Source: Kiritimatiellota bacterium (lineage in GTDB: Bacteria > Verrucomicrobiota > Lentisphaeria > Oligosphaerales > JAADHN01). Taken from it: 64,000 nucleotides of DNA. Shown in pieces: positions 1 to 64,000 of the stretch (position 1 is its first letter; each line of letters starts with the position of its first letter). The DNA lies in the NCBI GenBank assembly GCA_013151865.1, contig JAADHN010000138.1:84246-148245 (forward strand), written 5' to 3'. Made by a program: the position numbers and the translations under genes. The notes under the pieces were generated by a model that worked only from the letters and a program-made list of their open reading frames with translations, had not been told where the DNA came from and made no database searches.

Positions 1-619
1 AAAGGATCATGGCGCAAATCCCCACCATCAACCCGCCGGCGGTGGTGATCAATGCTTTGGCAACGCCGTGGGAGACGGCGATGGGTTTGACGCCCACCTC
101 GACCTGGAGGCCGGCAAACGACTGGAGCATCCCCAGGACCGTCCCGAGAAGACCGACCATCGGCGCCACCACCGCGATGTCGAGCAAATACTGAATGCGC
201 TGCCAAAGTGTGCCCGCCTGCCGGGCGCCTTCGTCCTCGACAGCGTCTCGGATCAGGAGATAATCCACCTGCTTGGCGCCTGAAATCTGCTGGATCGCCG
301 CGCCGATGATGCGCGCAGCAGGAGAGCCGTTGCTCTCGCACACGGCGGCCAACGCATCGGCATCCCCTTCGGTCGCCGCGTCCTCCGCCTCGCGAATGAA
401 CCCCCGCGGATAGAGCAGGTTGGCACGCAACGTGAACAGGAAGAAAACGACGAGAAACGTCCCGATCGCCGAGAGACCGATGATCACCCACATCGTCCAA
501 CCGCCGGCCTGGAGAATGTCGTGAAAACTCTTCATCTGCTGCACCTGGGGCCCGGCGGCCGCCGCACGCAATGCGCTGAAAATCAGCCCGCTCCCAAACA
601 CCCGGATGAATGCCTTCAT
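1..619 (-). CDS. MotA/TolQ/ExbB proton-channel family protein (3' end outside window)
   Basis: This is the first 206 codons of an inner-membrane proton-channel subunit of the ExbB/TolQ family. With an ExbD/TolR partner, such proteins use proton motive force to energise outer-membrane transport or envelope processes. The ORF track misses it because it runs off the left edge. I read it by reverse-complementing the sequence. The start ATG (617-619) follows AGAGGAG at good spacing. There is an N-terminal hydrophobic stretch, a membrane segment around residue 40-60 (MWVIIGLSAIGTFLVVFF), and the family block AVVAPMVGLLGTVLGM near residue 170, followed by GGLMVGI, where the window ends. An ExbD/TolR gene would be expected next, beyond position 1. 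Family assignment is firm. Which system it powers cannot be told. Confidence 0.88.
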   Translation of the reverse strand, partial: MKAFIRVFGSGLIFSALRAAAAGPQVQQMKSFHDILQAGGWTMWVIIGLSAIGTFLVVFFLFTLRANLLYPRGFIREAEDAATEGDADALAAVCESNGSPAARIIGAAIQQISGAKQVDYLLIRDAVEDEGARQAGTLWQRIQYLLDIAVVAPMVGLLGTVLGMLQSFAGLQVEVGVKPIAVSHGVAKALITTAGGLMVGICAMIL

Positions 620-732
620 CGTGACTCCTCTTGCTGTCGTGTCGACGGCCCCGCAGAAGCGGCGCCACCGTACAAGGCCATCTCCCAAGAACCACCCGTC
701 TCCTATCCCGCACCGGGTCCGGAGAACGCCGT

Positions 733-759
733 AATATAGTGCGGGTTTTCGGTCGGCAA
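733..759 (-). promoter_or_regulatory. possible sigma-70 promoter upstream of the ExbB/TolQ gene
   Basis: On the minus strand TTGCCG is followed by a 15-base spacer and TATATT, about 110 bases before the start codon. The spacer is short, so this is a weak candidate. It is the only AT-rich hexamer pair I saw in the 269-base gap between this gene and its upstream neighbour. Confidence 0.25.
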
Positions 760-888
760 GCCCACGGCGGGGGGAAAACCTCCCGGCTGGCAATCCACCC
801 GACGTCGGACCGCCGGTCCATCGCGTCCTCCACCCACCGTGGGGGTTGCAGCCGCCGCCGGCTCCTTGATCTCCCCTGCAGACGGGCG

Positions 889-1968
<1,080 letters not shown>

Positions 1969-2192
1969 CGAAATGTCTCCTCTCCATCCCTTGCACTCCG
2001 CCGCCTCAACTGGCCCTGCGCCGGTTCGCATACCCTACATGGTCCCGACCAGGCGCCGCCGCGTCCCTGAGATCAGAACTGTTCCGCTCCCTGCCGGTCG
2101 GGAACAGGCCGGCAGGAGGCGCTCCTCCTTCCGGCGGAGGGTTCGGGAAGCCGTCCGTGTTTCGAGCTCACTCCCCGACCGGGCTCTGGCGA

Positions 2193-3278
2193 TCAGAATC
2201 GCCCGTCCCGAACTTCGAAATGCGTGGGTTTCCCAAACGTTCGCCCACCTCGGGCCACCCAACGCGCCACCCATTCGATCAGAGTGTCCACATGCACCGA
2301 CGGCCGCCCGAAAAGCTCCACGGCCCTCGATGCGTCGCTCAGGAGCGCCGTACCGGCCTCGTGATTCACAAACACCGGTTTGCGATCCAGCAAGCGCCCG
2401 AACCGACAGGCCACGTCCCGGACGGACAGCACCTCCGGTCCCGTGACGTTCAAGACCGACGGGGGACTGGCAGCCAATTCCAGACTGCGCAGGATCTGCC
2501 GGTTGGCGTCCCCCTGCCAGATCACGTTCACATAGCCCGTCGACAAATCGATAGGAGCGCCGGCCGCCACTTTGCGCGCGATATCAAGCAACACGCCATA
2601 GCGAAGTTCCACGGCATAATTGAGGCGAACCAACGTGCACGGCGTTCCATATCGCCGTGAGAAAAACTCGAACACCCGCTCACGCCCCAAGCAAGATTGG
2701 GCATACTCCCCGACCGGGGCGGGGGCCGTATTCTCACGAGGCGGATGCCCGTCCACTCGAGAAAACGGATACACGTTCCCCGTCGACAAGACCGCAATTC
2801 GCGAATCACGGTAACGGTCGGCGACGACCCCCGGCAGGTACGTGTTGGCCGCCCACGTCCCGGAGGCTTGGCCGGATGTGCCAAACTTGACGCCGACCAT
2901 AAACACGACCAGGGGCGCGGACGGTAATCGGCGAATCGCGGAAGGGTCGAAAAGGTCGCAGACCACAGTCTCGATCCCGGCCGCGTCCAGGTGGGCTCGG
3001 ACGCCCGGACTTGAAAAACGCGACACGGCGATGATCCGGCCGGGGCTTCCCGCCGCATTCCAGGCTCGGCGCGCGAGGCGGCAGAACGACGGTCCCAACT
3101 TGCCGCCGGCCCCAAGGACAACCAAGTCCCCGCGCTCGCTTCCGGCAAAGTCGATGACCGACCGGTCGGGCCGGGACAGCAGTTCTTCCAAATGCGCTTC
3201 GTCTCGAACCTCCACAGGCAGGACGTCTTCGGACTTATACTCGCTCTTTTCAGTGCTCGAGGTGCTTGCAGAAGGCAT
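2193..3278 (-). CDS. NAD-dependent epimerase/dehydratase (extended SDR) family protein
   Basis: A 361-residue extended short-chain dehydrogenase/reductase. The Rossmann motif appears as LVVLGAGGKLGPSF near residue 52-65, a variant of GxxGxxG. The strand V-V-C-D-L-F-D near residue 105 is typical of the adenine-binding region. STGNVYPFS resembles the catalytic Ser region of UDP-sugar epimerases. The usual YxxxK is not clear; the best candidate is YAQSCLGRE, which would replace Lys with another residue, so catalytic competence is uncertain. The start follows GAGGATGATCG. It is followed on the same strand by the DapA-like gene, which suggests a two-step sugar or sugar-acid conversion. The substrate is unassigned. 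Confidence 0.8.
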   Translation of the reverse strand: MPSASTSSTEKSEYKSEDVLPVEVRDEAHLEELLSRPDRSVIDFAGSERGDLVVLGAGGKLGPSFCRLARRAWNAAGSPGRIIAVSRFSSPGVRAHLDAAGIETVVCDLFDPSAIRRLPSAPLVVFMVGVKFGTSGQASGTWAANTYLPGVVADRYRDSRIAVLSTGNVYPFSRVDGHPPRENTAPAPVGEYAQSCLGRERVFEFFSRRYGTPCTLVRLNYAVELRYGVLLDIARKVAAGAPIDLSTGYVNVIWQGDANRQILRSLELAASPPSVLNVTGPEVLSVRDVACRFGRLLDRKPVFVNHEAGTALLSDASRAVELFGRPSVHVDTLIEWVARWVARGGRTFGKPTHFEVRDGRF

Positions 3279-3742
3279 CGATCATCCTCTTTTCCTTTGG
3301 AGAATCATGAGACAAGTTTTGCCGGCACGCCCCAAACGGGTGCGATATCCTCAATCGCGCCGTTTGCAAATCGGCCCTTCTGGAACTCTCGGAGCGGTCC
3401 CCGGCGACGTCGCGCCGAGCCGGCCGGCCTTTCTGCCAAACCCCGGATTCATGGCCGAGCCGCGGGTCGACATGACGCCCGTGCCCCGGGGACAACCGCG
3501 ACGTCTCGGCGCACGAAGCGACCGATTCGCCGGCTGCGTGGGACTCGCGAATCAGCCCGGCAGGTCCACGTGCAATCCAAAACGGCGCCAAATCTCCGGG
3601 CGACGGCCCGACAAGCGAGCGTAACAGATGAATTACGGTGGGGACATCCGGGTCCAGGGAATGCTGCTCGTGCAGAACGACGCGCTTGGAGGCGACCGTC
3701 TCGGCCGTCCACCCCACAGAGCCCGACCACAGGGGCGGGAGT
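3279..3742. other. gene-free stretch, nothing recognised
   Basis: All six frames give only low-complexity, arginine- and proline-rich shadow translations here. I see no RNA gene, terminator or recognisable protein remnant. Confidence 0.5.
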
Positions 3743-3888
3743 CGCGGGAGTTTTCGCTCGTCGCCAGAGGCGAGTCGCTGTCCGCCTGAGGCGTGCCTGC
3801 CCCGCTCGACGGAAACGAAATCGCACCCAAAACCGCACTCGCGCGCGGCCACACATTCTTTCTTTCTCTTTATGTTGTGGCCGGGCTC
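3743..3888 (+). repeat. dispersed intergenic repeat B, copy 1
   Basis: This block recurs in inverted orientation at 19895-20213. Shared stretches include CGCGGGAGTT, TCGCTGTCCGCCTGAGGCG, a segment reading roughly AACGAAATCnCACCCAAAAnCGCACT, and TTGTGGCCGGGCTC. It holds short palindromes (TCGCCagaGGCGA and CCGCCTGAGGCG). Copy 2 carries about 170 extra bases in the middle. No protein is encoded, although both copies give the same shadow peptide QADSDSPLA on the opposite strand. Confidence 0.7.
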
Positions 3889-3927
3889 CCCACAGGACTG
3901 ATCGGTCGGAGACGACTCGCTCCGACC

Positions 3928-3956
3928 TTGACAACTCCTTCTGTTGCAGTTAAAGT
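3928..3956 (+). promoter_or_regulatory. consensus-like sigma-70 promoter
   Basis: TTGACA, exactly 17 bases, then TAAAGT. The architecture is the same as at the two pseudopilin promoters in this window (TTGACA-N17-TAGAAT and TTGACA-N17-TAAAAT). It points rightward. A transcript would run through MITE A1 and could reach the CARDB-type gene at 4601, giving a leader of about 640 bases, or could end earlier as a non-coding RNA. No terminator is visible in between. Confidence 0.5.
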
Positions 3957-3978
3957 ATATCATAACAATGCGCTTTAA

Positions 3979-4326
3979 CCTGAACCCTTCACTTTCACCC
4001 GTGAAGGCCTGTGCCGCATGTGGTTTCGCGGCAAGACGCCGGTGTGGTGACCACTCCAGCCGAGGCGTAGCCGAGACGGCCGCCCACCAGGACGGAGTGA
4101 TCCGCCTCAGGCGGAGAACGCCAACTTGCAGCCGCGAAACCAGATGCAGTGCCGGCCTTCGCCAAGGCTACGGCCCGACAGGCAGGCGGCGCGCCCGAAG
4201 GGCGAAGCGCATTGCCGTTCGTCCGACGCAAGCGCCGGGAATCGAGTACACTCGCAGCATCGGTCGCGACGGTTTTCCGTCCAGTGTGGATCGACACGAT
4301 ACTGTCGGCTTCACAAATAGTTCAGG
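3979..4326 (+). mobile_element. MITE-like element A, copy 1 (348 bp)
   Basis: The element has ends CCTGAAC and GTTCAGG and is flanked on both sides by TTAA, so with flanks it reads TTTAACCTGAAC ... GTTCAGGTTAAA. A second, shorter copy lies in opposite orientation at 34852-35124 and shares most of the interior (GCCGGCCTTCGCCAAGGC, CAAGCGCCGGGAATCGAGTA). This copy carries about 65 extra bases around 4057-4120, including CCGCCTCAGGCGG. There is no transposase inside. Ends beginning CC with TTAA duplication are what I recall for IS1380-type elements; that link is an inference. Confidence 0.72.
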
Positions 4327-4600
4327 TTAAAACCGTCCGGGGAATGTTGCTGAGCCGGCGAGTTCGCCTGCGCTCCAAGTTACTTCCAGACGATCGGCAA
4401 TTGCCCTGCTGGAATACTGGAGCCGCCCGGGGCATCGCGGGACGGCGCCGAGGCCCGGGGACGCAGAATCCCGGCTTGGAATTGCGACGACGCATTGACC
4501 GTATTCTATCCGTAAAAAAGGCCGTATTCAAGGCGGAGGTCGGGGCAACTCAACCACGACTCCAGCCTCGAAGGCAATGAAACACACGGGAGGTCGCCCG

Positions 4601-7591
4601 ATGAACCGTCCCCTGTCGCGCTCAGTTCTCTGTCTTGTCGCTGCCGCCCTGTTCTTCCCGGTCCGTCCGCTCCGTGCCAACGGGGCCGACCCCGAAACGA
4701 ATTTGCCCGACCTGACAGTCTCGGGGGTTCTGGCCGACACTGACTGGGTCTCCGCCACCACCGAGTCGCCCGCCTTTGTGGAAGCTTTGCAGATCGAGCT
4801 GCGGGCAATCGCTGCGGCGACCGAGGCGCGGATCTTCGTGGTTCGTTCATTGCCCGGCGTCAATTACCTGTTGCTGCACTGCACCCCGGACCGCCCGTCG
4901 GCTGCAGCGGCGGCCCCACGGGGTACGCCGCCCGAAACACTTGGCACAACCGAAGCCTTCCGGAACGTCGTGGAACGCGTCCGGCGTGCCGTCCGCGACC
5001 TCTCTTTCGTGGAATTCTGCGCCTACAATCCGGTCGATATCCAAGGGCCCCAGCCGCTTTCCTGGATGGCTGACAGTCCCAGGCCCGAATCCCGCCCGTT
5101 TCCGGAAGTTGTCCCCGGCGAACTGGTGGTTGGACTTCGGGGCGGGGTCGTGCCGCTCGTCCGAGTCCATGCTGTCTTCACCGCCGGCAACGACGCCTGG
5201 GCGGGGCGGGTTCAGGCACGTTTCTCCCGTCTTTCCCCGGACGGAAGCACCCGCGCCGGTGTGGCGGCGCTGCGGCCGGTCTTCTTCCGCAACGGCAGTG
5301 CCGAAGCCGCAGTCGGGTTTCTGGCGAGTCCGGGTGCGGCAGCCTTCGCAGTGGAAATCGACCCGGACGACCAAGTCCATGAAAGCGATGAGACCAACAA
5401 CGTCTTGCGGACCGCAGTGGACGTTCCTCCAGTGCTGTTCCGACTCTCGGCGGAAGCAGCACCGACCTCGGCCGGAGGAGCGAATGCCGCCGCCGTGCGC
5501 GGCGTCCTCGAGATCGGCAATTTCGGCAACGGCCCGGTTCGTTTCCTTTACCGGTCCGTGAGCTTCCGTTTGGACGGCGCTTCCGTCCGAGTGGTCTGGC
5601 ATGTCGACACGGCGCATGACGCGGCTCAGGCACCCGGGATCTCCGTACCTCCCGGGGCCGTGCTGCCCCTGCCCTTCTCTCTCGACGGCCCGGTCGCGAG
5701 CGGGGACCATCTGCTTGAAGCCGACCTCGACAGCTTCAATCTCCACTGCAAAGCCCGGTTCCGGACCGGACCACCGCCACCCGCCGTCAACCTCACGCCG
5801 CTCCCGGCGGACGCGAATGCGACCGCCGTCCGGGTTGAACCCTCCACCGGCGACCCCAACATCCGGATTCTGCTCGAAAACGACGCCTGGAATGCCTTCA
5901 GCGACGTCCCCCTCTTGGCGGAAGTGGAGATCGTGCCCGCCCCCGTGATGGCGAATGCCGACAACGGTCTTTTTCGCTTGTGGGACCTGGAAATCGTTCT
6001 GCGCGGCCGGCGCGACCTGAGTAACTCGGGTCCCCGTGTGCAAGCATTGGCGGAACGACTCGCCCGGGAATGGTACGTGGAGGACGCCTGGCCGCTTCCT
6101 GCCCCCATTCTGATCGAGGATGAACCGGAGAGGGGACTGCATTTTTCCGATTTCCTCCCGGGCCTCCAACGCGAGTGGCGAGTGGCGGTCCGACTCGACC
6201 GGGAAGCCCCGCCGCGTTCGCTGCTCCGGGTGAAACTCCCGGTCGAACGCATCATGGACACGACCGTCAACGTTGAAGGATCGATCCTGCCGCCGTTGCC
6301 CGTCGTCGTCGAGTTCGCGGCCGAACTTCTGCCCCCGCCCGTACCTCGAGACGGCGAAGGCATCCCCGCTTCGTTTTTCTATCGTGCGGCGACCCCTCTG
6401 TTCCACGTCGGTCGACTCCCGGCAATCGGGTTCCTGCCGCTACGAACCGACACGGACATGCGCATCTTGGCCGCCGTGGATCCGGAAAACCGAATCCCGG
6501 AATCCGACGAAGAAGACAACAAGTGCGAGGTGCCCGCCGACCCGGGCCCGGGAAAAGCCGAGTTCCGTGCCGAGGCCTTCGTGCACTGGACCGCACCCGA
6601 CACGGCCCTGCTCCCGAACCTCGAGCTCACTGTTGTCGGCACATTGAACAACAATAGCGATGCCCCGGTCGTGCTCGAGTTTCCTACGTCTCTGCAAATG
6701 GACTTTTCCTGGGACGACCGCTATCGCTGGTCCAGCGGGCGCTTCTTTTTGGAAATGCTCACCACCGTCGAAGTCCCTGCCGGCGAGCAGCACACCTGGG
6801 AGATCTCCGTGCCCCTCCGGGAACTGTGGCGTGCAGTCGTGCCGGCCAATCCCGCCCCGGACGGGTCACGGATGCTGCCGACCCTCAACCTCCTGGTCGA
6901 ACTGGTGGGGACCCAATACCGGGACGAAGTCAGGGCACGACTGCCCGGGAACGCGCCGGCGCTCGATGCAGACGGCGACCTGCTGCCGGACGCCTGGGCG
7001 GATGCGTTCCTCGGGGATTCGGATGCTCCCGGTTCGGAGACGGCAGAGGAAGACGCCGACGGCGACGGATGGGACAACCTATTCGAATTCCTCCATGGGA
7101 CAGATCCCATCAATCCCGACGACCTCCCGGACGGCCGCCTGTTCCGCCTCCGCCTCCTTCCTGGATGGAACCTGATCTCCCTGCCCGTGGCCCCGGAACA
7201 ACCTGAACCCGACGCCCTTTTCGGCGACGCCGTCCTCGGCGACATTTGGAAGTGGGTGGCTTCCTCGGACGCCCCCGGCGGCGAATATCGACCGACCGAC
7301 CGAATCGAACCCCATGCCGCATATTGGGTTTTCGCCCGCCGAGAAGTCGACCTCAGAATCCCCGGTGCCCCTCACCAGACCGCCAGGCTCAGGCTCAGAC
7401 CGGGCTGGACCCTTTCGGGCGCCGGCGGCCCGGTGCGCCTCAACAGCATCACGCGTGCACGCCTCACGGTCTGGCGCTGGGACGCCGAGCACCAGCGATA
7501 CGAGCCCGTCCCGGACGGTTTAATGGAAGAAGGCGCCGGATATTGGATCTCTGCGCCCGAAACCGTAGACCTGAATCTCACCGGCCAATAG
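4601..7591 (+). CDS. large exported CARDB-type protein with C-terminal GWNLISLP repeats
   Basis: A 996-residue secreted or surface protein of unknown function. The start is the ATG at 4601, 8 bases after GGGAGG, not the ORF-track ATG at 4577. A signal peptide is visible (SVLCLVAAALFFPVRPLRANG). Two CARDB-like beta-sandwich modules end in the typical acidic turn: EIDPDDQVHESDETNN near residue 248 and AVDPENRIPESDEEDN near residue 622. A thrombospondin-type-3-like calcium-binding segment (DADGDGWDNLFEFLHGTDP) lies near residue 822. The last 145 residues hold two copies of a GW module, the first beginning LLPGWNLISLPV near residue 852. The same module ends the 1189-residue protein at 38561-42130. 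Role in adhesion or matrix is inferred from domain type only. Confidence 0.8.
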   Translation: MNRPLSRSVLCLVAAALFFPVRPLRANGADPETNLPDLTVSGVLADTDWVSATTESPAFVEALQIELRAIAAATEARIFVVRSLPGVNYLLLHCTPDRPSAAAAAPRGTPPETLGTTEAFRNVVERVRRAVRDLSFVEFCAYNPVDIQGPQPLSWMADSPRPESRPFPEVVPGELVVGLRGGVVPLVRVHAVFTAGNDAWAGRVQARFSRLSPDGSTRAGVAALRPVFFRNGSAEAAVGFLASPGAAAFAVEIDPDDQVHESDETNNVLRTAVDVPPVLFRLSAEAAPTSAGGANAAAVRGVLEIGNFGNGPVRFLYRSVSFRLDGASVRVVWHVDTAHDAAQAPGISVPPGAVLPLPFSLDGPVASGDHLLEADLDSFNLHCKARFRTGPPPPAVNLTPLPADANATAVRVEPSTGDPNIRILLENDAWNAFSDVPLLAEVEIVPAPVMANADNGLFRLWDLEIVLRGRRDLSNSGPRVQALAERLAREWYVEDAWPLPAPILIEDEPERGLHFSDFLPGLQREWRVAVRLDREAPPRSLLRVKLPVERIMDTTVNVEGSILPPLPVVVEFAAELLPPPVPRDGEGIPASFFYRAATPLFHVGRLPAIGFLPLRTDTDMRILAAVDPENRIPESDEEDNKCEVPADPGPGKAEFRAEAFVHWTAPDTALLPNLELTVVGTLNNNSDAPVVLEFPTSLQMDFSWDDRYRWSSGRFFLEMLTTVEVPAGEQHTWEISVPLRELWRAVVPANPAPDGSRMLPTLNLLVELVGTQYRDEVRARLPGNAPALDADGDLLPDAWADAFLGDSDAPGSETAEEDADGDGWDNLFEFLHGTDPINPDDLPDGRLFRLRLLPGWNLISLPVAPEQPEPDALFGDAVLGDIWKWVASSDAPGGEYRPTDRIEPHAAYWVFARREVDLRIPGAPHQTARLRLRPGWTLSGAGGPVRLNSITRARLTVWRWDAEHQRYEPVPDGLMEEGAGYWISAPETVDLNLTGQ

Positions 7592-7746
7592 TCCCGAGCA
7601 GGCGTTTCCGCTCTGAACTCGTAGCCCCACCGGAACGGTCTTGACGCTGCCGGGACGGTCCGTAAGCACGGAAAAACACCTCCCGCACGGCGGAGACGGT
7701 TCGCCCGCTTCCGGCCGACACGGAGCATGGACCGGCGCTGTCCGTC

Positions 7747-8691
7747 TCACCCCCCCAGACACGAGCCCGACGCCCCGAAACGGGTGAACTTGGTGAACAG
7801 ATCGCGGAAAACGGTATCTCGCTCGACATGCACGGCCACGCGCATGAAGTGACGCCTCTCGTCAATGCTGTACGTGGCCCGGTCAGTCAGGATCGGGGCG
7901 TGGACGATGTTCGTCGGCACCCATTCCGGGGCGATGAGCCACGCCACGGCCGATATGTCCCAAATTACTTTGGACCAGGCGAAGTGGTCCTCGTGATACG
8001 CGGCCACGATATCGCAGAGATAATCTCCCAAAGGCCCCGTACGCCGAAGCCAGCGATCAAGTTCGGGGACCGTGGTACGGAGGTGCTCGGACACGTTGGC
8101 GCAGGGAATCAAAACGTGTGGGGCGCCGGAATCGAACATGAGTTGCGATGCCGGGATGTCCTGTTGCAGGTTATGTTCCCGGGCCGTCGGCCAATAGAGC
8201 GGCTGTCCCCCCAGCCAGACAATGACGATGCGTTCGACGATGGATGGTTCCATGAGCAAAGCCGACGCCACGTTGGTGGGAGCGCCGATGGTCAATACGT
8301 AAAGCGGTCCGTCGTCGGAGGCCATCGCTTTCTCGACCAAGTCTCGAGCCGCGGGACTGTTTACGCATTGCCCGGGCCCCGGCAAATATCGGTCCGACCC
8401 CTTGAAGACAAAACCTTCGGTGTCGGTTTTTCCCATCTTGTCCAAGACCCGCAGAATCTCTTCGTAACTTTGTTCCATGCCCCTGGCGGGATTGCCGCCG
8501 CAATTGAAAGGGGCGGCGTAGACCGCTTCGAGTCGGCACGCTTCCGGCGACAAGAGTGCGTACGCCAAGGCGAATTGGTCGTCCACTTCATTGAAGGTGT
8601 CGGTGTCCAGCACGGCGCGTACCGGCTTCCCGGTCGGGGGCGCCAGCCGTTGAATCATCAGATCGTCCGGGAGTCGGGGGAAGTCGGCCAT
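7747..8691 (-). CDS. inosine-uridine-type nucleoside hydrolase
   Basis: A 314-residue member of the IunH nucleoside hydrolase family, which cleaves the N-glycosidic bond of ribonucleosides to release base and ribose. The N-terminal calcium-binding aspartate cluster is present as VLDTDTFNEVDDQFAL near residue 27-42. This is a variant spacing of the usual DTDxGxDD motif and may mark a subfamily with different specificity. TIGAPTNVASAL near residue 137 matches the second conserved block. Length fits the family, and no signal peptide is seen, so it acts in the cytoplasm. AAGGAGAG precedes the ATG. It is convergent with the CARDB-type gene and lies downstream of two exported carbohydrate-type genes on the same strand. 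Confidence 0.85.
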   Translation of the reverse strand: MADFPRLPDDLMIQRLAPPTGKPVRAVLDTDTFNEVDDQFALAYALLSPEACRLEAVYAAPFNCGGNPARGMEQSYEEILRVLDKMGKTDTEGFVFKGSDRYLPGPGQCVNSPAARDLVEKAMASDDGPLYVLTIGAPTNVASALLMEPSIVERIVIVWLGGQPLYWPTAREHNLQQDIPASQLMFDSGAPHVLIPCANVSEHLRTTVPELDRWLRRTGPLGDYLCDIVAAYHEDHFAWSKVIWDISAVAWLIAPEWVPTNIVHAPILTDRATYSIDERRHFMRVAVHVERDTVFRDLFTKFTRFGASGSCLGG

Positions 8692-9117
8692 TGTTCTCTC
8701 CTTCTCGGTTTTCCGTCAAGCTCCTTTTGCGATACCCAATACGCGTCGGGCTACGCGAATGGAACACTCGCACTGGTTGACTTGTGATCGACGTTTCGGC
8801 TCGTTTGCCGGGCGGCACGGCTCCCGCGCACGACGAAATCGCCTTCCGGTGGGAATCGCCGGGCGTGTGCCTTCGTTCAGTTTACGCGTCGCCGACGTTG
8901 CGTGAGTGAAGCCCGGACATCGGAATGATACAGCGTCCACGACCACTGCACGGGCGCAACGGTTCATCGGACCCAACCGCGAGCTTACGAGCGATGCGTC
9001 CCCCCGTGTCCGGGCGGTATGGATCGAGCCGAGCCCGGAAGCTTGGCCCGATCAATGCCTGCGGCCCGCCGCGGCAGCCCGACGGCGATGACTCCGCTCA
9101 AGGCCTTTCTCCCCCGG
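8692..9117. other. gene-free stretch of 426 bases, nothing recognised
   Basis: It lies between the sialidase-like gene and the nucleoside hydrolase, both on the minus strand. I see no coding sequence, no convincing promoter pair and no T-tailed hairpin. Confidence 0.45.
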
Positions 9118-10764
9118 TCATGGCCGGTAGAAGGCGCCCTCTATGTAGCACTCGCCGGCCGGGTCGTTGTAGTAATACACAGTGAAAACCCGGCCGTCCT
9201 TCAGCTCGATACTCACGGGGTAACCGAGGTCCGGGGTGGGCGCACCATGGGCGAGGAGGATCTCGCGGTCCACATCCCACGACCTGCCCCGATCCCGACT
9301 GATGCAGGCACGGATACCGTACGGTTTGTAGCGGTAGCCGTAGGTCATGAGCAGGCGTCCATCCTTGAGTGCGAGGATGTGCTGGGGGAAACCGCGCACC
9401 CGGGTCTTTCGCACAGGCGACCAACGCCGTCCGTTCGTCGAGAACGCCTGTCGCACATAGCCGTCCACCTGGACGCGAATGGTGACGATCCACGGCCCTT
9501 TCGGCGGGATGACAAGGTACGGCTCGTCGTACACCACCTGTTTGTCGTGGAAATCGGCGGCAGAAGCGCCCACATCGGCGTACTCCTCCCAGACGCGACC
9601 GCCGTCCGCCGAGCGCCAAATCATCACGTGGCGCCGGCCTTCGCGATTGCGCCAAGTTGGACAATAGAGTCCACCGTCGGGGCCAAGCGCCGGCCCGTGA
9701 GGGGTAAAAGGCGGAATGTCGATCGGCTGCGTCCACGTACGGCCGCTGTCATCGGAAAACACGGCCTTTCGTCCGGTATACGCCCGCTGGCCGTCTTTCA
9801 GGATGCGCGCGGTCTGTTCGGCAAATTTCTTGCGCAATGCGACGGACGCCATCCAACTGTTCCAGACATTGAACGTGACCAGAATCCGCCCGTTCGGCAG
9901 GGCGTGGATCGAGGGATCGCGTTCGTCCGACGGCGAGTCCCAAATGACGACGGGCTGCGTCCAGGTACGACCCTCGTCGCGGGAGCGCGTCAACATGATT
10001 CGCCCAAACGGACATACGTGGGCGATCCCGTCGCGGAACACCACGCCCAAGCCACCGTCGGGCAGGCGGTCGATGCCGGGAAACGCGTGGTGCCGTCCCA
10101 CCGTCTTGCAGATCGTCACGTGGTCGGCGACCGCACGGTACTTGCGGGTGACCGTCAGGATCGGAACGAAACGGAACGATTGCAGATAGACTTTCCGCCC
10201 CACGGAACGAATCACGATCTGCCGGCCCGTGAGGTCGGCGGCGGCGCGCCAGTGAAACTCGAAGTTGAAGTCCCGGCCGGACGTCACGGCCGGCGCGGTG
10301 ATTACGTCGAAATCTTCCTCGTCCGACAACTTCACTGCGAGGCTCATGTTCGGTTCAACCGCCCGCAAGCCAAGATAGATGTGGTACGGACCTTCGAGTT
10401 TCGGATCGTACACAAGGTCCGCGGGACGCCCCTCGGCGTTCAGGACGGCCCTGGTCCAGACGGGATGCCGAAGGAGCCAATACCCGTCGGCCCGATCTCT
10501 TTCCGGGCCGTCCGCGAGCCATTTCCCGGTGCGATCTTCGTCCACTTTCTTGATGATGCGCCGGGGTGTGCAACGCTCGAAATCCGTACGGACAATAGGA
10601 GAGCCGAGGCGTTCCTCGCTCAACTCGACAACCTCGAACCCTCTGTCGGCCGGTCCGACTCCAAGCGTCGCAACGGCGACGAGGAATCCGGTCAGGAACA
10701 GGCGGCTCCCCCGGGAAGAGAGCCCTCCGCCGGGTCGTACTGACTTCGGATAAACAAAACGCAT
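9118..10764 (-). CDS. exported sialidase-like BNR/Asp-box repeat protein
   Basis: A 548-residue six-bladed beta-propeller of the sialidase / BNR-repeat superfamily, exported and likely acting on glycans. The ORF track extends it to 785 residues, but the first 237 are shadow sequence over the neighbouring gene. The ATG at 10762-10764 follows AAGAGGAGC and opens a signal peptide (LFLTGFLVAVATLGV). About 200 residues of a possible carbohydrate-binding beta-sandwich precede the propeller. Asp-box motifs are plain: SRDEGRTWT, SDDSGRTWT, SADGGRVWE, STNGRRWS and SRDRGRSWD. Many proteins of this class are not true sialidases, so substrate is left open. It probably shares a transcript with the putative glycosidase gene 263 bases upstream. 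Confidence 0.82.
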   Translation of the reverse strand: MRFVYPKSVRPGGGLSSRGSRLFLTGFLVAVATLGVGPADRGFEVVELSEERLGSPIVRTDFERCTPRRIIKKVDEDRTGKWLADGPERDRADGYWLLRHPVWTRAVLNAEGRPADLVYDPKLEGPYHIYLGLRAVEPNMSLAVKLSDEEDFDVITAPAVTSGRDFNFEFHWRAAADLTGRQIVIRSVGRKVYLQSFRFVPILTVTRKYRAVADHVTICKTVGRHHAFPGIDRLPDGGLGVVFRDGIAHVCPFGRIMLTRSRDEGRTWTQPVVIWDSPSDERDPSIHALPNGRILVTFNVWNSWMASVALRKKFAEQTARILKDGQRAYTGRKAVFSDDSGRTWTQPIDIPPFTPHGPALGPDGGLYCPTWRNREGRRHVMIWRSADGGRVWEEYADVGASAADFHDKQVVYDEPYLVIPPKGPWIVTIRVQVDGYVRQAFSTNGRRWSPVRKTRVRGFPQHILALKDGRLLMTYGYRYKPYGIRACISRDRGRSWDVDREILLAHGAPTPDLGYPVSIELKDGRVFTVYYYNDPAGECYIEGAFYRP

Positions 10765-11027
10765 CGCCCCGCCGCTCCTCTTGGCGAAAAAACCGTTTCC
10801 CGTTTCCGAACCGAACAGTGCATGAACGATCTGCTGCGACGGCCTCACTTGTCTCGACTCTCGCTCAGCGCCGTCCGGTCGCATCAGCCTCCCAGACAAC
10901 GCCTCGCCCGAGCGGCGGCGCGGTCCAGGCGGCGAGCAAACGCTCCTTGCCGACCCGTTTGCCTGTGGGCGGCGGTGCCTCGGAACGCACTGCGGCCGGA
11001 CCGTGTTCGCGGCCAACGCGTTCCGGG

Positions 11028-12809
11028 TCAGCGCCTCCGTCCCCCCCACCAGACGTCCGCGAATCGCCCGATGTCGTCCCAATTGCCGCCCCAGGTGCAA
11101 TACATCGTGCCGATGACATTCGGGACCCCCCGGACGGCTTTGAGCCAATGTTGAAAATCTTCGGTCACATCCCGGTCGTAGTACCCTGCCACGACCTGAG
11201 GGTGCCCGCGTTTGGAGAAGAACTCGAGGCTCTTGCGTTTGGCGATCCAGGTCACAACAGTCATGTCCTTGGGGAGGCCTTCCCACGAACCGGCCAACGT
11301 GTTGTTTACCAAATAGTAATTCTCGCGGGCATTGTGGTTCGGGTCGAACATGTCCGACCAGACGAACATGGGCTTGCCGCCTCCATTCTTGCGGACGATT
11401 TCCGCAATCCGCCGGACGTTGTAGGCCAACAGTTCTCCGGAATTCCGGAATCGTTTGGTTTCTTCGGGCTCCCACCCGCCCGTGCGCATTTCATCATAGG
11501 CGAGGAACCAACCGTCCGGATGGAACAGTTCGCGATTGTATTTCACGCTGTCCCGGCAGATCTCGAATACTTTCGGATTGTAAAGACTGCAATTCATCTG
11601 GTCGTTGGGCATGGGCAGGGCATGGTAGGCGGAAAACAGCACGGTCTGCCCCTCGCGAATCCGGGAGTCGGGCGCCAGAAGGACGCCCGGGGACGCGTGG
11701 ATCACCCCGTACGTTCCCCGCCAGCGGGCACGGCCCAATTTCGGATCCTCCACCCGCCGATAGTCCCGCCCCTCGATATACACCGTTCCGTCTTTGCCGG
11801 CGATCCGCAGCGGCAGGTCGTCGCGCCGCAGCACATTCAGCGTGGGTACGGCCTCGATTCGCACGCCGTCGACCCACATGCGGCCGGACTTGCCGCCCCA
11901 GATGCCGATGTAAAACCGAACTTTGCGTCGGTTCAGACTGTTGAAAACCACAACTTGCTCGCACCAATCCGCGGAGGTGTCGCGCAACTTCTTTCGGGCG
12001 GGAGCGTCTTCGGCCGGCTTCTCGCGGAATCCGCACGTTTGCAGCGTGCGTTTGCCGTCCGCGGCAAGAACCAGGCTCTGATAATTCCCGGTGACCTTGT
12101 CCAGTTTTATCCAATAATGGACGCGATACTGCTGAAACGGTCGGACAACCCACGTCTGGAACACACGGTTGTGGCCCCATTTATTGGTGCGGGCGCCGAC
12201 TTCAAACCGGAGAGAAACGCTGCCGTCTTTCACCACCTGCACGTCGGCAAAAGAGCCGCGACCGGGATCGTCGTGAAACCAAGATGGAAAGCGGTCGCCC
12301 CGGTGCTCTTCGAACGAGGGATTGGCAATGCGCACATCGCAAATCGAGACCAAACGTCCCTCAGCCGCGCGGAGCGAGACATTCCGGACGGGATATCCCG
12401 CGGCCAGATTCGGATCGTGCATCAAGATGCCGCCCGCATAGCCGAACGGTGCTGCGGTCACGATGAAATCCATGCCGCGCTCCCGAGCGAGTCGCCGGAA
12501 CGCGAGGGCGTTCCGCTTCCACTTCTCTCCGATGCCGACCGCCGGTCCCCACCAAGTGGTCAGTTTGGTATCTGCGTACACCACTCCGTTATACCCGGCT
12601 TTGGCCGCACGTTCGACGATGTCTCGCGCCATTGCCGCATTCCGGTCCACGAGCATGTTCAGAGGGACACGCACCCAGCGTTTTTGCCAAACGGGCGCCC
12701 TCCCTTCCCGAGCCGATGCCCGGCTGGCGGCGACCGCAGCCCAAAAAAAGGCCGCGCCAAGGAATCTGACGGCGTTTCGAAGGATCAACGGCACGCGGTG
12801 CAGCAACAT
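11028..12809 (-). CDS. exported putative glycosidase (TIM-barrel type)
   Basis: A 593-residue exported protein. The start is the ATG at 12807-12809, preceded by TTTGGAGG. A signal peptide is clear (FLGAAFFWAAVAASRASA). The N-terminal part (AARDIVERAAKAGYNGVVYAD-type, residues about 45-130) and the C-terminal part (GWFLAYDEMRTGGW near residue 415, then KPMFVWSDMFDPNHN) look like the two halves of a glycoside hydrolase barrel. The adjacent Asp-Glu of YDEM are candidate catalytic residues, as in GH20-like enzymes. A jelly-roll-like insert (residues about 180-340, with FQQYRVHYWIKLDK) may bind carbohydrate. I cannot name a family with confidence. It lies upstream of the sialidase-like gene on the same strand. 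Confidence 0.6.
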   Translation of the reverse strand: MLLHRVPLILRNAVRFLGAAFFWAAVAASRASAREGRAPVWQKRWVRVPLNMLVDRNAAMARDIVERAAKAGYNGVVYADTKLTTWWGPAVGIGEKWKRNALAFRRLARERGMDFIVTAAPFGYAGGILMHDPNLAAGYPVRNVSLRAAEGRLVSICDVRIANPSFEEHRGDRFPSWFHDDPGRGSFADVQVVKDGSVSLRFEVGARTNKWGHNRVFQTWVVRPFQQYRVHYWIKLDKVTGNYQSLVLAADGKRTLQTCGFREKPAEDAPARKKLRDTSADWCEQVVVFNSLNRRKVRFYIGIWGGKSGRMWVDGVRIEAVPTLNVLRRDDLPLRIAGKDGTVYIEGRDYRRVEDPKLGRARWRGTYGVIHASPGVLLAPDSRIREGQTVLFSAYHALPMPNDQMNCSLYNPKVFEICRDSVKYNRELFHPDGWFLAYDEMRTGGWEPEETKRFRNSGELLAYNVRRIAEIVRKNGGGKPMFVWSDMFDPNHNARENYYLVNNTLAGSWEGLPKDMTVVTWIAKRKSLEFFSKRGHPQVVAGYYDRDVTEDFQHWLKAVRGVPNVIGTMYCTWGGNWDDIGRFADVWWGGRRR

Positions 12810-12879
12810 GGTGTGCCTCCAAATTCGACGGGCCGGAGTCTCGGTTCCCGACACTCGGAGCGTCCCCCATCCTTTGGCG

Positions 12880-13137
12880 TTACGGCTCAATCACGGCCAA
12901 AGCCGTATCGACGTTGCCAAACGGAGCGCTGACTTGGGTCCCCGCCACCCGGTCGCGCACGCGTTCGACCATACTCTCTCGGGCGAAACGACTGCACATG
13001 GCACGCTGTCCTTCCCGCTGCTTTCCGATGCCATGCGCTCCATCACGGCGTCGGGGACGACGACATCGGGGACTTCGTTCCGCATGAAAGACGCGTTGCG
13101 CAAACCGGCCGACGGCCAGATTCCGGCGATCACCGGC
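12880..13137 (-). pseudogene. metF: degraded 3' end of a methylenetetrahydrofolate reductase (metF-type) gene
   Basis: The minus strand encodes the C-terminal signature of MetF / bifunctional homocysteine methyltransferase-MTHFR proteins, split over two frames. The first frame reads PVIAGIWPSAGLRNASFM then NEVPDVVVPDAVMERM, close to the family's P(V/I)xAGIWPLxSLRNAxFxxNEVPGxxVPDExxERM. After a frameshift near 13010-13040 the second frame reads MVERVRDRVAGTQVSAPF then GNVDTALAVIEP and stop, matching the family's last helix. Nothing upstream of 13140 resembles the rest of the enzyme, so about 86 codons of an originally much larger gene remain. The ORF track shows these as two unrelated small ORFs. 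It is a relic, not a functional gene. Confidence 0.72.
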
Positions 13138-14479
13138 CATCACAGGCGGCGCCACAGCGACGTCCTGTGCATGGCTTGGTTCTGTCCGAATATCCTATCC
13201 GGCCATCTGTTGCGGATTCCGCAATTGCACAACCACAACGGATCGATCGGGCAATGCGCCCGTAGGGGCCGGGCTCGACCGCTCCGTTCCCGCGTCCGAC
13301 CGGCCAGAAACGGTTGCCAGGGGAATTCCCCCTCCAAGGCGCTCGGGTCGGGGCCCCGTTTCAGACGGCCCCGACGGCCGTGCCCACCGAGCCGGAATGC
13401 CCGAGCCTGCCGGTCCAAATTCCAGGCGCGGACTATATTGCCTGCGCCGCGATTGACAACCGTTTGGACCTGCAAGGTCCGCGCCGATACGGCGAGTGCT
13501 CTGTCGGCGCGGCACCTCAGACGCCGGACGTTCTGGCTCTCTTTTTCCTCGGTGGCCTCGACGACCTCTGTGGCAGAAGTTGCCTTCCGGCGTTCCCGGG
13601 CCGTCCCGACAACCATGCCGAAGCCTGCTCCCACGGGATGCCTGCGGGCACGAGCAATTCACGAGCCGCCGAACGCCATGACGCATCTCCCGTATCTTCA
13701 GAACACTGCCGCCAAACGCCGGCCGAGTCAGGTTTTCCACGCAAGCCCGCCCGTCGTTCGGCGCAATCCCCCGACACTTCACGCCGACGGGATAGCCGAG
13801 CAAAGGGCGTCGTCCCCGGCGCATGGGGCGGGCAATCAAAAAAAAGTGTTGGAAACATGCAAAGACTCAAATCAAGGGGTTACGACTTCGAGGGGTGGAA
13901 ACCACCCGAAAAAGCGGCCCCCGAGGCTTGTCATACCCCGACTGTTTCGTTAGATTGCATCCGTTTCCCAGGACATTCGGGGAAGTGTTTTCGAAACGGT
14001 CACGGTCCTCTCTTGTCGTTTTGGAGACGGCGTGTTCTTCCACTTGTGGGATCCCGCGTTCAGGTACCGGGAGGCTCCCGGCGGGGTCCGCGGTGTGGTT
14101 CCCGGAAAGAGGTGGAAGTCTCCGCCGCAGCGGCCCGGAGCATGGGCCGCAGACGAGATGGCGTCGGGACCGCTCCCGAAAGATGGGGACAGCGCGCATC
14201 GAGGCCGCAAAGGCGGTCGCGCCCTCTCGCTTCACGGTGTTGCTGCTTCGTTGGGCGCGTCCCGTTCGGGAAGACGGGGTTAGAAAGCAACTGCACCGAA
14301 TAGGGTGGATGTCCGGAAGCTTGAGTTTATCGAATCCGGCGGGACCCACGGCGAAGTTTCCCTGGTGGAAGTCGACCCGACGCTCCCGGCGCGGTTCGGA
14401 AAACATTTTCGGACAACCTCGAAACTTGGGCAGTTCTGAGAATCCTTCGAGTTTCCAGCTACGGTCAGGTGCGAACCTT
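13138..14479. other. 1.3-kb gene-free region upstream of dnaA
   Basis: I find no recognisable gene. One segment (about 13540-13585, minus strand) contains CCACAGAGG and a purine-rich CACCGAGGAAAAAGAGAG. This resembles the CACAGAGG-type intergenic repeats I recall from PVC genomes. I looked for DnaA boxes (TTATCCACA and its complement) and saw none with fewer than two mismatches, so an origin here is not supported, although its position next to dnaA is suggestive. Confidence 0.4.
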
Positions 14480-15841
14480 ATGGAAAAGAACGCTCAAACC
14501 GCGTGGGGGGCCGCGGCAGTCCGCTTGCGCAAGCTTCTGAACGAGGACACATACGACCGCTGGATCGCGGGGATTGTGCCCCTGGCGATCGAGAAAAACA
14601 ATTTCCGCCTCGGCGTATCGAACGAGATTTTCAGCGAATGGCTGACGAACAACTACCAGGATCTGATCAGGACCGCCCTCGAGGAAGCAACCGGCACCAC
14701 CTATAACGTGCTGTTCGAAAGTGGACACGATCCCGCCGCCGCCGAACTCGCTTCGGACGCGACCGCGGCAGGCGCTCCGACCGGGCGACGGCGGCGTCCC
14801 GCCGAAACGGACGTCGCCCAAGGCCGCTACGACCGTCGTCTCACATTCGACTCGTTTGTTGTCGGAGAGAACAATAAGTTCGCCTATGCTGCGTCCCACG
14901 CTGTTGCAGACGCTCCCGGCAAAGCCTACAATCCCCTCTTTATCCACGGGGCGACCGGATTGGGCAAGACTCACCTGCTGCAGGCGATCGCCCAGGAAGT
15001 CCTCGGACGCAGGAAGCGGGCCCGCATCGAATACCTGACCAGCGAAGAATTCGCCAATCTCTTTATCGACGCGTTGATGAACCGACGCCTGCCGGGGTTT
15101 CGGCGGCACTATCGCGGAGTCGACTTGCTGTTAATCGACGACGTCCACTTTTTCAAGGGCAAGGAACAGTTCCAGGAAGAGTTCTTCCATACATTCAACG
15201 CGTTGTACAATCGACGTAAGCAGATCGTTCTGACCTCGGACCGCCCCCCACACGAAATCGGCGGTCTGGAAAAACGCCTCGTTTCGCGCTTCGAATGGGG
15301 ACTCACCACAGAAATCCTCCCCCCCGACCTGGAAACCCGAGTGGCTTTTCTGCGCAAGAAGCAAGAGGGCAATAGCCTGAAACTGTCGGACGAAGTGCTG
15401 CAATTCATGGCCGGACTGATCAAGTCGAACTTCCGGCGTCTCGAAGGCGCACTGCTCCGACTGGTCTCCTATGCCTCGATGACCGGCAGCGAGGTGGACA
15501 CCGAGCAGGCGGAATTCCTGCTTCGCCCCATTATCGAGGAAGAATCGGCGAGCAGCGTCAGTGTCGAGAAGATTCAGCGGACTGTCGCGGAACACTTCGA
15601 CATCCGCGTCGCCGATATGCTCGGGAAGCGGCGGCCTCAGAATATTGCCTTTCCACGACAGGTGGCCATGTTTCTTTGCCGGCGCCTGACCGACCATTCG
15701 ACGACAACCATCGGGGAACAGTTCAACCGGAACCACGGAACGATTCTTCACGCCGTGAATACGATCGAGCAACGGATGAAGCGGGACTCCCAGTTCCGTC
15801 ACACGATCGGCTTCCTCGAACGCAAGCTGCGGGGCTTTTAG
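14480..15841 (+). CDS. dnaA: chromosomal replication initiator protein DnaA
   Basis: A 453-residue DnaA, the AAA+ ATPase that binds DnaA boxes and melts the origin. I place the start at the ATG at 14480, preceded by AGGTGCGAACCTT. The ORF-track start 219 codons earlier covers non-homologous sequence. Domain I is residues about 1-85 (WGAAAVRLRKLLNEDTYDRW). A variable linker follows. Walker A is GATGLGKTH near residue 157 (usual GGxGLGKTH). Walker B is LLLIDDVHF near residue 217. The domain IV DNA-binding signature is NHGTILHAVNTIE near residue 418. All parts are present. It stands alone: no dnaN or gyrase gene follows, and the next gene is convergent. Confidence 0.97.
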   Translation: MEKNAQTAWGAAAVRLRKLLNEDTYDRWIAGIVPLAIEKNNFRLGVSNEIFSEWLTNNYQDLIRTALEEATGTTYNVLFESGHDPAAAELASDATAAGAPTGRRRRPAETDVAQGRYDRRLTFDSFVVGENNKFAYAASHAVADAPGKAYNPLFIHGATGLGKTHLLQAIAQEVLGRRKRARIEYLTSEEFANLFIDALMNRRLPGFRRHYRGVDLLLIDDVHFFKGKEQFQEEFFHTFNALYNRRKQIVLTSDRPPHEIGGLEKRLVSRFEWGLTTEILPPDLETRVAFLRKKQEGNSLKLSDEVLQFMAGLIKSNFRRLEGALLRLVSYASMTGSEVDTEQAEFLLRPIIEEESASSVSVEKIQRTVAEHFDIRVADMLGKRRPQNIAFPRQVAMFLCRRLTDHSTTTIGEQFNRNHGTILHAVNTIEQRMKRDSQFRHTIGFLERKLRGF

Positions 15842-16029
15842 CCGGGATTGTGCACAAACTTGGACGCGAGAGGGGGCGGCTCTCATACTGAATCAGGTTG
15901 TTGCGGCGACCGATGGACGGGACGGTGTTGAAGCGCCGCCGCGGTCGACGCTTGACGGCAACGCCCCCAAGATGTGCGAGATGCATCGTCACAGCAGACG
16001 GTCCATGACCAATCCGGGTTGAAGTCCGC

Positions 16030-19000
16030 TCACTTCTCGTCTCGGGCTTCCCATCGGCGGGCCGACCGGAGCACCCGGTAGACGTGCGTCAGCGTCAGGG
16101 TCTCGCCAACCGGCAGTTTTACGGTCCGAGACCAGAGTTCGAGGTTGACGCGTTGCTGACCGCCGTTCCAGTTTACGTATGCCGTCGTCACGTCGCCGGG
16201 CTCGAATCGGTCGAGAACGCCAAAGTCGCGGCCCCGGTCCACCCAGGCCCATTCACCGGCCGGAAGCGCGTCGCCGCGCAGCCACTTTTCCCTCTCTTTC
16301 AACGGGTCATTCTGCACGGCCAACGGGAACCGCCCCCACCTGCCGTCGGCTTTCTTGACCCACACGACGACGTCTTGAGTCGAGCCGACGGCAAAGGCGG
16401 GATGGACTCGTATACAGGCGGTCTGGGGACCCCGCGCGACATTGGTCAGGGTCGTATGCACCTGAAACTCGGGTCGATCGGGCAAGAGTTCGATGGTTCT
16501 CTCGACTTTGAACCCGTTGCCGAGTTCGGCTGCCATGGTCACGGCGGTGTCCGACTGGAAAGTGACCCTGTAAGACTCGTCCCAGCCCGGGGAACGATAA
16601 CCGGACTCGCTGTATTCCTCGTACCCGCCCTCGGCCGGTTCGAAGCCCCGGTCCGGGTCTCCAAACCGTTTGAAGATGTCCACCGGAACACCCCCGGCAA
16701 GGCTGCGCAAACGCCAAATCCGACCCCCACGTCCGGGAACGACCACCGCATCGAGGTGCGGAGTCCGCAGACGGATGATCGGAAGACTCTTCCCGCGCTC
16801 CTGTTGGCGCGCCAGCCACGGACCGAGGTACCCTCTCCGCCCCTCGCGGATATGCGTCACACCCGCCGCTTTCGCGATCTTCGCAAAACGCTCGACCAGA
16901 GTCCGAACATCTGCCTCGGCGGCGGCCGGCACGAGCTGGTCGCCCTTCTCGATATACCCGCCGCCGCGGCTTAAAGCGATCCGAGTATAGAGCAACGGGA
17001 GCCGAGCCACTCGAGTTCGCTGCAATCGGACGGGATCCGCTTCCACGCGCTTCTCCGCCCGGTCGAAGAGCTGAACGGATTTCCGGATCACCTCGGGAGT
17101 GAGATATCCGGCGCTCGGCGGGGAGTAAATCCGGACATGCAAATCGGGGTTGTTGCGCACCTGATCGTGAACCAAGTCAATGTATTGCCGCATCGGTGCG
17201 GCGGCCTTGCCGTAATAAGCCGCCAGGAACTCGTCGATGGCTTTGTCCGTATCGTATGATGGGTCCCACAACGTTTTGGCCATGATCCAAGTGCGAAGTT
17301 CAGCGAACTCGCCGCCTCGTGTGAAATAGTCTGCCTCCTCGTAAATGCCCGTGACCCCGTGGTTGACGAAGAAGTCGATGTTGGGCTTGAGTACATAGAG
17401 GTTCGGAAACGGCATGATGCAATGGGCGTAGTTGATGACGTAGTCCCAAATGTGAAGCCGATTGCAAATGCGATTCCAGCCTTCGATGTCGCGCCGGAAC
17501 GAGGCGTTGAAGGGATCGGTCGCCAGCGGGTGCGCGAAACAGCACTCGATGCTGCAGAGCCGCACGGCCACATTCGGCCTGGGCCGGACATGCAGGGGCG
17601 GCTTGCGGCTCCACTGGTATGCAAGTGTGTCGACGATCTTGGTCGGAAACTCGTCCCGAACCGCGTCGGCAATCGCGTTGACAAAGTGGATCAACACTCC
17701 CGCCTGACTGCCTTCTTTCTCGGCCAGGGCCCGGCATTTCGGGCACTGGCAATAATTGCCCCAATCATTTTGGGATACGGAAAAAATCGTGGCGTCCGGC
17801 GACTCGCGCATCCGCCGCCGGATCGCGGCCGTGACAAAGCGCACAACGTCCGGATTGGTCATACAGAGCTGGGTACGTTGGGGCCCCACGCGTTTTCCGC
17901 CGATTTCGGAGTAGTACTCCGGATGTTCGGCAAAGTACTCCGACGGAGGAAGCAGTGAATTGAATGTGTGGACGAAGCCGCGGTACGTAATCTTGCCGCC
18001 GCGCTCTTCGTCGAGTCGGGTCTGGGTCCCGTTGATCTTGTTGCGTACCGCCCAGTCAGCGTCACGCGAATTCGGGTAGTCCGTGGCACGGTACTCGAGT
18101 GGCGGGACATACGTCCGATCGACCTTCGGGACCGCGAGGGTTCCGCGCTTCGGCAAGATCGTGCAATCCGGCGTAAACCAGCGGCAGCCCAAATAGTCCT
18201 CGAGGAAAGTGTAGCAGGCATAGAGCACACCTCGTTTGTTGCCGGCCAGCACCAGGGCCGGGCCAACCGTCCGGATCAGAATGCCCTCTTGGCCCAGTGC
18301 CTTCCAATCCACGCTCACACCGAGCTTCTTAAGCAGGGCGCTGCGCCCCACCACAAGAGGTATGCGCTCGCCGCAGCGACTGTCGCTGACAATGGGCGGG
18401 GCCGCCCCCATGATGGACTCGAGGTGTTTCTGCAGGTCCGAGGCGGCGTGTTGTTCCTGGGGCGTCGGTTTGTCCGGAATCACGATGGCATGGCTGTCCG
18501 GAGCCACCAGACGCCCCCCGATCAACACCTGACAGCGCCCCAAATCGGCACGGCGGCGGGCGTTTTTCGTCATGGCTTCTTCAAGCTGGGTTGCCGCGCC
18601 GGTCAGGAACTTCCGGCCGGGGGCGTCCTCAGGCAGGGCTTCGAGGACGCGCTCCAGGTCAGCCTTCAACGCCTGGATCTGCTCCCGCTCGCGCGCCACG
18701 GTCACGGCGCCCCCGGTCCGTCCCAAAGCATCCTGTATCCGGACCGCCAGAGCCTTGGCCGCAGCGGGCTGCCCTCCGGAATCCAAGACGGCCTCCCGGT
18801 ACAGGCTGCGGACTTCGCCAGGGTTCAGACCTGCCGTGAGTTCGCTGAGCCGGGTGAGGCCGTTGCTGTAGCCTGCCCCCCCGTTCACCAGGAAGATTTT
18901 GATCAACGCGCGCTTCCGGCCCGGGTCCCGGGTATGCTTCGCCAAAAGACACGCAATGTCGGCTCGGGTGTAAGCCGAAGCACCGTTCATCAAGGCTTGT

Positions 19001-19590
19001 GCCCTCTCCGGCTTCCCCCGGTCCAGGTAGTAACGAGCCAGGTATTGCCGTTCCGCGTCGCTGTGCCGGGCCTTGGCCAACAACGGCGCAACCGTCGCCT
19101 CGGCATCTCGGACCTTGCGGACCGTCACGTCGTCGATCCAGGCCTCGCTGTCCCGCGCCCCTATGAACGCCAACGGGTGAAAGAAAACATGGTCCGAAGG
19201 CGATGAGAATGTCACGTCGATTCTGCGCCAGTCTTGCGTGGTCCGCAACGGCACGGATCGGACAAACGCCCAGTCGAACGAGTTCCATGCGTACACATAG
19301 AGAGCGAAAAGGGCCCCCGCGCCCACTCGGGCTTTCACGAAACCCGTGACGTGATAGGTGGCAAACGGCTCCACGTCGAGCCGCCCGCCGATACAGAGCC
19401 AATGCTGTTTCGTCCCGACCTGGAGATGGCCGCTGCGCTGGCCCGTATGGGCCGGACCGGGCACACCAGTCCGCTCGAAACCGGGATCAGGAAAGATGTT
19501 CTTCCCCTTCTCCGCGGCCCAACCGATCGAAATGGTCAGGAACAAACAGGTCAAACAGTTGGTTGTCCTAAAAAACGTGCGGTGCTTCAT
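16030..19590 (-). CDS. exported DUF4838 domain-containing protein, putative glycan-active enzyme
   Basis: A 1186-residue exported protein. The start is the ATG at 19588-19590, preceded by GGAGGA, and opens a signal peptide (CLFLTISIGWAAEKG). The ORF track adds 108 shadow residues. Residues about 25-155 look like a carbohydrate-binding beta-sandwich (PDPGFERTG ... DSEAWIDDVTVRKV). Then comes a helical part. Next is an alpha-glucuronidase/hyaluronidase-type N-terminal domain (IVIPDKPTPQEQHAASDLQK near residue 380). The DUF4838 core carries VSQNDWGNYCQCPKCRALA near residue 610, where the Cys pair may bind metal. The C-terminal 250 residues resemble a galactose-mutarotase-type beta domain (FKVERTIELLPDRPEFQVHT). 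Catalytic activity has not been shown for the family to my knowledge, so glycosidase is an inference. Confidence 0.8.
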   Translation of the reverse strand: MKHRTFFRTTNCLTCLFLTISIGWAAEKGKNIFPDPGFERTGVPGPAHTGQRSGHLQVGTKQHWLCIGGRLDVEPFATYHVTGFVKARVGAGALFALYVYAWNSFDWAFVRSVPLRTTQDWRRIDVTFSSPSDHVFFHPLAFIGARDSEAWIDDVTVRKVRDAEATVAPLLAKARHSDAERQYLARYYLDRGKPERAQALMNGASAYTRADIACLLAKHTRDPGRKRALIKIFLVNGGAGYSNGLTRLSELTAGLNPGEVRSLYREAVLDSGGQPAAAKALAVRIQDALGRTGGAVTVAREREQIQALKADLERVLEALPEDAPGRKFLTGAATQLEEAMTKNARRRADLGRCQVLIGGRLVAPDSHAIVIPDKPTPQEQHAASDLQKHLESIMGAAPPIVSDSRCGERIPLVVGRSALLKKLGVSVDWKALGQEGILIRTVGPALVLAGNKRGVLYACYTFLEDYLGCRWFTPDCTILPKRGTLAVPKVDRTYVPPLEYRATDYPNSRDADWAVRNKINGTQTRLDEERGGKITYRGFVHTFNSLLPPSEYFAEHPEYYSEIGGKRVGPQRTQLCMTNPDVVRFVTAAIRRRMRESPDATIFSVSQNDWGNYCQCPKCRALAEKEGSQAGVLIHFVNAIADAVRDEFPTKIVDTLAYQWSRKPPLHVRPRPNVAVRLCSIECCFAHPLATDPFNASFRRDIEGWNRICNRLHIWDYVINYAHCIMPFPNLYVLKPNIDFFVNHGVTGIYEEADYFTRGGEFAELRTWIMAKTLWDPSYDTDKAIDEFLAAYYGKAAAPMRQYIDLVHDQVRNNPDLHVRIYSPPSAGYLTPEVIRKSVQLFDRAEKRVEADPVRLQRTRVARLPLLYTRIALSRGGGYIEKGDQLVPAAAEADVRTLVERFAKIAKAAGVTHIREGRRGYLGPWLARQQERGKSLPIIRLRTPHLDAVVVPGRGGRIWRLRSLAGGVPVDIFKRFGDPDRGFEPAEGGYEEYSESGYRSPGWDESYRVTFQSDTAVTMAAELGNGFKVERTIELLPDRPEFQVHTTLTNVARGPQTACIRVHPAFAVGSTQDVVVWVKKADGRWGRFPLAVQNDPLKEREKWLRGDALPAGEWAWVDRGRDFGVLDRFEPGDVTTAYVNWNGGQQRVNLELWSRTVKLPVGETLTLTHVYRVLRSARRWEARDEK

Positions 19591-19894
19591 GGGCTGGTTC
19601 CTCCGGCCGAAGTGTGCAATGCATCCTGGAAACGTCCGGGCGGCGATGTCATGCAGCCGGGAAACGGACAGGGCGGACCCCCCACCGCGTTCTCTGCGAC
19701 GTCTGCAAGATCGTGCAAAGCGACCCGGTCGCCAGCGACCGTATCTCGGCAAAGGTTCGGCGTCAAGTCGCGTCGGCCGGGGCAAATCCGAACCGTGTGC
19801 GCCCGCCGCCAGGGGTTGTGGAGGATTGCCGGCCCCGGACCGCCCCGCTCCCCCCGCAGGGCAGTCCGGACGCATCAAGAACTCTTGGCAAACG
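19591..19894. other. gene-free stretch upstream of the DUF4838 gene
   Basis: This 304-base segment holds the SD of the DUF4838 gene and no recognisable coding sequence. I did not find a convincing promoter pair for that gene. Confidence 0.4.
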
Positions 19895-20213
19895 AGAGCC
19901 CGGCCACAAAGCAAGGGCCCGTGACCGCGCGAGAAAGAGTGCGATTTTGGGTGAGATTTCGTTCCCCCCGAACGGGACCCGGCGTTGCTGCCCTCGACGG
20001 TAATCCCGCTCGGCGAGACGCGGAAAACGGCGAAAGATCGTCCGAACGCGCCGCGCCCTACCGCCTTCGTCCCACGCCTGCGGGACTCTGGCGGACAAGT
20101 CGGATTGGGGCGGAAGGCGGCCTGCGCCCCCAGCCGATCCCGCTTGGCGGGAGAGACGGGTCCGCCTCAGGCGGACAGCGATTCGCCCTTGGCGAAGAGC
20201 AACAACTCCCGCG
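19895..20213 (-). repeat. dispersed intergenic repeat B, copy 2
   Basis: An inverted copy of the block at 3743-3888. On the minus strand the shared order is CGCGGGAGTT, TCGCTGTCCGCCTGAGGCG, AACGAAATCTCACCCAAAAT and TTGTGGCCGGGCTC. About 170 bases (roughly 19990-20160) are absent from copy 1. It sits just upstream of the first pseudopilin promoter. Confidence 0.7.
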
Positions 20214-20317
20214 GCTCACGCCCCCTTTTTCTCCTTGGGAACGGGCTCAAACGAAGGTCCGGCGCCCGGCGCCGGAAAGGAGTGTGAGTTTTTCTCTTTT
20301 TTTTCGCAACAAATGCC

Positions 20318-20346
20318 TTGACAAGGCCTGCTCCAACCTTTAGAAT
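20318..20346 (+). promoter_or_regulatory. sigma-70 promoter of pseudopilin gene 1
   Basis: TTGACA (20318-20323), 17-base spacer, TAGAAT (20341-20346). The -35 is perfect and the -10 has one mismatch. The expected start of transcription near 20353 gives a leader of about 115 bases. The paralogous unit has the same arrangement, which makes chance unlikely. Confidence 0.8.
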
Positions 20347-20467
20347 CCCAACTCAGGTTTTGGCGCGTGGCATGCATTCTCTTTACTACTTTCCGCCGGC
20401 GACGCGGTGTCGCAGGAGAACGGGAAGAAGGCGCGGACCGAAACACAGAAAAAGGGAGTAAGGCATC

Positions 20468-21214
<747 letters not shown>

Positions 21215-21264
21215 GAAGGACCGTCGCGTCGCGACCGGTCCGAGACTGATCGATGTTCAAACTC

Positions 21265-21301
21265 GGCCCTTCCGCCGTCTTCCCGGCGGGAGGGCCTTTT
21301 T
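21265..21301 (+). terminator. intrinsic terminator of pseudopilin gene 1
   Basis: GGCCCTTCCGCCG (21265-21277) pairs with CGGCGGGAGGGCC (21284-21296), 12 of 13 positions, over a 6-base loop, followed by five T. It lies 50 bases after the stop codon. Confidence 0.85.
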
Positions 21302-21612
21302 CCGCCCCCCGCCGACCGAAGCCGCCGGAAAGATTCCCTCCCTCCGAAGCCCTCCGCTCCGTCACCCCCGATCCCCAGAGGCGCGACGCCGGACGATGTG
21401 CACGCTTCCCGGACGCCCGCTTTCCAGGTCCCCTGCAGCACAGTTTGAACCGATAGTCGCCGAAATTCAACTCTTCCGGTCTGTTGTCGACAGGGCGTGG
21501 AACGACCCGCCGCCCGCGGCGCCGGAAGGCCGTTCCGTCTTCGCCCGAGCCTCAGTTAACGTATATCATCCGTCGATTATTTGCGCTTTTCCGATTTTTT
21601 TCAAAATTCCCC
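21302..21612. other. spacer between the two pseudopilin units
   Basis: No gene is seen. It contains CAGTTAACGTATATCAT (21553-21569), which matches the sequence at 3947-3963, across the -10 of the promoter there, at 16 of 17 positions. An AT-rich tract (GATTTTTTTCAAAATTCC) lies just before the second pseudopilin promoter. Confidence 0.45.
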
Positions 21613-21641
21613 TTGACAAAGCGTGCGTCAGCCTTTAAAAT
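21613..21641 (+). promoter_or_regulatory. sigma-70 promoter of pseudopilin gene 2
   Basis: TTGACA (21613-21618), 17-base spacer, TAAAAT (21636-21641). It aligns with the promoter of copy 1 (both read CCTTGACA and have CCTT just before the -10). The leader is about 108 bases. An AT-rich tract directly upstream could act as an UP element. Confidence 0.82.
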
Positions 21642-21755
21642 CCGACTCAGGTTCTGACACATGGTCCGCATTTCCCGCTCGCGCCGGCGATGGGGCGTCG
21701 CTGACGGAGGGGAAAAAGGCGCGGACCGAAACACGAAAACAGGGAGACAAGCATC

Positions 21756-22505
<750 letters not shown>

Positions 22506-22554
22506 AGCCCTCGCGACCGATCTCTCTTTGGAGACCGGTCAAAAAACTTGAGCC

Positions 22555-22592
22555 GGCCCTTCCCTCGGCCTTCCCGGGCGGGAGGGCCTTTT
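22555..22592 (+). terminator. intrinsic terminator of pseudopilin gene 2
   Basis: GGCCCTTCC (22555-22563) pairs with GGGAGGGCC (22580-22588), followed by TTTTC. It is the counterpart of the copy-1 terminator, with a longer and less perfect central part. Confidence 0.75.
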
Positions 22593-23045
22593 CTTGTCCG
22601 CCGGACTTCCGGCGGGCAACCCAAGCAACCCCAAGGGCTCCCGCCGCGCCGGCCAGACGAATCTTCGAGTCCCGGCTCGCCTTTTCCGCGTGCCATCCCC
22701 CAGGCGAGATCCATGCCGGCCCACCCGCCCGGGACACCGGCGCAGACGCCGCCGACATCCCATGTTCATCCGGCGAACGAGAGGGCCCGCTCCTCGTTGC
22801 GAGCGGCGACATCCCCCTTCTGGATACACCGTGCGCTCTTCCGGAGACCAAGCAAACATCGGGACCGTAAAAGGACCGAAGGACGCCCCAGAATGCACCC
22901 GTGGCGCGCCGTGAAAGCGAATGCCGAGGGGAAAAGACTCCAGGCAGGAATCAGCCGTCCCTTGGCGCCTCCCTTCCTGCGCCGCCTGGCGCCTTCCTCC
23001 GGCCCGTCCTGCGCCCTTTTCGGACGGGCTCAAGCAAGTCCCCCC
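22593..23045. other. gene-free stretch between pseudopilin 2 and haoA
   Basis: No coding sequence is recognised. A perfect 8-base hairpin (GCCCGTCC ... GGACGGGC, about 23004-23032) lies just past the haoA stop codon. It lacks a T-run on either strand, so I do not call it a terminator. Confidence 0.4.
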
Positions 23046-24344
23046 TCAGGGCTCGATCTTGTTCGTCTGCAGTCTCTTTTTGAAAATCGCCTTCATCTCA
23101 TACAGACGCTGCATGACTTCGAACGTTCCGTGCCACTGTGCATAGTCGGGACCGCCCATCAAAGCCCCTTGGCGCATCCGCCGTCCCTCATGATGCCAGA
23201 GATGGTAATAGGCAATCTGAAACGGGTCGGTCCAGGGGTTCTCGCGGAGCAGGCCCTTGTCTTTCAGGACGTCGAGCATCCGCTTCGAGGGCTTGTAGTA
23301 GGCTTCGTTGTAGAGTTTTACCAGTTTATCCGCCTGGGTAAAGAAACCGTCGGTGTGAAGAGGAGTGTGACAGTTGCTGCACACCTTCTTCATCCTGGCC
23401 CGGCCCGCGGCCGCGTCGCCCGTGAGCGGACTCGTGGGGTCCGGTGAATTGCGCGGTTTTGATTCCTTGGCCCACAGGTTCCAATAGAGACGGCTCGAAA
23501 CATTGTGCGTGGTCTTCAGATCGCCGATGCCGCTCATGTGGCAAACGGCACAAGTGGGGGCACGGTAGTCGCCAGGTTCCCATGCGTCCGGCGTCGTGTC
23601 ATACACGTAATTGTCACCTTCGGTGGCAAAGATCTGCCCATGCTTGCTGTTGGTGAAGATCTCGATGTCCGGGTGGTCCGGGCCCAAATGGCAGGACGCA
23701 CAGGCCGCAGGCTTGCGGGCCTCGGCGATATCGAACCTGTGTCGCGTATGGCACGCCGAACAGTTCCCCACAGACCCGTCGGGATTGACGTTGCCGATCC
23801 CGGCGTTGGGCCAGGAACCGGGCAACGGACGGCGGTCCGCTCCGAGCTTGATCGTCGTCCCATGGCACTGTATGCAGCCGGTTTCTTTCGGACCGCTCTT
23901 GAATTGCGGATGGTTCTGACCTTCGTACTTGTACATCAGGTCTTGCATGGATTGCTTCCCGGCAATCTGCGATGCCGCCCGAAAATGCCCGCTGGCCGAA
24001 AACTGTTGCACTTCCGCCGGATGACACTTTGAACACGCCTTCGAGGTCACGACGACCGTGACCCAAGTACCGGTGTTTCTCACCCCCGGACAGCCCTGGG
24101 AAGCCAGCGGGGAATCCGCCGTAACACTGTGGCAATCAACGCATGACACCCCCACGTGTCCATGCCGACTCTTCCGCCAATCCTGCACGATCCCCGGGGT
24201 CTTGCCCGCGTGACAATCGATGCAGCCCCGGGCTTCTTCCGTCAAGGCGCGATTGACCTTCATCAATTTGACATCCGTCCCGCCGAAAACGGAAAAAACC
24301 GCGACGCCGACAACGACCGCCTGCACCATCCTCCTGATCATCAT
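23046..24344 (-). CDS. haoA: octaheme hydroxylamine oxidoreductase (HAO)-family cytochrome c
   Basis: A 432-residue periplasmic cytochrome with eight CXXCH haem motifs near residues 41, 68, 104, 157, 195, 215, 265 and 322. The spacing and the blocks APTCAVCHMSG and WHHEGRR ... GGPDYAQWHG place it in the HAO family. A signal/anchor segment (VQAVVVGVAVFSVF) precedes the first haem. Some members oxidise hydroxylamine. Those paired with a NapC/NrfH-type quinol dehydrogenase (epsilon-HAO / HaoA) are thought to run in reverse, reducing hydroxylamine or nitrite to ammonia. The gene immediately upstream is such a partner, so reduction is favoured. The deciding feature is the tyrosine that cross-links the active-site haem in oxidative trimers. 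I cannot align it by eye; the Tyr in GGPDY is the one to test. SD GGAGAG. Confidence 0.87.
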   Translation of the reverse strand: MMIRRMVQAVVVGVAVFSVFGGTDVKLMKVNRALTEEARGCIDCHAGKTPGIVQDWRKSRHGHVGVSCVDCHSVTADSPLASQGCPGVRNTGTWVTVVVTSKACSKCHPAEVQQFSASGHFRAASQIAGKQSMQDLMYKYEGQNHPQFKSGPKETGCIQCHGTTIKLGADRRPLPGSWPNAGIGNVNPDGSVGNCSACHTRHRFDIAEARKPAACASCHLGPDHPDIEIFTNSKHGQIFATEGDNYVYDTTPDAWEPGDYRAPTCAVCHMSGIGDLKTTHNVSSRLYWNLWAKESKPRNSPDPTSPLTGDAAAGRARMKKVCSNCHTPLHTDGFFTQADKLVKLYNEAYYKPSKRMLDVLKDKGLLRENPWTDPFQIAYYHLWHHEGRRMRQGALMGGPDYAQWHGTFEVMQRLYEMKAIFKKRLQTNKIEP

Positions 24345-24392
24345 CTGTTCTCTCCGCTCGACCCGGGAGTCGCCGCCCGGGATGTTGTGGAC

Positions 24393-24965
24393 TCAGGGCC
24401 GCAGCGGTCCTTTCGCTTCGGCCAGAAACAACCCCAAATTCTTGTGACCGACATTCTCGTGGCATGAAACGCACGTCTTCTTGTCCGACGTGCCCATGAA
24501 GTAATCCTTGTGCGCGATGAACGCTTTCGGATTGGGCATGGTCGCGACCCGCAGGTCTTCATGGCACTTGACACACCCGGAATCGTATGTGAAACGCTCT
24601 CGGCGAGAACGTCTCTTCTCCCAGTCGATCCGGTCGGGACGCCCAAAAGTTTCGACAACCACGTCTTCGATACCCGTCACCGTTTTTTGATACATATAAT
24701 GAAGCACGTTGTCGTGGGGCAAATGACACGCCGTGCATTTTGTCCGAAGTCCGTTCTTGTTCTTGCCCCCATGCACATCGATACGGTACGCCGCGACCAT
24801 GGGCGCCATGCTGTGACAGGTGGAGCAGAACTCGACGCCTGATGTCCGCTCGACGGCCACCACCGTTACCAGCGCCCCACCTGCTCCAAGGAGGAACCCT
24901 GTCGCCAAGATCGCGCCGAACGCAAGCGGGCCGGTCTTTCCGAGGATCTTTTTCAACAACCGCAT
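24393..24965 (-). CDS. haoC: NapC/NrfH-family tetraheme quinol dehydrogenase (HaoC-like)
   Basis: A 190-residue membrane-anchored cytochrome c with four CXXCH motifs near residues 47, 77, 131 and 165. One N-terminal transmembrane helix (LAFGAILATGFLLGAGGALVTV) is followed by EFCSTCHSM, the typical first-haem context in which Met can be the distal ligand, as in NrfH. Such proteins pass electrons from membrane quinol to a periplasmic partner. Here the partner is the octaheme cytochrome whose gene starts 48 bases downstream on the same strand. The pair matches the haoCA arrangement described in Campylobacterota. The SD is weak (GGGAAACGGT). A good promoter lies 50 bases upstream. Confidence 0.87.
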   Translation of the reverse strand: MRLLKKILGKTGPLAFGAILATGFLLGAGGALVTVVAVERTSGVEFCSTCHSMAPMVAAYRIDVHGGKNKNGLRTKCTACHLPHDNVLHYMYQKTVTGIEDVVVETFGRPDRIDWEKRRSRRERFTYDSGCVKCHEDLRVATMPNPKAFIAHKDYFMGTSDKKTCVSCHENVGHKNLGLFLAEAKGPLRP

Positions 24966-25016
24966 ACCGTTTCCCGGCCAAGGCGAGTTTTGGAAATACT
25001 ACAAGTTATGAAGAAA

Positions 25017-25045
25017 AGTGTACGTGATGAATTTGCTCGAGTCAA
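25017..25045 (-). promoter_or_regulatory. sigma-70-like promoter of the haoCA operon
   Basis: On the minus strand TTGACT, a 17-base spacer and TACACT (rightward-read complement AGTCAA at 25040-25045 and AGTGTA at 25017-25022). Transcription would start about 45 bases before the haoC ATG. I saw no obvious FNR or other regulator palindrome over it. Confidence 0.6.
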
Positions 25046-25404
25046 CCGGCAAAAAAACGAAAACGGCGGACTCTCGTCAACTGCGGGGGGCAAAGCTGCC
25101 GGCAATCCGCTAATCTTGGGGCGCACGGCCTGGGCAGCCTCTGCCGGGCCTCCGCCCGGATGAAAACGGACACCCCCTCTTTCCGGCGCCCGCCCCCGCG
25201 GACCAAACTGCCGCTTTGCTTGACAACGTCCGGTTGAATGGTCATCTTTATGGCTCCGGCTTCTTTTCGTGCCACCGAAATTTGCCCGAACAGTGCGAAC
25301 CCTTTTCCGTTCAGGCACCCTCCCCCGATCCCGGCAGGCTCAGTCGTTTGGAGTGCCGGTTTTGCCGGGAGGGGATTACGCCTGCCGCCTGGCCCCAGGC
25401 ATCA
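25046..25404. other. gene-free stretch between the haoCA promoter and MITE C
   Basis: No gene recognised. On the plus strand TTGACA at 25220-25225 has only a poor -10 at standard spacing and no gene to serve. The last four bases (ATCA) are the left copy of the probable target duplication of the adjacent element. Confidence 0.4.
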
Positions 25405-25671
25405 GGGCCTGTCGCTTTATTCGAGAATTCCGCGAAAAACGCCCCAACGGGGCAATGTCACCGTAGCCTGGGGCGCCGCCCCAGGCCGTGTTGGTTTCCG
25501 GAACATGCACCCTGAAGTGGTGCTTCAACGTATTCCTTACGTGTAGGTTGAAGTACGCCTTCAGCGTACATCGGCACGGCGTCGACCCACCTTGGGCGTT
25601 GCCCAAGGCTACGGTAAAGTCGGCCCTTCAGGCCGTCTGGGGACACGCACAATCAATAAAGCGACAGGCCC
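25405..25671. mobile_element. MITE-like element C (267 bp, 17-bp terminal inverted repeats)
   Basis: The ends are perfect inverted repeats of GGGCCTGTCGCTTTATT (25405-25421 and 25655-25671). Both sides are flanked by ATCA (25401-25404 and 25672-25675), a likely 4-base target duplication. The interior is rich in small palindromes: GCCCCAACGGGGC, GCCTGGGGCGCCGCCCCAGGC, TACGCcttcaGCGTA and TTGGGCGTTGCCCAA. No transposase is present. The right flank ATCA includes the stop codon of the AEC carrier gene (TGA on the minus strand), so insertion duplicated that codon and left the gene intact. Confidence 0.78.
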
Positions 25672-25672
25672 A

Positions 25673-26632
25673 TCAGGCGGCACTCGGCAGGAGGAGCCGC
25701 AACCAGAGCGGAATCGTAGCCAGGGCCGTCATATGCGTCGCCAGCACGCTGGCCGCGGCAAAGTCGCTGTCGCCGCCATACGCGTCGCTGAGCATTACGC
25801 TGGCCAAAGAACAGGGCATCACGGCGAGCACCAACAAGACCTCTCGGTCCGAGTCGGAAAAGGGCAGCACGAAGACCAACAATGCCGCAGTCGCCGGAAT
25901 GAGTACGGTTCGCAGTACGACCCCGGCAGCCAAGGGGATGCTGAGCAGATGGCGCGGTCGCAATTCGTTCATGCGGCTGCCTGCCACCAGCATAGCCAGA
26001 GGAATGGTGGCTTTGCCGAACATGTCGAGTGCCGAGACGATGGCGTTCCAGAATTCGCCGGAGCGCTCTTGCGGCGGCAGCCCGATCCCTGCGAACTCCG
26101 CAACCGCCAGTGTCCCTATGGCGCCCAGAATGGCGAGCATAGGCGGGGTCAACAAGTGCCGCAGACTGCTTCGATGGAGTCCGGCGCCGGTCAGGGCGAT
26201 CATCCCAAGGGTCCAGACCGCAATCTCGCTGCCGACGGTGGAGAAAATCAGGTCTGCGGCTCCTCTGTCCCCGGCCAGGAGGAGAAGGATGGGCAACGGC
26301 AGAAACGAGTAGTTGTTGATGGCGCACTGGAAGTGGAACGTGCGGCGTTCTCTGTCCGAGCTGAAACCGAGGAGTCGACTGCCCGCCAAACCGACAAGGA
26401 ACCCCACTGACATAATCAGGAGGGCGCCCGCGGGCAAGGGCCAGTGCCGCAGGAGGGTCCGAAACGTAAACGTGCTCACCAGAGTCGCGTAGATCAGCGA
26501 CGGGTAGAACAATACGACCACCAACCGCGACAAGCGCGTGGTGCTCTCGGCATCGAGCAGACGGCGCGAGCGGGCGACAGCCCCGACGCCCATCATGAGA
26601 AAAACAGCGGCGATTCTCAGAAGAATTGACAT
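25673..26632 (-). CDS. AEC (auxin efflux carrier) family transporter
   Basis: A 319-residue integral membrane protein of the AEC family (PF03547-type), secondary carriers for carboxylates or related organic anions. About ten hydrophobic helices are visible, beginning SILLRIAAVFLMMGVGAVA. The family's conserved central polar stretches appear as AINNYSFLPLPILLLL near residue 105 and GKATIPLAMLVAGSRM near residue 205, and VLAVMPCSLASVMLSDAYGG resembles the second half-repeat. I use the ATG at 26630-26632; the ORF track starts at a TTG seven codons earlier. The SD is poor. It is divergent from the sulfatase gene with only 39 bases between the start codons, so their expression is probably linked. 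MITE C abuts its stop codon. Confidence 0.82.
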   Translation of the reverse strand: MSILLRIAAVFLMMGVGAVARSRRLLDAESTTRLSRLVVVLFYPSLIYATLVSTFTFRTLLRHWPLPAGALLIMSVGFLVGLAGSRLLGFSSDRERRTFHFQCAINNYSFLPLPILLLLAGDRGAADLIFSTVGSEIAVWTLGMIALTGAGLHRSSLRHLLTPPMLAILGAIGTLAVAEFAGIGLPPQERSGEFWNAIVSALDMFGKATIPLAMLVAGSRMNELRPRHLLSIPLAAGVVLRTVLIPATAALLVFVLPFSDSDREVLLVLAVMPCSLASVMLSDAYGGDSDFAAASVLATHMTALATIPLWLRLLLPSAA

Positions 26633-26671
26633 GTCTGTTCCGGGATTCGGCAAAATCGACAGGAGCTACGT

Positions 26672-28123
26672 ATGACCGACTCGGGTCCCACAAATGCGGA
26701 TGCGACTACCCGGCCCAACGTAATCTGGATCCTGGGAGACGAACATCGAGCCCAAGCCGTCGGCTGTCTCGGGAACGGCCAAGTGCGGACGCCGAATATC
26801 GATGCCCTCACCTCCACACCGACCGCCGCCGTCGCCGGGTCCCCGCTTTGCACCCCGTTTCGCGGGAGCCTGCTCACAGGGCGCTGGCCCCACCGGTGTG
26901 TTCCGGGGCACGACGCAGCCATGCCGGACGGCCTTCTCACCGTGGCGCACGCGTTCACGGCCAATGGATACCGTACGGCCTACTTCGGAAAGTGGCACGT
27001 GGACGGCGCCGCAAATCGCGCCCCAGGCGAACGGCCCGGTTTCCAAACCGTATCTCCTGAGCGCCGGGGCGGGTTCGACTTCTGGCTCGGGTACGAGAAC
27101 AACAACACCCAGTACGATTGCTGGGTGCATGGGCATGACGAAGACGGCGCCGAAATCGAGCGTTTCAGATTGCCGGGATACGAAACGGACGAGCTGACTT
27201 CGTTGTTTATCAACTACTTGCAGAGACACATCCGACCCACGGGAAACGCGACGCACCCGGGAGCAGCAGAAGGAGGCCGGGAACCGCCCCGCCCGCTTTT
27301 TGCCGTGCTCTCCGTTCAGCCGCCCCACCCTCCCTACATTGCGCCCGAGCGGTTCACCACGAGGACGGCGGAGGACATCGTCTTGCGGCCGAACGTACCG
27401 CCGGTGGACCGAGTGCGGGATCGGGCTCGGCAGGACTTGACCGGTTATTACGCCATGATCGAGGATCTGGACTGGAATGTCGGCCGGATCTCCCACACCC
27501 TCCGGGAAACCGGACGCGCGCACGACACCCTCATCGTGTTCTTCTCAGACCACGGGGACATGCTCGGCTCGCATGGACGCCGTTTGAAGTGTGTGCCCTA
27601 CGAAGAGTCGATTCGCATTCCCTTCATTGTCGGGAGCGCCGCCGCATCGCGGCGGCCGCGCCTCTGCAGCGAGGGATACTCGGGACTGATCAATCACGTC
27701 GATATTCCCGTCACCACTTTGGGCCTGTGCGGCCTCGACGCACCCGAGTGGATGAGCGGGACCGACTGGAGCGGACACTGGCGGATGGACCGGCCCCTCC
27801 CCGAACCGCTGCCTGACTCGGCGTTTCTGCAGTTGGTCGACCCCGGCTGGACCCACGGCTTTGCCGTCGACCGCGAGCGACCGTGGCGCGGCATCGTGAC
27901 GGCCGACGGCTGGAAGTACGCCGTGCTCGAAGGACAACCGTGGCTCATGTTCAACCTGCGGGAAGACCCGTACGAGACGACGAACCTTGCCCTGGACGGA
28001 GCCTTCTCGCACGTACGGCGACGATTGCAGAATCGCCTCGAACGGTGGATTCGCGAGACCGGCGACGCGTTTCGACTCCCTGACGTTCCTGTGCATGGAG
28101 GGAAGGGCAGACGCTCCATGTGA
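26672..28123 (+). CDS. sulfatase (type I, formylglycine-dependent family)
   Basis: A 483-residue arylsulfatase-superfamily protein, which would remove sulfate from a sulfated sugar or other ester. N-terminal RPNVIWILGDEHRAQ supplies the first metal-binding region. The activation motif reads LCTPFRGSLLTGRW near residue 70, so the Cys to be converted to formylglycine, the Pro and the Arg of CxPxR are present. The usual Ser before Arg is Phe. GKWHVDG near residue 110 and VFFSDHGDMLGSHG near residue 290 (second metal-binding Asp-His) are typical. There is no signal peptide, so it is predicted cytoplasmic. Most sulfatases of marine PVC bacteria are exported, so this one probably acts on an imported small substrate, perhaps linked to the divergent AEC carrier. 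SD CAGGAG. Confidence 0.87.
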   Translation: MTDSGPTNADATTRPNVIWILGDEHRAQAVGCLGNGQVRTPNIDALTSTPTAAVAGSPLCTPFRGSLLTGRWPHRCVPGHDAAMPDGLLTVAHAFTANGYRTAYFGKWHVDGAANRAPGERPGFQTVSPERRGGFDFWLGYENNNTQYDCWVHGHDEDGAEIERFRLPGYETDELTSLFINYLQRHIRPTGNATHPGAAEGGREPPRPLFAVLSVQPPHPPYIAPERFTTRTAEDIVLRPNVPPVDRVRDRARQDLTGYYAMIEDLDWNVGRISHTLRETGRAHDTLIVFFSDHGDMLGSHGRRLKCVPYEESIRIPFIVGSAAASRRPRLCSEGYSGLINHVDIPVTTLGLCGLDAPEWMSGTDWSGHWRMDRPLPEPLPDSAFLQLVDPGWTHGFAVDRERPWRGIVTADGWKYAVLEGQPWLMFNLREDPYETTNLALDGAFSHVRRRLQNRLERWIRETGDAFRLPDVPVHGGKGRRSM

Positions 28124-28195
28124 CGCGGGGAGCGGTGTTCGCGGCGCGCGGCGCCCCCACCCGCGGAATCCCGGGAAGAACAGAATGACGCGGCA

Positions 28196-31129
28196 TCAGC
28201 GGCCGCAGCAATGTTTGTACTTCTTGCCGCTGCCGCACGGACACGGCTCGTTGCGCCCGATCTTCGGTCCGGCACGGCGCACGGTCACCGCCTGCGGAGG
28301 TCCCACCGGGGCCTCCCCGCCCATGACTCCCTCGAACTGAGCGAGCTGGTCGTGCACCTCCTGTGTGGGAAACTGCTGCATCAACTGCTGGAAAGACGTC
28401 AACGTCGTTGCCGATCGGAACATGTTCGACAAGACCTGCTCATGCACGGTCCCCATGAGTTCGGAGAACATGTTATAGGCTTCCTGCTTGTACTCCACCA
28501 GGGGGTCGCGCTGGCCGTAGGCCCGCAACTGAATGCCTTGCCGCAACGCGTCCATGGCATAGAGGTGCTCCTGCCAAGTCTGATCGATGGCGTTCAGCAT
28601 GATTTGCCGTTCGATCCAGCGGAGACTCTCGGGATCTTCGTTTTTCTCCTTCAACTGATAGGCTTCGTCGATCCGGTCGACAATCCGGGAGGTCAAGACA
28701 GCCGGGTCCCATTCGCCCTCCCACTGCAAATCCTCTTCCGTGAAGCGGATCGGAAAAGTCTTCTGGAGCCATGCCAACAGCTCGCGACGATCCAGGGGGG
28801 CTTCCTTTGTCCCGCCGGCCGCGGCAGCCTCGACCTGCGCGGAAACGGCCGTGTAGGCAAAATCGAACAGCAACCGGCGAGGATCGTCCGTCAGCAGGAC
28901 GTTCTTGCGAAGCCCGTAGATCACTTCGCGTTGTTTGTTCATCACGTCGTCGTATTCGAGCGTACGCTTTCGAATGGCGAAATGCTGTTCTTCGACCCGC
29001 CGTTGTGCCCGCTCGATCGACTTGTTGAGGAGGGGGTGCGAGAGTTCCTCCCCTTCCTGAAGGCCGAGTTTCTCCATGATACCCGCCACCCGGTCCGAAC
29101 CGAATAGGCGCATCAAGTTATCCTCTAGTGATATATAGAACCTAGAGGATCCGGGGTCTCCCTGTCGTGCACACCGGCCGCGAAGCTGGCGGTCGATGCG
29201 GCGGGCGTCGTGCCGTTCACTGCCGATGACGTGCAAACCGCCCAGATCCGTCACGCCGGGACCGAGCTTGATATCCGTGCCGCGTCCGGCCATGTTTGTG
29301 GCAATGGTGACGCTGCCCTTCTCCCCGGCCCGGGCGATGATCTCGGCCTCATGTTCGTGGTTTTTGGCGTTCAGGACGTTGTGCGGAACGCGCCGCCTCT
29401 GCAGTAGGCGACTGAGGACCTCGGACACCTCCACCGAAACCGTGCCCAACAGCACCGGCTGTCCGCGACGGTGACAGTCCTCGACCTCGGCGACGATGGC
29501 ATTGTATTTTTCCCGCTTCGTCTTGTAAATACGGTCGTTGTGGTCCATCCGGATGCAAGGCTTGTTGGTGGGGACGACCACCACGTCGAGCTTGTAGATT
29601 TCTTTGAACTCGGTGGCCTCGGTTTCCGCCGTGCCGGTCATGCCGGCGAGCTTCTCGTACATCCGGAAGTAGTTTTGGATGGTGATCGAAGCCAATGTCT
29701 GGGTTTCGCGCTCAATCTGGACGCCTTCTTTGGCTTCCAACGCTTGGTGCAGGCCTTCGCTGTAGCGGCGTCCGGGCATCAGCCGCCCGGTGTACTCATC
29801 GACGATGATAACCTTGTTGTCCTGCACCACGTAGTGCACGTCTTTCTCGAACAGGCAATACGCCCGCAACAACTGCGAGATATTGTGGATCACCTCACTG
29901 CGTGACTCGAAAAGCTCCTGGGCCTCACGGTGCTTGCGCGCCTTCTCTTCGTCGGACAGAGAGGAAGTGTCGATCTCGTGGAATGCAGTACCGATGTCCG
30001 GGATCGTGAAGGCGTCGGGTTCGTCCGGGCTCAGGTGCTTCCGGCCCTTGTCCGACAACTCCGCCTCGCCGCCCCGTTCGTCGATGGCGAAATAGAGGTT
30101 TTCCTTGACCTCCTGGAGGAAGCCTCGATTGTTGTCGCTGTACATCTCGAGTTCTTTGCGGTCCACCAACCGGCGGATAGCCGGGTCTTCCAGCAGACGC
30201 ATCAGTTGTTTCTGCTTAGGCATACCGAGGCGCACAGTGGCCAGTTTGAGCGCTGCCGCCTCACGTTCTTCATTGCTGGCGTCCTCCCGGGTGAGCACGG
30301 AGCGGGCCTCCTGCACCATGCGGGCGCACAGCAGCGATTGACGCCGAAACAATTCGGCCACCATGGGCTTGAGTTTGTCGTACTTGTGAGTCGAAACGGT
30401 GGCCGGCCCGGAGATGATCAACGGCGTGCGCGCCTCGTCGATGAGAATGCTGTCCACTTCGTCGATGATCACGAAATAATGGTCACGCTGGACCATTTCC
30501 TCGGGCGACATGGCCATGCCCGCGTCTCGGAGATAGTCGAAACCGAACTCGCTGTTGGTGCCGTAAGTGATGTCGCAATTGTACTGCTCGCGCCGGGCGG
30601 CCGGGTCCATCGAGTTCTGGATACAGCCCACGGTCAACCCCAGCAACTCGTACACCGCCCCCATCCACTGGGCGTCCCGACGAGCAAGGTAGTCGTTTAC
30701 CGTGACGAGCTGACAGTTCCGCCCGGTCAACGCGTTCAGGTAAAGCGGCAAGGTGGCCACCAAAGTCTTGCCCTCGCCGGTGGCCATTTCCGCAATGCCG
30801 GCACGATGCAGCACGATGGCGCCGATGATCTGCACGTCGAACGGGACCATGTCCCACACGAGGGTATGCCCGGTGACCTGAATCTCCCGCCCGACGAGGC
30901 GGCGGCAGGCGTTCTTCACCACGGCATAGGCCTCGCATAGGATGTCGTCGAGGGTCTCGCCCTGCCGCACCCGAGCGCGGAACTCATCGGTCTTGGCCCG
31001 CAACTGGTCGTCGGTCAACCCTTGCAGATCATGTTCGATCCGGTTGACCTCCTCGACCAGGGGCCAGAGTTTTTTCAGCGTCCGCTGATTGCGGGTGCCG
31101 ACGATTTTTTTGAGTACCCATTCCAACAT
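28196..31129 (-). CDS. secA: protein translocase ATPase SecA
   Basis: A 977-residue SecA, the motor that drives preproteins through SecYEG. Walker A (MATGEGKTLVATLP) is near residue 100 and the DEAD-type Walker B (VDSILIDEARTPLIISG) near residue 210. GTVSVEVSEVLSRLL and TNMAGRGTDIKLGPGV mark the second nucleotide-binding half. The C-terminus is the zinc-binding SEC-C motif (NEPCPCGSGKKYKHCC), which binds SecB or phospholipid. It is longer than E. coli SecA (901), with extra residues in the regulatory-helical region. The start ATG has only a distant GGAG. It is convergent with the sulfatase gene and 183 bases downstream of pyrE. Its partners yajC and secDF are at 59.3-62.4 kb. Confidence 0.97.
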   Translation of the reverse strand: MLEWVLKKIVGTRNQRTLKKLWPLVEEVNRIEHDLQGLTDDQLRAKTDEFRARVRQGETLDDILCEAYAVVKNACRRLVGREIQVTGHTLVWDMVPFDVQIIGAIVLHRAGIAEMATGEGKTLVATLPLYLNALTGRNCQLVTVNDYLARRDAQWMGAVYELLGLTVGCIQNSMDPAARREQYNCDITYGTNSEFGFDYLRDAGMAMSPEEMVQRDHYFVIIDEVDSILIDEARTPLIISGPATVSTHKYDKLKPMVAELFRRQSLLCARMVQEARSVLTREDASNEEREAAALKLATVRLGMPKQKQLMRLLEDPAIRRLVDRKELEMYSDNNRGFLQEVKENLYFAIDERGGEAELSDKGRKHLSPDEPDAFTIPDIGTAFHEIDTSSLSDEEKARKHREAQELFESRSEVIHNISQLLRAYCLFEKDVHYVVQDNKVIIVDEYTGRLMPGRRYSEGLHQALEAKEGVQIERETQTLASITIQNYFRMYEKLAGMTGTAETEATEFKEIYKLDVVVVPTNKPCIRMDHNDRIYKTKREKYNAIVAEVEDCHRRGQPVLLGTVSVEVSEVLSRLLQRRRVPHNVLNAKNHEHEAEIIARAGEKGSVTIATNMAGRGTDIKLGPGVTDLGGLHVIGSERHDARRIDRQLRGRCARQGDPGSSRFYISLEDNLMRLFGSDRVAGIMEKLGLQEGEELSHPLLNKSIERAQRRVEEQHFAIRKRTLEYDDVMNKQREVIYGLRKNVLLTDDPRRLLFDFAYTAVSAQVEAAAAGGTKEAPLDRRELLAWLQKTFPIRFTEEDLQWEGEWDPAVLTSRIVDRIDEAYQLKEKNEDPESLRWIERQIMLNAIDQTWQEHLYAMDALRQGIQLRAYGQRDPLVEYKQEAYNMFSELMGTVHEQVLSNMFRSATTLTSFQQLMQQFPTQEVHDQLAQFEGVMGGEAPVGPPQAVTVRRAGPKIGRNEPCPCGSGKKYKHCCGR

Positions 31130-31312
31130 TTGGTATCGATAGGCTCCGGTTCAGAGGCCGTGACGGTCATTTCCGGGGCGCAACGCGGGCCGCGTCACAC
31201 CCAACGAGTGACGTCCGCTCCGGACATGGGAACAAAGGCGCACCGGCCCGGGTCGGGAAGAACTGCCGCCGCCGGAAAGCAATTCGAGCGCCCATCGCGT
31301 CGAGGCGAAGCT

Positions 31313-31882
31313 TCATTTGGAGCCGGGCTTTTCGACCGGAACCCCCGCCCGGCACAGGGGACATTTTTCAGGGACGTACAATGCCAGTTCGAGTCGCGCC
31401 AGGCTCTCCACGGGAACACCGAGCGCAACATCCCCGCCACTGCGGTCGACCAACACCGCAACCCCGACCGGAACGCCGCCCTGCTCTCGGACCAATTCGA
31501 GGGTCTGTCGGACCCGACCGCCCCGGGTGATGACATCCTCGGCGATCAAAACGCGCTCCCCGGGATTCACCTCAAAACCGCGCCTGAAGACCATGCCTCC
31601 CGCGTCGTCTTTCTCCGCAAAAACCGCCCGGACCCCGAGGGCCCGTCCCACCTCCTGGCCCACCACAATACCGCCAACGGCCGGGGAGACGACCAGCTCG
31701 ACACGGGCATTGGCGAAACGTTTCGCCAAATCACCGCACAAACGCGCCGCCAACCCAGTGTGCTGCAACAGCAGCGCAGCCTGAAAATACCGGTCGCTGT
31801 GGAGGCCGCTGCGCAACAAGAAATGTCCTCGGCGCAACGCATGGGTTTGGGAAAAAACTTCGAGGGCTTCAGCTTCGGTCAT
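31313..31882 (-). CDS. pyrE: orotate phosphoribosyltransferase
   Basis: A 189-residue PyrE, converting orotate and PRPP to orotidine 5'-phosphate in pyrimidine synthesis. The ORF track gives 251 residues; I take the ATG at 31880-31882 (MTEAEALEVFSQTHALRRGH), where family similarity begins. The PRPP-binding loop is VLIAEDVITRGGRVRQT near residue 125. The flexible catalytic region FAEKDD is near residue 98. The C-terminal tail CPLCRAGVPVEKPGS is a cysteine-containing extension typical of this PyrE subgroup. A modest SD (GGGAAG) lies further upstream than usual. secA follows 183 bases downstream on the same strand, possibly in the same transcript. Confidence 0.93.
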   Translation of the reverse strand: MTEAEALEVFSQTHALRRGHFLLRSGLHSDRYFQAALLLQHTGLAARLCGDLAKRFANARVELVVSPAVGGIVVGQEVGRALGVRAVFAEKDDAGGMVFRRGFEVNPGERVLIAEDVITRGGRVRQTLELVREQGGVPVGVAVLVDRSGGDVALGVPVESLARLELALYVPEKCPLCRAGVPVEKPGSK

Positions 31883-32380
31883 AGCTATGTCGCTTCCCTT
31901 CGCAGGCACCGAGCCGGCAGTTGTCTGTCCGGCGCTCGTGGAGACTCCAGTCGTCCAGGTGGACTCGACCGGGAAAGCCAGGCAAGAGGCCCCGTGGGAG
32001 GCCACGGCTCGCGTCATTTCAGGAAACAGGGGACAATTCCCCTCGACAGACACCTTGACTAACGCCAAAACCCGATTACGCTACGTTCCGGATCGGCTCT
32101 CCCTGTCCCCCGTCGGCCGGGAGAGAAATGTCTGCCCGGAATCGAGGGGCGCGGGCGGGGAATGCGGCGACCTCGCACAACATAGCACGCAAACGCCGCA
32201 TGTCTATGAAAGCCCCCCATTGGCGTCCGCCCGGAACTTCCCCGGCGGGTCGATCTCCGCCCGGATTGTGACCGGCAAGAGAACTCGGGGATGCATACCG
32301 GCGCTTCGGATTCCCTAAACGGAGTGCGGAGCGCCGTCCCGATGGGGTGGAAAGAATTGCAGGGACAGGAGGCCTTAGGA
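31883..32380. other. divergent intergenic region between pyrE and the first coiled-coil gene
   Basis: These 498 bases must hold promoters for both directions. On the plus strand TTGACT (32055-32060) with a 16-base spacer and TACGCT (32077-32082) is a weak candidate, 300 bases before the coiled-coil gene. I see no convincing pair for pyrE and no riboswitch-like fold that I can name. Confidence 0.35.
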
Positions 32381-34714
32381 ATGGAATACGTACGAGGCAT
32401 GGCGAGCTTTGTGCTGGCTGCAGTCCTGTGGGGGGGGCTTCTAGCGGCGATGCCGAGCCGGGGCGGCCACGAGGCCGCCCGGGCCGAATGGATGACCGGC
32501 TATCTGAAAGTTGAGGAGGCCGGTCGGGCCGAGCAGAACGGGCAAGCCGTGGTGGCCCTGGATCTCTACCGCCAGGCACTCAAAGTGTTCCAAGACGTGA
32601 AACGCAAGTACCCGAATTGGAACCCTGCCCTGATCAGTTACCGACTCAGCTTTTGTCAGGCCCGCATCGAGCGATTGGGCAGCCAGGTGGCCACCGCCCC
32701 CGAAAACCTCTCGAAGCCGGACCTCGTCATGCGCGTGAAACAGCTCGGTGAGCAGTTGGACGGCCTCCGCAAACAAGTTGCCGAACTCCAAACCAAGTTC
32801 GATGCCGCCACCCGCAAGGCACAAGAATTCGCGGATAAGGCCGCCGCGTTCGACAAGCTGAAGAAGGAATCCGAGAAAACTCGCAAAGAACGCGACGAAC
32901 TTCGCACTAAACTCGAGACGGTTCAGAAGGAACTTACCGACCTCCAGGAGAAGGTCAATGGCTTCAAAAAAGCCGCTGCAACCGGAAGCGCTGAAGCTAA
33001 AAAAGCCCAGAAAGCAGCCGCACGGATCCAACAGGAACGAGACACGCTGGCAACGGAACTCGCCCAATTGAAAAAAGAACGTTCGGAGGTTGCGGATAAA
33101 GCGAAAACGCTCGAGAAAAAAAGCGACCGACTCGAGCGTCGGCTTGTCGCCGCCGAACGGGACCTCGAAAAAAAGAGTGCGGCGCTCCAGACTGCGCTTC
33201 GAGACCTCGACAAGACCCGAGACGATCTCGCCAAACTCCAGAAGAGCTTCGATTCGTTGAACCGGACCTACCTTGATTACCGCACTCGCACGGAAAAAAA
33301 TATCGCAGAGCTTGAACGAGACCGGGATGAACTCGTCCAACTGCGTCCATTGCGGAAGGAACTCGAGAGCAAGGTTCGGGAAGCGGCCCGACTGCAAGTG
33401 CAACTGCAAAAGACTCAGGAGGAATTGCGGCAGAAGACGGAACTGGTCAAGTCGCTGGACCAACAGAACAAGGAACTGTCCGACCGCTTGAAGGATGCGA
33501 CCGGGGCCAAGACGCGAAACGCGGCGGAACTGACCACGCTGCGAGACCAGGTCGACAACCTCCGGCTCCAGTTGGCCAAGGCCAACCAGGCCCTGGCCGA
33601 CAAAACCATGGAAGTCGTCCGGCTTCAGGACCAAGTGGCTGCTCTGCAGGCCGCCGCGGCCAAGAATGCCGAGAGAATCAAAGCCCTCGTGAAAGATCGC
33701 GACAGCTCTCGCGGGAGCGCGACCGCGGCGCGGGAGCAGATCCAGGCGTTGACTGCTCAAATCGAGGCACTGCGCAAGGAAGTTGCCGACCTGAAAGCAG
33801 CCGGTGCCAGGGATGCCAAGAAAGTCCAGTCACTGGAACAGCAGCTCGCCGTTTCTCGACAGGCCGCCACCGACGCCGGGGCGCGGGTGCAGGCGCTGAC
33901 CGCCGAACTCGCGGCGAAGACCAAAAAAGTCGCGGCGCTCGCGGCGCTGGTGGAGCGGACTCGCGCCAAGGATATTGACGCTCTCGAGAAACAGATTCTG
34001 CAGCGCACTGCCGCTCTGAAAGAAGCCAACACGCGCGTGACCCGCCTTGAGCAGGCCTTACGCGCAAAAGAAGAAATCGAGGCCCGGCGTGTGGCGGCCG
34101 AAAAGAAACAGCGCGAGCAGGAAAAGGCCGAGCGACTCAAGGCACGGCAAAAGATCGAGAAGATCCACTCCCTGCTCGAAGCCGTGGCCAAGGCCGAAAA
34201 AAGCCGGAGCATCGAGCAGGCGATCTGGAACTGCCGGAAAGTCCTGGAACTCGACCCGGAGAACACCACCGCCCTCACTCGCCTCGGCATCCTGCTGGTC
34301 CGACGGGGCGAAGACGCCGAGGGAGAAAAAGTCCTCTCCCGGGCTTTCAAGAAAGACCCCGACAACGTTCAGGTTCTGCTGCATCTGGGCGCCGCACTCG
34401 TGCGGGAACAGAAAATCGACGCGGCCATCGCCGCCCTGTCCAGGGCCGTGATGCTGGACCCCAAAAATGCGGACGCACACAAAACGCTCGCGGTCGCTCT
34501 CAGTTCCCTCGGATGGAACAATGCGGCGGAAACGGAACTGCGGCGGGCGTTCAAGGCCCGGGAAGATGCCCAGACTGCGTACAATCTCGCCGTGCTGCTC
34601 GCCACTCAGGATTCGCCCCGGTACGAGGAAGCCGCCCAGTGGTACGCCAAGGCTAAGGCGTTGGGGGCCAAACCGGACAAGGGGCTGGAAGAAGTCCTGC
34701 GCCAAAAAGAATGA
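32381..34714 (+). CDS. exported coiled-coil/TPR protein, paralogue 1
   Basis: A 777-residue protein of unknown function. The start ATG at 32381 follows AGGAGG by 8 bases; the ORF track adds 30 shadow residues. A signal or anchor segment (MASFVLAAVLWGGLLAAMP) comes first. A helical-hairpin domain of about 75 residues follows (AEWMTGYLKVEEAG ... YPNWNPALISYR). Next is an almost uninterrupted coiled coil from about residue 110 to 600, rich in Glu, Lys, Gln and Ala. The protein ends with three or four TPR units (RKVLELDPENTTALTRLGIL ... SRAVMLDPKNADAHKTLAVA) and a closing motif YNLAVLLAT ... WYAKAKALGAKPDKG. The same architecture recurs in the next gene. It is likely periplasmic or cell-surface, with the TPRs as a protein-docking end. 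No enzymatic motif is seen. Confidence 0.75.
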   Translation: MEYVRGMASFVLAAVLWGGLLAAMPSRGGHEAARAEWMTGYLKVEEAGRAEQNGQAVVALDLYRQALKVFQDVKRKYPNWNPALISYRLSFCQARIERLGSQVATAPENLSKPDLVMRVKQLGEQLDGLRKQVAELQTKFDAATRKAQEFADKAAAFDKLKKESEKTRKERDELRTKLETVQKELTDLQEKVNGFKKAAATGSAEAKKAQKAAARIQQERDTLATELAQLKKERSEVADKAKTLEKKSDRLERRLVAAERDLEKKSAALQTALRDLDKTRDDLAKLQKSFDSLNRTYLDYRTRTEKNIAELERDRDELVQLRPLRKELESKVREAARLQVQLQKTQEELRQKTELVKSLDQQNKELSDRLKDATGAKTRNAAELTTLRDQVDNLRLQLAKANQALADKTMEVVRLQDQVAALQAAAAKNAERIKALVKDRDSSRGSATAAREQIQALTAQIEALRKEVADLKAAGARDAKKVQSLEQQLAVSRQAATDAGARVQALTAELAAKTKKVAALAALVERTRAKDIDALEKQILQRTAALKEANTRVTRLEQALRAKEEIEARRVAAEKKQREQEKAERLKARQKIEKIHSLLEAVAKAEKSRSIEQAIWNCRKVLELDPENTTALTRLGILLVRRGEDAEGEKVLSRAFKKDPDNVQVLLHLGAALVREQKIDAAIAALSRAVMLDPKNADAHKTLAVALSSLGWNNAAETELRRAFKAREDAQTAYNLAVLLATQDSPRYEEAAQWYAKAKALGAKPDKGLEEVLRQKE

Positions 34715-34851
34715 CGCGCCGTCGAGCGCGCGACAGCGGCGGGCGGCACGGAAAAGAGAACCGGCATGCCCCCTGTCGGCGCACTGAACCGACAGTGACC
34801 GTCCCGACTCCGCACTCGGGGTCGGATCAGCCTGTGCGGTGGGCCGTCTGA

Positions 34852-35124
34852 CCTGAACTTTTCATGAAGCCGACAGTATTGTATCGATACACACTGGACG
34901 GAGAACGGTTGCGGACGATGCTGCGACAGTACTCGATTCCCGGCGCTTGCGTCGAAAGGACGGCAATGCGCTTCACCCGCCGGGCGCGCCGCCTGCCTGT
35001 CGGGCCGTAGCCTTGGCGAAGGCCGGCACTGCATCTGATTTCGCGGCGCAAGTTGGAGCGGTCACCACACCGGCGTCTTTCCGCGAAACCATATGCGGCA
35101 CAGACCACGCGTGAATAGTTCAGG
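34852..35124 (-). mobile_element. MITE-like element A, copy 2 (273 bp)
   Basis: An inverted copy of the element at 3979-4326, with the same ends CCTGAAC and GTTCAGG and most of the interior. It lacks the 65-base internal segment around CCGCCTCAGGCGG. Its flanks are CTGA and CTAA, not an exact TTAA pair, so this is probably the older copy with a decayed target duplication. It sits between the two paralogous coiled-coil genes. Reading through it on the minus strand gives the same shadow peptide (MQCRPSPRLRPDRQAARP) as copy 1. Confidence 0.72.
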
Positions 35125-35266
35125 CTAACGTCAATTCCGTGTTCTGCCTGAACGCATCTTCCCTGAACGTCGTCCGTGCGTCGGCGGACGCCGCCTGTCC
35201 CAAGTCGAGGCGGGGCCGGCTCGCGGACCGTTCAGCCGGACCGGTTTCGAGGGAGTGTATGCGGTC

Positions 35267-38200
35267 ATGAACCGATCTCACCGCCGGTATCCACCACGCC
35301 TCGGCCCCCGGGGCCTCCCGGTCCTCTTCCTCATACTGTTTTCTCTGCCGGCGTCTCTCCGCCTCGCGGCCGACGAAGCCGACGACGCCCGTCGCGTTTG
35401 GCTTACCGGCTACGTCAAGCTCGAAGAAGCCGGCAAGGCGGAGAGCGACCGAAACTACACGCTCGCCATCGATCTCTACCGGGGCGCCCGGGAAGTCTTT
35501 GCCAAGGTTCGGACGCGCTATCCCGCCTGGAACCCCGCTCTGCTCGATTACCGCATCAACTATTGTGCCGCCCGTGTACGCCGCCTCGAGGCCGCATTGG
35601 CCGCGAACCGGAACACCTTGAACCGGGACCAATTGCTGCAACTCACCCGAAAACTGCAGGAGAGACTCAAGACCCTCACCGTGCGGGACCTGGAACTCAA
35701 GAAAAAGCTTGAACTGACCTCGGAAGCCCTGGACCGGGCCCGGGCCGAGGCGGCCCGCGGCGCCGCTGCCAGTGAAGCCGCGTCCAAAGTGGTGGCGGAA
35801 CGCGATAATCTGAGACAACTTTTGCAGGCGGCCGAAAAAAAAGCCGATGACTTGGCCGCCCGTCTGCAACAGGCCGCCCGGAACGCGGGACTGAGAAAAA
35901 AGATCCGGGAACTGCAGCAGGAACGGGACCTGGCCGTTGCCGCCCGAAAACAGTTGAGCGACGCCCTCGCCGAGCAGCAGAAAAAACAAGCGAAAACGGA
36001 GACCCGGTTGAATACGCTCAGCGCCCGGTATACGCAACTCCTCACCGAGAGTCGGGCGCGACGGAAAGAACTCGCCGACGCCAAGGCCCTCGCCGCCGAG
36101 AATCGAACGTTAACGGCTCAACTCACCGGGGCCCTTGCCGAGATCGAACGCCTGAAGACGGACGCAAACACCGCCCGGGCCCGCCTGGAAGCCACCGAGG
36201 CAGAGCGTGCGGCCCTTCAGAAGAAGCTCGATGAAATCGGGAGACTCCGCGCCCAGCTGGCAGCAACCGAGAAGGCTCGGGCAGAACTGAAGGAACGCGT
36301 GGCGGAACTGGAGGCAGGGGCCCGAGACGCGAACGGAAAATTCGCCGACATCCGACGCGAAAACGCCCGCTTGGCAGAGATGACCAATGACTTGCAGGCG
36401 CGCATCGACGAATACAAGAAGAAACAGCTCAAAACCAAAGAGGAGGTCGCCGCGGTACGTGCCGGTCTGGAAACCCGGCTCGCGGCAGCAGTGGCCCGAA
36501 GCGAAGTACTCGAAGCCGAACGCCGCCAATTGAGTGCCCAACTCGCCGACGCTCGAACTTCCCTCGTCCAACTGCGCGACGCCGTCACGAAAAAGTCGAA
36601 ATCGGCGCCGGTTGCTCAAACTCCTTCCCAAGAGCCCCCACTTACCCAATCCGATATCGAGACCCGACTCACCACCATGTCTCGAGAACTGAAAACCGCA
36701 CGCCGCGATCTCGGACTCGCCCGAAAAAACCTGGCCGAATCCGCCGCACGCCGGGCAGAACTCGAACGGGAAATCCGAAAACAGGCCGACCAACTCAAGA
36801 CCCGGCAGCAGACGATCTCCGATCTTCAACGTGATTTAACGGAACAGAAGCAGAAAACCCTCGACCTCGCAACGGCGACCGACGCCGCCAGGAACCAGAA
36901 CCGGAAACTGACGGACCGGGTCACAGCCCTGCAAACCGAAAACCGGAAAATCGCCGACGAACTCGCACGCGAGCGCACGCAGCGTGCCGCGGATAACGCC
37001 CGGCTCCAAAGCGCGACAAAGCGCATCGAGGAACTGACGCCCCTGGTGACAGCCGTTACCGACCACAAGCGCCGACTCGAAGAGCAGAATGCGCAGATCG
37101 CTGCATTGCGGAAGCAACTCGCGGACCGGGAAGCCCAAGTCAAGGCACTCGAAGCACGTCTCGCCGACAGCGACCGACGGAGCGCCGTCCAGACAGCCAC
37201 GGTCGAACAGCTCCGCGCCGAGGCGGCAGGGCTCCGGGCAAAACTGGCCGGGGCCGAGCGACTTGGGCGCCGCCATACAGAACGCTTGTTGAAAAAACAG
37301 CTTGATGATGTCAGCAAACAACTGGATGAAAGCCGAAAAAAGAACCATGACCTGAACGAGCGTTGCCGAACCCAGCTCGCTCTGCTGCAGAAAAACGAAA
37401 AATCCGCCCGCGCCCTCGAAAAAGCTCGAGAAAACGCCGAAAAAGAGCTGGCCCTCAAGACCGCCGAATTGGCCACAGTTCGGGACCGATTGAAACGGCT
37501 CGAAGAAGACGCGCACGTAGTGGACGGACTGAAAAGCAGTCTTGATGACGCCGACGCCGACCTGACCCAGACCCGCCGGAAGCTTGATGCTGCACTCGCG
37601 AACCTCGAGCACCTTCGGCAACTCCAGACCGACACGGCCCGGCAGCTCGAGGACAGCAAGAAGACCGTGCACCAATTGGAGCAAGCCCTTGTGGACGAAC
37701 GAGACCGGCGGATTACCGGAAACGACGCTCTGATGGAACAAGTCCGACAGCTTACCGACCAATTGGACACCGAACGCGCCCGGGTGTCCGCGCTGCAGCT
37801 CGCCCTGCAGCAGCGGGACCGAAAAGAAAGGGCCGCCTTCACTCCCGAACACCACGGCCCCTCGACCGATGCGGAACGGAACACGCGCCGGCGCGACGAA
37901 CGTTTTCTGGTGCGGGGGTATCTCCGCCAGGCGCTCGAGGCGGAACAAAAGAACCGAAACGAAGCCGCGGTCTGGAATTACCGAAAAGTCCTCGAATACG
38001 ATCCCGGCAACCGTCAGGCCCTGAAACGACTGGGACTCCTTGCGGCACAACACGGGGACGACGCCGAGACCATCCGTTGCCTCACTCGGGCCTTTTATGC
38101 CGACCCGGACGACGGCGACACGCTGCTGGCCCTCGGGTACGCTCTGGTGCGCGAACAAAAGGCCGATATGGCCGTCTCCATGCTGGCCCGGGCTGCGGCC

Positions 38201-38473
38201 CTGTATCCGGACAACGCCGCCATCCAGCGGAGTCTCGGCGTGGCCTACAGCAGCCTCGGGTGGTCCGATGCCGCGGAGGCCCAGTTTCGGCGTGCTCTCA
38301 GACTGAATAAGAAAGATGGCGAGGCAGCCTTCAATCTCGCCGTACTCCTGGCCACACGCCGTCCCAACGAACTCACCGAAGCGCGCAAATGGTACACCAC
38401 GGCGAAGGAACTTGGAGCACAAGCCGATCCCGGTCTCGACGCCCTTTTTGCGGCCCGGCCGACCAACCCCTGA
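35267..38473 (+). CDS. exported coiled-coil/TPR protein, paralogue 2
   Basis: A 1068-residue paralogue of the gene at 32381. I start it at the ATG at 35267, 11 bases after GGGAG; the ORF track uses a GTG four codons earlier. A signal peptide is present (LPVLFLILFSLPASLRLAADEA). The N-terminal helical domain matches paralogue 1 closely (WLTGYVKLEEAGKAE and YPAWNPALLDYRINYCAAR). The coiled coil is about 290 residues longer (residues about 110-880). Three to four TPRs follow (RKVLEYDPGNRQALKRLGLL, ARAAALYPDNAAIQRSLGVA), and the end motif is FNLAVLLAT ... WYTTAKELGAQADPG. So ends are conserved and rod length varies, as expected of a spacer or tether. The next gene is an exported repeat protein 87 bases on. 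Confidence 0.75.
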   Translation: MNRSHRRYPPRLGPRGLPVLFLILFSLPASLRLAADEADDARRVWLTGYVKLEEAGKAESDRNYTLAIDLYRGAREVFAKVRTRYPAWNPALLDYRINYCAARVRRLEAALAANRNTLNRDQLLQLTRKLQERLKTLTVRDLELKKKLELTSEALDRARAEAARGAAASEAASKVVAERDNLRQLLQAAEKKADDLAARLQQAARNAGLRKKIRELQQERDLAVAARKQLSDALAEQQKKQAKTETRLNTLSARYTQLLTESRARRKELADAKALAAENRTLTAQLTGALAEIERLKTDANTARARLEATEAERAALQKKLDEIGRLRAQLAATEKARAELKERVAELEAGARDANGKFADIRRENARLAEMTNDLQARIDEYKKKQLKTKEEVAAVRAGLETRLAAAVARSEVLEAERRQLSAQLADARTSLVQLRDAVTKKSKSAPVAQTPSQEPPLTQSDIETRLTTMSRELKTARRDLGLARKNLAESAARRAELEREIRKQADQLKTRQQTISDLQRDLTEQKQKTLDLATATDAARNQNRKLTDRVTALQTENRKIADELARERTQRAADNARLQSATKRIEELTPLVTAVTDHKRRLEEQNAQIAALRKQLADREAQVKALEARLADSDRRSAVQTATVEQLRAEAAGLRAKLAGAERLGRRHTERLLKKQLDDVSKQLDESRKKNHDLNERCRTQLALLQKNEKSARALEKARENAEKELALKTAELATVRDRLKRLEEDAHVVDGLKSSLDDADADLTQTRRKLDAALANLEHLRQLQTDTARQLEDSKKTVHQLEQALVDERDRRITGNDALMEQVRQLTDQLDTERARVSALQLALQQRDRKERAAFTPEHHGPSTDAERNTRRRDERFLVRGYLRQALEAEQKNRNEAAVWNYRKVLEYDPGNRQALKRLGLLAAQHGDDAETIRCLTRAFYADPDDGDTLLALGYALVREQKADMAVSMLARAAALYPDNAAIQRSLGVAYSSLGWSDAAEAQFRRALRLNKKDGEAAFNLAVLLATRRPNELTEARKWYTTAKELGAQADPGLDALFAARPTNP

Positions 38474-38478
38474 TCCCA

Positions 38479-38503
38479 CTTTGCCAAATGCCAAAAGGCA
38501 AAG
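38479..38503 (+). other. small hairpin in the leader of the exported repeat-protein gene
   Basis: CTTTGCC (38479-38485) pairs perfectly with GGCAAAG (38497-38503) over an 11-base loop, six bases after the upstream stop codon. No T-run follows, so it is not a standard terminator. It may stabilise or trim the transcript between the two genes. Confidence 0.3.
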
Positions 38504-38560
38504 GCCCGGCTCCCGGCGACGTGTCGGCGGGGCCGTAATCACAGGGAGGAGGAGAAGAAG

Positions 38561-41500
38561 ATGAATGCAGTGTGGTCCCGGCCGGATCCGGATTGCCTGC
38601 GGATGGCTCTGGCACTGCTCGGGGCCGTGGCGGGGGTGGTCGGCGTCCGGGCCGATTACGCCGGTGAAGTCGCCAGCCATGTCCAGTCTGTGGGCATCTA
38701 CAAAGGATACACCCACAGCCCCGGCGCAAGCACCCCCACCGTGCAGGTCGAGGCCGACGTCGAGATCGAAACCGATGTCACGGTAAACTCGATCATCGTT
38801 CAACCGCCCCCGCCCGCAGCAGCGTTCCTCCTCGAACAGGAGCGGCGGAGAGGCCCCGTCCGCCAGGGAAGAACGGCCTGGGGCTGGGAACGGCACGGGA
38901 CCGCGGCCCTCGATGCCTTGCCCGACGGGGATTACACCGTGACCTTCACTTTCACCGACGGTTCGAGCGGTGCCGTAAGCGTGCCGTTCAGCCGCGAGAA
39001 CGGCACTCCACTCCAGTTTCCCGACCAAGTGCCGAGCTTGAACGGCGCCACTGCGGAAAAACTGATTGTCGGCGGACCGGACGTGACTTTCTCATGGATT
39101 GCGTGCACCGACCCCAAAGCCACCGGTGTCCATTTCGGGATCGATACCGACTTCGGGATCCTGGAGACCGACCCGGAAATCCTGCGTTCGCTGCAAGAGG
39201 ACACAGAGGCCCTGCACCGGTTCGACCCGTCGCCGGACTTGCCGGCCGGCGTGTTCGATGCCGCATTGGCCTTTGCCGACTTTCGGGCCGGAGAGACCGC
39301 CGAAGGCATCGGATTCAAAGTGGCCAAGTACCGTGAACAGGTCTACTGGCTCGTGGTGAGTCAGCCGGACGCCGATCTCCAGCAGAATCTCTTGGGAGTG
39401 AACCTGTTCCTGGGAGCAGGGACCGCGAGACGCAGCGATGCGCTGGACTTCCACGCCCAAATCCGGACCAGCGCGCAGGTCGAAACCGTGGCCATGAGAG
39501 TCCCCAACTACCGGGCGGACGAAAACGAACTCCGGGGCTGGCAATGGACGACCGAGGCGGACGGTTCCAAAACCTGGACTTTCGACCGCACCTTCGCCTC
39601 GCTCCAAGATTTCCTCGACCAAAGCGGGTTTGGACCCTACGGCGTTTATGTCCAATGGAGTGACGGGTACAGCGCAGTGTCGCGCCTGACACATGTCTAT
39701 TTCTCTGCTGCCGATGAATCCGGCGCGCCACTCGAGATTCCGCAGCAGACCCCGAACTTCCTCGCACCGGACCCGGGGGCCTTTCTGCCTTCGCCCGTCA
39801 TGTTTCAATGGGATGCGTGGGACCCGACGGACCCGACTTATTCGAGCGACCTCGCCGGCATCCGCCTCACCGTGGGCCCGACTCTCGATCCGCAAGGCTC
39901 GGTCGATCAGTTCCTCGACAAGACGGCGTGCGTTTACGGCCCGCAGACTTTCTCGAACGGCAACTACCGTGCCGCCCTCTATTTCGCCCAGGAGCGCCAA
40001 AGCGTCACCGGCGATGGCATCCCGTTTTTCGGCGCCGCCTTTCGCACCGCCACTCGCGATTTCTCCGTGGGCCAAACCGGTCGGCTTCAGGTCCACATCG
40101 AACCCGCCGCGAGTCACGCCCTGGGCGTCGGATGGAGTATCGACAACGGTGTGTCCTGGCATGCCCCCGATGCCACAGTGTCCCTGCCGCCGGGGGATTA
40201 TAATGTCGTTTTCAACGGCCCCAACTGGAACCTGCGGCCCCCGGCCGATCTACCCGTAACGGTAACGGCCGACACACTTACCGAGCAGACTGCGACATAC
40301 GAAAAAACGGTCCGAACACTCAACTTGGCGCTGCTGGTCGAAAATGATCGGAACACCGTGGACTTTTGGGCGGAAACGGCCCCGGACGTCGTCGCCGTCC
40401 GCCTGCAGACTGCCAACGGCAAGATCGTCGACTTGGCCCCGGACAACGGCGGACAACGAACCGAAACCGTCGATTGGAGGTATGCCGGCAAAAACTTGAC
40501 CGATTTCTCCGAGTACGGCGACGGCCTTTGGACAGTCTTTTTCACCATCGCAGACCAGTCGGAGCACGCGGTCAACGTCCTCTTCGCACACGCCGACGGC
40601 CCCTCCCTCCAGCTTGCTGCCCGGGCGCCGCAGCTCTCGCAGCCCGCAACGGCTCACGGCCGCGCGAGAATGATGGGACCGGATCTCACATTTCAATGGA
40701 CCCCGTATACCGGTGCGGATGCCAATATGGTCCACATCGAAATCGACAGTCGCGGCAGGAACAACTTCGAGCAGGACCGTTGGACCGAACTCGAGCGAAA
40801 GTTCGAGGCGGAAATCGGGGCCGGCGCGGGGGCGGACCCGGGCGCATGCACGTTCCTCGGTGTCCCGGGGGGGGTGTACTGGGCCGGGTTCTATTTCGGC
40901 GACGGCGAGAAAGACGTCACCCCGGAATTGATCGAAACCTTTGTCGCCAAAGGCCGGGGCAGCATCTTCGAGATCTTGGTCGTCGAACCGGTCGAGCCGC
41001 TGCAAGACGTCCTGGCGGAAGTTCGAATCCGGCGGTTAAAGCTTACTTCCGTGAACGGCTCCGAGTCGGGACTCTTCCGGGCCGAGGTCGCCCCCGCAGT
41101 CGGCGCCAACATCGCCGCCCTGCAACTCCGCCCGCCGGAACCGGCCGACGAATGGCTCGCGCTCGACTGGAACGGACAGAGCGGAACATGGAACGCGCAA
41201 GTGACAGGAACGGCCGCCGACGTGGCGCAACGCTTCCCCGGAGGCTTTTACGACCTCGAAGTCCGCTACAACGACGGCCGCAGCCTGGTTTGCCGCACTC
41301 TGGGCGTGGAGGCCGTCCGGGACGACCTTGCCGACCTGCCGGACGTCGCCCAAACGCCGGAGTTGACCGCCCCGGTCGGGCAGACGACCGCCCCGGTCGA
41401 TTTTGCTTGGGCGCCCTGCACGGATCCGGTCGTCACGGGGATCGTGTTCCGGGTCCGGACCACGGGCGAAACCGAGTGGCAGGGGGAACGGGCCTTGACG

Positions 41501-42130
41501 GCAACGTCCGTGGGGACCTCCGGAATGCCCCTGGCGCCGTCCGCTTATGTGGGTCGCCTGGTTTTCCTGAACCAACATGCATACAATGTCTCCCGCGGCA
41601 TCGCTGCGGACGTGGCCTTCGGCCGAGCCGTGGACTTCCCGTTCACGGTTGCCGGTGCGGTGTCAACTCTCGACGCCGAATTCGAATTGCGCCCGGGCTG
41701 GAACCTCATTTCGCTCCCGCTGAGCCCCTATCCCGAAACAGACCCGGAGGTGATCTTCGCGGGCGTCAAGCAAGGCCCTGTTTGGACATGGAACGCCCAA
41801 CTCCAGACGTTCGAAATCGCCACCGTGCTCGAAGGAAAGCGCGGCTACTGGATCTGCGGCCCGGGGACACGTGCCGCGCACGTCGCCGTATCCGGCACCG
41901 TCCTGCCGGATGGGATCGTCCGTCTGGCCCACGCCTGGAACCTCGTGGGGGCCATACTCGGGGCCGGAGCGCAAGTTGACGTTCCGCCGGGACGCTCCAC
42001 CTGGGGTTGGGACGGGCGGCAGTACCGGCCTGCAAACGTTCTGGACTACGCCAAAGGATACTGGATGTATTGCCCCATCCCCGGCGGCGAAGACGTGAAC
42101 CTGGGCGACCGCCGGTCCACCCATCCCTGA
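38561..42130 (+). CDS. very large exported repeat protein with C-terminal GWNLISLP modules
   Basis: A 1189-residue protein of unknown function, with a strong SD (GGAGGAGGAG) and a signal peptide (MALALLGAVAGVVGVRADYA). A beta-sandwich-type unit recurs four times. Its core line reads VTFSWIACTDPKATGVHFGI (near 175), FQWDAWDPTDP ... AGIRLTVG (near 413), FQWTPYTGADANMVHIEIDS (near 709) and VDFAWAPCTDPVVTGIVFRV (near 946). Each is preceded by a proline-rich linker such as PQQTPNFLAP. A PEGA-like segment (GVGWSIDNGVSWHAPDATVS, near 525) interrupts the second and third. The C-terminal 150 residues are two GW modules (RPGWNLISLPLSPYP near 1041, then HAWNLVGAIL), shared with the CARDB-type protein at 4601. 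It follows the two coiled-coil genes and may belong to the same surface structure. Confidence 0.72.
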   Translation: MNAVWSRPDPDCLRMALALLGAVAGVVGVRADYAGEVASHVQSVGIYKGYTHSPGASTPTVQVEADVEIETDVTVNSIIVQPPPPAAAFLLEQERRRGPVRQGRTAWGWERHGTAALDALPDGDYTVTFTFTDGSSGAVSVPFSRENGTPLQFPDQVPSLNGATAEKLIVGGPDVTFSWIACTDPKATGVHFGIDTDFGILETDPEILRSLQEDTEALHRFDPSPDLPAGVFDAALAFADFRAGETAEGIGFKVAKYREQVYWLVVSQPDADLQQNLLGVNLFLGAGTARRSDALDFHAQIRTSAQVETVAMRVPNYRADENELRGWQWTTEADGSKTWTFDRTFASLQDFLDQSGFGPYGVYVQWSDGYSAVSRLTHVYFSAADESGAPLEIPQQTPNFLAPDPGAFLPSPVMFQWDAWDPTDPTYSSDLAGIRLTVGPTLDPQGSVDQFLDKTACVYGPQTFSNGNYRAALYFAQERQSVTGDGIPFFGAAFRTATRDFSVGQTGRLQVHIEPAASHALGVGWSIDNGVSWHAPDATVSLPPGDYNVVFNGPNWNLRPPADLPVTVTADTLTEQTATYEKTVRTLNLALLVENDRNTVDFWAETAPDVVAVRLQTANGKIVDLAPDNGGQRTETVDWRYAGKNLTDFSEYGDGLWTVFFTIADQSEHAVNVLFAHADGPSLQLAARAPQLSQPATAHGRARMMGPDLTFQWTPYTGADANMVHIEIDSRGRNNFEQDRWTELERKFEAEIGAGAGADPGACTFLGVPGGVYWAGFYFGDGEKDVTPELIETFVAKGRGSIFEILVVEPVEPLQDVLAEVRIRRLKLTSVNGSESGLFRAEVAPAVGANIAALQLRPPEPADEWLALDWNGQSGTWNAQVTGTAADVAQRFPGGFYDLEVRYNDGRSLVCRTLGVEAVRDDLADLPDVAQTPELTAPVGQTTAPVDFAWAPCTDPVVTGIVFRVRTTGETEWQGERALTATSVGTSGMPLAPSAYVGRLVFLNQHAYNVSRGIAADVAFGRAVDFPFTVAGAVSTLDAEFELRPGWNLISLPLSPYPETDPEVIFAGVKQGPVWTWNAQLQTFEIATVLEGKRGYWICGPGTRAAHVAVSGTVLPDGIVRLAHAWNLVGAILGAGAQVDVPPGRSTWGWDGRQYRPANVLDYAKGYWMYCPIPGGEDVNLGDRRSTHP

Positions 42131-42185
42131 GCCCATTCAGCCTCCCGTCGCAAACCGGTCGTGCGTCCCGAAACAGGCGCATCCC

Positions 42186-44426
42186 ATGACACAATCCGAC
42201 CCACTACTCGAACCTGCCCTGATGTGGATGTGGAACGGCCGACCGTCGCGCCGGGGGATCCGCCGACAGTTGGACGCCTTCCTCCGCAACGGCATCCGGG
42301 CAATCTACATCCACCCCATGCCGGCCGATTTCCGGCCCCATGACTTCCATGGCGGCATGGAGGTCGAGTATCTCTCCACGCAATTCTTCGACTGGATCGC
42401 GTTCGCCGCCGAGGAGGTCCGCCGCCGGGAAATGCTCCTCTGGCTCTACGACGAAGGCGGCTGGCCCAGCGGCGTCGCCGGAGGACGCGTCGTGGCGGAG
42501 GACCCCGCGTTCGGGGCGTGGACCCTGACGCGCCGAGGAGGTGTCGTGGCGGCACGGCAGGAATGCGGCTTCAACTATCCCGACCTGTTGAACCCCGACG
42601 CCACGAGCTGTTTCATCCGCCACACCCACGAGCGCTACCGCCAAGCGGTGGGCCATCTGTTCGGCACGACCATTCCCGGGATTTTTACCGACGAACCCAG
42701 ACTCCTCGGGCGCGTGGGAACGGATACCGTTCCATGGTCGCCCCGCCTTCCCGAGGCATTCGAGCAGGACCATGGAATGCCCCTCGACAATGTGTTCGAG
42801 TACCTGTTCGAAACCGCCCCCCGCCACATGCCCGCCCAGCGACGATACCTCGCCACCGTGAGCCGTCTCATTGCCGAATCCTATTACGCGCCCCTGCGCC
42901 GGTGGTGCAACGACCACGGCCTGCTGTTCGAAGGACACCACACAGGCGAAGACGATTTCGCGCGACACGGCGTCCACTTCGGCGATTTCCTTGAACAGGC
43001 CCGGCACTACGACATCCCGGGGATCGACGCCATCTGGCGCCAAGTCTTCCCCGGACAGAGCGGCGGCAATTACGTCAGCTTGGCGCCCTCTTCTGCCTGG
43101 ATTCGAGGCCGCCGGATTGCCCTGAGTGAGAGTTTCGCAGTCTATGGCGCCGGCCTGACGCTCGAACAAATGCGCTGGGTCGCCGCTTTTCAACTGGTCC
43201 GAGGCGTAAACAAGTTCGCGTTCATGGCCGCCTTGTTCTCGGTCGCCGGGGCACGACGCATCTGCACATGTCACGATATCGGCCCGCAGGACCCCCGTTG
43301 GCTCAACTTCGACCTGTTCGTCGAATTCGTCCGACGGGCCGCCAATTTCACACTTTCGGGGCGACCTCGTCCGACAGTCGGCGTCCTCTACCGCATGGAA
43401 CTGGTCGCCCCGGACCGTGCCGACGTCTTCACCAGGGAACACGAAACCTTCTGCGACCGAATCCTCGACGGACTGAATGCTCTCATGTTCCTTACTCCCG
43501 GGGACTTGAAGACGTCTGGAGTCCGCGCCCTGGCTGTTCACCACGACGCACCGCTGAACGAGGTCGAACAACGCGCAATCGCCGCGGCGCAGATCGACGT
43601 GCTCAACCCCGAAGCCGATTGGCACGCGGCGCGGTACAGTCTCCTCGCCCCCCTCGACTGTCCCCCCGGGGTACGCGTGCTCCCACTTGAAACCGAGCAA
43701 GGCTTGAATCTCCTGTTCTTCAATCAAACCGAACGGGAAGTGGCGCTCGAGTTTCACAGCGAGGTCGAGATGAGTGAATTCGTCCTCGACGACGAACTGA
43801 CCGCCGCCATCCACCCGCCGCAACGCCGCAACGACCGTGTGGCCCTGCGTCTGCTCCCGTGGCAGATGCGCGCCTTGGTCGCAGGGGAATGTCCGCCGCC
43901 GCCGTGGCAGCCCCTCGACGACCCTTTTCCGCTCGAGGACGACTGGACGGTCCGCGAAACCGAGAGGTACGTCATCGGAAGGACGGTCCGCCGCGAACCG
44001 ATCTTGCAGCACCCCCGCTCGTGCGATTTGACGGACTATGCCCGCGCCGAGCCCGAATTCTCAGGGACGCTCGAGTATGAATGCCACTTCGACTGGCGCA
44101 TCGGAAATGACGAGAGGGTCGTTCTGGATCTCGGTCGAGTGCACGATGCAGCCGCGCTGGAACTCAACGGCATCCGCGTGGGCCGCCGGGCTTGGCGCAC
44201 GTACTGGTTCGACGCCACCGACGCATTGATCGACGGCGCCAACACACTGCGCGTTTGCGTCACAAACACACTCGCCAACCAGTGGTTGCGCACCGCGCTC
44301 CGGCAACGGGACAACACACGGTGGCCCAATCCATATCGCAGACGCGTCCAACCGTTCCTCGAAGACAGTCGTCGCGCCGGCTTGCTCGGCCCTGTCACGC
44401 TGCGCCGGTACCGATCCCCGACGTGA
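42186..44426 (+). CDS. GH106-like glycoside hydrolase (alpha-L-rhamnosidase type)
   Basis: A 746-residue protein resembling the GH106 / PF17132-type hydrolases that release rhamnose or related sugars. The N-terminal barrel half reads LMWMWNGRPSRRGIRRQLDA and LLWLYDEGGWPSGVAGG (near residue 78-95), the latter a hallmark of this group. GIFTDEPRL near residue 158 is a candidate acid/base region. The C-terminal 150 residues form a GH2-type sugar-binding sandwich (VVLDLGRVHDAAALELNGIR, then NTLRVCVTNTLANQW). There is no signal peptide, so it would act on imported oligosaccharides. The SD is weak (AGGCG). It starts 55 bases after the preceding gene on the same strand, so it may be co-transcribed, but the functions do not obviously match. 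Confidence 0.68.
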   Translation: MTQSDPLLEPALMWMWNGRPSRRGIRRQLDAFLRNGIRAIYIHPMPADFRPHDFHGGMEVEYLSTQFFDWIAFAAEEVRRREMLLWLYDEGGWPSGVAGGRVVAEDPAFGAWTLTRRGGVVAARQECGFNYPDLLNPDATSCFIRHTHERYRQAVGHLFGTTIPGIFTDEPRLLGRVGTDTVPWSPRLPEAFEQDHGMPLDNVFEYLFETAPRHMPAQRRYLATVSRLIAESYYAPLRRWCNDHGLLFEGHHTGEDDFARHGVHFGDFLEQARHYDIPGIDAIWRQVFPGQSGGNYVSLAPSSAWIRGRRIALSESFAVYGAGLTLEQMRWVAAFQLVRGVNKFAFMAALFSVAGARRICTCHDIGPQDPRWLNFDLFVEFVRRAANFTLSGRPRPTVGVLYRMELVAPDRADVFTREHETFCDRILDGLNALMFLTPGDLKTSGVRALAVHHDAPLNEVEQRAIAAAQIDVLNPEADWHAARYSLLAPLDCPPGVRVLPLETEQGLNLLFFNQTEREVALEFHSEVEMSEFVLDDELTAAIHPPQRRNDRVALRLLPWQMRALVAGECPPPPWQPLDDPFPLEDDWTVRETERYVIGRTVRREPILQHPRSCDLTDYARAEPEFSGTLEYECHFDWRIGNDERVVLDLGRVHDAAALELNGIRVGRRAWRTYWFDATDALIDGANTLRVCVTNTLANQWLRTALRQRDNTRWPNPYRRRVQPFLEDSRRAGLLGPVTLRRYRSPT

Positions 44427-45004
44427 TCCGCCGTGTGCACCGCGCCGCTGCACCGCCGGACGGTCATGGACGAACCGTACGTTGGCGCGGTCGGGAGTTC
44501 AACCGATCTTCGATTATGGACGGACCGGAAACTCCAGGCCGTCCCTCTGCGGATCGTTCACCACCCTCCGAGAACCGCCGGACGAGAGCCGCCGCACGAC
44601 AACGTCGGTCGCCCCCGCCCTTTCTCCCATTCCCGACCGCCTCCCCCAGGCACCCGAGCAATTTCCCTCTGGTGTGCCTCCCTTGAACCCCGAAACAAGG
44701 GAGATACCTTTCCATTGCCCAGGGCTGTTTCATCCTCCCGGCCGCAGTGTTTCTCAGGAGGCGTCGTGGACCAGCTCGGGCCGCACTGCCGCCCGGCCGG
44801 GGACCGTCCGAGCCACTTTGGCGTCCTCGGAAGTGAGTGTGAGGCAGCCCTGTTCTTTGCCTACTGTCGAGAAGGCGGAAACCGCTGGACGCCCGGGACC
44901 ACCACATGACTCTGTGCTGCGTAGGAATCGGGCCGCACAGAGCACGGCGGAAGTGGTCCCCCCGCACCCGGACCGGGCTCCGCCCCAAGAAGGAGTGTGC
45001 TTTC
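44427..45004. other. gene-free stretch of 578 bases, nothing recognised
   Basis: Long shadow ORFs exist on both strands, but none has a plausible composition or known motif. The only supported signal is the SD (AAGGAG) just before the URO-D-like gene. Confidence 0.45.
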
Positions 45005-46060
45005 ATGAGTCGCCAGTTGGCCTTGGATACCATTCTGTTACGGCCCACGCCCCGCCATGCTCACACGGAATACAGCCTCAATTATCACCCGGACTACATT
45101 CGAAAGAAAACCGGGTTCGAGCCGGGCTCTCTCGAAGCGACCCGGGCCTTGTATGGATTGTGGGGGATCGATTTCCTGTTCAGCGTCAACGACGGTCTGC
45201 GCGGAAATTGGGGGGCGTACGGACGCTCCAGCGACATGGGCCACGCCGAATACGCGGCGGACGGCAGCGATCAGCGCCAACCTCGCCAGTGCCCGTTCTC
45301 GACCCCGGAAGAAGTCTGGGCTTTCGATGCCGTGGCCGAGTACGGACTGCCGGACCGCGCGGAACAGATCCTGGCCTACGAACAGGCGTTTCAGGATGCC
45401 CGGACCCGCTTTCCGGATCAATTGAGCACGGGTGGATACTACAAGACGATCGTGTCCGGGGCCATCCAGGCATTCGGCTGGGACATGCTCCTGCTGGGCG
45501 CCAGCGACCCGGGCAAGATGGAAAAAGTCTTCGACAGCCTGTTTCGCCGTACGCTGTTTCACATGGAGTGCTGGGCCGAGACGAGCGCGGAAGTGATTAT
45601 TCAGCACGACGATTTCGTCTGGACCGCAGGAGCTTTCATGCACCCCGACATTTACCGGCGTGTGATTATCCCCCGCTATGCGGAATTGTGGAAGCCGCTG
45701 CACGCCGCCGGCAAAAGAGTGCTCTTCTGCTCCGACGGCAACTTCATGGAATTCGCCGAAGACATCGCGGCCGCGGGCGCCGACGGGTTCATTTTCGAGC
45801 CGTGCAACGATTTCGAGTTCATGGTGGACCGCTTCGGCGAGGACATGGTCCTGATCGGCAGCGCCGTGGACTGCCGGGACATGTCCTTCGGGAGCTGGGA
45901 GACCGTTCGCGCCTCTCTGGACCGGACCTTTGAACTGGGCAAGCGCTGCCGCGCACTCGTGCTGGCGGTCGGAAACCACCTCCCGGCCAACATTCCGGAC
46001 GAAACAATGGACCGGTATGTCGAATATCTGATGGCCAATTGGGATCGCAGTCCGAACTGA
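45005..46060 (+). CDS. uroporphyrinogen decarboxylase (URO-D)-fold protein
   Basis: A 351-residue member of the URO-D superfamily, which includes haem-pathway HemE and corrinoid methyltransferases (MtaA, CmuA). I use the ATG at 45005, preceded by AAGGAG; the ORF track adds 33 residues. C-terminal blocks FCSDGNFMEFAEDIAAAGAD and FEPCNDFEFMVDRFGE resemble the corresponding parts of methyltransferase-type members, and HDDFVWTAGAFMHPDIYRR is the typical central block. The N-terminal HemE signature (PVWxMRQAGR) is absent, so it is unlikely to be HemE. PVC genomes carry many such paralogues. The reaction is unknown. No corrinoid protein gene is nearby, which weakens the methyltransferase reading. 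Confidence 0.75.
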   Translation: MSRQLALDTILLRPTPRHAHTEYSLNYHPDYIRKKTGFEPGSLEATRALYGLWGIDFLFSVNDGLRGNWGAYGRSSDMGHAEYAADGSDQRQPRQCPFSTPEEVWAFDAVAEYGLPDRAEQILAYEQAFQDARTRFPDQLSTGGYYKTIVSGAIQAFGWDMLLLGASDPGKMEKVFDSLFRRTLFHMECWAETSAEVIIQHDDFVWTAGAFMHPDIYRRVIIPRYAELWKPLHAAGKRVLFCSDGNFMEFAEDIAAAGADGFIFEPCNDFEFMVDRFGEDMVLIGSAVDCRDMSFGSWETVRASLDRTFELGKRCRALVLAVGNHLPANIPDETMDRYVEYLMANWDRSPN

Positions 46061-46371
46061 AGCGGACCGGACCGTCGTCTCCGGAGGCGGTGCGGCACGG
46101 TCCGCGGCAATTGTCGGTAATCACCGAGTCTTCGCGCCGCTCAAACTGAAGAGTTTTCGTAGTTGCCCAGTGGCATTGTGCAACTCGTAGCCTTATAGTG
46201 TGGGCTGGTTGGGGATATGGCGCGTGTGCCGCCGCGACTCGCCTTCGGAGGCCGGTTCGAATGCGCGCCTGCCTCCCCAGGCGTCGCGGGACCACGGGGG
46301 AACGTTATTCTGTCCTCGTCAAGCCTTGCCGCGGAGGAAGTTTTCCGCCGCGGGCGCGTCGGCGCCGCTGG
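46061..46371. other. gene-free stretch upstream of the sensor kinase
   Basis: A TATAGT (46194-46199) could be a -10 element, but no acceptable -35 lies at 16-18 bases. The ORF track's first 58 residues of the kinase fall here and look like shadow sequence. Confidence 0.35.
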
Positions 46372-48372
46372 ATGGTGGGAACATACGTGCGAGCCCTGAT
46401 CTGCAGTCGAAACGATGCGACACGCCGCGTAATGCGGCGCGCCTGCGCCGCAGCGTTCCCTGAAAGCGAAATCGTCGAAGTCCACACACGTCGGGAATTC
46501 GAGGCGGCTCTTCATGGTGACGCCGCCCCGGACGCCGTGATCAGCACGTTCTCCTGCAACGGTGCGGCGGGTGCGCAAATCGCCGAAATCGTCGAACGGA
46601 GCTGCCCCCGAAGCAGTCTGCTGTTTCTGGGCGAGTTGCGCCACGAAGAGGAATTGCTCGAACTCGTGGCCGCGGGGCGAGCGGACTACGTCCTGCAGGG
46701 GGCCCGGGCCGAGGCCCGGCTTGTCGCTCGCATCCGGGCGTCCTGCGCCGCCCGGCCCCCGCGGGATGCCCGCCCTTGCCCGAGGATGTTCGAGGCGCCC
46801 GATTTCGCCGAATCGCTGCTCGAGGCCGTCGATACGGTGGTGGTAATTCTGGGGAGAGACGGCAAGATCCTCAAGGTCAATCGAGCCTGCCGTGAACTGA
46901 CCGGTTACGGCGACGACGAGCTCGTGGGTCGGCTTGTCTGGGAATTGCTGGTGCCTCCCGAAGAACGCGCCGATGTGCAGAAGGTCTTCAATGCGCTGGC
47001 CGACGGCGAGTTCCCGAGTACGCACGTCAACCGCTGGGTCTCGAAAAGCGGCAACAACTGCTGGATCCGCTGGAACAACACCGTCGTTCGGGGCGAGGCC
47101 GGAAACGTGCTGTACGTGGTGGGCACCGGGCTCGACATCTCCGACGAACGGACCGCGCAGAAAGAGCGCGCGGCACTCGAGGAACAACTGCTGCAGGCAG
47201 CCAAACTCGAAAGTCTCGGGGTCTTGGCCGGGGGAATCGCCCACGATTTCAACAATCTCCTCATGGGCATCCTCGGCAGTGCGGAATTGATTCAGGCTGA
47301 ATTGCCGCCCGAGTCCCCATGCGTCGAAGACGTGGAAGGCATCAAGGAAGCCGCGCTCCGCGGTGCGCAACTCACCAAGCAGATGCTGGCCTATGCCGGC
47401 CGCGGTCCCGTTTCCCTGGCGCCGATCGATCTCAATGACGTGCTGAATCAGACCCGGTCGCTGTTGAATACCGCTCTGGCGCCTTCAGTGGTCCTTCGGT
47501 ACGAACTGGCCCCTCACATCCCGAAAGTGCGGGCCGACGGCGCTCAGATCGAGCAACTGCTTGTGGCCTTGGTGACCAACGCCGCCGAGGCCATCGGTGA
47601 ACGCAGCGGTTACATCACCATTGCGACCGGCATGATCGAAGTGAACGACGACTTCCGCCAAACCATGGTCTTCCCCGTGGCCGGCCAGAACGGCTGTCAC
47701 GTCTTCCTGCGCGTCGCGGATACGGGGCCGGGCATCCAACCGGACGTACTGCCGCGAATCTTCGAACCGTTCTTCACGACCAAATTTATGGGGCGGGGCC
47801 TGGGCTTGGCCAGCGTGGCCGGCATCGTACGCTCCCACGGCGGCGGCATCCGGGTGGATAACCAGACGGGGAGCGGCTGCTCTTTTCTCGTGGTCTTCCC
47901 CTGCATTCCGGACGGACATACCGGGGAGACGACCGTGGGCGGCACTATTCCGCGCTTGTCCGAAAAACTCGGCAAAAAATCGTCGCCCGTGATCCTGGTG
48001 GCCGATGACGAAGTCCAGGTTCGGCGTGTCACCCGGCGGCTTCTCGAACGGGCCGGCTATCGCGTAATCGAGGCCCAAGACGGACGCGAGGCGCTCAGCG
48101 TGTTCCTGCGGTACGGCCCCGAAATCTCCTTGGCCATACTCGACCTCGCAATGCCGCACAAGAGCGGGGCCGAAACCGCGACAGAACTTCGGACGATGCG
48201 ACCCGATCTGCCCATTATCGTCAGCAGCGGATATGACGAGTCCAATCTGCTCAGTCGCGGCGCCCCCAGTGTGGGCGTGACATTCCTTCAAAAACCGTTC
48301 AACGCCGACAGCCTCTACCGGGCCCTCCGCAAGGCACTGGACAGGAAAACGAGACCGCCCGGGACAGGATGA
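46372..48372 (+). CDS. hybrid sensor histidine kinase/response regulator with PAS domain
   Basis: A soluble 666-residue signalling protein. I start it at the ATG at 46372 (MVGTYVRALICSRNDATRR), just before the first folded domain; the SD is unclear. Residues about 1-115 form a receiver-like domain in which the expected phospho-acceptor Asp appears lost (DAVISTFSCNG). A PAS domain follows (LLEAVDTVVVILGRDGKILKVN, about 145-260). The kinase has the H-box GGIAHDFNNLLMG with His near residue 290. The N-box is ALVTNAAEAIGE, and the G-boxes are ADTGPGIQPDVLPRIFEPFF and GRGLGLASV. The C-terminal receiver is canonical, with DDE, acceptor LDLAMPHKSG and lysine LQKPF. No transmembrane helix is seen, so it senses a cytoplasmic cue. 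No DNA-binding partner is adjacent. Confidence 0.9.
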   Translation: MVGTYVRALICSRNDATRRVMRRACAAAFPESEIVEVHTRREFEAALHGDAAPDAVISTFSCNGAAGAQIAEIVERSCPRSSLLFLGELRHEEELLELVAAGRADYVLQGARAEARLVARIRASCAARPPRDARPCPRMFEAPDFAESLLEAVDTVVVILGRDGKILKVNRACRELTGYGDDELVGRLVWELLVPPEERADVQKVFNALADGEFPSTHVNRWVSKSGNNCWIRWNNTVVRGEAGNVLYVVGTGLDISDERTAQKERAALEEQLLQAAKLESLGVLAGGIAHDFNNLLMGILGSAELIQAELPPESPCVEDVEGIKEAALRGAQLTKQMLAYAGRGPVSLAPIDLNDVLNQTRSLLNTALAPSVVLRYELAPHIPKVRADGAQIEQLLVALVTNAAEAIGERSGYITIATGMIEVNDDFRQTMVFPVAGQNGCHVFLRVADTGPGIQPDVLPRIFEPFFTTKFMGRGLGLASVAGIVRSHGGGIRVDNQTGSGCSFLVVFPCIPDGHTGETTVGGTIPRLSEKLGKKSSPVILVADDEVQVRRVTRRLLERAGYRVIEAQDGREALSVFLRYGPEISLAILDLAMPHKSGAETATELRTMRPDLPIIVSSGYDESNLLSRGAPSVGVTFLQKPFNADSLYRALRKALDRKTRPPGTG

Positions 48373-48556
48373 AGCGCCCGCCAGTTCTCCCGGCGCAAAC
48401 CCGAGAGCGGATAAGATAAATTGAACGGACGCAGAGTCCGGACGACGCCCTGTGGGCGGGAGACGCGTGCCTCCCGGCAAACGGACGCAACATCGGTCGC
48501 AAATCAACCGATGCGCATGTCCCGTTGGCGCGCCCCAACGAACTCCGTCCCTCCGG

Positions 48557-49444
48557 TCAGCACTTGGCGAACACCGACGCCGACACCACTTTTCGAAAGC
48601 GGGGGTCGCGCCGGGCAAAAGCAATACAAGCGGCCAAGTATCCTTCGGGCGACCCGATATCGTATCGCTTCCCCTCGTAGACCAAGCCGTGGACCGGCAT
48701 TTCCCCGATCAACCCCCGGATCGCATCCGTAAGCTGAATCTCTCCACCTTTCCCGGGAGCCAGCGTGCGGAGGCGCTCGAAGACCTCCGGTTCCAGCAGA
48801 TACCGTCCCGCAACGGCCAAATCCCCAGGGGCGGCTGCCGGGGTCGGTTTCTCGACCAAGTCCGTGATCCGCCAGTCCCCTTCAATCTCCGTCGGCTCGC
48901 CGGCGGCGATCCCGTACCGGTCGGTCAGACGGCGCGGGACCTGCTCCAGCCCCAGGATGCACCCGCGCCCCAAGCGTTCCCGCGCCTGCACCAACTGAAG
49001 CGCACACGGCGTGCGACTGCGGACCAGGGCGTCGCCCAGCAACACCAGGAACGGCGCGTCCCCGACCGCGGCTTCCGCACACAACACGGCGTGCCCCAGG
49101 CCCCGCTGTTCCGACTGTTCGACGAACCGGACGCGACCGGCCAGTTCCTCCAGACGCCGCAGAGCCGCTTCCACGGCCGGACGGCCCGCCCGCCGCGCCG
49201 CCTCGATCAATTCCGGGACTGGAGAAAAATGCCGGACAAGGGGGGCCTTGCGGGGGTGGATGATACAAACCACCTCCTCGACACCCGCCGCCAGTGCTTC
49301 TTCCACCAGCCATTGCACGGCGGGTCGGTCCAGGACGACGTTCATCTCTTTCGGCACGGCCTTCGAGGCCGGCAGAAAACGCGTCCCGAAACCAGCGGCG
49401 GGAATCACGGCGCTACGGACCGGAGCAAGGGCGGGAATTGTCAT
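48557..49444 (-). CDS. galU: UTP--glucose-1-phosphate uridylyltransferase (GalU-like)
   Basis: A 295-residue nucleotidyltransferase making UDP-glucose, or a related UDP-sugar, from UTP and a sugar 1-phosphate. The signature AAGFGTRFLPASKAVPKEM is near residue 15. VEQSEQRGLGHAVLCAE and FLVLLGDALV follow, and the C-terminal block YDIGSPEGYLAACIAFA is typical. Length matches GalU. I start it at the ATG at 49442-49444. This overlaps the stop of the upstream GHMP-kinase gene by four bases (ATGA), so translation is probably coupled. Because that gene resembles glucuronokinase, the sugar 1-phosphate used here may be glucuronate 1-phosphate in addition to or instead of glucose 1-phosphate. That is inference; specificity cannot be read by eye. 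Confidence 0.9.
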   Translation of the reverse strand: MTIPALAPVRSAVIPAAGFGTRFLPASKAVPKEMNVVLDRPAVQWLVEEALAAGVEEVVCIIHPRKAPLVRHFSPVPELIEAARRAGRPAVEAALRRLEELAGRVRFVEQSEQRGLGHAVLCAEAAVGDAPFLVLLGDALVRSRTPCALQLVQARERLGRGCILGLEQVPRRLTDRYGIAAGEPTEIEGDWRITDLVEKPTPAAAPGDLAVAGRYLLEPEVFERLRTLAPGKGGEIQLTDAIRGLIGEMPVHGLVYEGKRYDIGSPEGYLAACIAFARRDPRFRKVVSASVFAKC

Positions 49445-50463
49445 GGAGGTGGTGCTCCGGCAGGCGGCGCCAACCGCGGTTTGAGCAGGCGGCAACCGAT
49501 TCGCCCGAGGGCTTCGCCCAACACCCGATACATGGCCTCGTCTTCGTACGTGCCGACAATGGCGCCGCCGCTGCCCGCGAACTTGGCCGACGCACCCACG
49601 CTGCGGGCCTGCTCGACCATGCGCACGTTCTCCTCCGCAACATTGAAAACCCGGTGGCGCAAATCGAAGTTGGCGTCGATCAGGGCGGGCAGTTTCTCGA
49701 ATCGACCGCCGGTGAGGGCCTCGTAAGCTTGTTGTGCGAGATCCGCAAACTCGCTCATGGCGCTCACGATGTCGCGATTCTTCTCCTCGAACAGCACCCG
49801 GAGCCGCCGGTGATAAACCCCCGAGATTTCCGCACGGTTGGGATCATAGGCCAGGTACAAAGGCGGAAAACCGCTCTTGACCGGGATATACTCGTACCGG
49901 CCATACCCCTGCCGTTCGAACAGCTCGCGGTCGAAATCCATGTACACCAACCCGTCGTACAACTGCACAACACGGTCCTGGAGGCCGCACGTGATCCCCA
50001 GCTCCGCGTTCTCGGCCCGCCAACACAGCGACGCCGCGACCGGCGGCGCTATCTCGACTTCGTAGAAGCGCATCAGACCTTTGAACATGGCGGTGCAAAT
50101 CGCACTCGACCCGCCCAACCCCACCAGGCGAGGGATGTTGCTGCGGTAGCGAACCGTGAAATTCCGTTTCGGCAATCCGATCCCGTGCTCCCGGCAATGG
50201 ACCGCGAAGACTTTCGCCGTTGCCTTAAGCAGGCGCAAACCCCCGTAGTAACCGTACAAACCGACATCCTTGACCAAGGCGTCCAGGTCGGGGAAGAGCG
50301 CGTCGTCCACCGCCGCCGGCAGAATCTGGACCTCGGGCGTCTCGTACATGGTCACCGTGGCGCCGAAATCTTCGAACGAAAAAGCCACGGTCTTGCCGTA
50401 GTATCCGTCGGACGGATTGCCCACAAGGCCGGCGCGTGCGAACGACGTGGTGTGGAGAAGCAT
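49441..50463 (-). CDS. GHMP kinase resembling glucuronokinase
   Basis: A 340-residue sugar kinase of the GHMP family. The N-terminus ARAGLVGNPSDGYYGKTVAF is very close to what I recall of plant glucuronokinase, which phosphorylates D-glucuronate at C1. The ATP-binding motif is PRLVGLGGSSAICTA near residue 115. The C-terminal GHMP glycine motif is SAKFAGSGGAIVGTY near residue 300. I prefer the ATG at 50461-50463, five bases after GGAGG; the ORF-track start is four codons earlier. It overlaps galU by four bases. In plants, glucuronokinase followed by a UDP-sugar pyrophosphorylase salvages glucuronate to UDP-glucuronate, and this operon offers the same two steps. Other sugars (galactose, fucose, heptose) cannot be excluded. 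Confidence 0.8.
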   Translation of the reverse strand: MLLHTTSFARAGLVGNPSDGYYGKTVAFSFEDFGATVTMYETPEVQILPAAVDDALFPDLDALVKDVGLYGYYGGLRLLKATAKVFAVHCREHGIGLPKRNFTVRYRSNIPRLVGLGGSSAICTAMFKGLMRFYEVEIAPPVAASLCWRAENAELGITCGLQDRVVQLYDGLVYMDFDRELFERQGYGRYEYIPVKSGFPPLYLAYDPNRAEISGVYHRRLRVLFEEKNRDIVSAMSEFADLAQQAYEALTGGRFEKLPALIDANFDLRHRVFNVAEENVRMVEQARSVGASAKFAGSGGAIVGTYEDEAMYRVLGEALGRIGCRLLKPRLAPPAGAPPP

Positions 50464-50534
50464 CGGGGCCTCCATGGTCAGGGGCGATCCGGACAGAAAT
50501 ACGGCGGATGTTCACGGGGGCGGTGCCCCAACCC

Positions 50535-51542
50535 TCAACGGTACCGCGAGTCCGTTTGCCACATGTCCGGGTTGTTGCCGAACCGGGCTTTCAGGACGTC
50601 CGTCGCCCCGGAGAGTCGGGCGAGCACGTCCGCGGAGAGATCCAAGGTCATCGCCCGTGCGTTCTGCCGCACCTGCTCAGGGCTCCGGGCCCCGGCAACG
50701 ACCGAAGCCACTCCCTCCTGATGAAGCAACCACGCCAGGGCCAGCTCGGCCATGGGCACTCCGGTTTCGCGGGCGACTCCGGCCACTTCTCCGAGCGCGG
50801 CAAACGTTTCCCGCTCGCAACCCGGCTCCCGGTGGCGTGCCTGCGGCCGATCGCACGAAAAATGCCGGGTCCGGGCACGCCCCGCCGGCACATCGTCCGG
50901 AGAGGCGAACTTCCCCGTGAGCAACCCTTGGGCCAGGGGACTGTAGCAGGCCACACTGATGGCGTTCGCCCGGCAGAGCGGCAGAATCTCGTTCTCGATT
51001 ACACGCCATAACAAACTGTACGGGAGCTGATTCACTTCACAACGCCCGTGATCGAGCAACTCCGACAGATCTTCTTTGCCGAAGTTCGACACGCCGAACC
51101 AACGGATCTTTCCGGTGCATTGCAGCCGGTCGAACCACCCGAGCAGATCGGCAATGGGGACGTCCCGGCAAGGCCAATGCAGGTAATACAAGTCGATGCA
51201 ATCTCGCCCGAGACGCCGCAGGCTCGCCTCGCAGGCCGTCTCCAACTGCGACCAACTGCGAGTGTGGGCCGGACTGACCTTCGACGCGACGACCGTCCCT
51301 TCGCGCCTGCCCTCGAGCGCTTTGGCCAGGAGTTCTTCCGAATACCCGTTGCCGTACATCTCGGCCGTGTCGAAAAAGTTGATCCCCGCGTCGACCGCGG
51401 CGCGGATTGTCGCCACGGCCTGTGCTTCGTCCTGCCGCCCCCAGGTGCTGTCGCCCACGATGGCCCAACACCCCATGGAAACCGATGAGACCTGCAGGTC
51501 CGTGCGACCGAGCGCACGAAGAGTTTCGATTGTCGAGGCCAT
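50535..51542 (-). CDS. aldo/keto reductase
   Basis: A 335-residue NADPH-dependent aldo/keto reductase. The catalytic tetrad is visible: Asp and Tyr in NFFDTAEMYGNGYSE near residue 55-69, Lys in VVASKVSP near residue 85, and His in YYLHWP near residue 120. NADP-binding residues lie in the C-terminal block VVAGARSPEQVRQNARA. GGAGG precedes the ATG. It is the first gene of a probable operon with the glucuronokinase-like gene (71 bases on) and galU. Some members of this family oxidise or reduce sugar acids and uronates, which would fit the context, but general sugar or carbonyl reduction is equally possible. Confidence 0.88.
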   Translation of the reverse strand: MASTIETLRALGRTDLQVSSVSMGCWAIVGDSTWGRQDEAQAVATIRAAVDAGINFFDTAEMYGNGYSEELLAKALEGRREGTVVASKVSPAHTRSWSQLETACEASLRRLGRDCIDLYYLHWPCRDVPIADLLGWFDRLQCTGKIRWFGVSNFGKEDLSELLDHGRCEVNQLPYSLLWRVIENEILPLCRANAISVACYSPLAQGLLTGKFASPDDVPAGRARTRHFSCDRPQARHREPGCERETFAALGEVAGVARETGVPMAELALAWLLHQEGVASVVAGARSPEQVRQNARAMTLDLSADVLARLSGATDVLKARFGNNPDMWQTDSRYR

Positions 51543-51912
51543 GGCGGCGCCTCCATGCCTTGCGATTGCCCATCTTCAGCACCCGACACGGCCCGCAAGC
51601 TGCCCGTCCGAGGGCCCGTCGCCTCACCGGACCGCGGGAACCCGGCTCGGCCCGAGGTTGTCCGGGCCTTGCTGTCGCCCATTGAGGCCCGTACCGTACC
51701 GTTTGTGGACCGCCGATTCAAGCCGTTCAGCAACCGGTCGCGACCCGGTTTCACGCCCCCCGGTGACCGGCTATAGTAAAGGCCGCATTCACAGCGTCGC
51801 CGTCCCCGCGCACGCACTCGCGCACAGCTACATCTGGGGGTGGCGCCGGAATGGCCGTGTTTCCGGCAACGGCGCCGGCGACGCCGGGACAACACAGGAA
51901 CGGAACCGAATT
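51543..51912. other. divergent intergenic region with one promoter candidate
   Basis: This 370-base gap separates the aldo/keto reductase operon from the rightward hydrolase-oxidoreductase pair. Beyond the plus-strand promoter candidate listed next, nothing is recognised; the reductase operon's own promoter is not obvious. Confidence 0.35.
51749..51777 (+). promoter_or_regulatory. possible promoter of the hydrolase-oxidoreductase pair
   Basis: TTTCAC, a 17-base spacer and TATAGT. The -10 is good and the -35 poor. It lies about 135 bases before the hydrolase start. Confidence 0.38.
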
Positions 51913-52879
51913 GTGATTTCAACCAACGCGGCCGACGCCGGAAGTGGCCCCGACCGACCCCCGCCGGTCCCCGCCTCCGCGCCATCTTCATGGCGGGCCC
52001 TGTACCCGTTCGCCCCGCACTATGCGGAATTGCCGGACGGAACCCGGATGCATTATAGGGACCGGCCCGCCGGTGGTCATGCTCCACGGCAACCCCACCT
52101 GGTCCTTCATCTTCCGCGACCTGGTCCGGGACGTCGTCCGTGGCGGAGCCCGGGCCATTGCCGTGGACCACGTGGGCTGCGGACTCTCCGACAAACCCCA
52201 ACGCTACCCCTATCGCCTCGCCCGACACGTGGAAAACCTGGCGCACCTGCTGGATCATGTCCTTGATCTCCCCGAGGTCCACCTCGTGCTGCACGACTGG
52301 GGCGGAGCGATCGGCGCGGGTTATGCCCTCCACAGTCTGCCGAAAATCCGCAGCCTGGTTCTGATGAATACCGCGGCATTCTTCCTGCCCCGGTGCCCGC
52401 TTCGAATTCGCCTGGCGCGTCTGCCGGGACTCGGCGAATTCGGCGTCAGGGTCTGCAACGGATTTGTCCGGGCCTCACTGCGCATGGCCACCGCAGCGCC
52501 TGAAAAACTCACGCCCGCCGTCCGGGCCGGATACCTGGCGCCCTACGCCGACTACAGCGACCGTGTGGCCCACCTCGGTTTTGTGCGCGACATCCCGCTC
52601 TCACCCCGGCATCCCACCCGTCCTGTCCTCGAACGCATTCAGACCGGACTGCCTCGGCTTGCCGGCATCCCCAAACTCTTGTGCTGGGGAATGCGAGATT
52701 TCGTCTTCAACGAGTCGTTTCTGGAAAAATGGCTCCAATTCTTCCCCGATGCGGCGGTCCGCCGTTTCCCCACGGCGGGACACTTCCTGCTCGAAGACGC
52801 GCGGATCGAGGTCAACGCCGCAATCTGCGATTTCCTCGCCCGGCAGACCGCGCCGGCCGCCGCCGGGGCCGCGGAGTGA
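51913..52879 (+). pseudogene. haloalkane-dehalogenase-type alpha/beta hydrolase, frameshifted near 52057
   Basis: The product would be an alpha/beta hydrolase close to haloalkane dehalogenases (and to OleB-type enzymes). The N-terminal part (WRALYPFAPHYAELPDGTRM, ending HY) is in one frame from a GTG at 51913. The rest, from GTGPPVVMLHGNPTWSF, is in another. Family members read HYxDEGxGPPVVMLHGNPTWS without a break. The local sequence TATAGGGACCGGC looks like an 8-base deletion between two GGGAC repeats. Downstream the catalytic features are intact: nucleophile Asp in LHDWGGAIG, acid in WGMRDFVF, His in TAGHFLLED. The ORF-track ATG at 51944 translates the wrong frame for 30 residues. It is either a recent pseudogene or an assembly error. 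Confidence 0.78.
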
Positions 52880-52886
52880 CAAGTCC

Positions 52887-55241
52887 ATGGGTCCCCTCCA
52901 CACGTCCTTCCCCATCGACGTCGAGGAAACAGTCGATCTACTGGTGGTCGGCGGCGGCATCGCCGGGGTGTGCGCCGCCATCGCCGCGGCACGCAACGGC
53001 TGCGAAACCGCTTTGGTCGAAATGGACCAGGTTCTGGGCGGCAACAGCAGTCCGTTGCTCGGTGTGCACGTCTCTGGTGCACATTCGTTCCATCCCTACG
53101 CATCCGAAACCGGGATCATCGAGGAATTGGAGTTGGAAGCCGCCCGTCAGCGCGCCAAAACCCGCACCTGGGGGCATCATTACAATATTTCTCACCAGTG
53201 GGAACTGGTCCTCGAACGCGGACTGCGCGATGCAGGCGTCCGGATTCATCGGCGGCACCAAGCCCGTCGCGCCCTCACCGAAGGGCGCCGAATGGTCGGC
53301 GCAGTCGTGTTGGACAACGAGCATTTTCTGACACGCCTGTTCCGGGTCCGGCACGGCGTGATCGACGCCAGCGGCGACGGCGCCGTGGCTCGTGACGCCG
53401 GCGCTTCTTTTATGCGAGGCACGGAGTCCCGGGAACGCTTCGGGGAACGATCCGGGGCAAAACGCGATTCCGCCGACACCATGGGAACCAGCATCACGGC
53501 CCTGGTCCGCAAATGCAACCGGCCCGTGGAGTTCGTGATGCCCCCCAGGTTTGCGGCCAGGGCCGCCGCGGAAGGGCCGCCCGAGAAACTCGCGGGTGCG
53601 GCATCCTGGAACGCCGATGCGGAGTGCTGCTTCCTCTGGGTCACCGAAACCGGGGGAAATCGCGACACCCTTCTCGAGGCCGCCGAAATCCGTGACGAAC
53701 TCCTTTACCAGCTTTACCGAACCTGGGACAACATCAAGAACCGCAGCTTCCCGGAAAAAGCCCGCAATTGGGAACTGCTGTGGGTGAGCCCCAAGTCCGG
53801 CAAACGCGAAAGCCGCAGGTTCATCGGGGATTACGTGCTGACCCAAACCGATGTCGAGTCCGGCCGGCCTTTTCCGGACAGCATCGGTTACGGCGGCTAC
53901 GGCGTCGATATCCATGAACCTCGGACCGGCGCCGAGATCGTTTTCCACAGCATCCCGCCGCTTTGGAGTTTTCCCTACCGGTGCTGCTACTCGAGAGACT
54001 TTGACAATCTCTGGCTGGCCGGACGCCTGATGAGCGTCTCGCACCTCGCTCTCGGCACGGTCCGACTCATGCGGACCCTCGGGGCGATCGGTCAGGGCGT
54101 CGGGACCGCCGCGGCTCTCGCCCGAAAACTGGACTGCACTGCCGCCGAGATCGGCCGACACCACAACCAAAGCCTGCAGCAGACCCTCTTGCGTCAGGAC
54201 GCCACCATTCTTACCGCAACCAATCGCGACCCCAACGACCTCGCCCGAACCGCAACCGTGAACGCCACCAGTGAAATGCGGTACGGCGCCGGGCGCATCG
54301 CCGGCTATCTCCCGCTGGACCTGGCCCGGGGCGTCCAGCTTTGGGACTGGGCCCCCGCACTCGAATCTGCGGAGTTCGCAATCCGCAACCGGGCCAACGC
54401 CTCCCGGACACTTCGCCTACAGTGTGAACTTTTCGAGGGCCCCAAGCCCTGGAAGGCACCCGAGGAACGCGTCGGCTTCCGGCATCTCGGCCGCATCGGT
54501 TCCGCCGGCAACCGAATGGAATGGGGCAGCGACAACACGCTTGCGAAGTTCGCACCCATTGCGGAGTCCGCAGTCACTGTGCCGGCCCGGTTCGAAGGCT
54601 GGATACGGTTCGATTTCCCCAAAACGATCCCCCTGCCCGCCGTCGACCCGACCTCCGACGAAAACAGGATCAACCTGGTGCTTGCCTCGTGCCCGGACAT
54701 CGAGCTTGGCGTCGACCCCCACTTCTACGATTTCGCCCTCCGCCTTTGGGCGCCGCCGGACTCGGACGCTTATGAGGTGACCGCCGACTGCCACGCTTTC
54801 CGCGTTACGCCTGCGCCGCCCTACGGCGAAGCCGCAAACATCGTCGACGGTCACAACCGGCGCTACAGCACCAACCCGGTGCACGCCTGGCTCTCCGACT
54901 TCGACCGGGAACTGCCGCAGGCCGTGACGCTGACGTTTCCCGAGCCGGTCACTGCGGGCCGGGTGCATCTGACCTTCGACACCATCGAGCGCGCCTACCG
55001 CGATGCCCCTATCAATTGTGGCGAACGCTTTGCCCGACGTTGCGTGACGGACTATCGTGTCGAGGTGAAAGATCCGACCGGGAGCTGGCACGAGGTCGTG
55101 CGTGTCCGCGACAACGTCCAGCGGTTCCGCGTGCACACCTGGACGCCGTGCGGCGCCGCGGCACTGCGCCTCGTGGTGGAAGGGGTCCGCGACCCGCGCT
55201 GGCGGGCGCGGATCTACGAAGTCAGGGTATACGCACAATGA
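52887..55241 (+). CDS. FAD-dependent oxidoreductase with C-terminal beta-sandwich
   Basis: A 784-residue flavoprotein of the PF12831-type FAD-dependent oxidoreductases. I start it at the ATG at 52887, seven bases after the hydrolase stop and preceded by GGAG; the ORF track adds 141 residues from another gene's frame. The dinucleotide-binding motif is VDLLVVGGGIAGVCAAIAAA near residue 15. GVIDASGDGAVARDAGA near residue 155 is the second conserved block. LWLAGRLMSVSHLALGTVR near residue 380 is the FAD-closing region. Residues about 460-784 form one or two jelly-roll domains (ESAEFAIRNRANASRTLRLQ; then YRVEVKDPTGSWHEVV) that may bind a glycan. There is no signal peptide. The substrate is unknown; sugar or polyol oxidation fits the context. 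Confidence 0.82.
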   Translation: MGPLHTSFPIDVEETVDLLVVGGGIAGVCAAIAAARNGCETALVEMDQVLGGNSSPLLGVHVSGAHSFHPYASETGIIEELELEAARQRAKTRTWGHHYNISHQWELVLERGLRDAGVRIHRRHQARRALTEGRRMVGAVVLDNEHFLTRLFRVRHGVIDASGDGAVARDAGASFMRGTESRERFGERSGAKRDSADTMGTSITALVRKCNRPVEFVMPPRFAARAAAEGPPEKLAGAASWNADAECCFLWVTETGGNRDTLLEAAEIRDELLYQLYRTWDNIKNRSFPEKARNWELLWVSPKSGKRESRRFIGDYVLTQTDVESGRPFPDSIGYGGYGVDIHEPRTGAEIVFHSIPPLWSFPYRCCYSRDFDNLWLAGRLMSVSHLALGTVRLMRTLGAIGQGVGTAAALARKLDCTAAEIGRHHNQSLQQTLLRQDATILTATNRDPNDLARTATVNATSEMRYGAGRIAGYLPLDLARGVQLWDWAPALESAEFAIRNRANASRTLRLQCELFEGPKPWKAPEERVGFRHLGRIGSAGNRMEWGSDNTLAKFAPIAESAVTVPARFEGWIRFDFPKTIPLPAVDPTSDENRINLVLASCPDIELGVDPHFYDFALRLWAPPDSDAYEVTADCHAFRVTPAPPYGEAANIVDGHNRRYSTNPVHAWLSDFDRELPQAVTLTFPEPVTAGRVHLTFDTIERAYRDAPINCGERFARRCVTDYRVEVKDPTGSWHEVVRVRDNVQRFRVHTWTPCGAAALRLVVEGVRDPRWRARIYEVRVYAQ

Positions 55242-55460
55242 CTTGTCGCGGCCGCGGACCGATCAGTTGCGGTCGAGACGCCGGCAGGGCGGCGCGCCGT
55301 TCCGGCCGATCGATCGGATCGGACGTCCCGGGACGCGGGCATGTGTCCCGCGCACTTGGCGCCCTTGATGCGTAACTTGATTCGAGGGGGAGAACACCGC
55401 GCGCCGAGCGCCCGCCCCCCCCGGCCCCCGGACGACTGCACAGACAGAAAGAAACCTCTG

Positions 55461-56303
55461 GTGAACCCCATAGCATTTCAGCTCGGTCCCCTCACCATAC
55501 GCTGGTACGGAATCATGGTGGCGGCAGGCTTCCTTCTCGGATTCACCGTGCTCCAGCGGCGGGCCGGAAGAGGCGGCGCCGTGAGTCGAGACGAGGCGGG
55601 CAACCTGGCATTGACGGCCATGCTCGGCGGCATCGTCGGCGCCCGACTTTTCTACGTCATCGAAAACTGGGAAGAATACCGGCGGGCACTGGCCGAAATC
55701 CTTCGGATCGACCACGGCGGCCTGGTCTTTTACGGCGGTCTGTTCGGGGCCGTGGCGGCGGTGTGGTTGCGCTGCCGCCGGAAAAGACTGCCGGTGTGGG
55801 AAGTCGGGGACCTGTTTGCCCCGGCCCTGCCCGTCGGTCACGCCCTCGGCCGGGTGGGTTGCTTCCTCAACGGATGCTGCTTCGGTCGGCCGTGGCGCGG
55901 ACTGTTCTCTGTGCTCTATCCGCCGGGCAGCGACGTGCATCATGTGCAACGCATCAAGGGCATTTGCGCACCCGACTCGGCGCAATGTCTGCCGGTCTTC
56001 CCCATTCAACTCATGGCGGCTGTCATGAACTTGGCGATCTTCGGGATACTGCTCTTGGCAGGACCGCGTCTGGCGCGGCGGGGCCAGCTTTTCGCCTTGT
56101 ATGTCATGCTGTATTCCAGTATGCGCTTTTTCCTCGAGTTCGCCCGCGGAGATTACCTCGTGTACATTGGACCGTTCACTCCCGCACAGGTCGTTTGCCT
56201 GCTGCTCTTTCCGGTCGGGGTCGTTCTGTTCGTGCTCCTGGGCAGGTTTGCGCCTGACCGCCGGGCGGCGCCATCACTCGGGGGGGACGAGGGCGATGCA
56301 TGA
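55461..56303 (+). CDS. lgt: prolipoprotein diacylglyceryl transferase
   Basis: A 280-residue integral membrane enzyme that transfers diacylglycerol from phosphatidylglycerol to the lipobox cysteine of prolipoproteins. The likely start is the GTG at 55461 (VNPIAFQLGPLTIRWYGIMV); the ORF-track start is 40 codons earlier in non-homologous sequence. The first helix and RWYGIMVAAGF are typical. The signature region is GHALGRVGCFLNGCCFGRPW near residue 125, the GRxGCFxNGCC variant found outside Proteobacteria. YxxMRFFLEFxRGD near residue 215 matches the C-terminal conserved block. The SD is poor. Its last eight bases overlap the start of the pseudouridine synthase gene, so the two are translated together. 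Confidence 0.94.
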   Translation: MNPIAFQLGPLTIRWYGIMVAAGFLLGFTVLQRRAGRGGAVSRDEAGNLALTAMLGGIVGARLFYVIENWEEYRRALAEILRIDHGGLVFYGGLFGAVAAVWLRCRRKRLPVWEVGDLFAPALPVGHALGRVGCFLNGCCFGRPWRGLFSVLYPPGSDVHHVQRIKGICAPDSAQCLPVFPIQLMAAVMNLAIFGILLLAGPRLARRGQLFALYVMLYSSMRFFLEFARGDYLVYIGPFTPAQVVCLLLFPVGVVLFVLLGRFAPDRRAAPSLGGDEGDA

Positions 56304-57330
56304 AAGCGAAGCGGAAGAAAACGGCCGACCGCCCGACGAAAGCACGACGCCGGAACAGATCCTGACGGTGCCCGACACCGCCGCAGGATTGCGAATCGAC
56401 CAATTCCTGGCGCAACAGTTCTCGTCCCACTCACGCGCCTCGATCCAGCGTTGCATTCGCGCCAAACGGGTTTTGCGAAACGACAACCCCTGCCGGCCGG
56501 CCGACACGATACACCCGGGCGACCGGGTCCGAATCGCTTGGCCCGCGGAACGCCGTTTCACTCTGACGGCCGAGAGCATGCCACTTGACATCATCTACGA
56601 GGACGACGATATCCTGGTCTTGAACAAGCCGGCCGGACTGGTGGTCCACCCGGCCAAAGGCCACTGGTCCGGCACCTTGGTTCACGGCCTTCTCGGGTAC
56701 GACGAGCACAGCTTTCGGCAGCTCGGCGACGAGATTCGGCCGGGCATCGTTCACCGTTTGGACCGAGACACTTCCGGCGCCCTCGTCGTCGCCCGGACCG
56801 AAGCGGCTCGATTCGCGCTCGGACGTGCTTTCCGGGAACGGCATGTCGAAAAAACCTACCTGGCCATCGCAGTCGGCGAGTTCGGGCGGCGCGACGGGGT
56901 GATCCGCGCCCCCATCGGCCGTCACCCCCGGGACCGCAAAAGCATGGCCGTAGTGGAAAGGGGCGGCAAGCCGGCCGTCACGCATTACCGCGTCCTGGCG
57001 ACAGTCGGTGTCCTCACTTTGGCGGAAGTCCGCATCGAAACCGGACGGACCCACCAGATCAGGGTCCATTTCGCCCATTCGTTCCACCCGATCTTGGGCG
57101 ACCCGATGTACGGCGGACGGCAGCGGGGGGCGCCGATCACCGTTGAGCGCCAGATGCTCCACGCCTGGAAACTGGCCTTCCCGCACCCACGCACCGGGCA
57201 AATCCGCCAGTATATCGCCCCACTGCCCGAGGATTTCCGCTCCGCACTCGCCCGGGCCGGGCTCCCCGGCCCGGGTTGTTCCCCTCCCGAGGACCACCCG
57301 CCGAAACCGCTGCCCCAGGACGGAGACTGA
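56296..57330 (+). CDS. RluD-type 23S rRNA pseudouridine synthase
   Basis: A 344-residue RluA-family pseudouridine synthase. I start it at the ATG at 56296, overlapping lgt by eight bases and preceded by GAGGG. An S4-type RNA-binding domain comes first (LRIDQFLAQQFSSHSRASIQ, residues about 32-90). The catalytic block is GIVHRLDRDTSGALVVART near residue 152, with the essential Asp in HRLDRDTSG. VLTLAEVRIETGRTHQIRVH and HPILGDPMYGG complete the fold. The S4 domain and length favour RluD (23S rRNA positions in helix 69) over RluA or RluC, but the target cannot be proven here. The proline-rich tail (PPEDHPPKPLPQD) is unusual but short. Confidence 0.9.
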   Translation: MHESEAEENGRPPDESTTPEQILTVPDTAAGLRIDQFLAQQFSSHSRASIQRCIRAKRVLRNDNPCRPADTIHPGDRVRIAWPAERRFTLTAESMPLDIIYEDDDILVLNKPAGLVVHPAKGHWSGTLVHGLLGYDEHSFRQLGDEIRPGIVHRLDRDTSGALVVARTEAARFALGRAFRERHVEKTYLAIAVGEFGRRDGVIRAPIGRHPRDRKSMAVVERGGKPAVTHYRVLATVGVLTLAEVRIETGRTHQIRVHFAHSFHPILGDPMYGGRQRGAPITVERQMLHAWKLAFPHPRTGQIRQYIAPLPEDFRSALARAGLPGPGCSPPEDHPPKPLPQDGD

Positions 57331-57383
57331 TCCGAAACCGCCGGCCCGAACGGAAACCGAGGAAGAAAGCGAGGAAAGACGGC

Positions 57384-58634
57384 ATGACGGAATCGGCTGC
57401 GGAGAAAAAACTATTCCCTCTCCGAACGCTGCTGAGTTTTCTCGGCCCCGGCTTTCTGGTCACGGTCGGGTTCATCGATCCGGGAAATTGGGCCACAAAC
57501 ATCGAAGGCGGTTCGAAGTTCGGCTACGACCTGCTGTGGGTCATCACCCTCAGCACGGTCATGCTGATCCTGATCCAACACATGGCCGCGAAGCTGGGGA
57601 TTGCCACAGGCAAGTCGCTGGCAGTCAACATCCGGGAAGGGTTCCCGGCCCCTGTCGCCTGGTTCCTGGGCGTGACCATTCTGCTCGCCTGCGTGGCGAC
57701 CGATGTGGCGGAATTGCTCGGCGGCGCCATCGGTTTCTACCTGCTTTTCGGTTTGCCGCTGTGGTTGGGGGCGCTCGTCACCGTCGTGCTCGAAGTCTTT
57801 CTGATCGTGAGTCAGCGCTACCATCGCCTCGAGACCGTCATCATGGCGTTCCTCGGCATCATCGGCCTGTGCTATGTCTTCGAGATCGTCATTGTCGGCC
57901 CGGATTGGGCGGCGCTCGCTCCGGCGCTGATCGTCCCGCGCGTCGACCGCAGCAGCATCTACGTGGCCATGGCCATTCTCGGGGCCGTGGTGATGCCGCA
58001 CAATATCTTTCTGCACTCGAACGTGATTCACAGTCGCAAGTGGGGCGTGTCGGAAGACGAGAAGATGGCGCTCCTGCGCTATGAAAAGGTGGATACCACC
58101 CTCGCCATGGTCCTGGGATGGGTCGTGAACTCGGCCATGATCATCGTGGCCGCCGCCGTCTTCTTCCGGCACCGGGTCCCCGTAAACAGTATCGAACAGG
58201 CGTCCGAAACGCTGAAACCGCTGGCCGGGCCTTTGGCCGGACTGCTTTTCGCCATTGCCCTCGTGTTCGCCGGGGTCGGCTCTTCAGTCACTTCCTCCAT
58301 GGCGGAAGCGAACGTCATCACCGGTTTTTTGGGCAAGCCAGAGGACCCGAGGACCCTGTTGTACCGGGTGTCCGTCTTCATCACCGCGGTCCCATCGTTC
58401 CTGATCATTATGTTCAGCATGGACACCTTCAAAATCCTGATCTTCAGTCAGGTCATACTCAGCGTGCAACTGCCGTTCACCCTGATACCGCTGTTGATGC
58501 TGTGCCGCGACCGCAAACTCATGGGCGGCTTCCGCAGCACCAGGGCGGAATTCGCAGCGGCCCTGCTTGTTTCCGCAATCGTAATCGTCCTCAACGTCTA
58601 TCTGCTCTACGCGACCCTGACTGGGGGAAACTGA
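57384..58634 (+). CDS. Nramp-family divalent metal ion transporter
   Basis: A 416-residue membrane carrier of the Nramp family, proton-coupled importers of Mn2+ and related divalent ions. I start it at the ATG at 57384, after GAGGAAAG; the ORF track adds 36 residues. The two metal-binding helices are recognisable: DPGNWATNIEGG near residue 31 in helix 1 and VVMPHNIFLHSNV near residue 202 in helix 6. The Asp, Asn and Met ligands expected of a Mn/Fe transporter are kept, unlike in magnesium- or aluminium-type relatives. About eleven hydrophobic helices can be counted. It ends one base before the universal stress protein gene, with which it forms an operon. Confidence 0.92.
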   Translation: MTESAAEKKLFPLRTLLSFLGPGFLVTVGFIDPGNWATNIEGGSKFGYDLLWVITLSTVMLILIQHMAAKLGIATGKSLAVNIREGFPAPVAWFLGVTILLACVATDVAELLGGAIGFYLLFGLPLWLGALVTVVLEVFLIVSQRYHRLETVIMAFLGIIGLCYVFEIVIVGPDWAALAPALIVPRVDRSSIYVAMAILGAVVMPHNIFLHSNVIHSRKWGVSEDEKMALLRYEKVDTTLAMVLGWVVNSAMIIVAAAVFFRHRVPVNSIEQASETLKPLAGPLAGLLFAIALVFAGVGSSVTSSMAEANVITGFLGKPEDPRTLLYRVSVFITAVPSFLIIMFSMDTFKILIFSQVILSVQLPFTLIPLLMLCRDRKLMGGFRSTRAEFAAALLVSAIVIVLNVYLLYATLTGGN

Positions 58635-58635
58635 C

Positions 58636-59082
58636 ATGCCGGTGTACAAGAACATCCTGGTCACAATCGACTGCTCGCCGGTGGATGACGCCGTACTCGA
58701 ACACATCGCCGCGCTCGCGCAACAGAACGATGCCGAAGTCTGTCTCCTGCACGTGGTGCATTCCCATACGCTGGGTCAGGAGCGAGCGCTCCGGCACGCG
58801 GCCGAGACAGCCCTGAACGCCGGACGCGAACGCCTGGAGGGCAATGGCGTCAGGGTGCACACCCGCATTCGCAGCGGCGAGCCGGAAGCGGAAATCCTCG
58901 CCGAAATCGCAGGGAACGAGTACGATTTGCTGGCCATGGCCACCCACGGACATACGTTTTGGGCCGACATGCTTCTCGGAAGTGTGTCCGACAGCCTCAA
59001 ACACCGAATTCACATTCCCATGCTGCTCATTCGGGGAGATCCCCCCCAGCGCACGCCTGGACATGACGCGGCCGGGGCCTGA
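58636..59082 (+). CDS. universal stress protein (UspA family)
   Basis: A 148-residue single-domain UspA protein. The fold opens with YKNILVTIDCSPVDD. The ATP-binding type motif is ATHGHTFWADMLLGSVSDSL near residue 105-125, equivalent to G-2X-G-9X-G(S/T). One Gly is replaced by His in this copy (THGH), so nucleotide binding is likely but not certain. The gene starts one base after the Nramp stop, with GGGGGA as SD inside the Nramp coding sequence. Nramp genes are often paired or fused with Usp domains, which suggests regulation of metal transport by energy state. Confidence 0.9.
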   Translation: MPVYKNILVTIDCSPVDDAVLEHIAALAQQNDAEVCLLHVVHSHTLGQERALRHAAETALNAGRERLEGNGVRVHTRIRSGEPEAEILAEIAGNEYDLLAMATHGHTFWADMLLGSVSDSLKHRIHIPMLLIRGDPPQRTPGHDAAGA

Positions 59083-59321
59083 CGTTCGGTCCGGCTCGGC
59101 TCGTCAAGGACCGGGCTTGTTGGAGGGAGCGGTGCGCCCCGTTGCCGCCGCGAGTCGATTCTTCCAGGTTGCGAACCCCCTGCCCACGATGTAAATTGCT
59201 CTCTTTTGTGTTGTACCGTCACCCCCGCCTCGAACACTGTTTTCGAAATGGAAGACGGTGAGTACCCGCCACGGCGCTGCAACCCCTCGGGGGCGCCGGC
59301 CCGAAGCAGGAGTCCCTCCCC

Positions 59322-59675
59322 ATGGGCACGACAGAATTGACCGCGACCGTCGCAGCGGCACAGCCCGCCCCCGGCGGTGCACCCGGAGATCTTCGCGGCA
59401 TGCTCGGCAGCTTCATGCCGATGATCCTCATCTTCGTCATCATGTACCTCCTGTTGATCCGTCCGCAACAGAAAAAGGCCAAGGAACATCGGGAGTTGGT
59501 GAGTCAGCTCAAAGCCGGCGACGCCGTGGTGACCAACGGCGGCATCCATGGCACCGTTTCCACGGTAAAAGAAAAGACCATTATGCTGAAGGTCGCGGAC
59601 GGGGTCGAAATCGAGGTGGCGCGTGCGGCCGTCGCCGCGGTCCTGGACCGCACCTCGAGCAAGGATCGGCGTTGA
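59322..59675 (+). CDS. yajC: preprotein translocase subunit YajC
   Basis: A 117-residue YajC, the small accessory of the SecDF holotranslocon. It has one transmembrane helix followed by the family signature (FMPMILIFVIMYLLLIRPQ, then QKKAKEHRELVSQL). The cytoplasmic domain GDAVVTNGGIHGTVSTVKE is typical. The N-terminal extension is Ala- and Pro-rich, as is common. AGGAG lies 10 bases before the ATG. secDF follows 82 bases downstream, the usual yajC-secD-secF order. Confidence 0.95.
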   Translation: MGTTELTATVAAAQPAPGGAPGDLRGMLGSFMPMILIFVIMYLLLIRPQQKKAKEHRELVSQLKAGDAVVTNGGIHGTVSTVKEKTIMLKVADGVEIEVARAAVAAVLDRTSSKDRR

Positions 59676-59757
59676 CCCGGCCGCAGGTCGTCCGGGCCCC
59701 CGGCGAAAAACTTGTTCATGGGCCCTTCTCAGCGAGAGAGCAAAGGCGAAATCCGGT

Positions 59758-62427
59758 ATGAAACAGTCTCTTATCTGGCGTTCAATCCTCGTCGTTGCGG
59801 TATTGGGGGCCTGGTTCGCTTCGCTGTTCCCATTGCGGGACCGCGATTACATGGCCGAATTTCGCAAGTTCGCCGAACCGCAGGTGGCCGAGTACAAAAG
59901 CACCCGGGAATCGGCCGCCGCCGAGGTCAAGGCCCTTGAAGCCAAACTGGCCAAAATCAAGGACAAAGACAGCAAGGCATACAAGAAGCTGGTCGAGAAA
60001 AAGAAGGAAGCCGAGGCCCGTCTCGGGGCGGCAAAACGGGCAATCGAGGACTACCAGCTCCTCCAGGAGCGAATCAAAAAGATTTCCGCAAAAAACCCGA
60101 CCCGCCCCCCGTATCTCGTGTTGAAGGAGGCCGCCATGGGCGGCCCCAAAACGCTGCCCATTCACCTCAGCACATTCGTCAAAGTCCCCATGCAGCCCAA
60201 GTCCACAAACAACCAGGTCTTGAGCTACATCCGACGGAAATCCGCGGGCCGCCTCCACCTCGGGCTCGATCTCCAGGGGGGGACCGAATTCGTGATCGGC
60301 TTCGACCCGGCCAAAGTCCCGGCGGGTCAGACCGCCGAACAGGTTCGGGACCAAATCATCGAAATCCTCCGCAGCCGCGTGGACAGCATGGGCGTGGTCG
60401 AGCCGGAAATCAAGCCCGTCGGTCCCACCTCCATCTCATTGCGGATGCCCAGTGTGAGCGAGGCCGAAAAAGCAGACATCCGGCGGACGATCAAGCAAAC
60501 GGCGAAGCTCGAATTCCATATGGTCCACAAACAAAGCGACGAACTCGTCCGCAAACTCCGACAAGACCCCAAGAAGACACGTATCCCGGAGGGCTATGTC
60601 TACAAAGAAATGCAGACCGAACGCGACGGGCGGATCACGACCGAAGGCCTGATCATCAAGAAACGTCCGGAGCGAGTCGACGGAGCGGATGTGGAACGCG
60701 CCTTCCCCATGTTCAACCAATTCGGGACGTACTCGGTGAGCCTGCAATTCAACGGTCGCGGCGCCGCGGCGTTTGCCACGGTCACCTCCGAGCATGTCAA
60801 CGAACGCATGGCCATCGTGCTGGACGGCAAGGTGTACAGCGCCCCGGTCATCCGCGAAGCCATTACGGGCGGCAGCGCCGAGATCAGCGGCAGTTTCACG
60901 CCGCAAGAAGCCAAACAATTGGCCGTGGTCCTGCAGTGCGGCAGACTCCCGGTATCCATCAACATCGACAGTGAATTCGGCACCGACCCCACTTTGGGGC
61001 GGGATTCGATCCACAGCGGCGCCCTGGCAGCCATTTGGGGTATGGTCCTGGTCGTCGTATTCATGGTCTCTTACTATCTTTTTGCCGGTCTTGTCGCCGT
61101 GCTCGCCCTGTGCGCCAACCTTCTGCTCGTCCTCGGGACCCTGACCCTGGCCGGCGCCACCATCACCCTGCCCGGGATCGCAGGTATCGTGCTCACCATC
61201 GGAATGGCCGTGGACGCCAACGTCCTGATCTTTGAGCGGATCCGGGAAGAAATCCGCAACGGTAAGAGCCTGGGGAACGCAATCAACGCCGGTTACAGTC
61301 GCGCCTTCGTCACCATCTTGGACTCGAACCTGACAACTCTCCTCACCGCCCTGATCCTTTATCGATTCGGGTCCGGTCCCGTCCGCGGATTCGCAGTAAC
61401 ACTGAGTATCGGTATCGTCGCCAGTATGTTCACCGCATTGTTCATGACCCGTGTTGTTTTCGATCTCTGCCTCTACAACGGCTGGCTCAAGAAACTGCGG
61501 ATGTTCAGCTTCTTCAAAGAGCCGAAACTGGATTTCCTCGCCTTGAGAAGGATCGCTTACGGCCTGTCGCTCTCGCTCATCCTGCTCGCGGTGGGTACCG
61601 CGGTCTGGCGCGGGCATGACGCACTCGGAATCGATTTCGCCGGGGGCACCGCTGTCACCTTCAAAATCACCGCCGGCACGCCGCCGCCGGTACGGGATCT
61701 CCGCACCGTCCTGGCCCGACAGGGGTACACCGATTGCAAAATCGGGTACAAATCGTCGGCCATCCAGGCAGAGAAAATGCTCGAAGTCGTGTTTCGGGGC
61801 AAGTCCACCGGGGAGAGCGGGTTCGATCCCGAGGCCCTGGCCCAGGTCTTGAACCGAGAGATCAAGGGCGTGACATTCGAACTGGTCCAGACCTTCAGCG
61901 TGGGCGGACTGGTCGGCGCACAATTCCAGAAAAAAGCCCTGTACTCGGGCGTCCTGGCCGTGATCGGGATCGTTCTCTACATTTCTTTCCGGTTCGAATT
62001 CGCCTATGCCGTCGCCGCCGTCATCGCCCTCCTCCACGACGTCGTCATTGCCGCGGGTATTTACCTCCTGGCCGGTCGCGAGTTGTCCCTGCCCGTGCTC
62101 GCCGCATTGCTTACCATCATGGGGTACTCCCTGAACGATACCATCGTCGTGTTCGACCGCATCCGTGAAGGGCTCGTTCTTTTCAAGGACAGAAGCTACA
62201 CCGCCGTCATCAACATGAGCATCAACCAGACCCTCTCCCGGACCGTGCTGACCTCCCTGACCACGCTGCTGGTGGTGTTGACCCTCTTCCTGTTCGGCGG
62301 CGGTGCAATCAACGATTTCGCCCTCGTCATGTTGGCCGGAGTGATTGTGGGTACGTATTCGTCTGTTTTCGTGGCCAGTGCGATCGTCGCGTCCTGGCAC
62401 AAGCGGGTGCGGCGGGCCACCGGCTGA
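59758..62427 (+). CDS. secDF: fused protein translocase subunit SecDF
   Basis: An 889-residue natural fusion of SecD and SecF, which uses proton motive force to pull preproteins out of SecYEG. I start it at the ATG at 59758, giving the first helix SILVVAVLGAWFASLFP; the ORF track adds 45 residues. SecD marks are HLGLDLQGGTEFVIGFD near residue 167 and IGMAVDANVLIFERIREE near residue 485. SecF marks are GIDFAGGTAVTFKI near residue 625 and GYSLNDTIVVFDRIRE near residue 790. Between the first helix and GLDLQGG lies a Lys/Glu-rich coiled-coil stretch (residues about 30-115, for example KALEAKLAKIKDKDSKAYKK) absent from compact SecDF proteins such as that of Thermus. The SD (AAAGGCG) is modest. Confidence 0.95.
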   Translation: MKQSLIWRSILVVAVLGAWFASLFPLRDRDYMAEFRKFAEPQVAEYKSTRESAAAEVKALEAKLAKIKDKDSKAYKKLVEKKKEAEARLGAAKRAIEDYQLLQERIKKISAKNPTRPPYLVLKEAAMGGPKTLPIHLSTFVKVPMQPKSTNNQVLSYIRRKSAGRLHLGLDLQGGTEFVIGFDPAKVPAGQTAEQVRDQIIEILRSRVDSMGVVEPEIKPVGPTSISLRMPSVSEAEKADIRRTIKQTAKLEFHMVHKQSDELVRKLRQDPKKTRIPEGYVYKEMQTERDGRITTEGLIIKKRPERVDGADVERAFPMFNQFGTYSVSLQFNGRGAAAFATVTSEHVNERMAIVLDGKVYSAPVIREAITGGSAEISGSFTPQEAKQLAVVLQCGRLPVSINIDSEFGTDPTLGRDSIHSGALAAIWGMVLVVVFMVSYYLFAGLVAVLALCANLLLVLGTLTLAGATITLPGIAGIVLTIGMAVDANVLIFERIREEIRNGKSLGNAINAGYSRAFVTILDSNLTTLLTALILYRFGSGPVRGFAVTLSIGIVASMFTALFMTRVVFDLCLYNGWLKKLRMFSFFKEPKLDFLALRRIAYGLSLSLILLAVGTAVWRGHDALGIDFAGGTAVTFKITAGTPPPVRDLRTVLARQGYTDCKIGYKSSAIQAEKMLEVVFRGKSTGESGFDPEALAQVLNREIKGVTFELVQTFSVGGLVGAQFQKKALYSGVLAVIGIVLYISFRFEFAYAVAAVIALLHDVVIAAGIYLLAGRELSLPVLAALLTIMGYSLNDTIVVFDRIREGLVLFKDRSYTAVINMSINQTLSRTVLTSLTTLLVVLTLFLFGGGAINDFALVMLAGVIVGTYSSVFVASAIVASWHKRVRRATG

Positions 62428-62618
62428 AAAGTCGGCGACCGACTCGGAGGTGCACGGCGCCGGCTGGCGACGTTCCCCGGCGCACCGGCCCCGCGAGTCG
62501 CTGCCGTCACGCCTGTCGGCGCCTGCGATGTCTCCCGGACACACAACCTCCGGCCTGACCGCACAAGCGCTTCCCGCCTTGACCCCGCGCCCCTTGCGAC
62601 CACGAGAATCTTGAGGTA

Positions 62619-62646
62619 TTGACCCACTCGTTACCCGGGCTATGGT
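62619..62646 (+). promoter_or_regulatory. sigma-70-like promoter of the Gfo/Idh/MocA gene
   Basis: TTGACC (62619-62624), 16-base spacer, TATGGT (62641-62646), about 60 bases before the start codon. Confidence 0.5.
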
Positions 62647-62712
62647 GATTCGACCCGAGTTTTCATCTTGGACTCCCCCCCTTGCTTCGAACGGAAAGGA
62701 GAATCGGCGTCG

Positions 62713-63873
62713 ATGAAAAACGTTCAAGTCCACCGTGTCGGCATCATCATGAACGGCGTGACGGGGCGGATGGGAACCAACCAACACCTGCTGCGGTCCA
62801 TCGTTCCCATCATGCAGGCAGGCGGGATCAAACTTTCCGACGCCGAAGTCATCCTGCCCGACCCTGTGCTGGTCGGACGGAACCCGGCCAAACTCGAACG
62901 CCTTGCCAAACTCTCCGGCATCGAGAAGTGGACTACGGACTTGGACGCGACGCTCTCCGACCCCGCATACGGCGTGTATTTCGATGCCCAGACCACCGGC
63001 CGCCGACCCCGGGCCGTGCAAAAGGCCATCGCCGCCGGCAAGCATGTGTACTGCGAAAAACCCACCGCCTTGACATCCGCAGAGGCCTACGGTCTGTATT
63101 GTGCGGCCCGGGACGCCGGGGTCAAGCACGGCGTGGTCCAGGACAAGTTGTGGCTGCCCGGTTTCCTCAAACTCAAGGGACTCCGCGACACGGGATTCTT
63201 CGGCCGGGTCCTCTCGGTCCGCGGCGAGTTCGGATACTGGGTCTTCGACGGCCGCGCCGCGCCCACGCAACGACCGTCCTGGAACTACCGCAAAGAAGAC
63301 GGCGGCGGCATCATACTCGATATGTTCGCCCATTGGCGCTACCTGCTGGACAACCTGTTCGGACCGGTCCGCGCCGTCTCCTGCACGGGCGCCACGCTCA
63401 TCCATGAACGCCTGGATGAGAACGGGGCACCCTACAAGTGTACGGCCGATGACGCAGCGTACGCGACGTTCGCCCTCGACGGCGACGTACTGGCCCAATT
63501 CAATTCTTCCTGGGCCGTCCGCGTCCGCCGGGACGACCTGTTGACCGTCCACGTGGACGGGACCGCCGGATCGGCGGTGGCCGGACTGCGAAAATGCTTT
63601 GTGCAACCTGCGGCCACCACACCTCTGGCTGTCTGGAACCCGGACGTGGACAACCCGCACGATTACCGCACGGATTGGCTGCCGGCGCCGGACCGCGGCG
63701 GTTACGACAACGCCTTCAAGGCGGAATGGCAACTCTTCCTGCGACACGTGGTGCTCGACGAACCATTCCCGTGGGACCTGCGGGAGGGCGCCAAAGGCGT
63801 GCAGTTGGCGGAAATGGCCATGACTTCCTGGAAGAAACGCCGGTGGGTGGACATCCCGGAGCTTCCGGCCTGA
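62713..63873 (+). CDS. Gfo/Idh/MocA-family oxidoreductase
   Basis: A 386-residue NAD(P)-dependent sugar or inositol dehydrogenase-like protein. I start it at the ATG at 62713, after AAAGGAG; the ORF track adds 15 residues. The nucleotide-binding N-terminus reads VGIIMNGVTGRMGTNQHL, an unusual form with N-G-V-T-G-R-M-G resembling dihydrodipicolinate reductase. The family hallmark is AGKHVYCEKPTALTSAEA near residue 110, with the Lys of EKP. The substrate-side block DGGGIILDMFAHWRYLLDN near residue 198 carries the usual Asp-x-x-x-His pair. It is monocistronic as far as the window shows. Such genes are abundant in PVC bacteria for processing rare sugars; the substrate is unknown. Confidence 0.9.
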   Translation: MKNVQVHRVGIIMNGVTGRMGTNQHLLRSIVPIMQAGGIKLSDAEVILPDPVLVGRNPAKLERLAKLSGIEKWTTDLDATLSDPAYGVYFDAQTTGRRPRAVQKAIAAGKHVYCEKPTALTSAEAYGLYCAARDAGVKHGVVQDKLWLPGFLKLKGLRDTGFFGRVLSVRGEFGYWVFDGRAAPTQRPSWNYRKEDGGGIILDMFAHWRYLLDNLFGPVRAVSCTGATLIHERLDENGAPYKCTADDAAYATFALDGDVLAQFNSSWAVRVRRDDLLTVHVDGTAGSAVAGLRKCFVQPAATTPLAVWNPDVDNPHDYRTDWLPAPDRGGYDNAFKAEWQLFLRHVVLDEPFPWDLREGAKGVQLAEMAMTSWKKRRWVDIPELPA

Positions 63874-64000
63874 TCGGTCCGGGGTCCAATCCCTCTCGAG
63901 TTCGTGGCAATCACCGGCAAGACTTGGTTTGGTCGCACTGAATCTCCTCTTCCTGCCGCCCCGCGGCCTTCCTTCTTCCTGCCTTCCCGCCGCCCCGCGG

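Follow-up and report, generated by a model that had tools for sequence, protein, structure and literature searches.

MIT domains (Pfam PF04212), carried by Vps4/SKD1, spartin, USP8 and the archaeal Vps4-like ATPases, are three-helix bundles, and a fold like that of the heads described here has so far been found in membrane-sorting proteins of eukaryotes and archaea. The hairpins of MIT, TPR, Tom20 and ribosomal S20 resemble one another (PMC5074805), and many ESCRT components are reported to have homologues in archaea but not in bacteria (PMC10936438). In the window, by which we mean the whole stretch of 64,000 nucleotides analysed here, two neighbouring genes (genes 1 and 2, Table 1) encode proteins whose heads are predicted to form the same three-helix bundle, with weak matches over the full length of the MIT profile. 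Compared with MIT proteins, they are exported-type bacterial proteins without an AAA ATPase domain, they fall below the curated cut-off, and the heads of their family have diagnostic features of their own, the YPxWNP linker and an arginine in helix 3. Their tails belong to the TPR clan and form a TPR superhelix, with scores above the Pfam cut-offs.

Regarding the overall plan, genes 1 and 2 are like CpoB (YbgF) in being exported and in having a coiled coil followed by TPRs. CpoB has a short trimeric coil, is encoded in the tol-pal operon and, to our knowledge, lacks an MIT-like head. One could argue that the pair works as a CpoB-like regulator of peptidoglycan synthesis together with Tol-Pal, given this common plan of signal, coiled coil and TPR and a genome with no CpoB over the cut-off and a Pal-type protein at 123.8 bits (cut-off 125.35). 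We regard this as highly improbable, since the tails give no tol_pal_ybgF match, the coil is many times longer, the tol-pal neighbourhood is absent and the head has no counterpart in CpoB. Identity with CpoB/YbgF itself was rejected: genes 1 and 2 do not match TIGR02795 at E<=1, no protein of the genome exceeds its cut-off, and the neighbours are secA, pyrE and gene 3.

The heptad coils also give database matches to SMC/Rad50, restricted to the coil; SMC identity was rejected (84.6 of 567 bits, no ATPase domain). The same applies to MamA and PilW, whose NCBIfam equivalog cut-offs were missed (58 of 200 bits and 38 of 154 bits, respectively), and to the Amuc_1098-type PilQ, as genes 1 and 2 have no secretin; one of 60 heads weakly matches NF042912, the model of that protein (E 1.8e-4). 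The sequence-only reading of this DNA had recognised no described system, and indeed no Pfam or NCBIfam family describes the composition of genes 1 and 2. We found no description of the head family in the open-access literature either. With moderate confidence, we read genes 1 and 2 as a tandem short and long pair from a widespread, undescribed family of exported, elongated scaffolds or adaptors, to which gene 3 is unrelated.

Table 1. Features of the locus, in window positions.
Feature	Position	Strand	Remarks
Gene 1 (upstream, shorter paralogue)	32381..34714	+	777 aa: export signal, MIT-like head, coiled coil, TPR tail
Gene 1 head	32459..32695	+	residues 27-105; predicted three-helix MIT-like bundle (AlphaFold2, Foldseek; Pfam MIT below cut-off)
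Gene 1 coiled coil	32693..34180	+	about residues 105-600; heptad power
Gene 1 TPR tail	34142..34711	+	Pfam TPR_11/TPR_17/TPR_19 above cut-off
Gene 2 (downstream, longer paralogue)	35267..38473	+	1068 aa; architecture as gene 1
Gene 2 head	35369..35605	+	47% identity with gene 1 head
Gene 2 coiled coil	35603..37906	+	Pro cluster at residues 448-458, near mid-rod
Gene 2 TPR tail	37904..38467	+	Pfam TPR match; 48% identity with gene 1 tail
Gene 3	38561..42130	+	1189 aa exported repeat protein; neighbour, judged outside the system
Gene 3, four related units	38651..41650	+	residues about 31-275, 276-500, 586-800, 806-1030
Gene 3, C-terminal all-beta domain	41654..42112	+	GWNLISLP ... GYW ... WNLVG
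secA and pyrE-type phosphoribosyltransferase	28196..32068	-	divergent neighbours; kept here in many genomes of the order

Architecture of the tandem paralogues

The signal segment, helical head, TPR tail and variable coil that the sequence-only reading had seen in both genes were confirmed. The heads, helical and about 80 aa long, are 47% identical across 84 columns and have TGYxKxEEAGxAE and YPxWNPAL in common, and the identity of the tails includes NLAVLLAT and WYxxAKxLGA. TPR_11 scored 51.0 bits in the tail of gene 1 (Pfam cut-off 26.8), and TPR_17 scored 43.1 bits in gene 1 and 39.7 in gene 2 (cut-off 24.4). Between these ends lie 501 aa in gene 1 and 778 aa in gene 2, a measured difference of 277 where about 290 had been given; conserved ends (47-48% identity) around a variable rod are thus borne out. 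Heptad periodicity exceeded the maximum of 200 shuffles in both proteins (2.49 vs 1.55 in gene 1, 1.59 vs 1.43 in gene 2), and the coil of gene 1 is 39% charged with 0.6% Pro. A self-repeat search of genes 1 and 2 found none, so internal tandem duplication was rejected as the origin of their rod length.

Genes 1, 2 and 3 all begin with a hydrophobic export-type segment, that of gene 3 being judged by eye. For the pair, the export proposed earlier stands as a prediction, with a hydrophobic segment directly before the head in all 85 family members read and a lipobox in one of them.

Predicted fold of the head

Structure prediction, which had been suggested as a check, returned a confident MIT-like three-helix bundle for the head. 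The AlphaFold2 model, from a 60-row alignment, has a mean pLDDT of 89, with 96-98 over most of the bundle, and its helices span residues 7-32, 36-56 and 62-85. When the model was compared with the PDB by Foldseek, the ten best matches were all MIT domains. Most Vps4-type MIT domains superposed with an rmsd of 1.1-1.6 Å over about 71 residues, and the archaeal Vps4-like MIT domain 2w2u did so at 1.2-1.3 Å over 71-72 columns, with a TM on target of 0.86-0.88. The Foldseek E-values for the head are only 0.03-0.2, and ribosomal S20 from ribosome entries is also among the matches.

Profile comparisons gave weak similarities to the same domain. PF04212 matched 30 of the 60 heads, with 4e-7 as the best value, and each TPR model matched fewer. 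The head of gene 1 scored 21.4 bits, below the cut-off of 30 bits; none of the 48 genomes of the order had a PF04212 match above the curated cut-off. Against PDB sequences, the head profile reached Vps4/SKD1 MIT chains at E 3e-4 to 1e-3; the E-values for engineered TPRs were lower still, an effect of their summed repeats. A single-sequence search of the PDB with the head returned nothing significant. According to these results, the head is predicted to be a three-helix bundle of the MIT fold. Given the scores below the cut-off and the Foldseek E-values, the similarity does not prove homology with MIT, and a generic TPR-like bundle is the alternative. It is possible, though doubtful, that a true MIT domain was adopted in this phylum, in exported form, to serve as docking head in a widespread envelope scaffold whose rod is adjustable in evolution. 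If so, a module that binds helices and is otherwise associated with the remodelling of membranes by ESCRT would be working outside the cytoplasm.

Distribution of the family and its genomic neighbours

We built a head profile from the two window heads, then one from 60 sequences, and searched 289 sampled genomes of the phylum. In its own 6.2-Mb genome the two-head profile found only genes 1 and 2 at E<0.1, and it matched relatives throughout the phylum. Among the matches listed, the 60-sequence profile placed the family in 203 of the 289 genomes, a slightly generous count that may nevertheless miss some, and in 41 of the 48 genomes of the order. The match was better than E 1e-8 in about 185 of the 203, and a few of the weakest matches resemble ordinary TPR proteins. 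Within the class, nearly every sampled genome carries the family, and head genes occur mostly in one or two copies per genome. The only named isolate among the relatives, Oligosphaera ethanolica, puts the window into its own order, and the phylum is by that name presumably Verrucomicrobiota of GTDB. A scan of 85,462 species with peptide patterns, which are narrow, gave matches in Lentisphaeria only, and tblastn of plasmids with the head and of phages with gene 1 gave no match.

The 85 members read, with genes 1 and 2 included, measure 196-2654 aa (median 926). A TPR tail is usual, and several members keep the head and coil without it. In three genomes of one genus (G232, G024 and G021; loci L138, L139, L146 and L148), a long protein with head, coil and TPRs is accompanied by a short one, encoded separately, in which a low-complexity tail follows the head; further genomes have a long copy with a tail and, elsewhere, a short tailless copy. 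Three head-gene copies each, of about 380-660 aa, were found in the small genomes G266, G072 and G042 (L064-L067). The longest members, L040 of G055 (2654 aa) and L039 of G052 (1910 aa), have no profile-recognised TPR tail. ORF length was the sole criterion in gene calling, and many of the relatives are draft genomes.

In many genomes and families of the order the head gene lies divergent beside pyrE and secA, as in the window, and the tandem pair is kept in several of the families. The shorter copy was upstream in all 11 tandem pairs read, and further pairs in the ORF table of the order likewise have it first. In a tree of heads and tails the upstream and downstream copies separated with two changes, and none of 500 shuffles gave a value as low. 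On the simplest reading of these sequences, the short and long copies are probably separate lineages that arose from an old duplication. Elsewhere in the class, the neighbours of head genes are hflX and other housekeeping genes. We rejected a conserved operon, as the only recurring neighbours are secA/pyrE within the order and hflX with other housekeeping genes elsewhere in the class; both contexts are housekeeping and indicate no pathway. Glycan-type enzymes are abundant around the locus (window positions 26672-28123, 42186-44426, 44906-46060 and 16030-19914), and the genes of this kind nearby encode a sulfatase, a protein with a weak GH2-like match, a URO-D-type protein and a DUF4838/GH67-type protein.

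Regarding gene 3, it starts 87 bp past the end of gene 2 on the same strand and has a good ribosome-binding site, as a member of a three-gene envelope system would. The role of outer partner that the earlier reading had assigned to it is barely credible, as gene 3 is absent from all the other head-gene loci examined. A head search of the kind proposed at that time, run here within one phylum, found the pair kept together in several families of the order and the downstream repeat gene not kept with it. The sole relative of its N-terminal part (residues 17-529) lies on a short contig, number 460 of G318, and the head gene of that genome is on a different contig.

The four-fold repeat described earlier in gene 3 was recovered, with Z values over shuffles of 18.4 for units 1 and 3, 12.3 for units 1 and 4, 11.1 for units 1 and 2 and 7.7 for units 2 and 4; pairs 2-3 and 3-4 are weak. 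The beta character of the units is a suggestion of the earlier reading; the C-terminal domain is all-beta in its AlphaFold2 model (mean pLDDT 92). Neither gene 3 nor this domain has a match in Pfam or NCBIfam, and the domain model found no convincing fold relative in the PDB (best TM on query 0.28). The domain, the last ~150 residues, consists of two similar halves and has a second copy in the window at 7130-7588. Its own genome has 25 matches to it, spread over about 22 genes, and in the order it also occurs on giant ORFs, the longest of 13,709 aa. In most carriers it stops 2-17 residues before the stop codon, and it may serve in sorting or anchoring. It is common in the order and in G046, a genome without the head family, and is absent from the many head-bearing genomes listed for the class; that the two are distributed independently speaks against a common function. 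Judged from these comparisons, gene 3 is probably a lineage-specific surface-type protein, a mere downstream neighbour of the pair.

Rod length and possible modes of action

Across the family the spacers range from 43 to 1243 aa (median 597). In several pairs of relatives whose ends are 76-81% identical the spacer differs by 167-563 aa, and in the closest species pairs it is nearly constant (651 and 651; 185 and 185). At 0.1485 nm per residue, the straight coils would measure 74 nm in gene 1 and 116 nm in gene 2. An ordinary periplasm is about 20-30 nm wide. The sequence-only reading had suggested a tether or ruler across the periplasm, and a fixed-length link from the inner to the outer membrane would agree with the export signal, with the conserved ends around a rod and with the near-constant lengths in the closest species. 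By comparing the coils with the periplasm, which they would exceed several times, and considering length shifts of hundreds of residues between relatives, the wide family range and the lack of a visible membrane anchor at either end, we conclude that such a ruler is improbable.

Coil indels of at least 7 residues are concentrated towards mid-rod, at a mean distance from the centre of 0.173 vs 0.25 for a uniform placement (P 0.0005), and their lengths are multiples of seven somewhat more often than expected (P 0.002-0.02). These patterns of rod length fit what is expected if the heptad register matters and the total length of the coil is loosely constrained. The mid-coil clustering would also suit an SMC-like hairpin, in which the coil folds back, head and tail come together and the rod projects sideways, with a tip that tolerates indels; the Pro cluster of gene 2 could mark such a tip. 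Mid-rod indels are, however, also expected from stronger constraint beside the conserved ends, and gene 1 has no comparable break, so we consider the hairpin rather unlikely. Long heptad rods between conserved end domains, widespread and often present as more than one paralogue, could also build a periplasmic polymer that resembles intermediate filaments and supports cell shape. This is decidedly unlikely, since no filament family of Pfam or NCBIfam matches and ends of the TPR and MIT-like kinds point to docking more than to assembly head to tail.

The elongated scaffold or adaptor that we favour takes its export-type segment, the fold class of its head and its heptad coil from sequence or prediction. 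The proteins would be exported by Sec, then oligomerise through the coil and act as elongated adaptors along the cell wall or the outer membrane. The head would dock one partner, by analogy with MIT domains, which are helix-binding modules, and the TPR tail could dock a second one, with the coil setting a loose, not a fixed, distance between them. Short and long paralogues might then give two reaches or mixed assemblies. As several members have no TPR tail, a two-ended adaptor would not be universal in the family.

About two thirds of the genomes sampled in the phylum, and nearly all those of one class, carry the family, which has no description in Pfam or NCBIfam. The predicted MIT fold makes its head directly testable, and the long series of rod lengths in nature amounts to an experiment, already set up, on the importance of spacer length. 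Should the family indeed be an envelope scaffold, it is probably important for the organisms that carry it, which include gut and environmental species.
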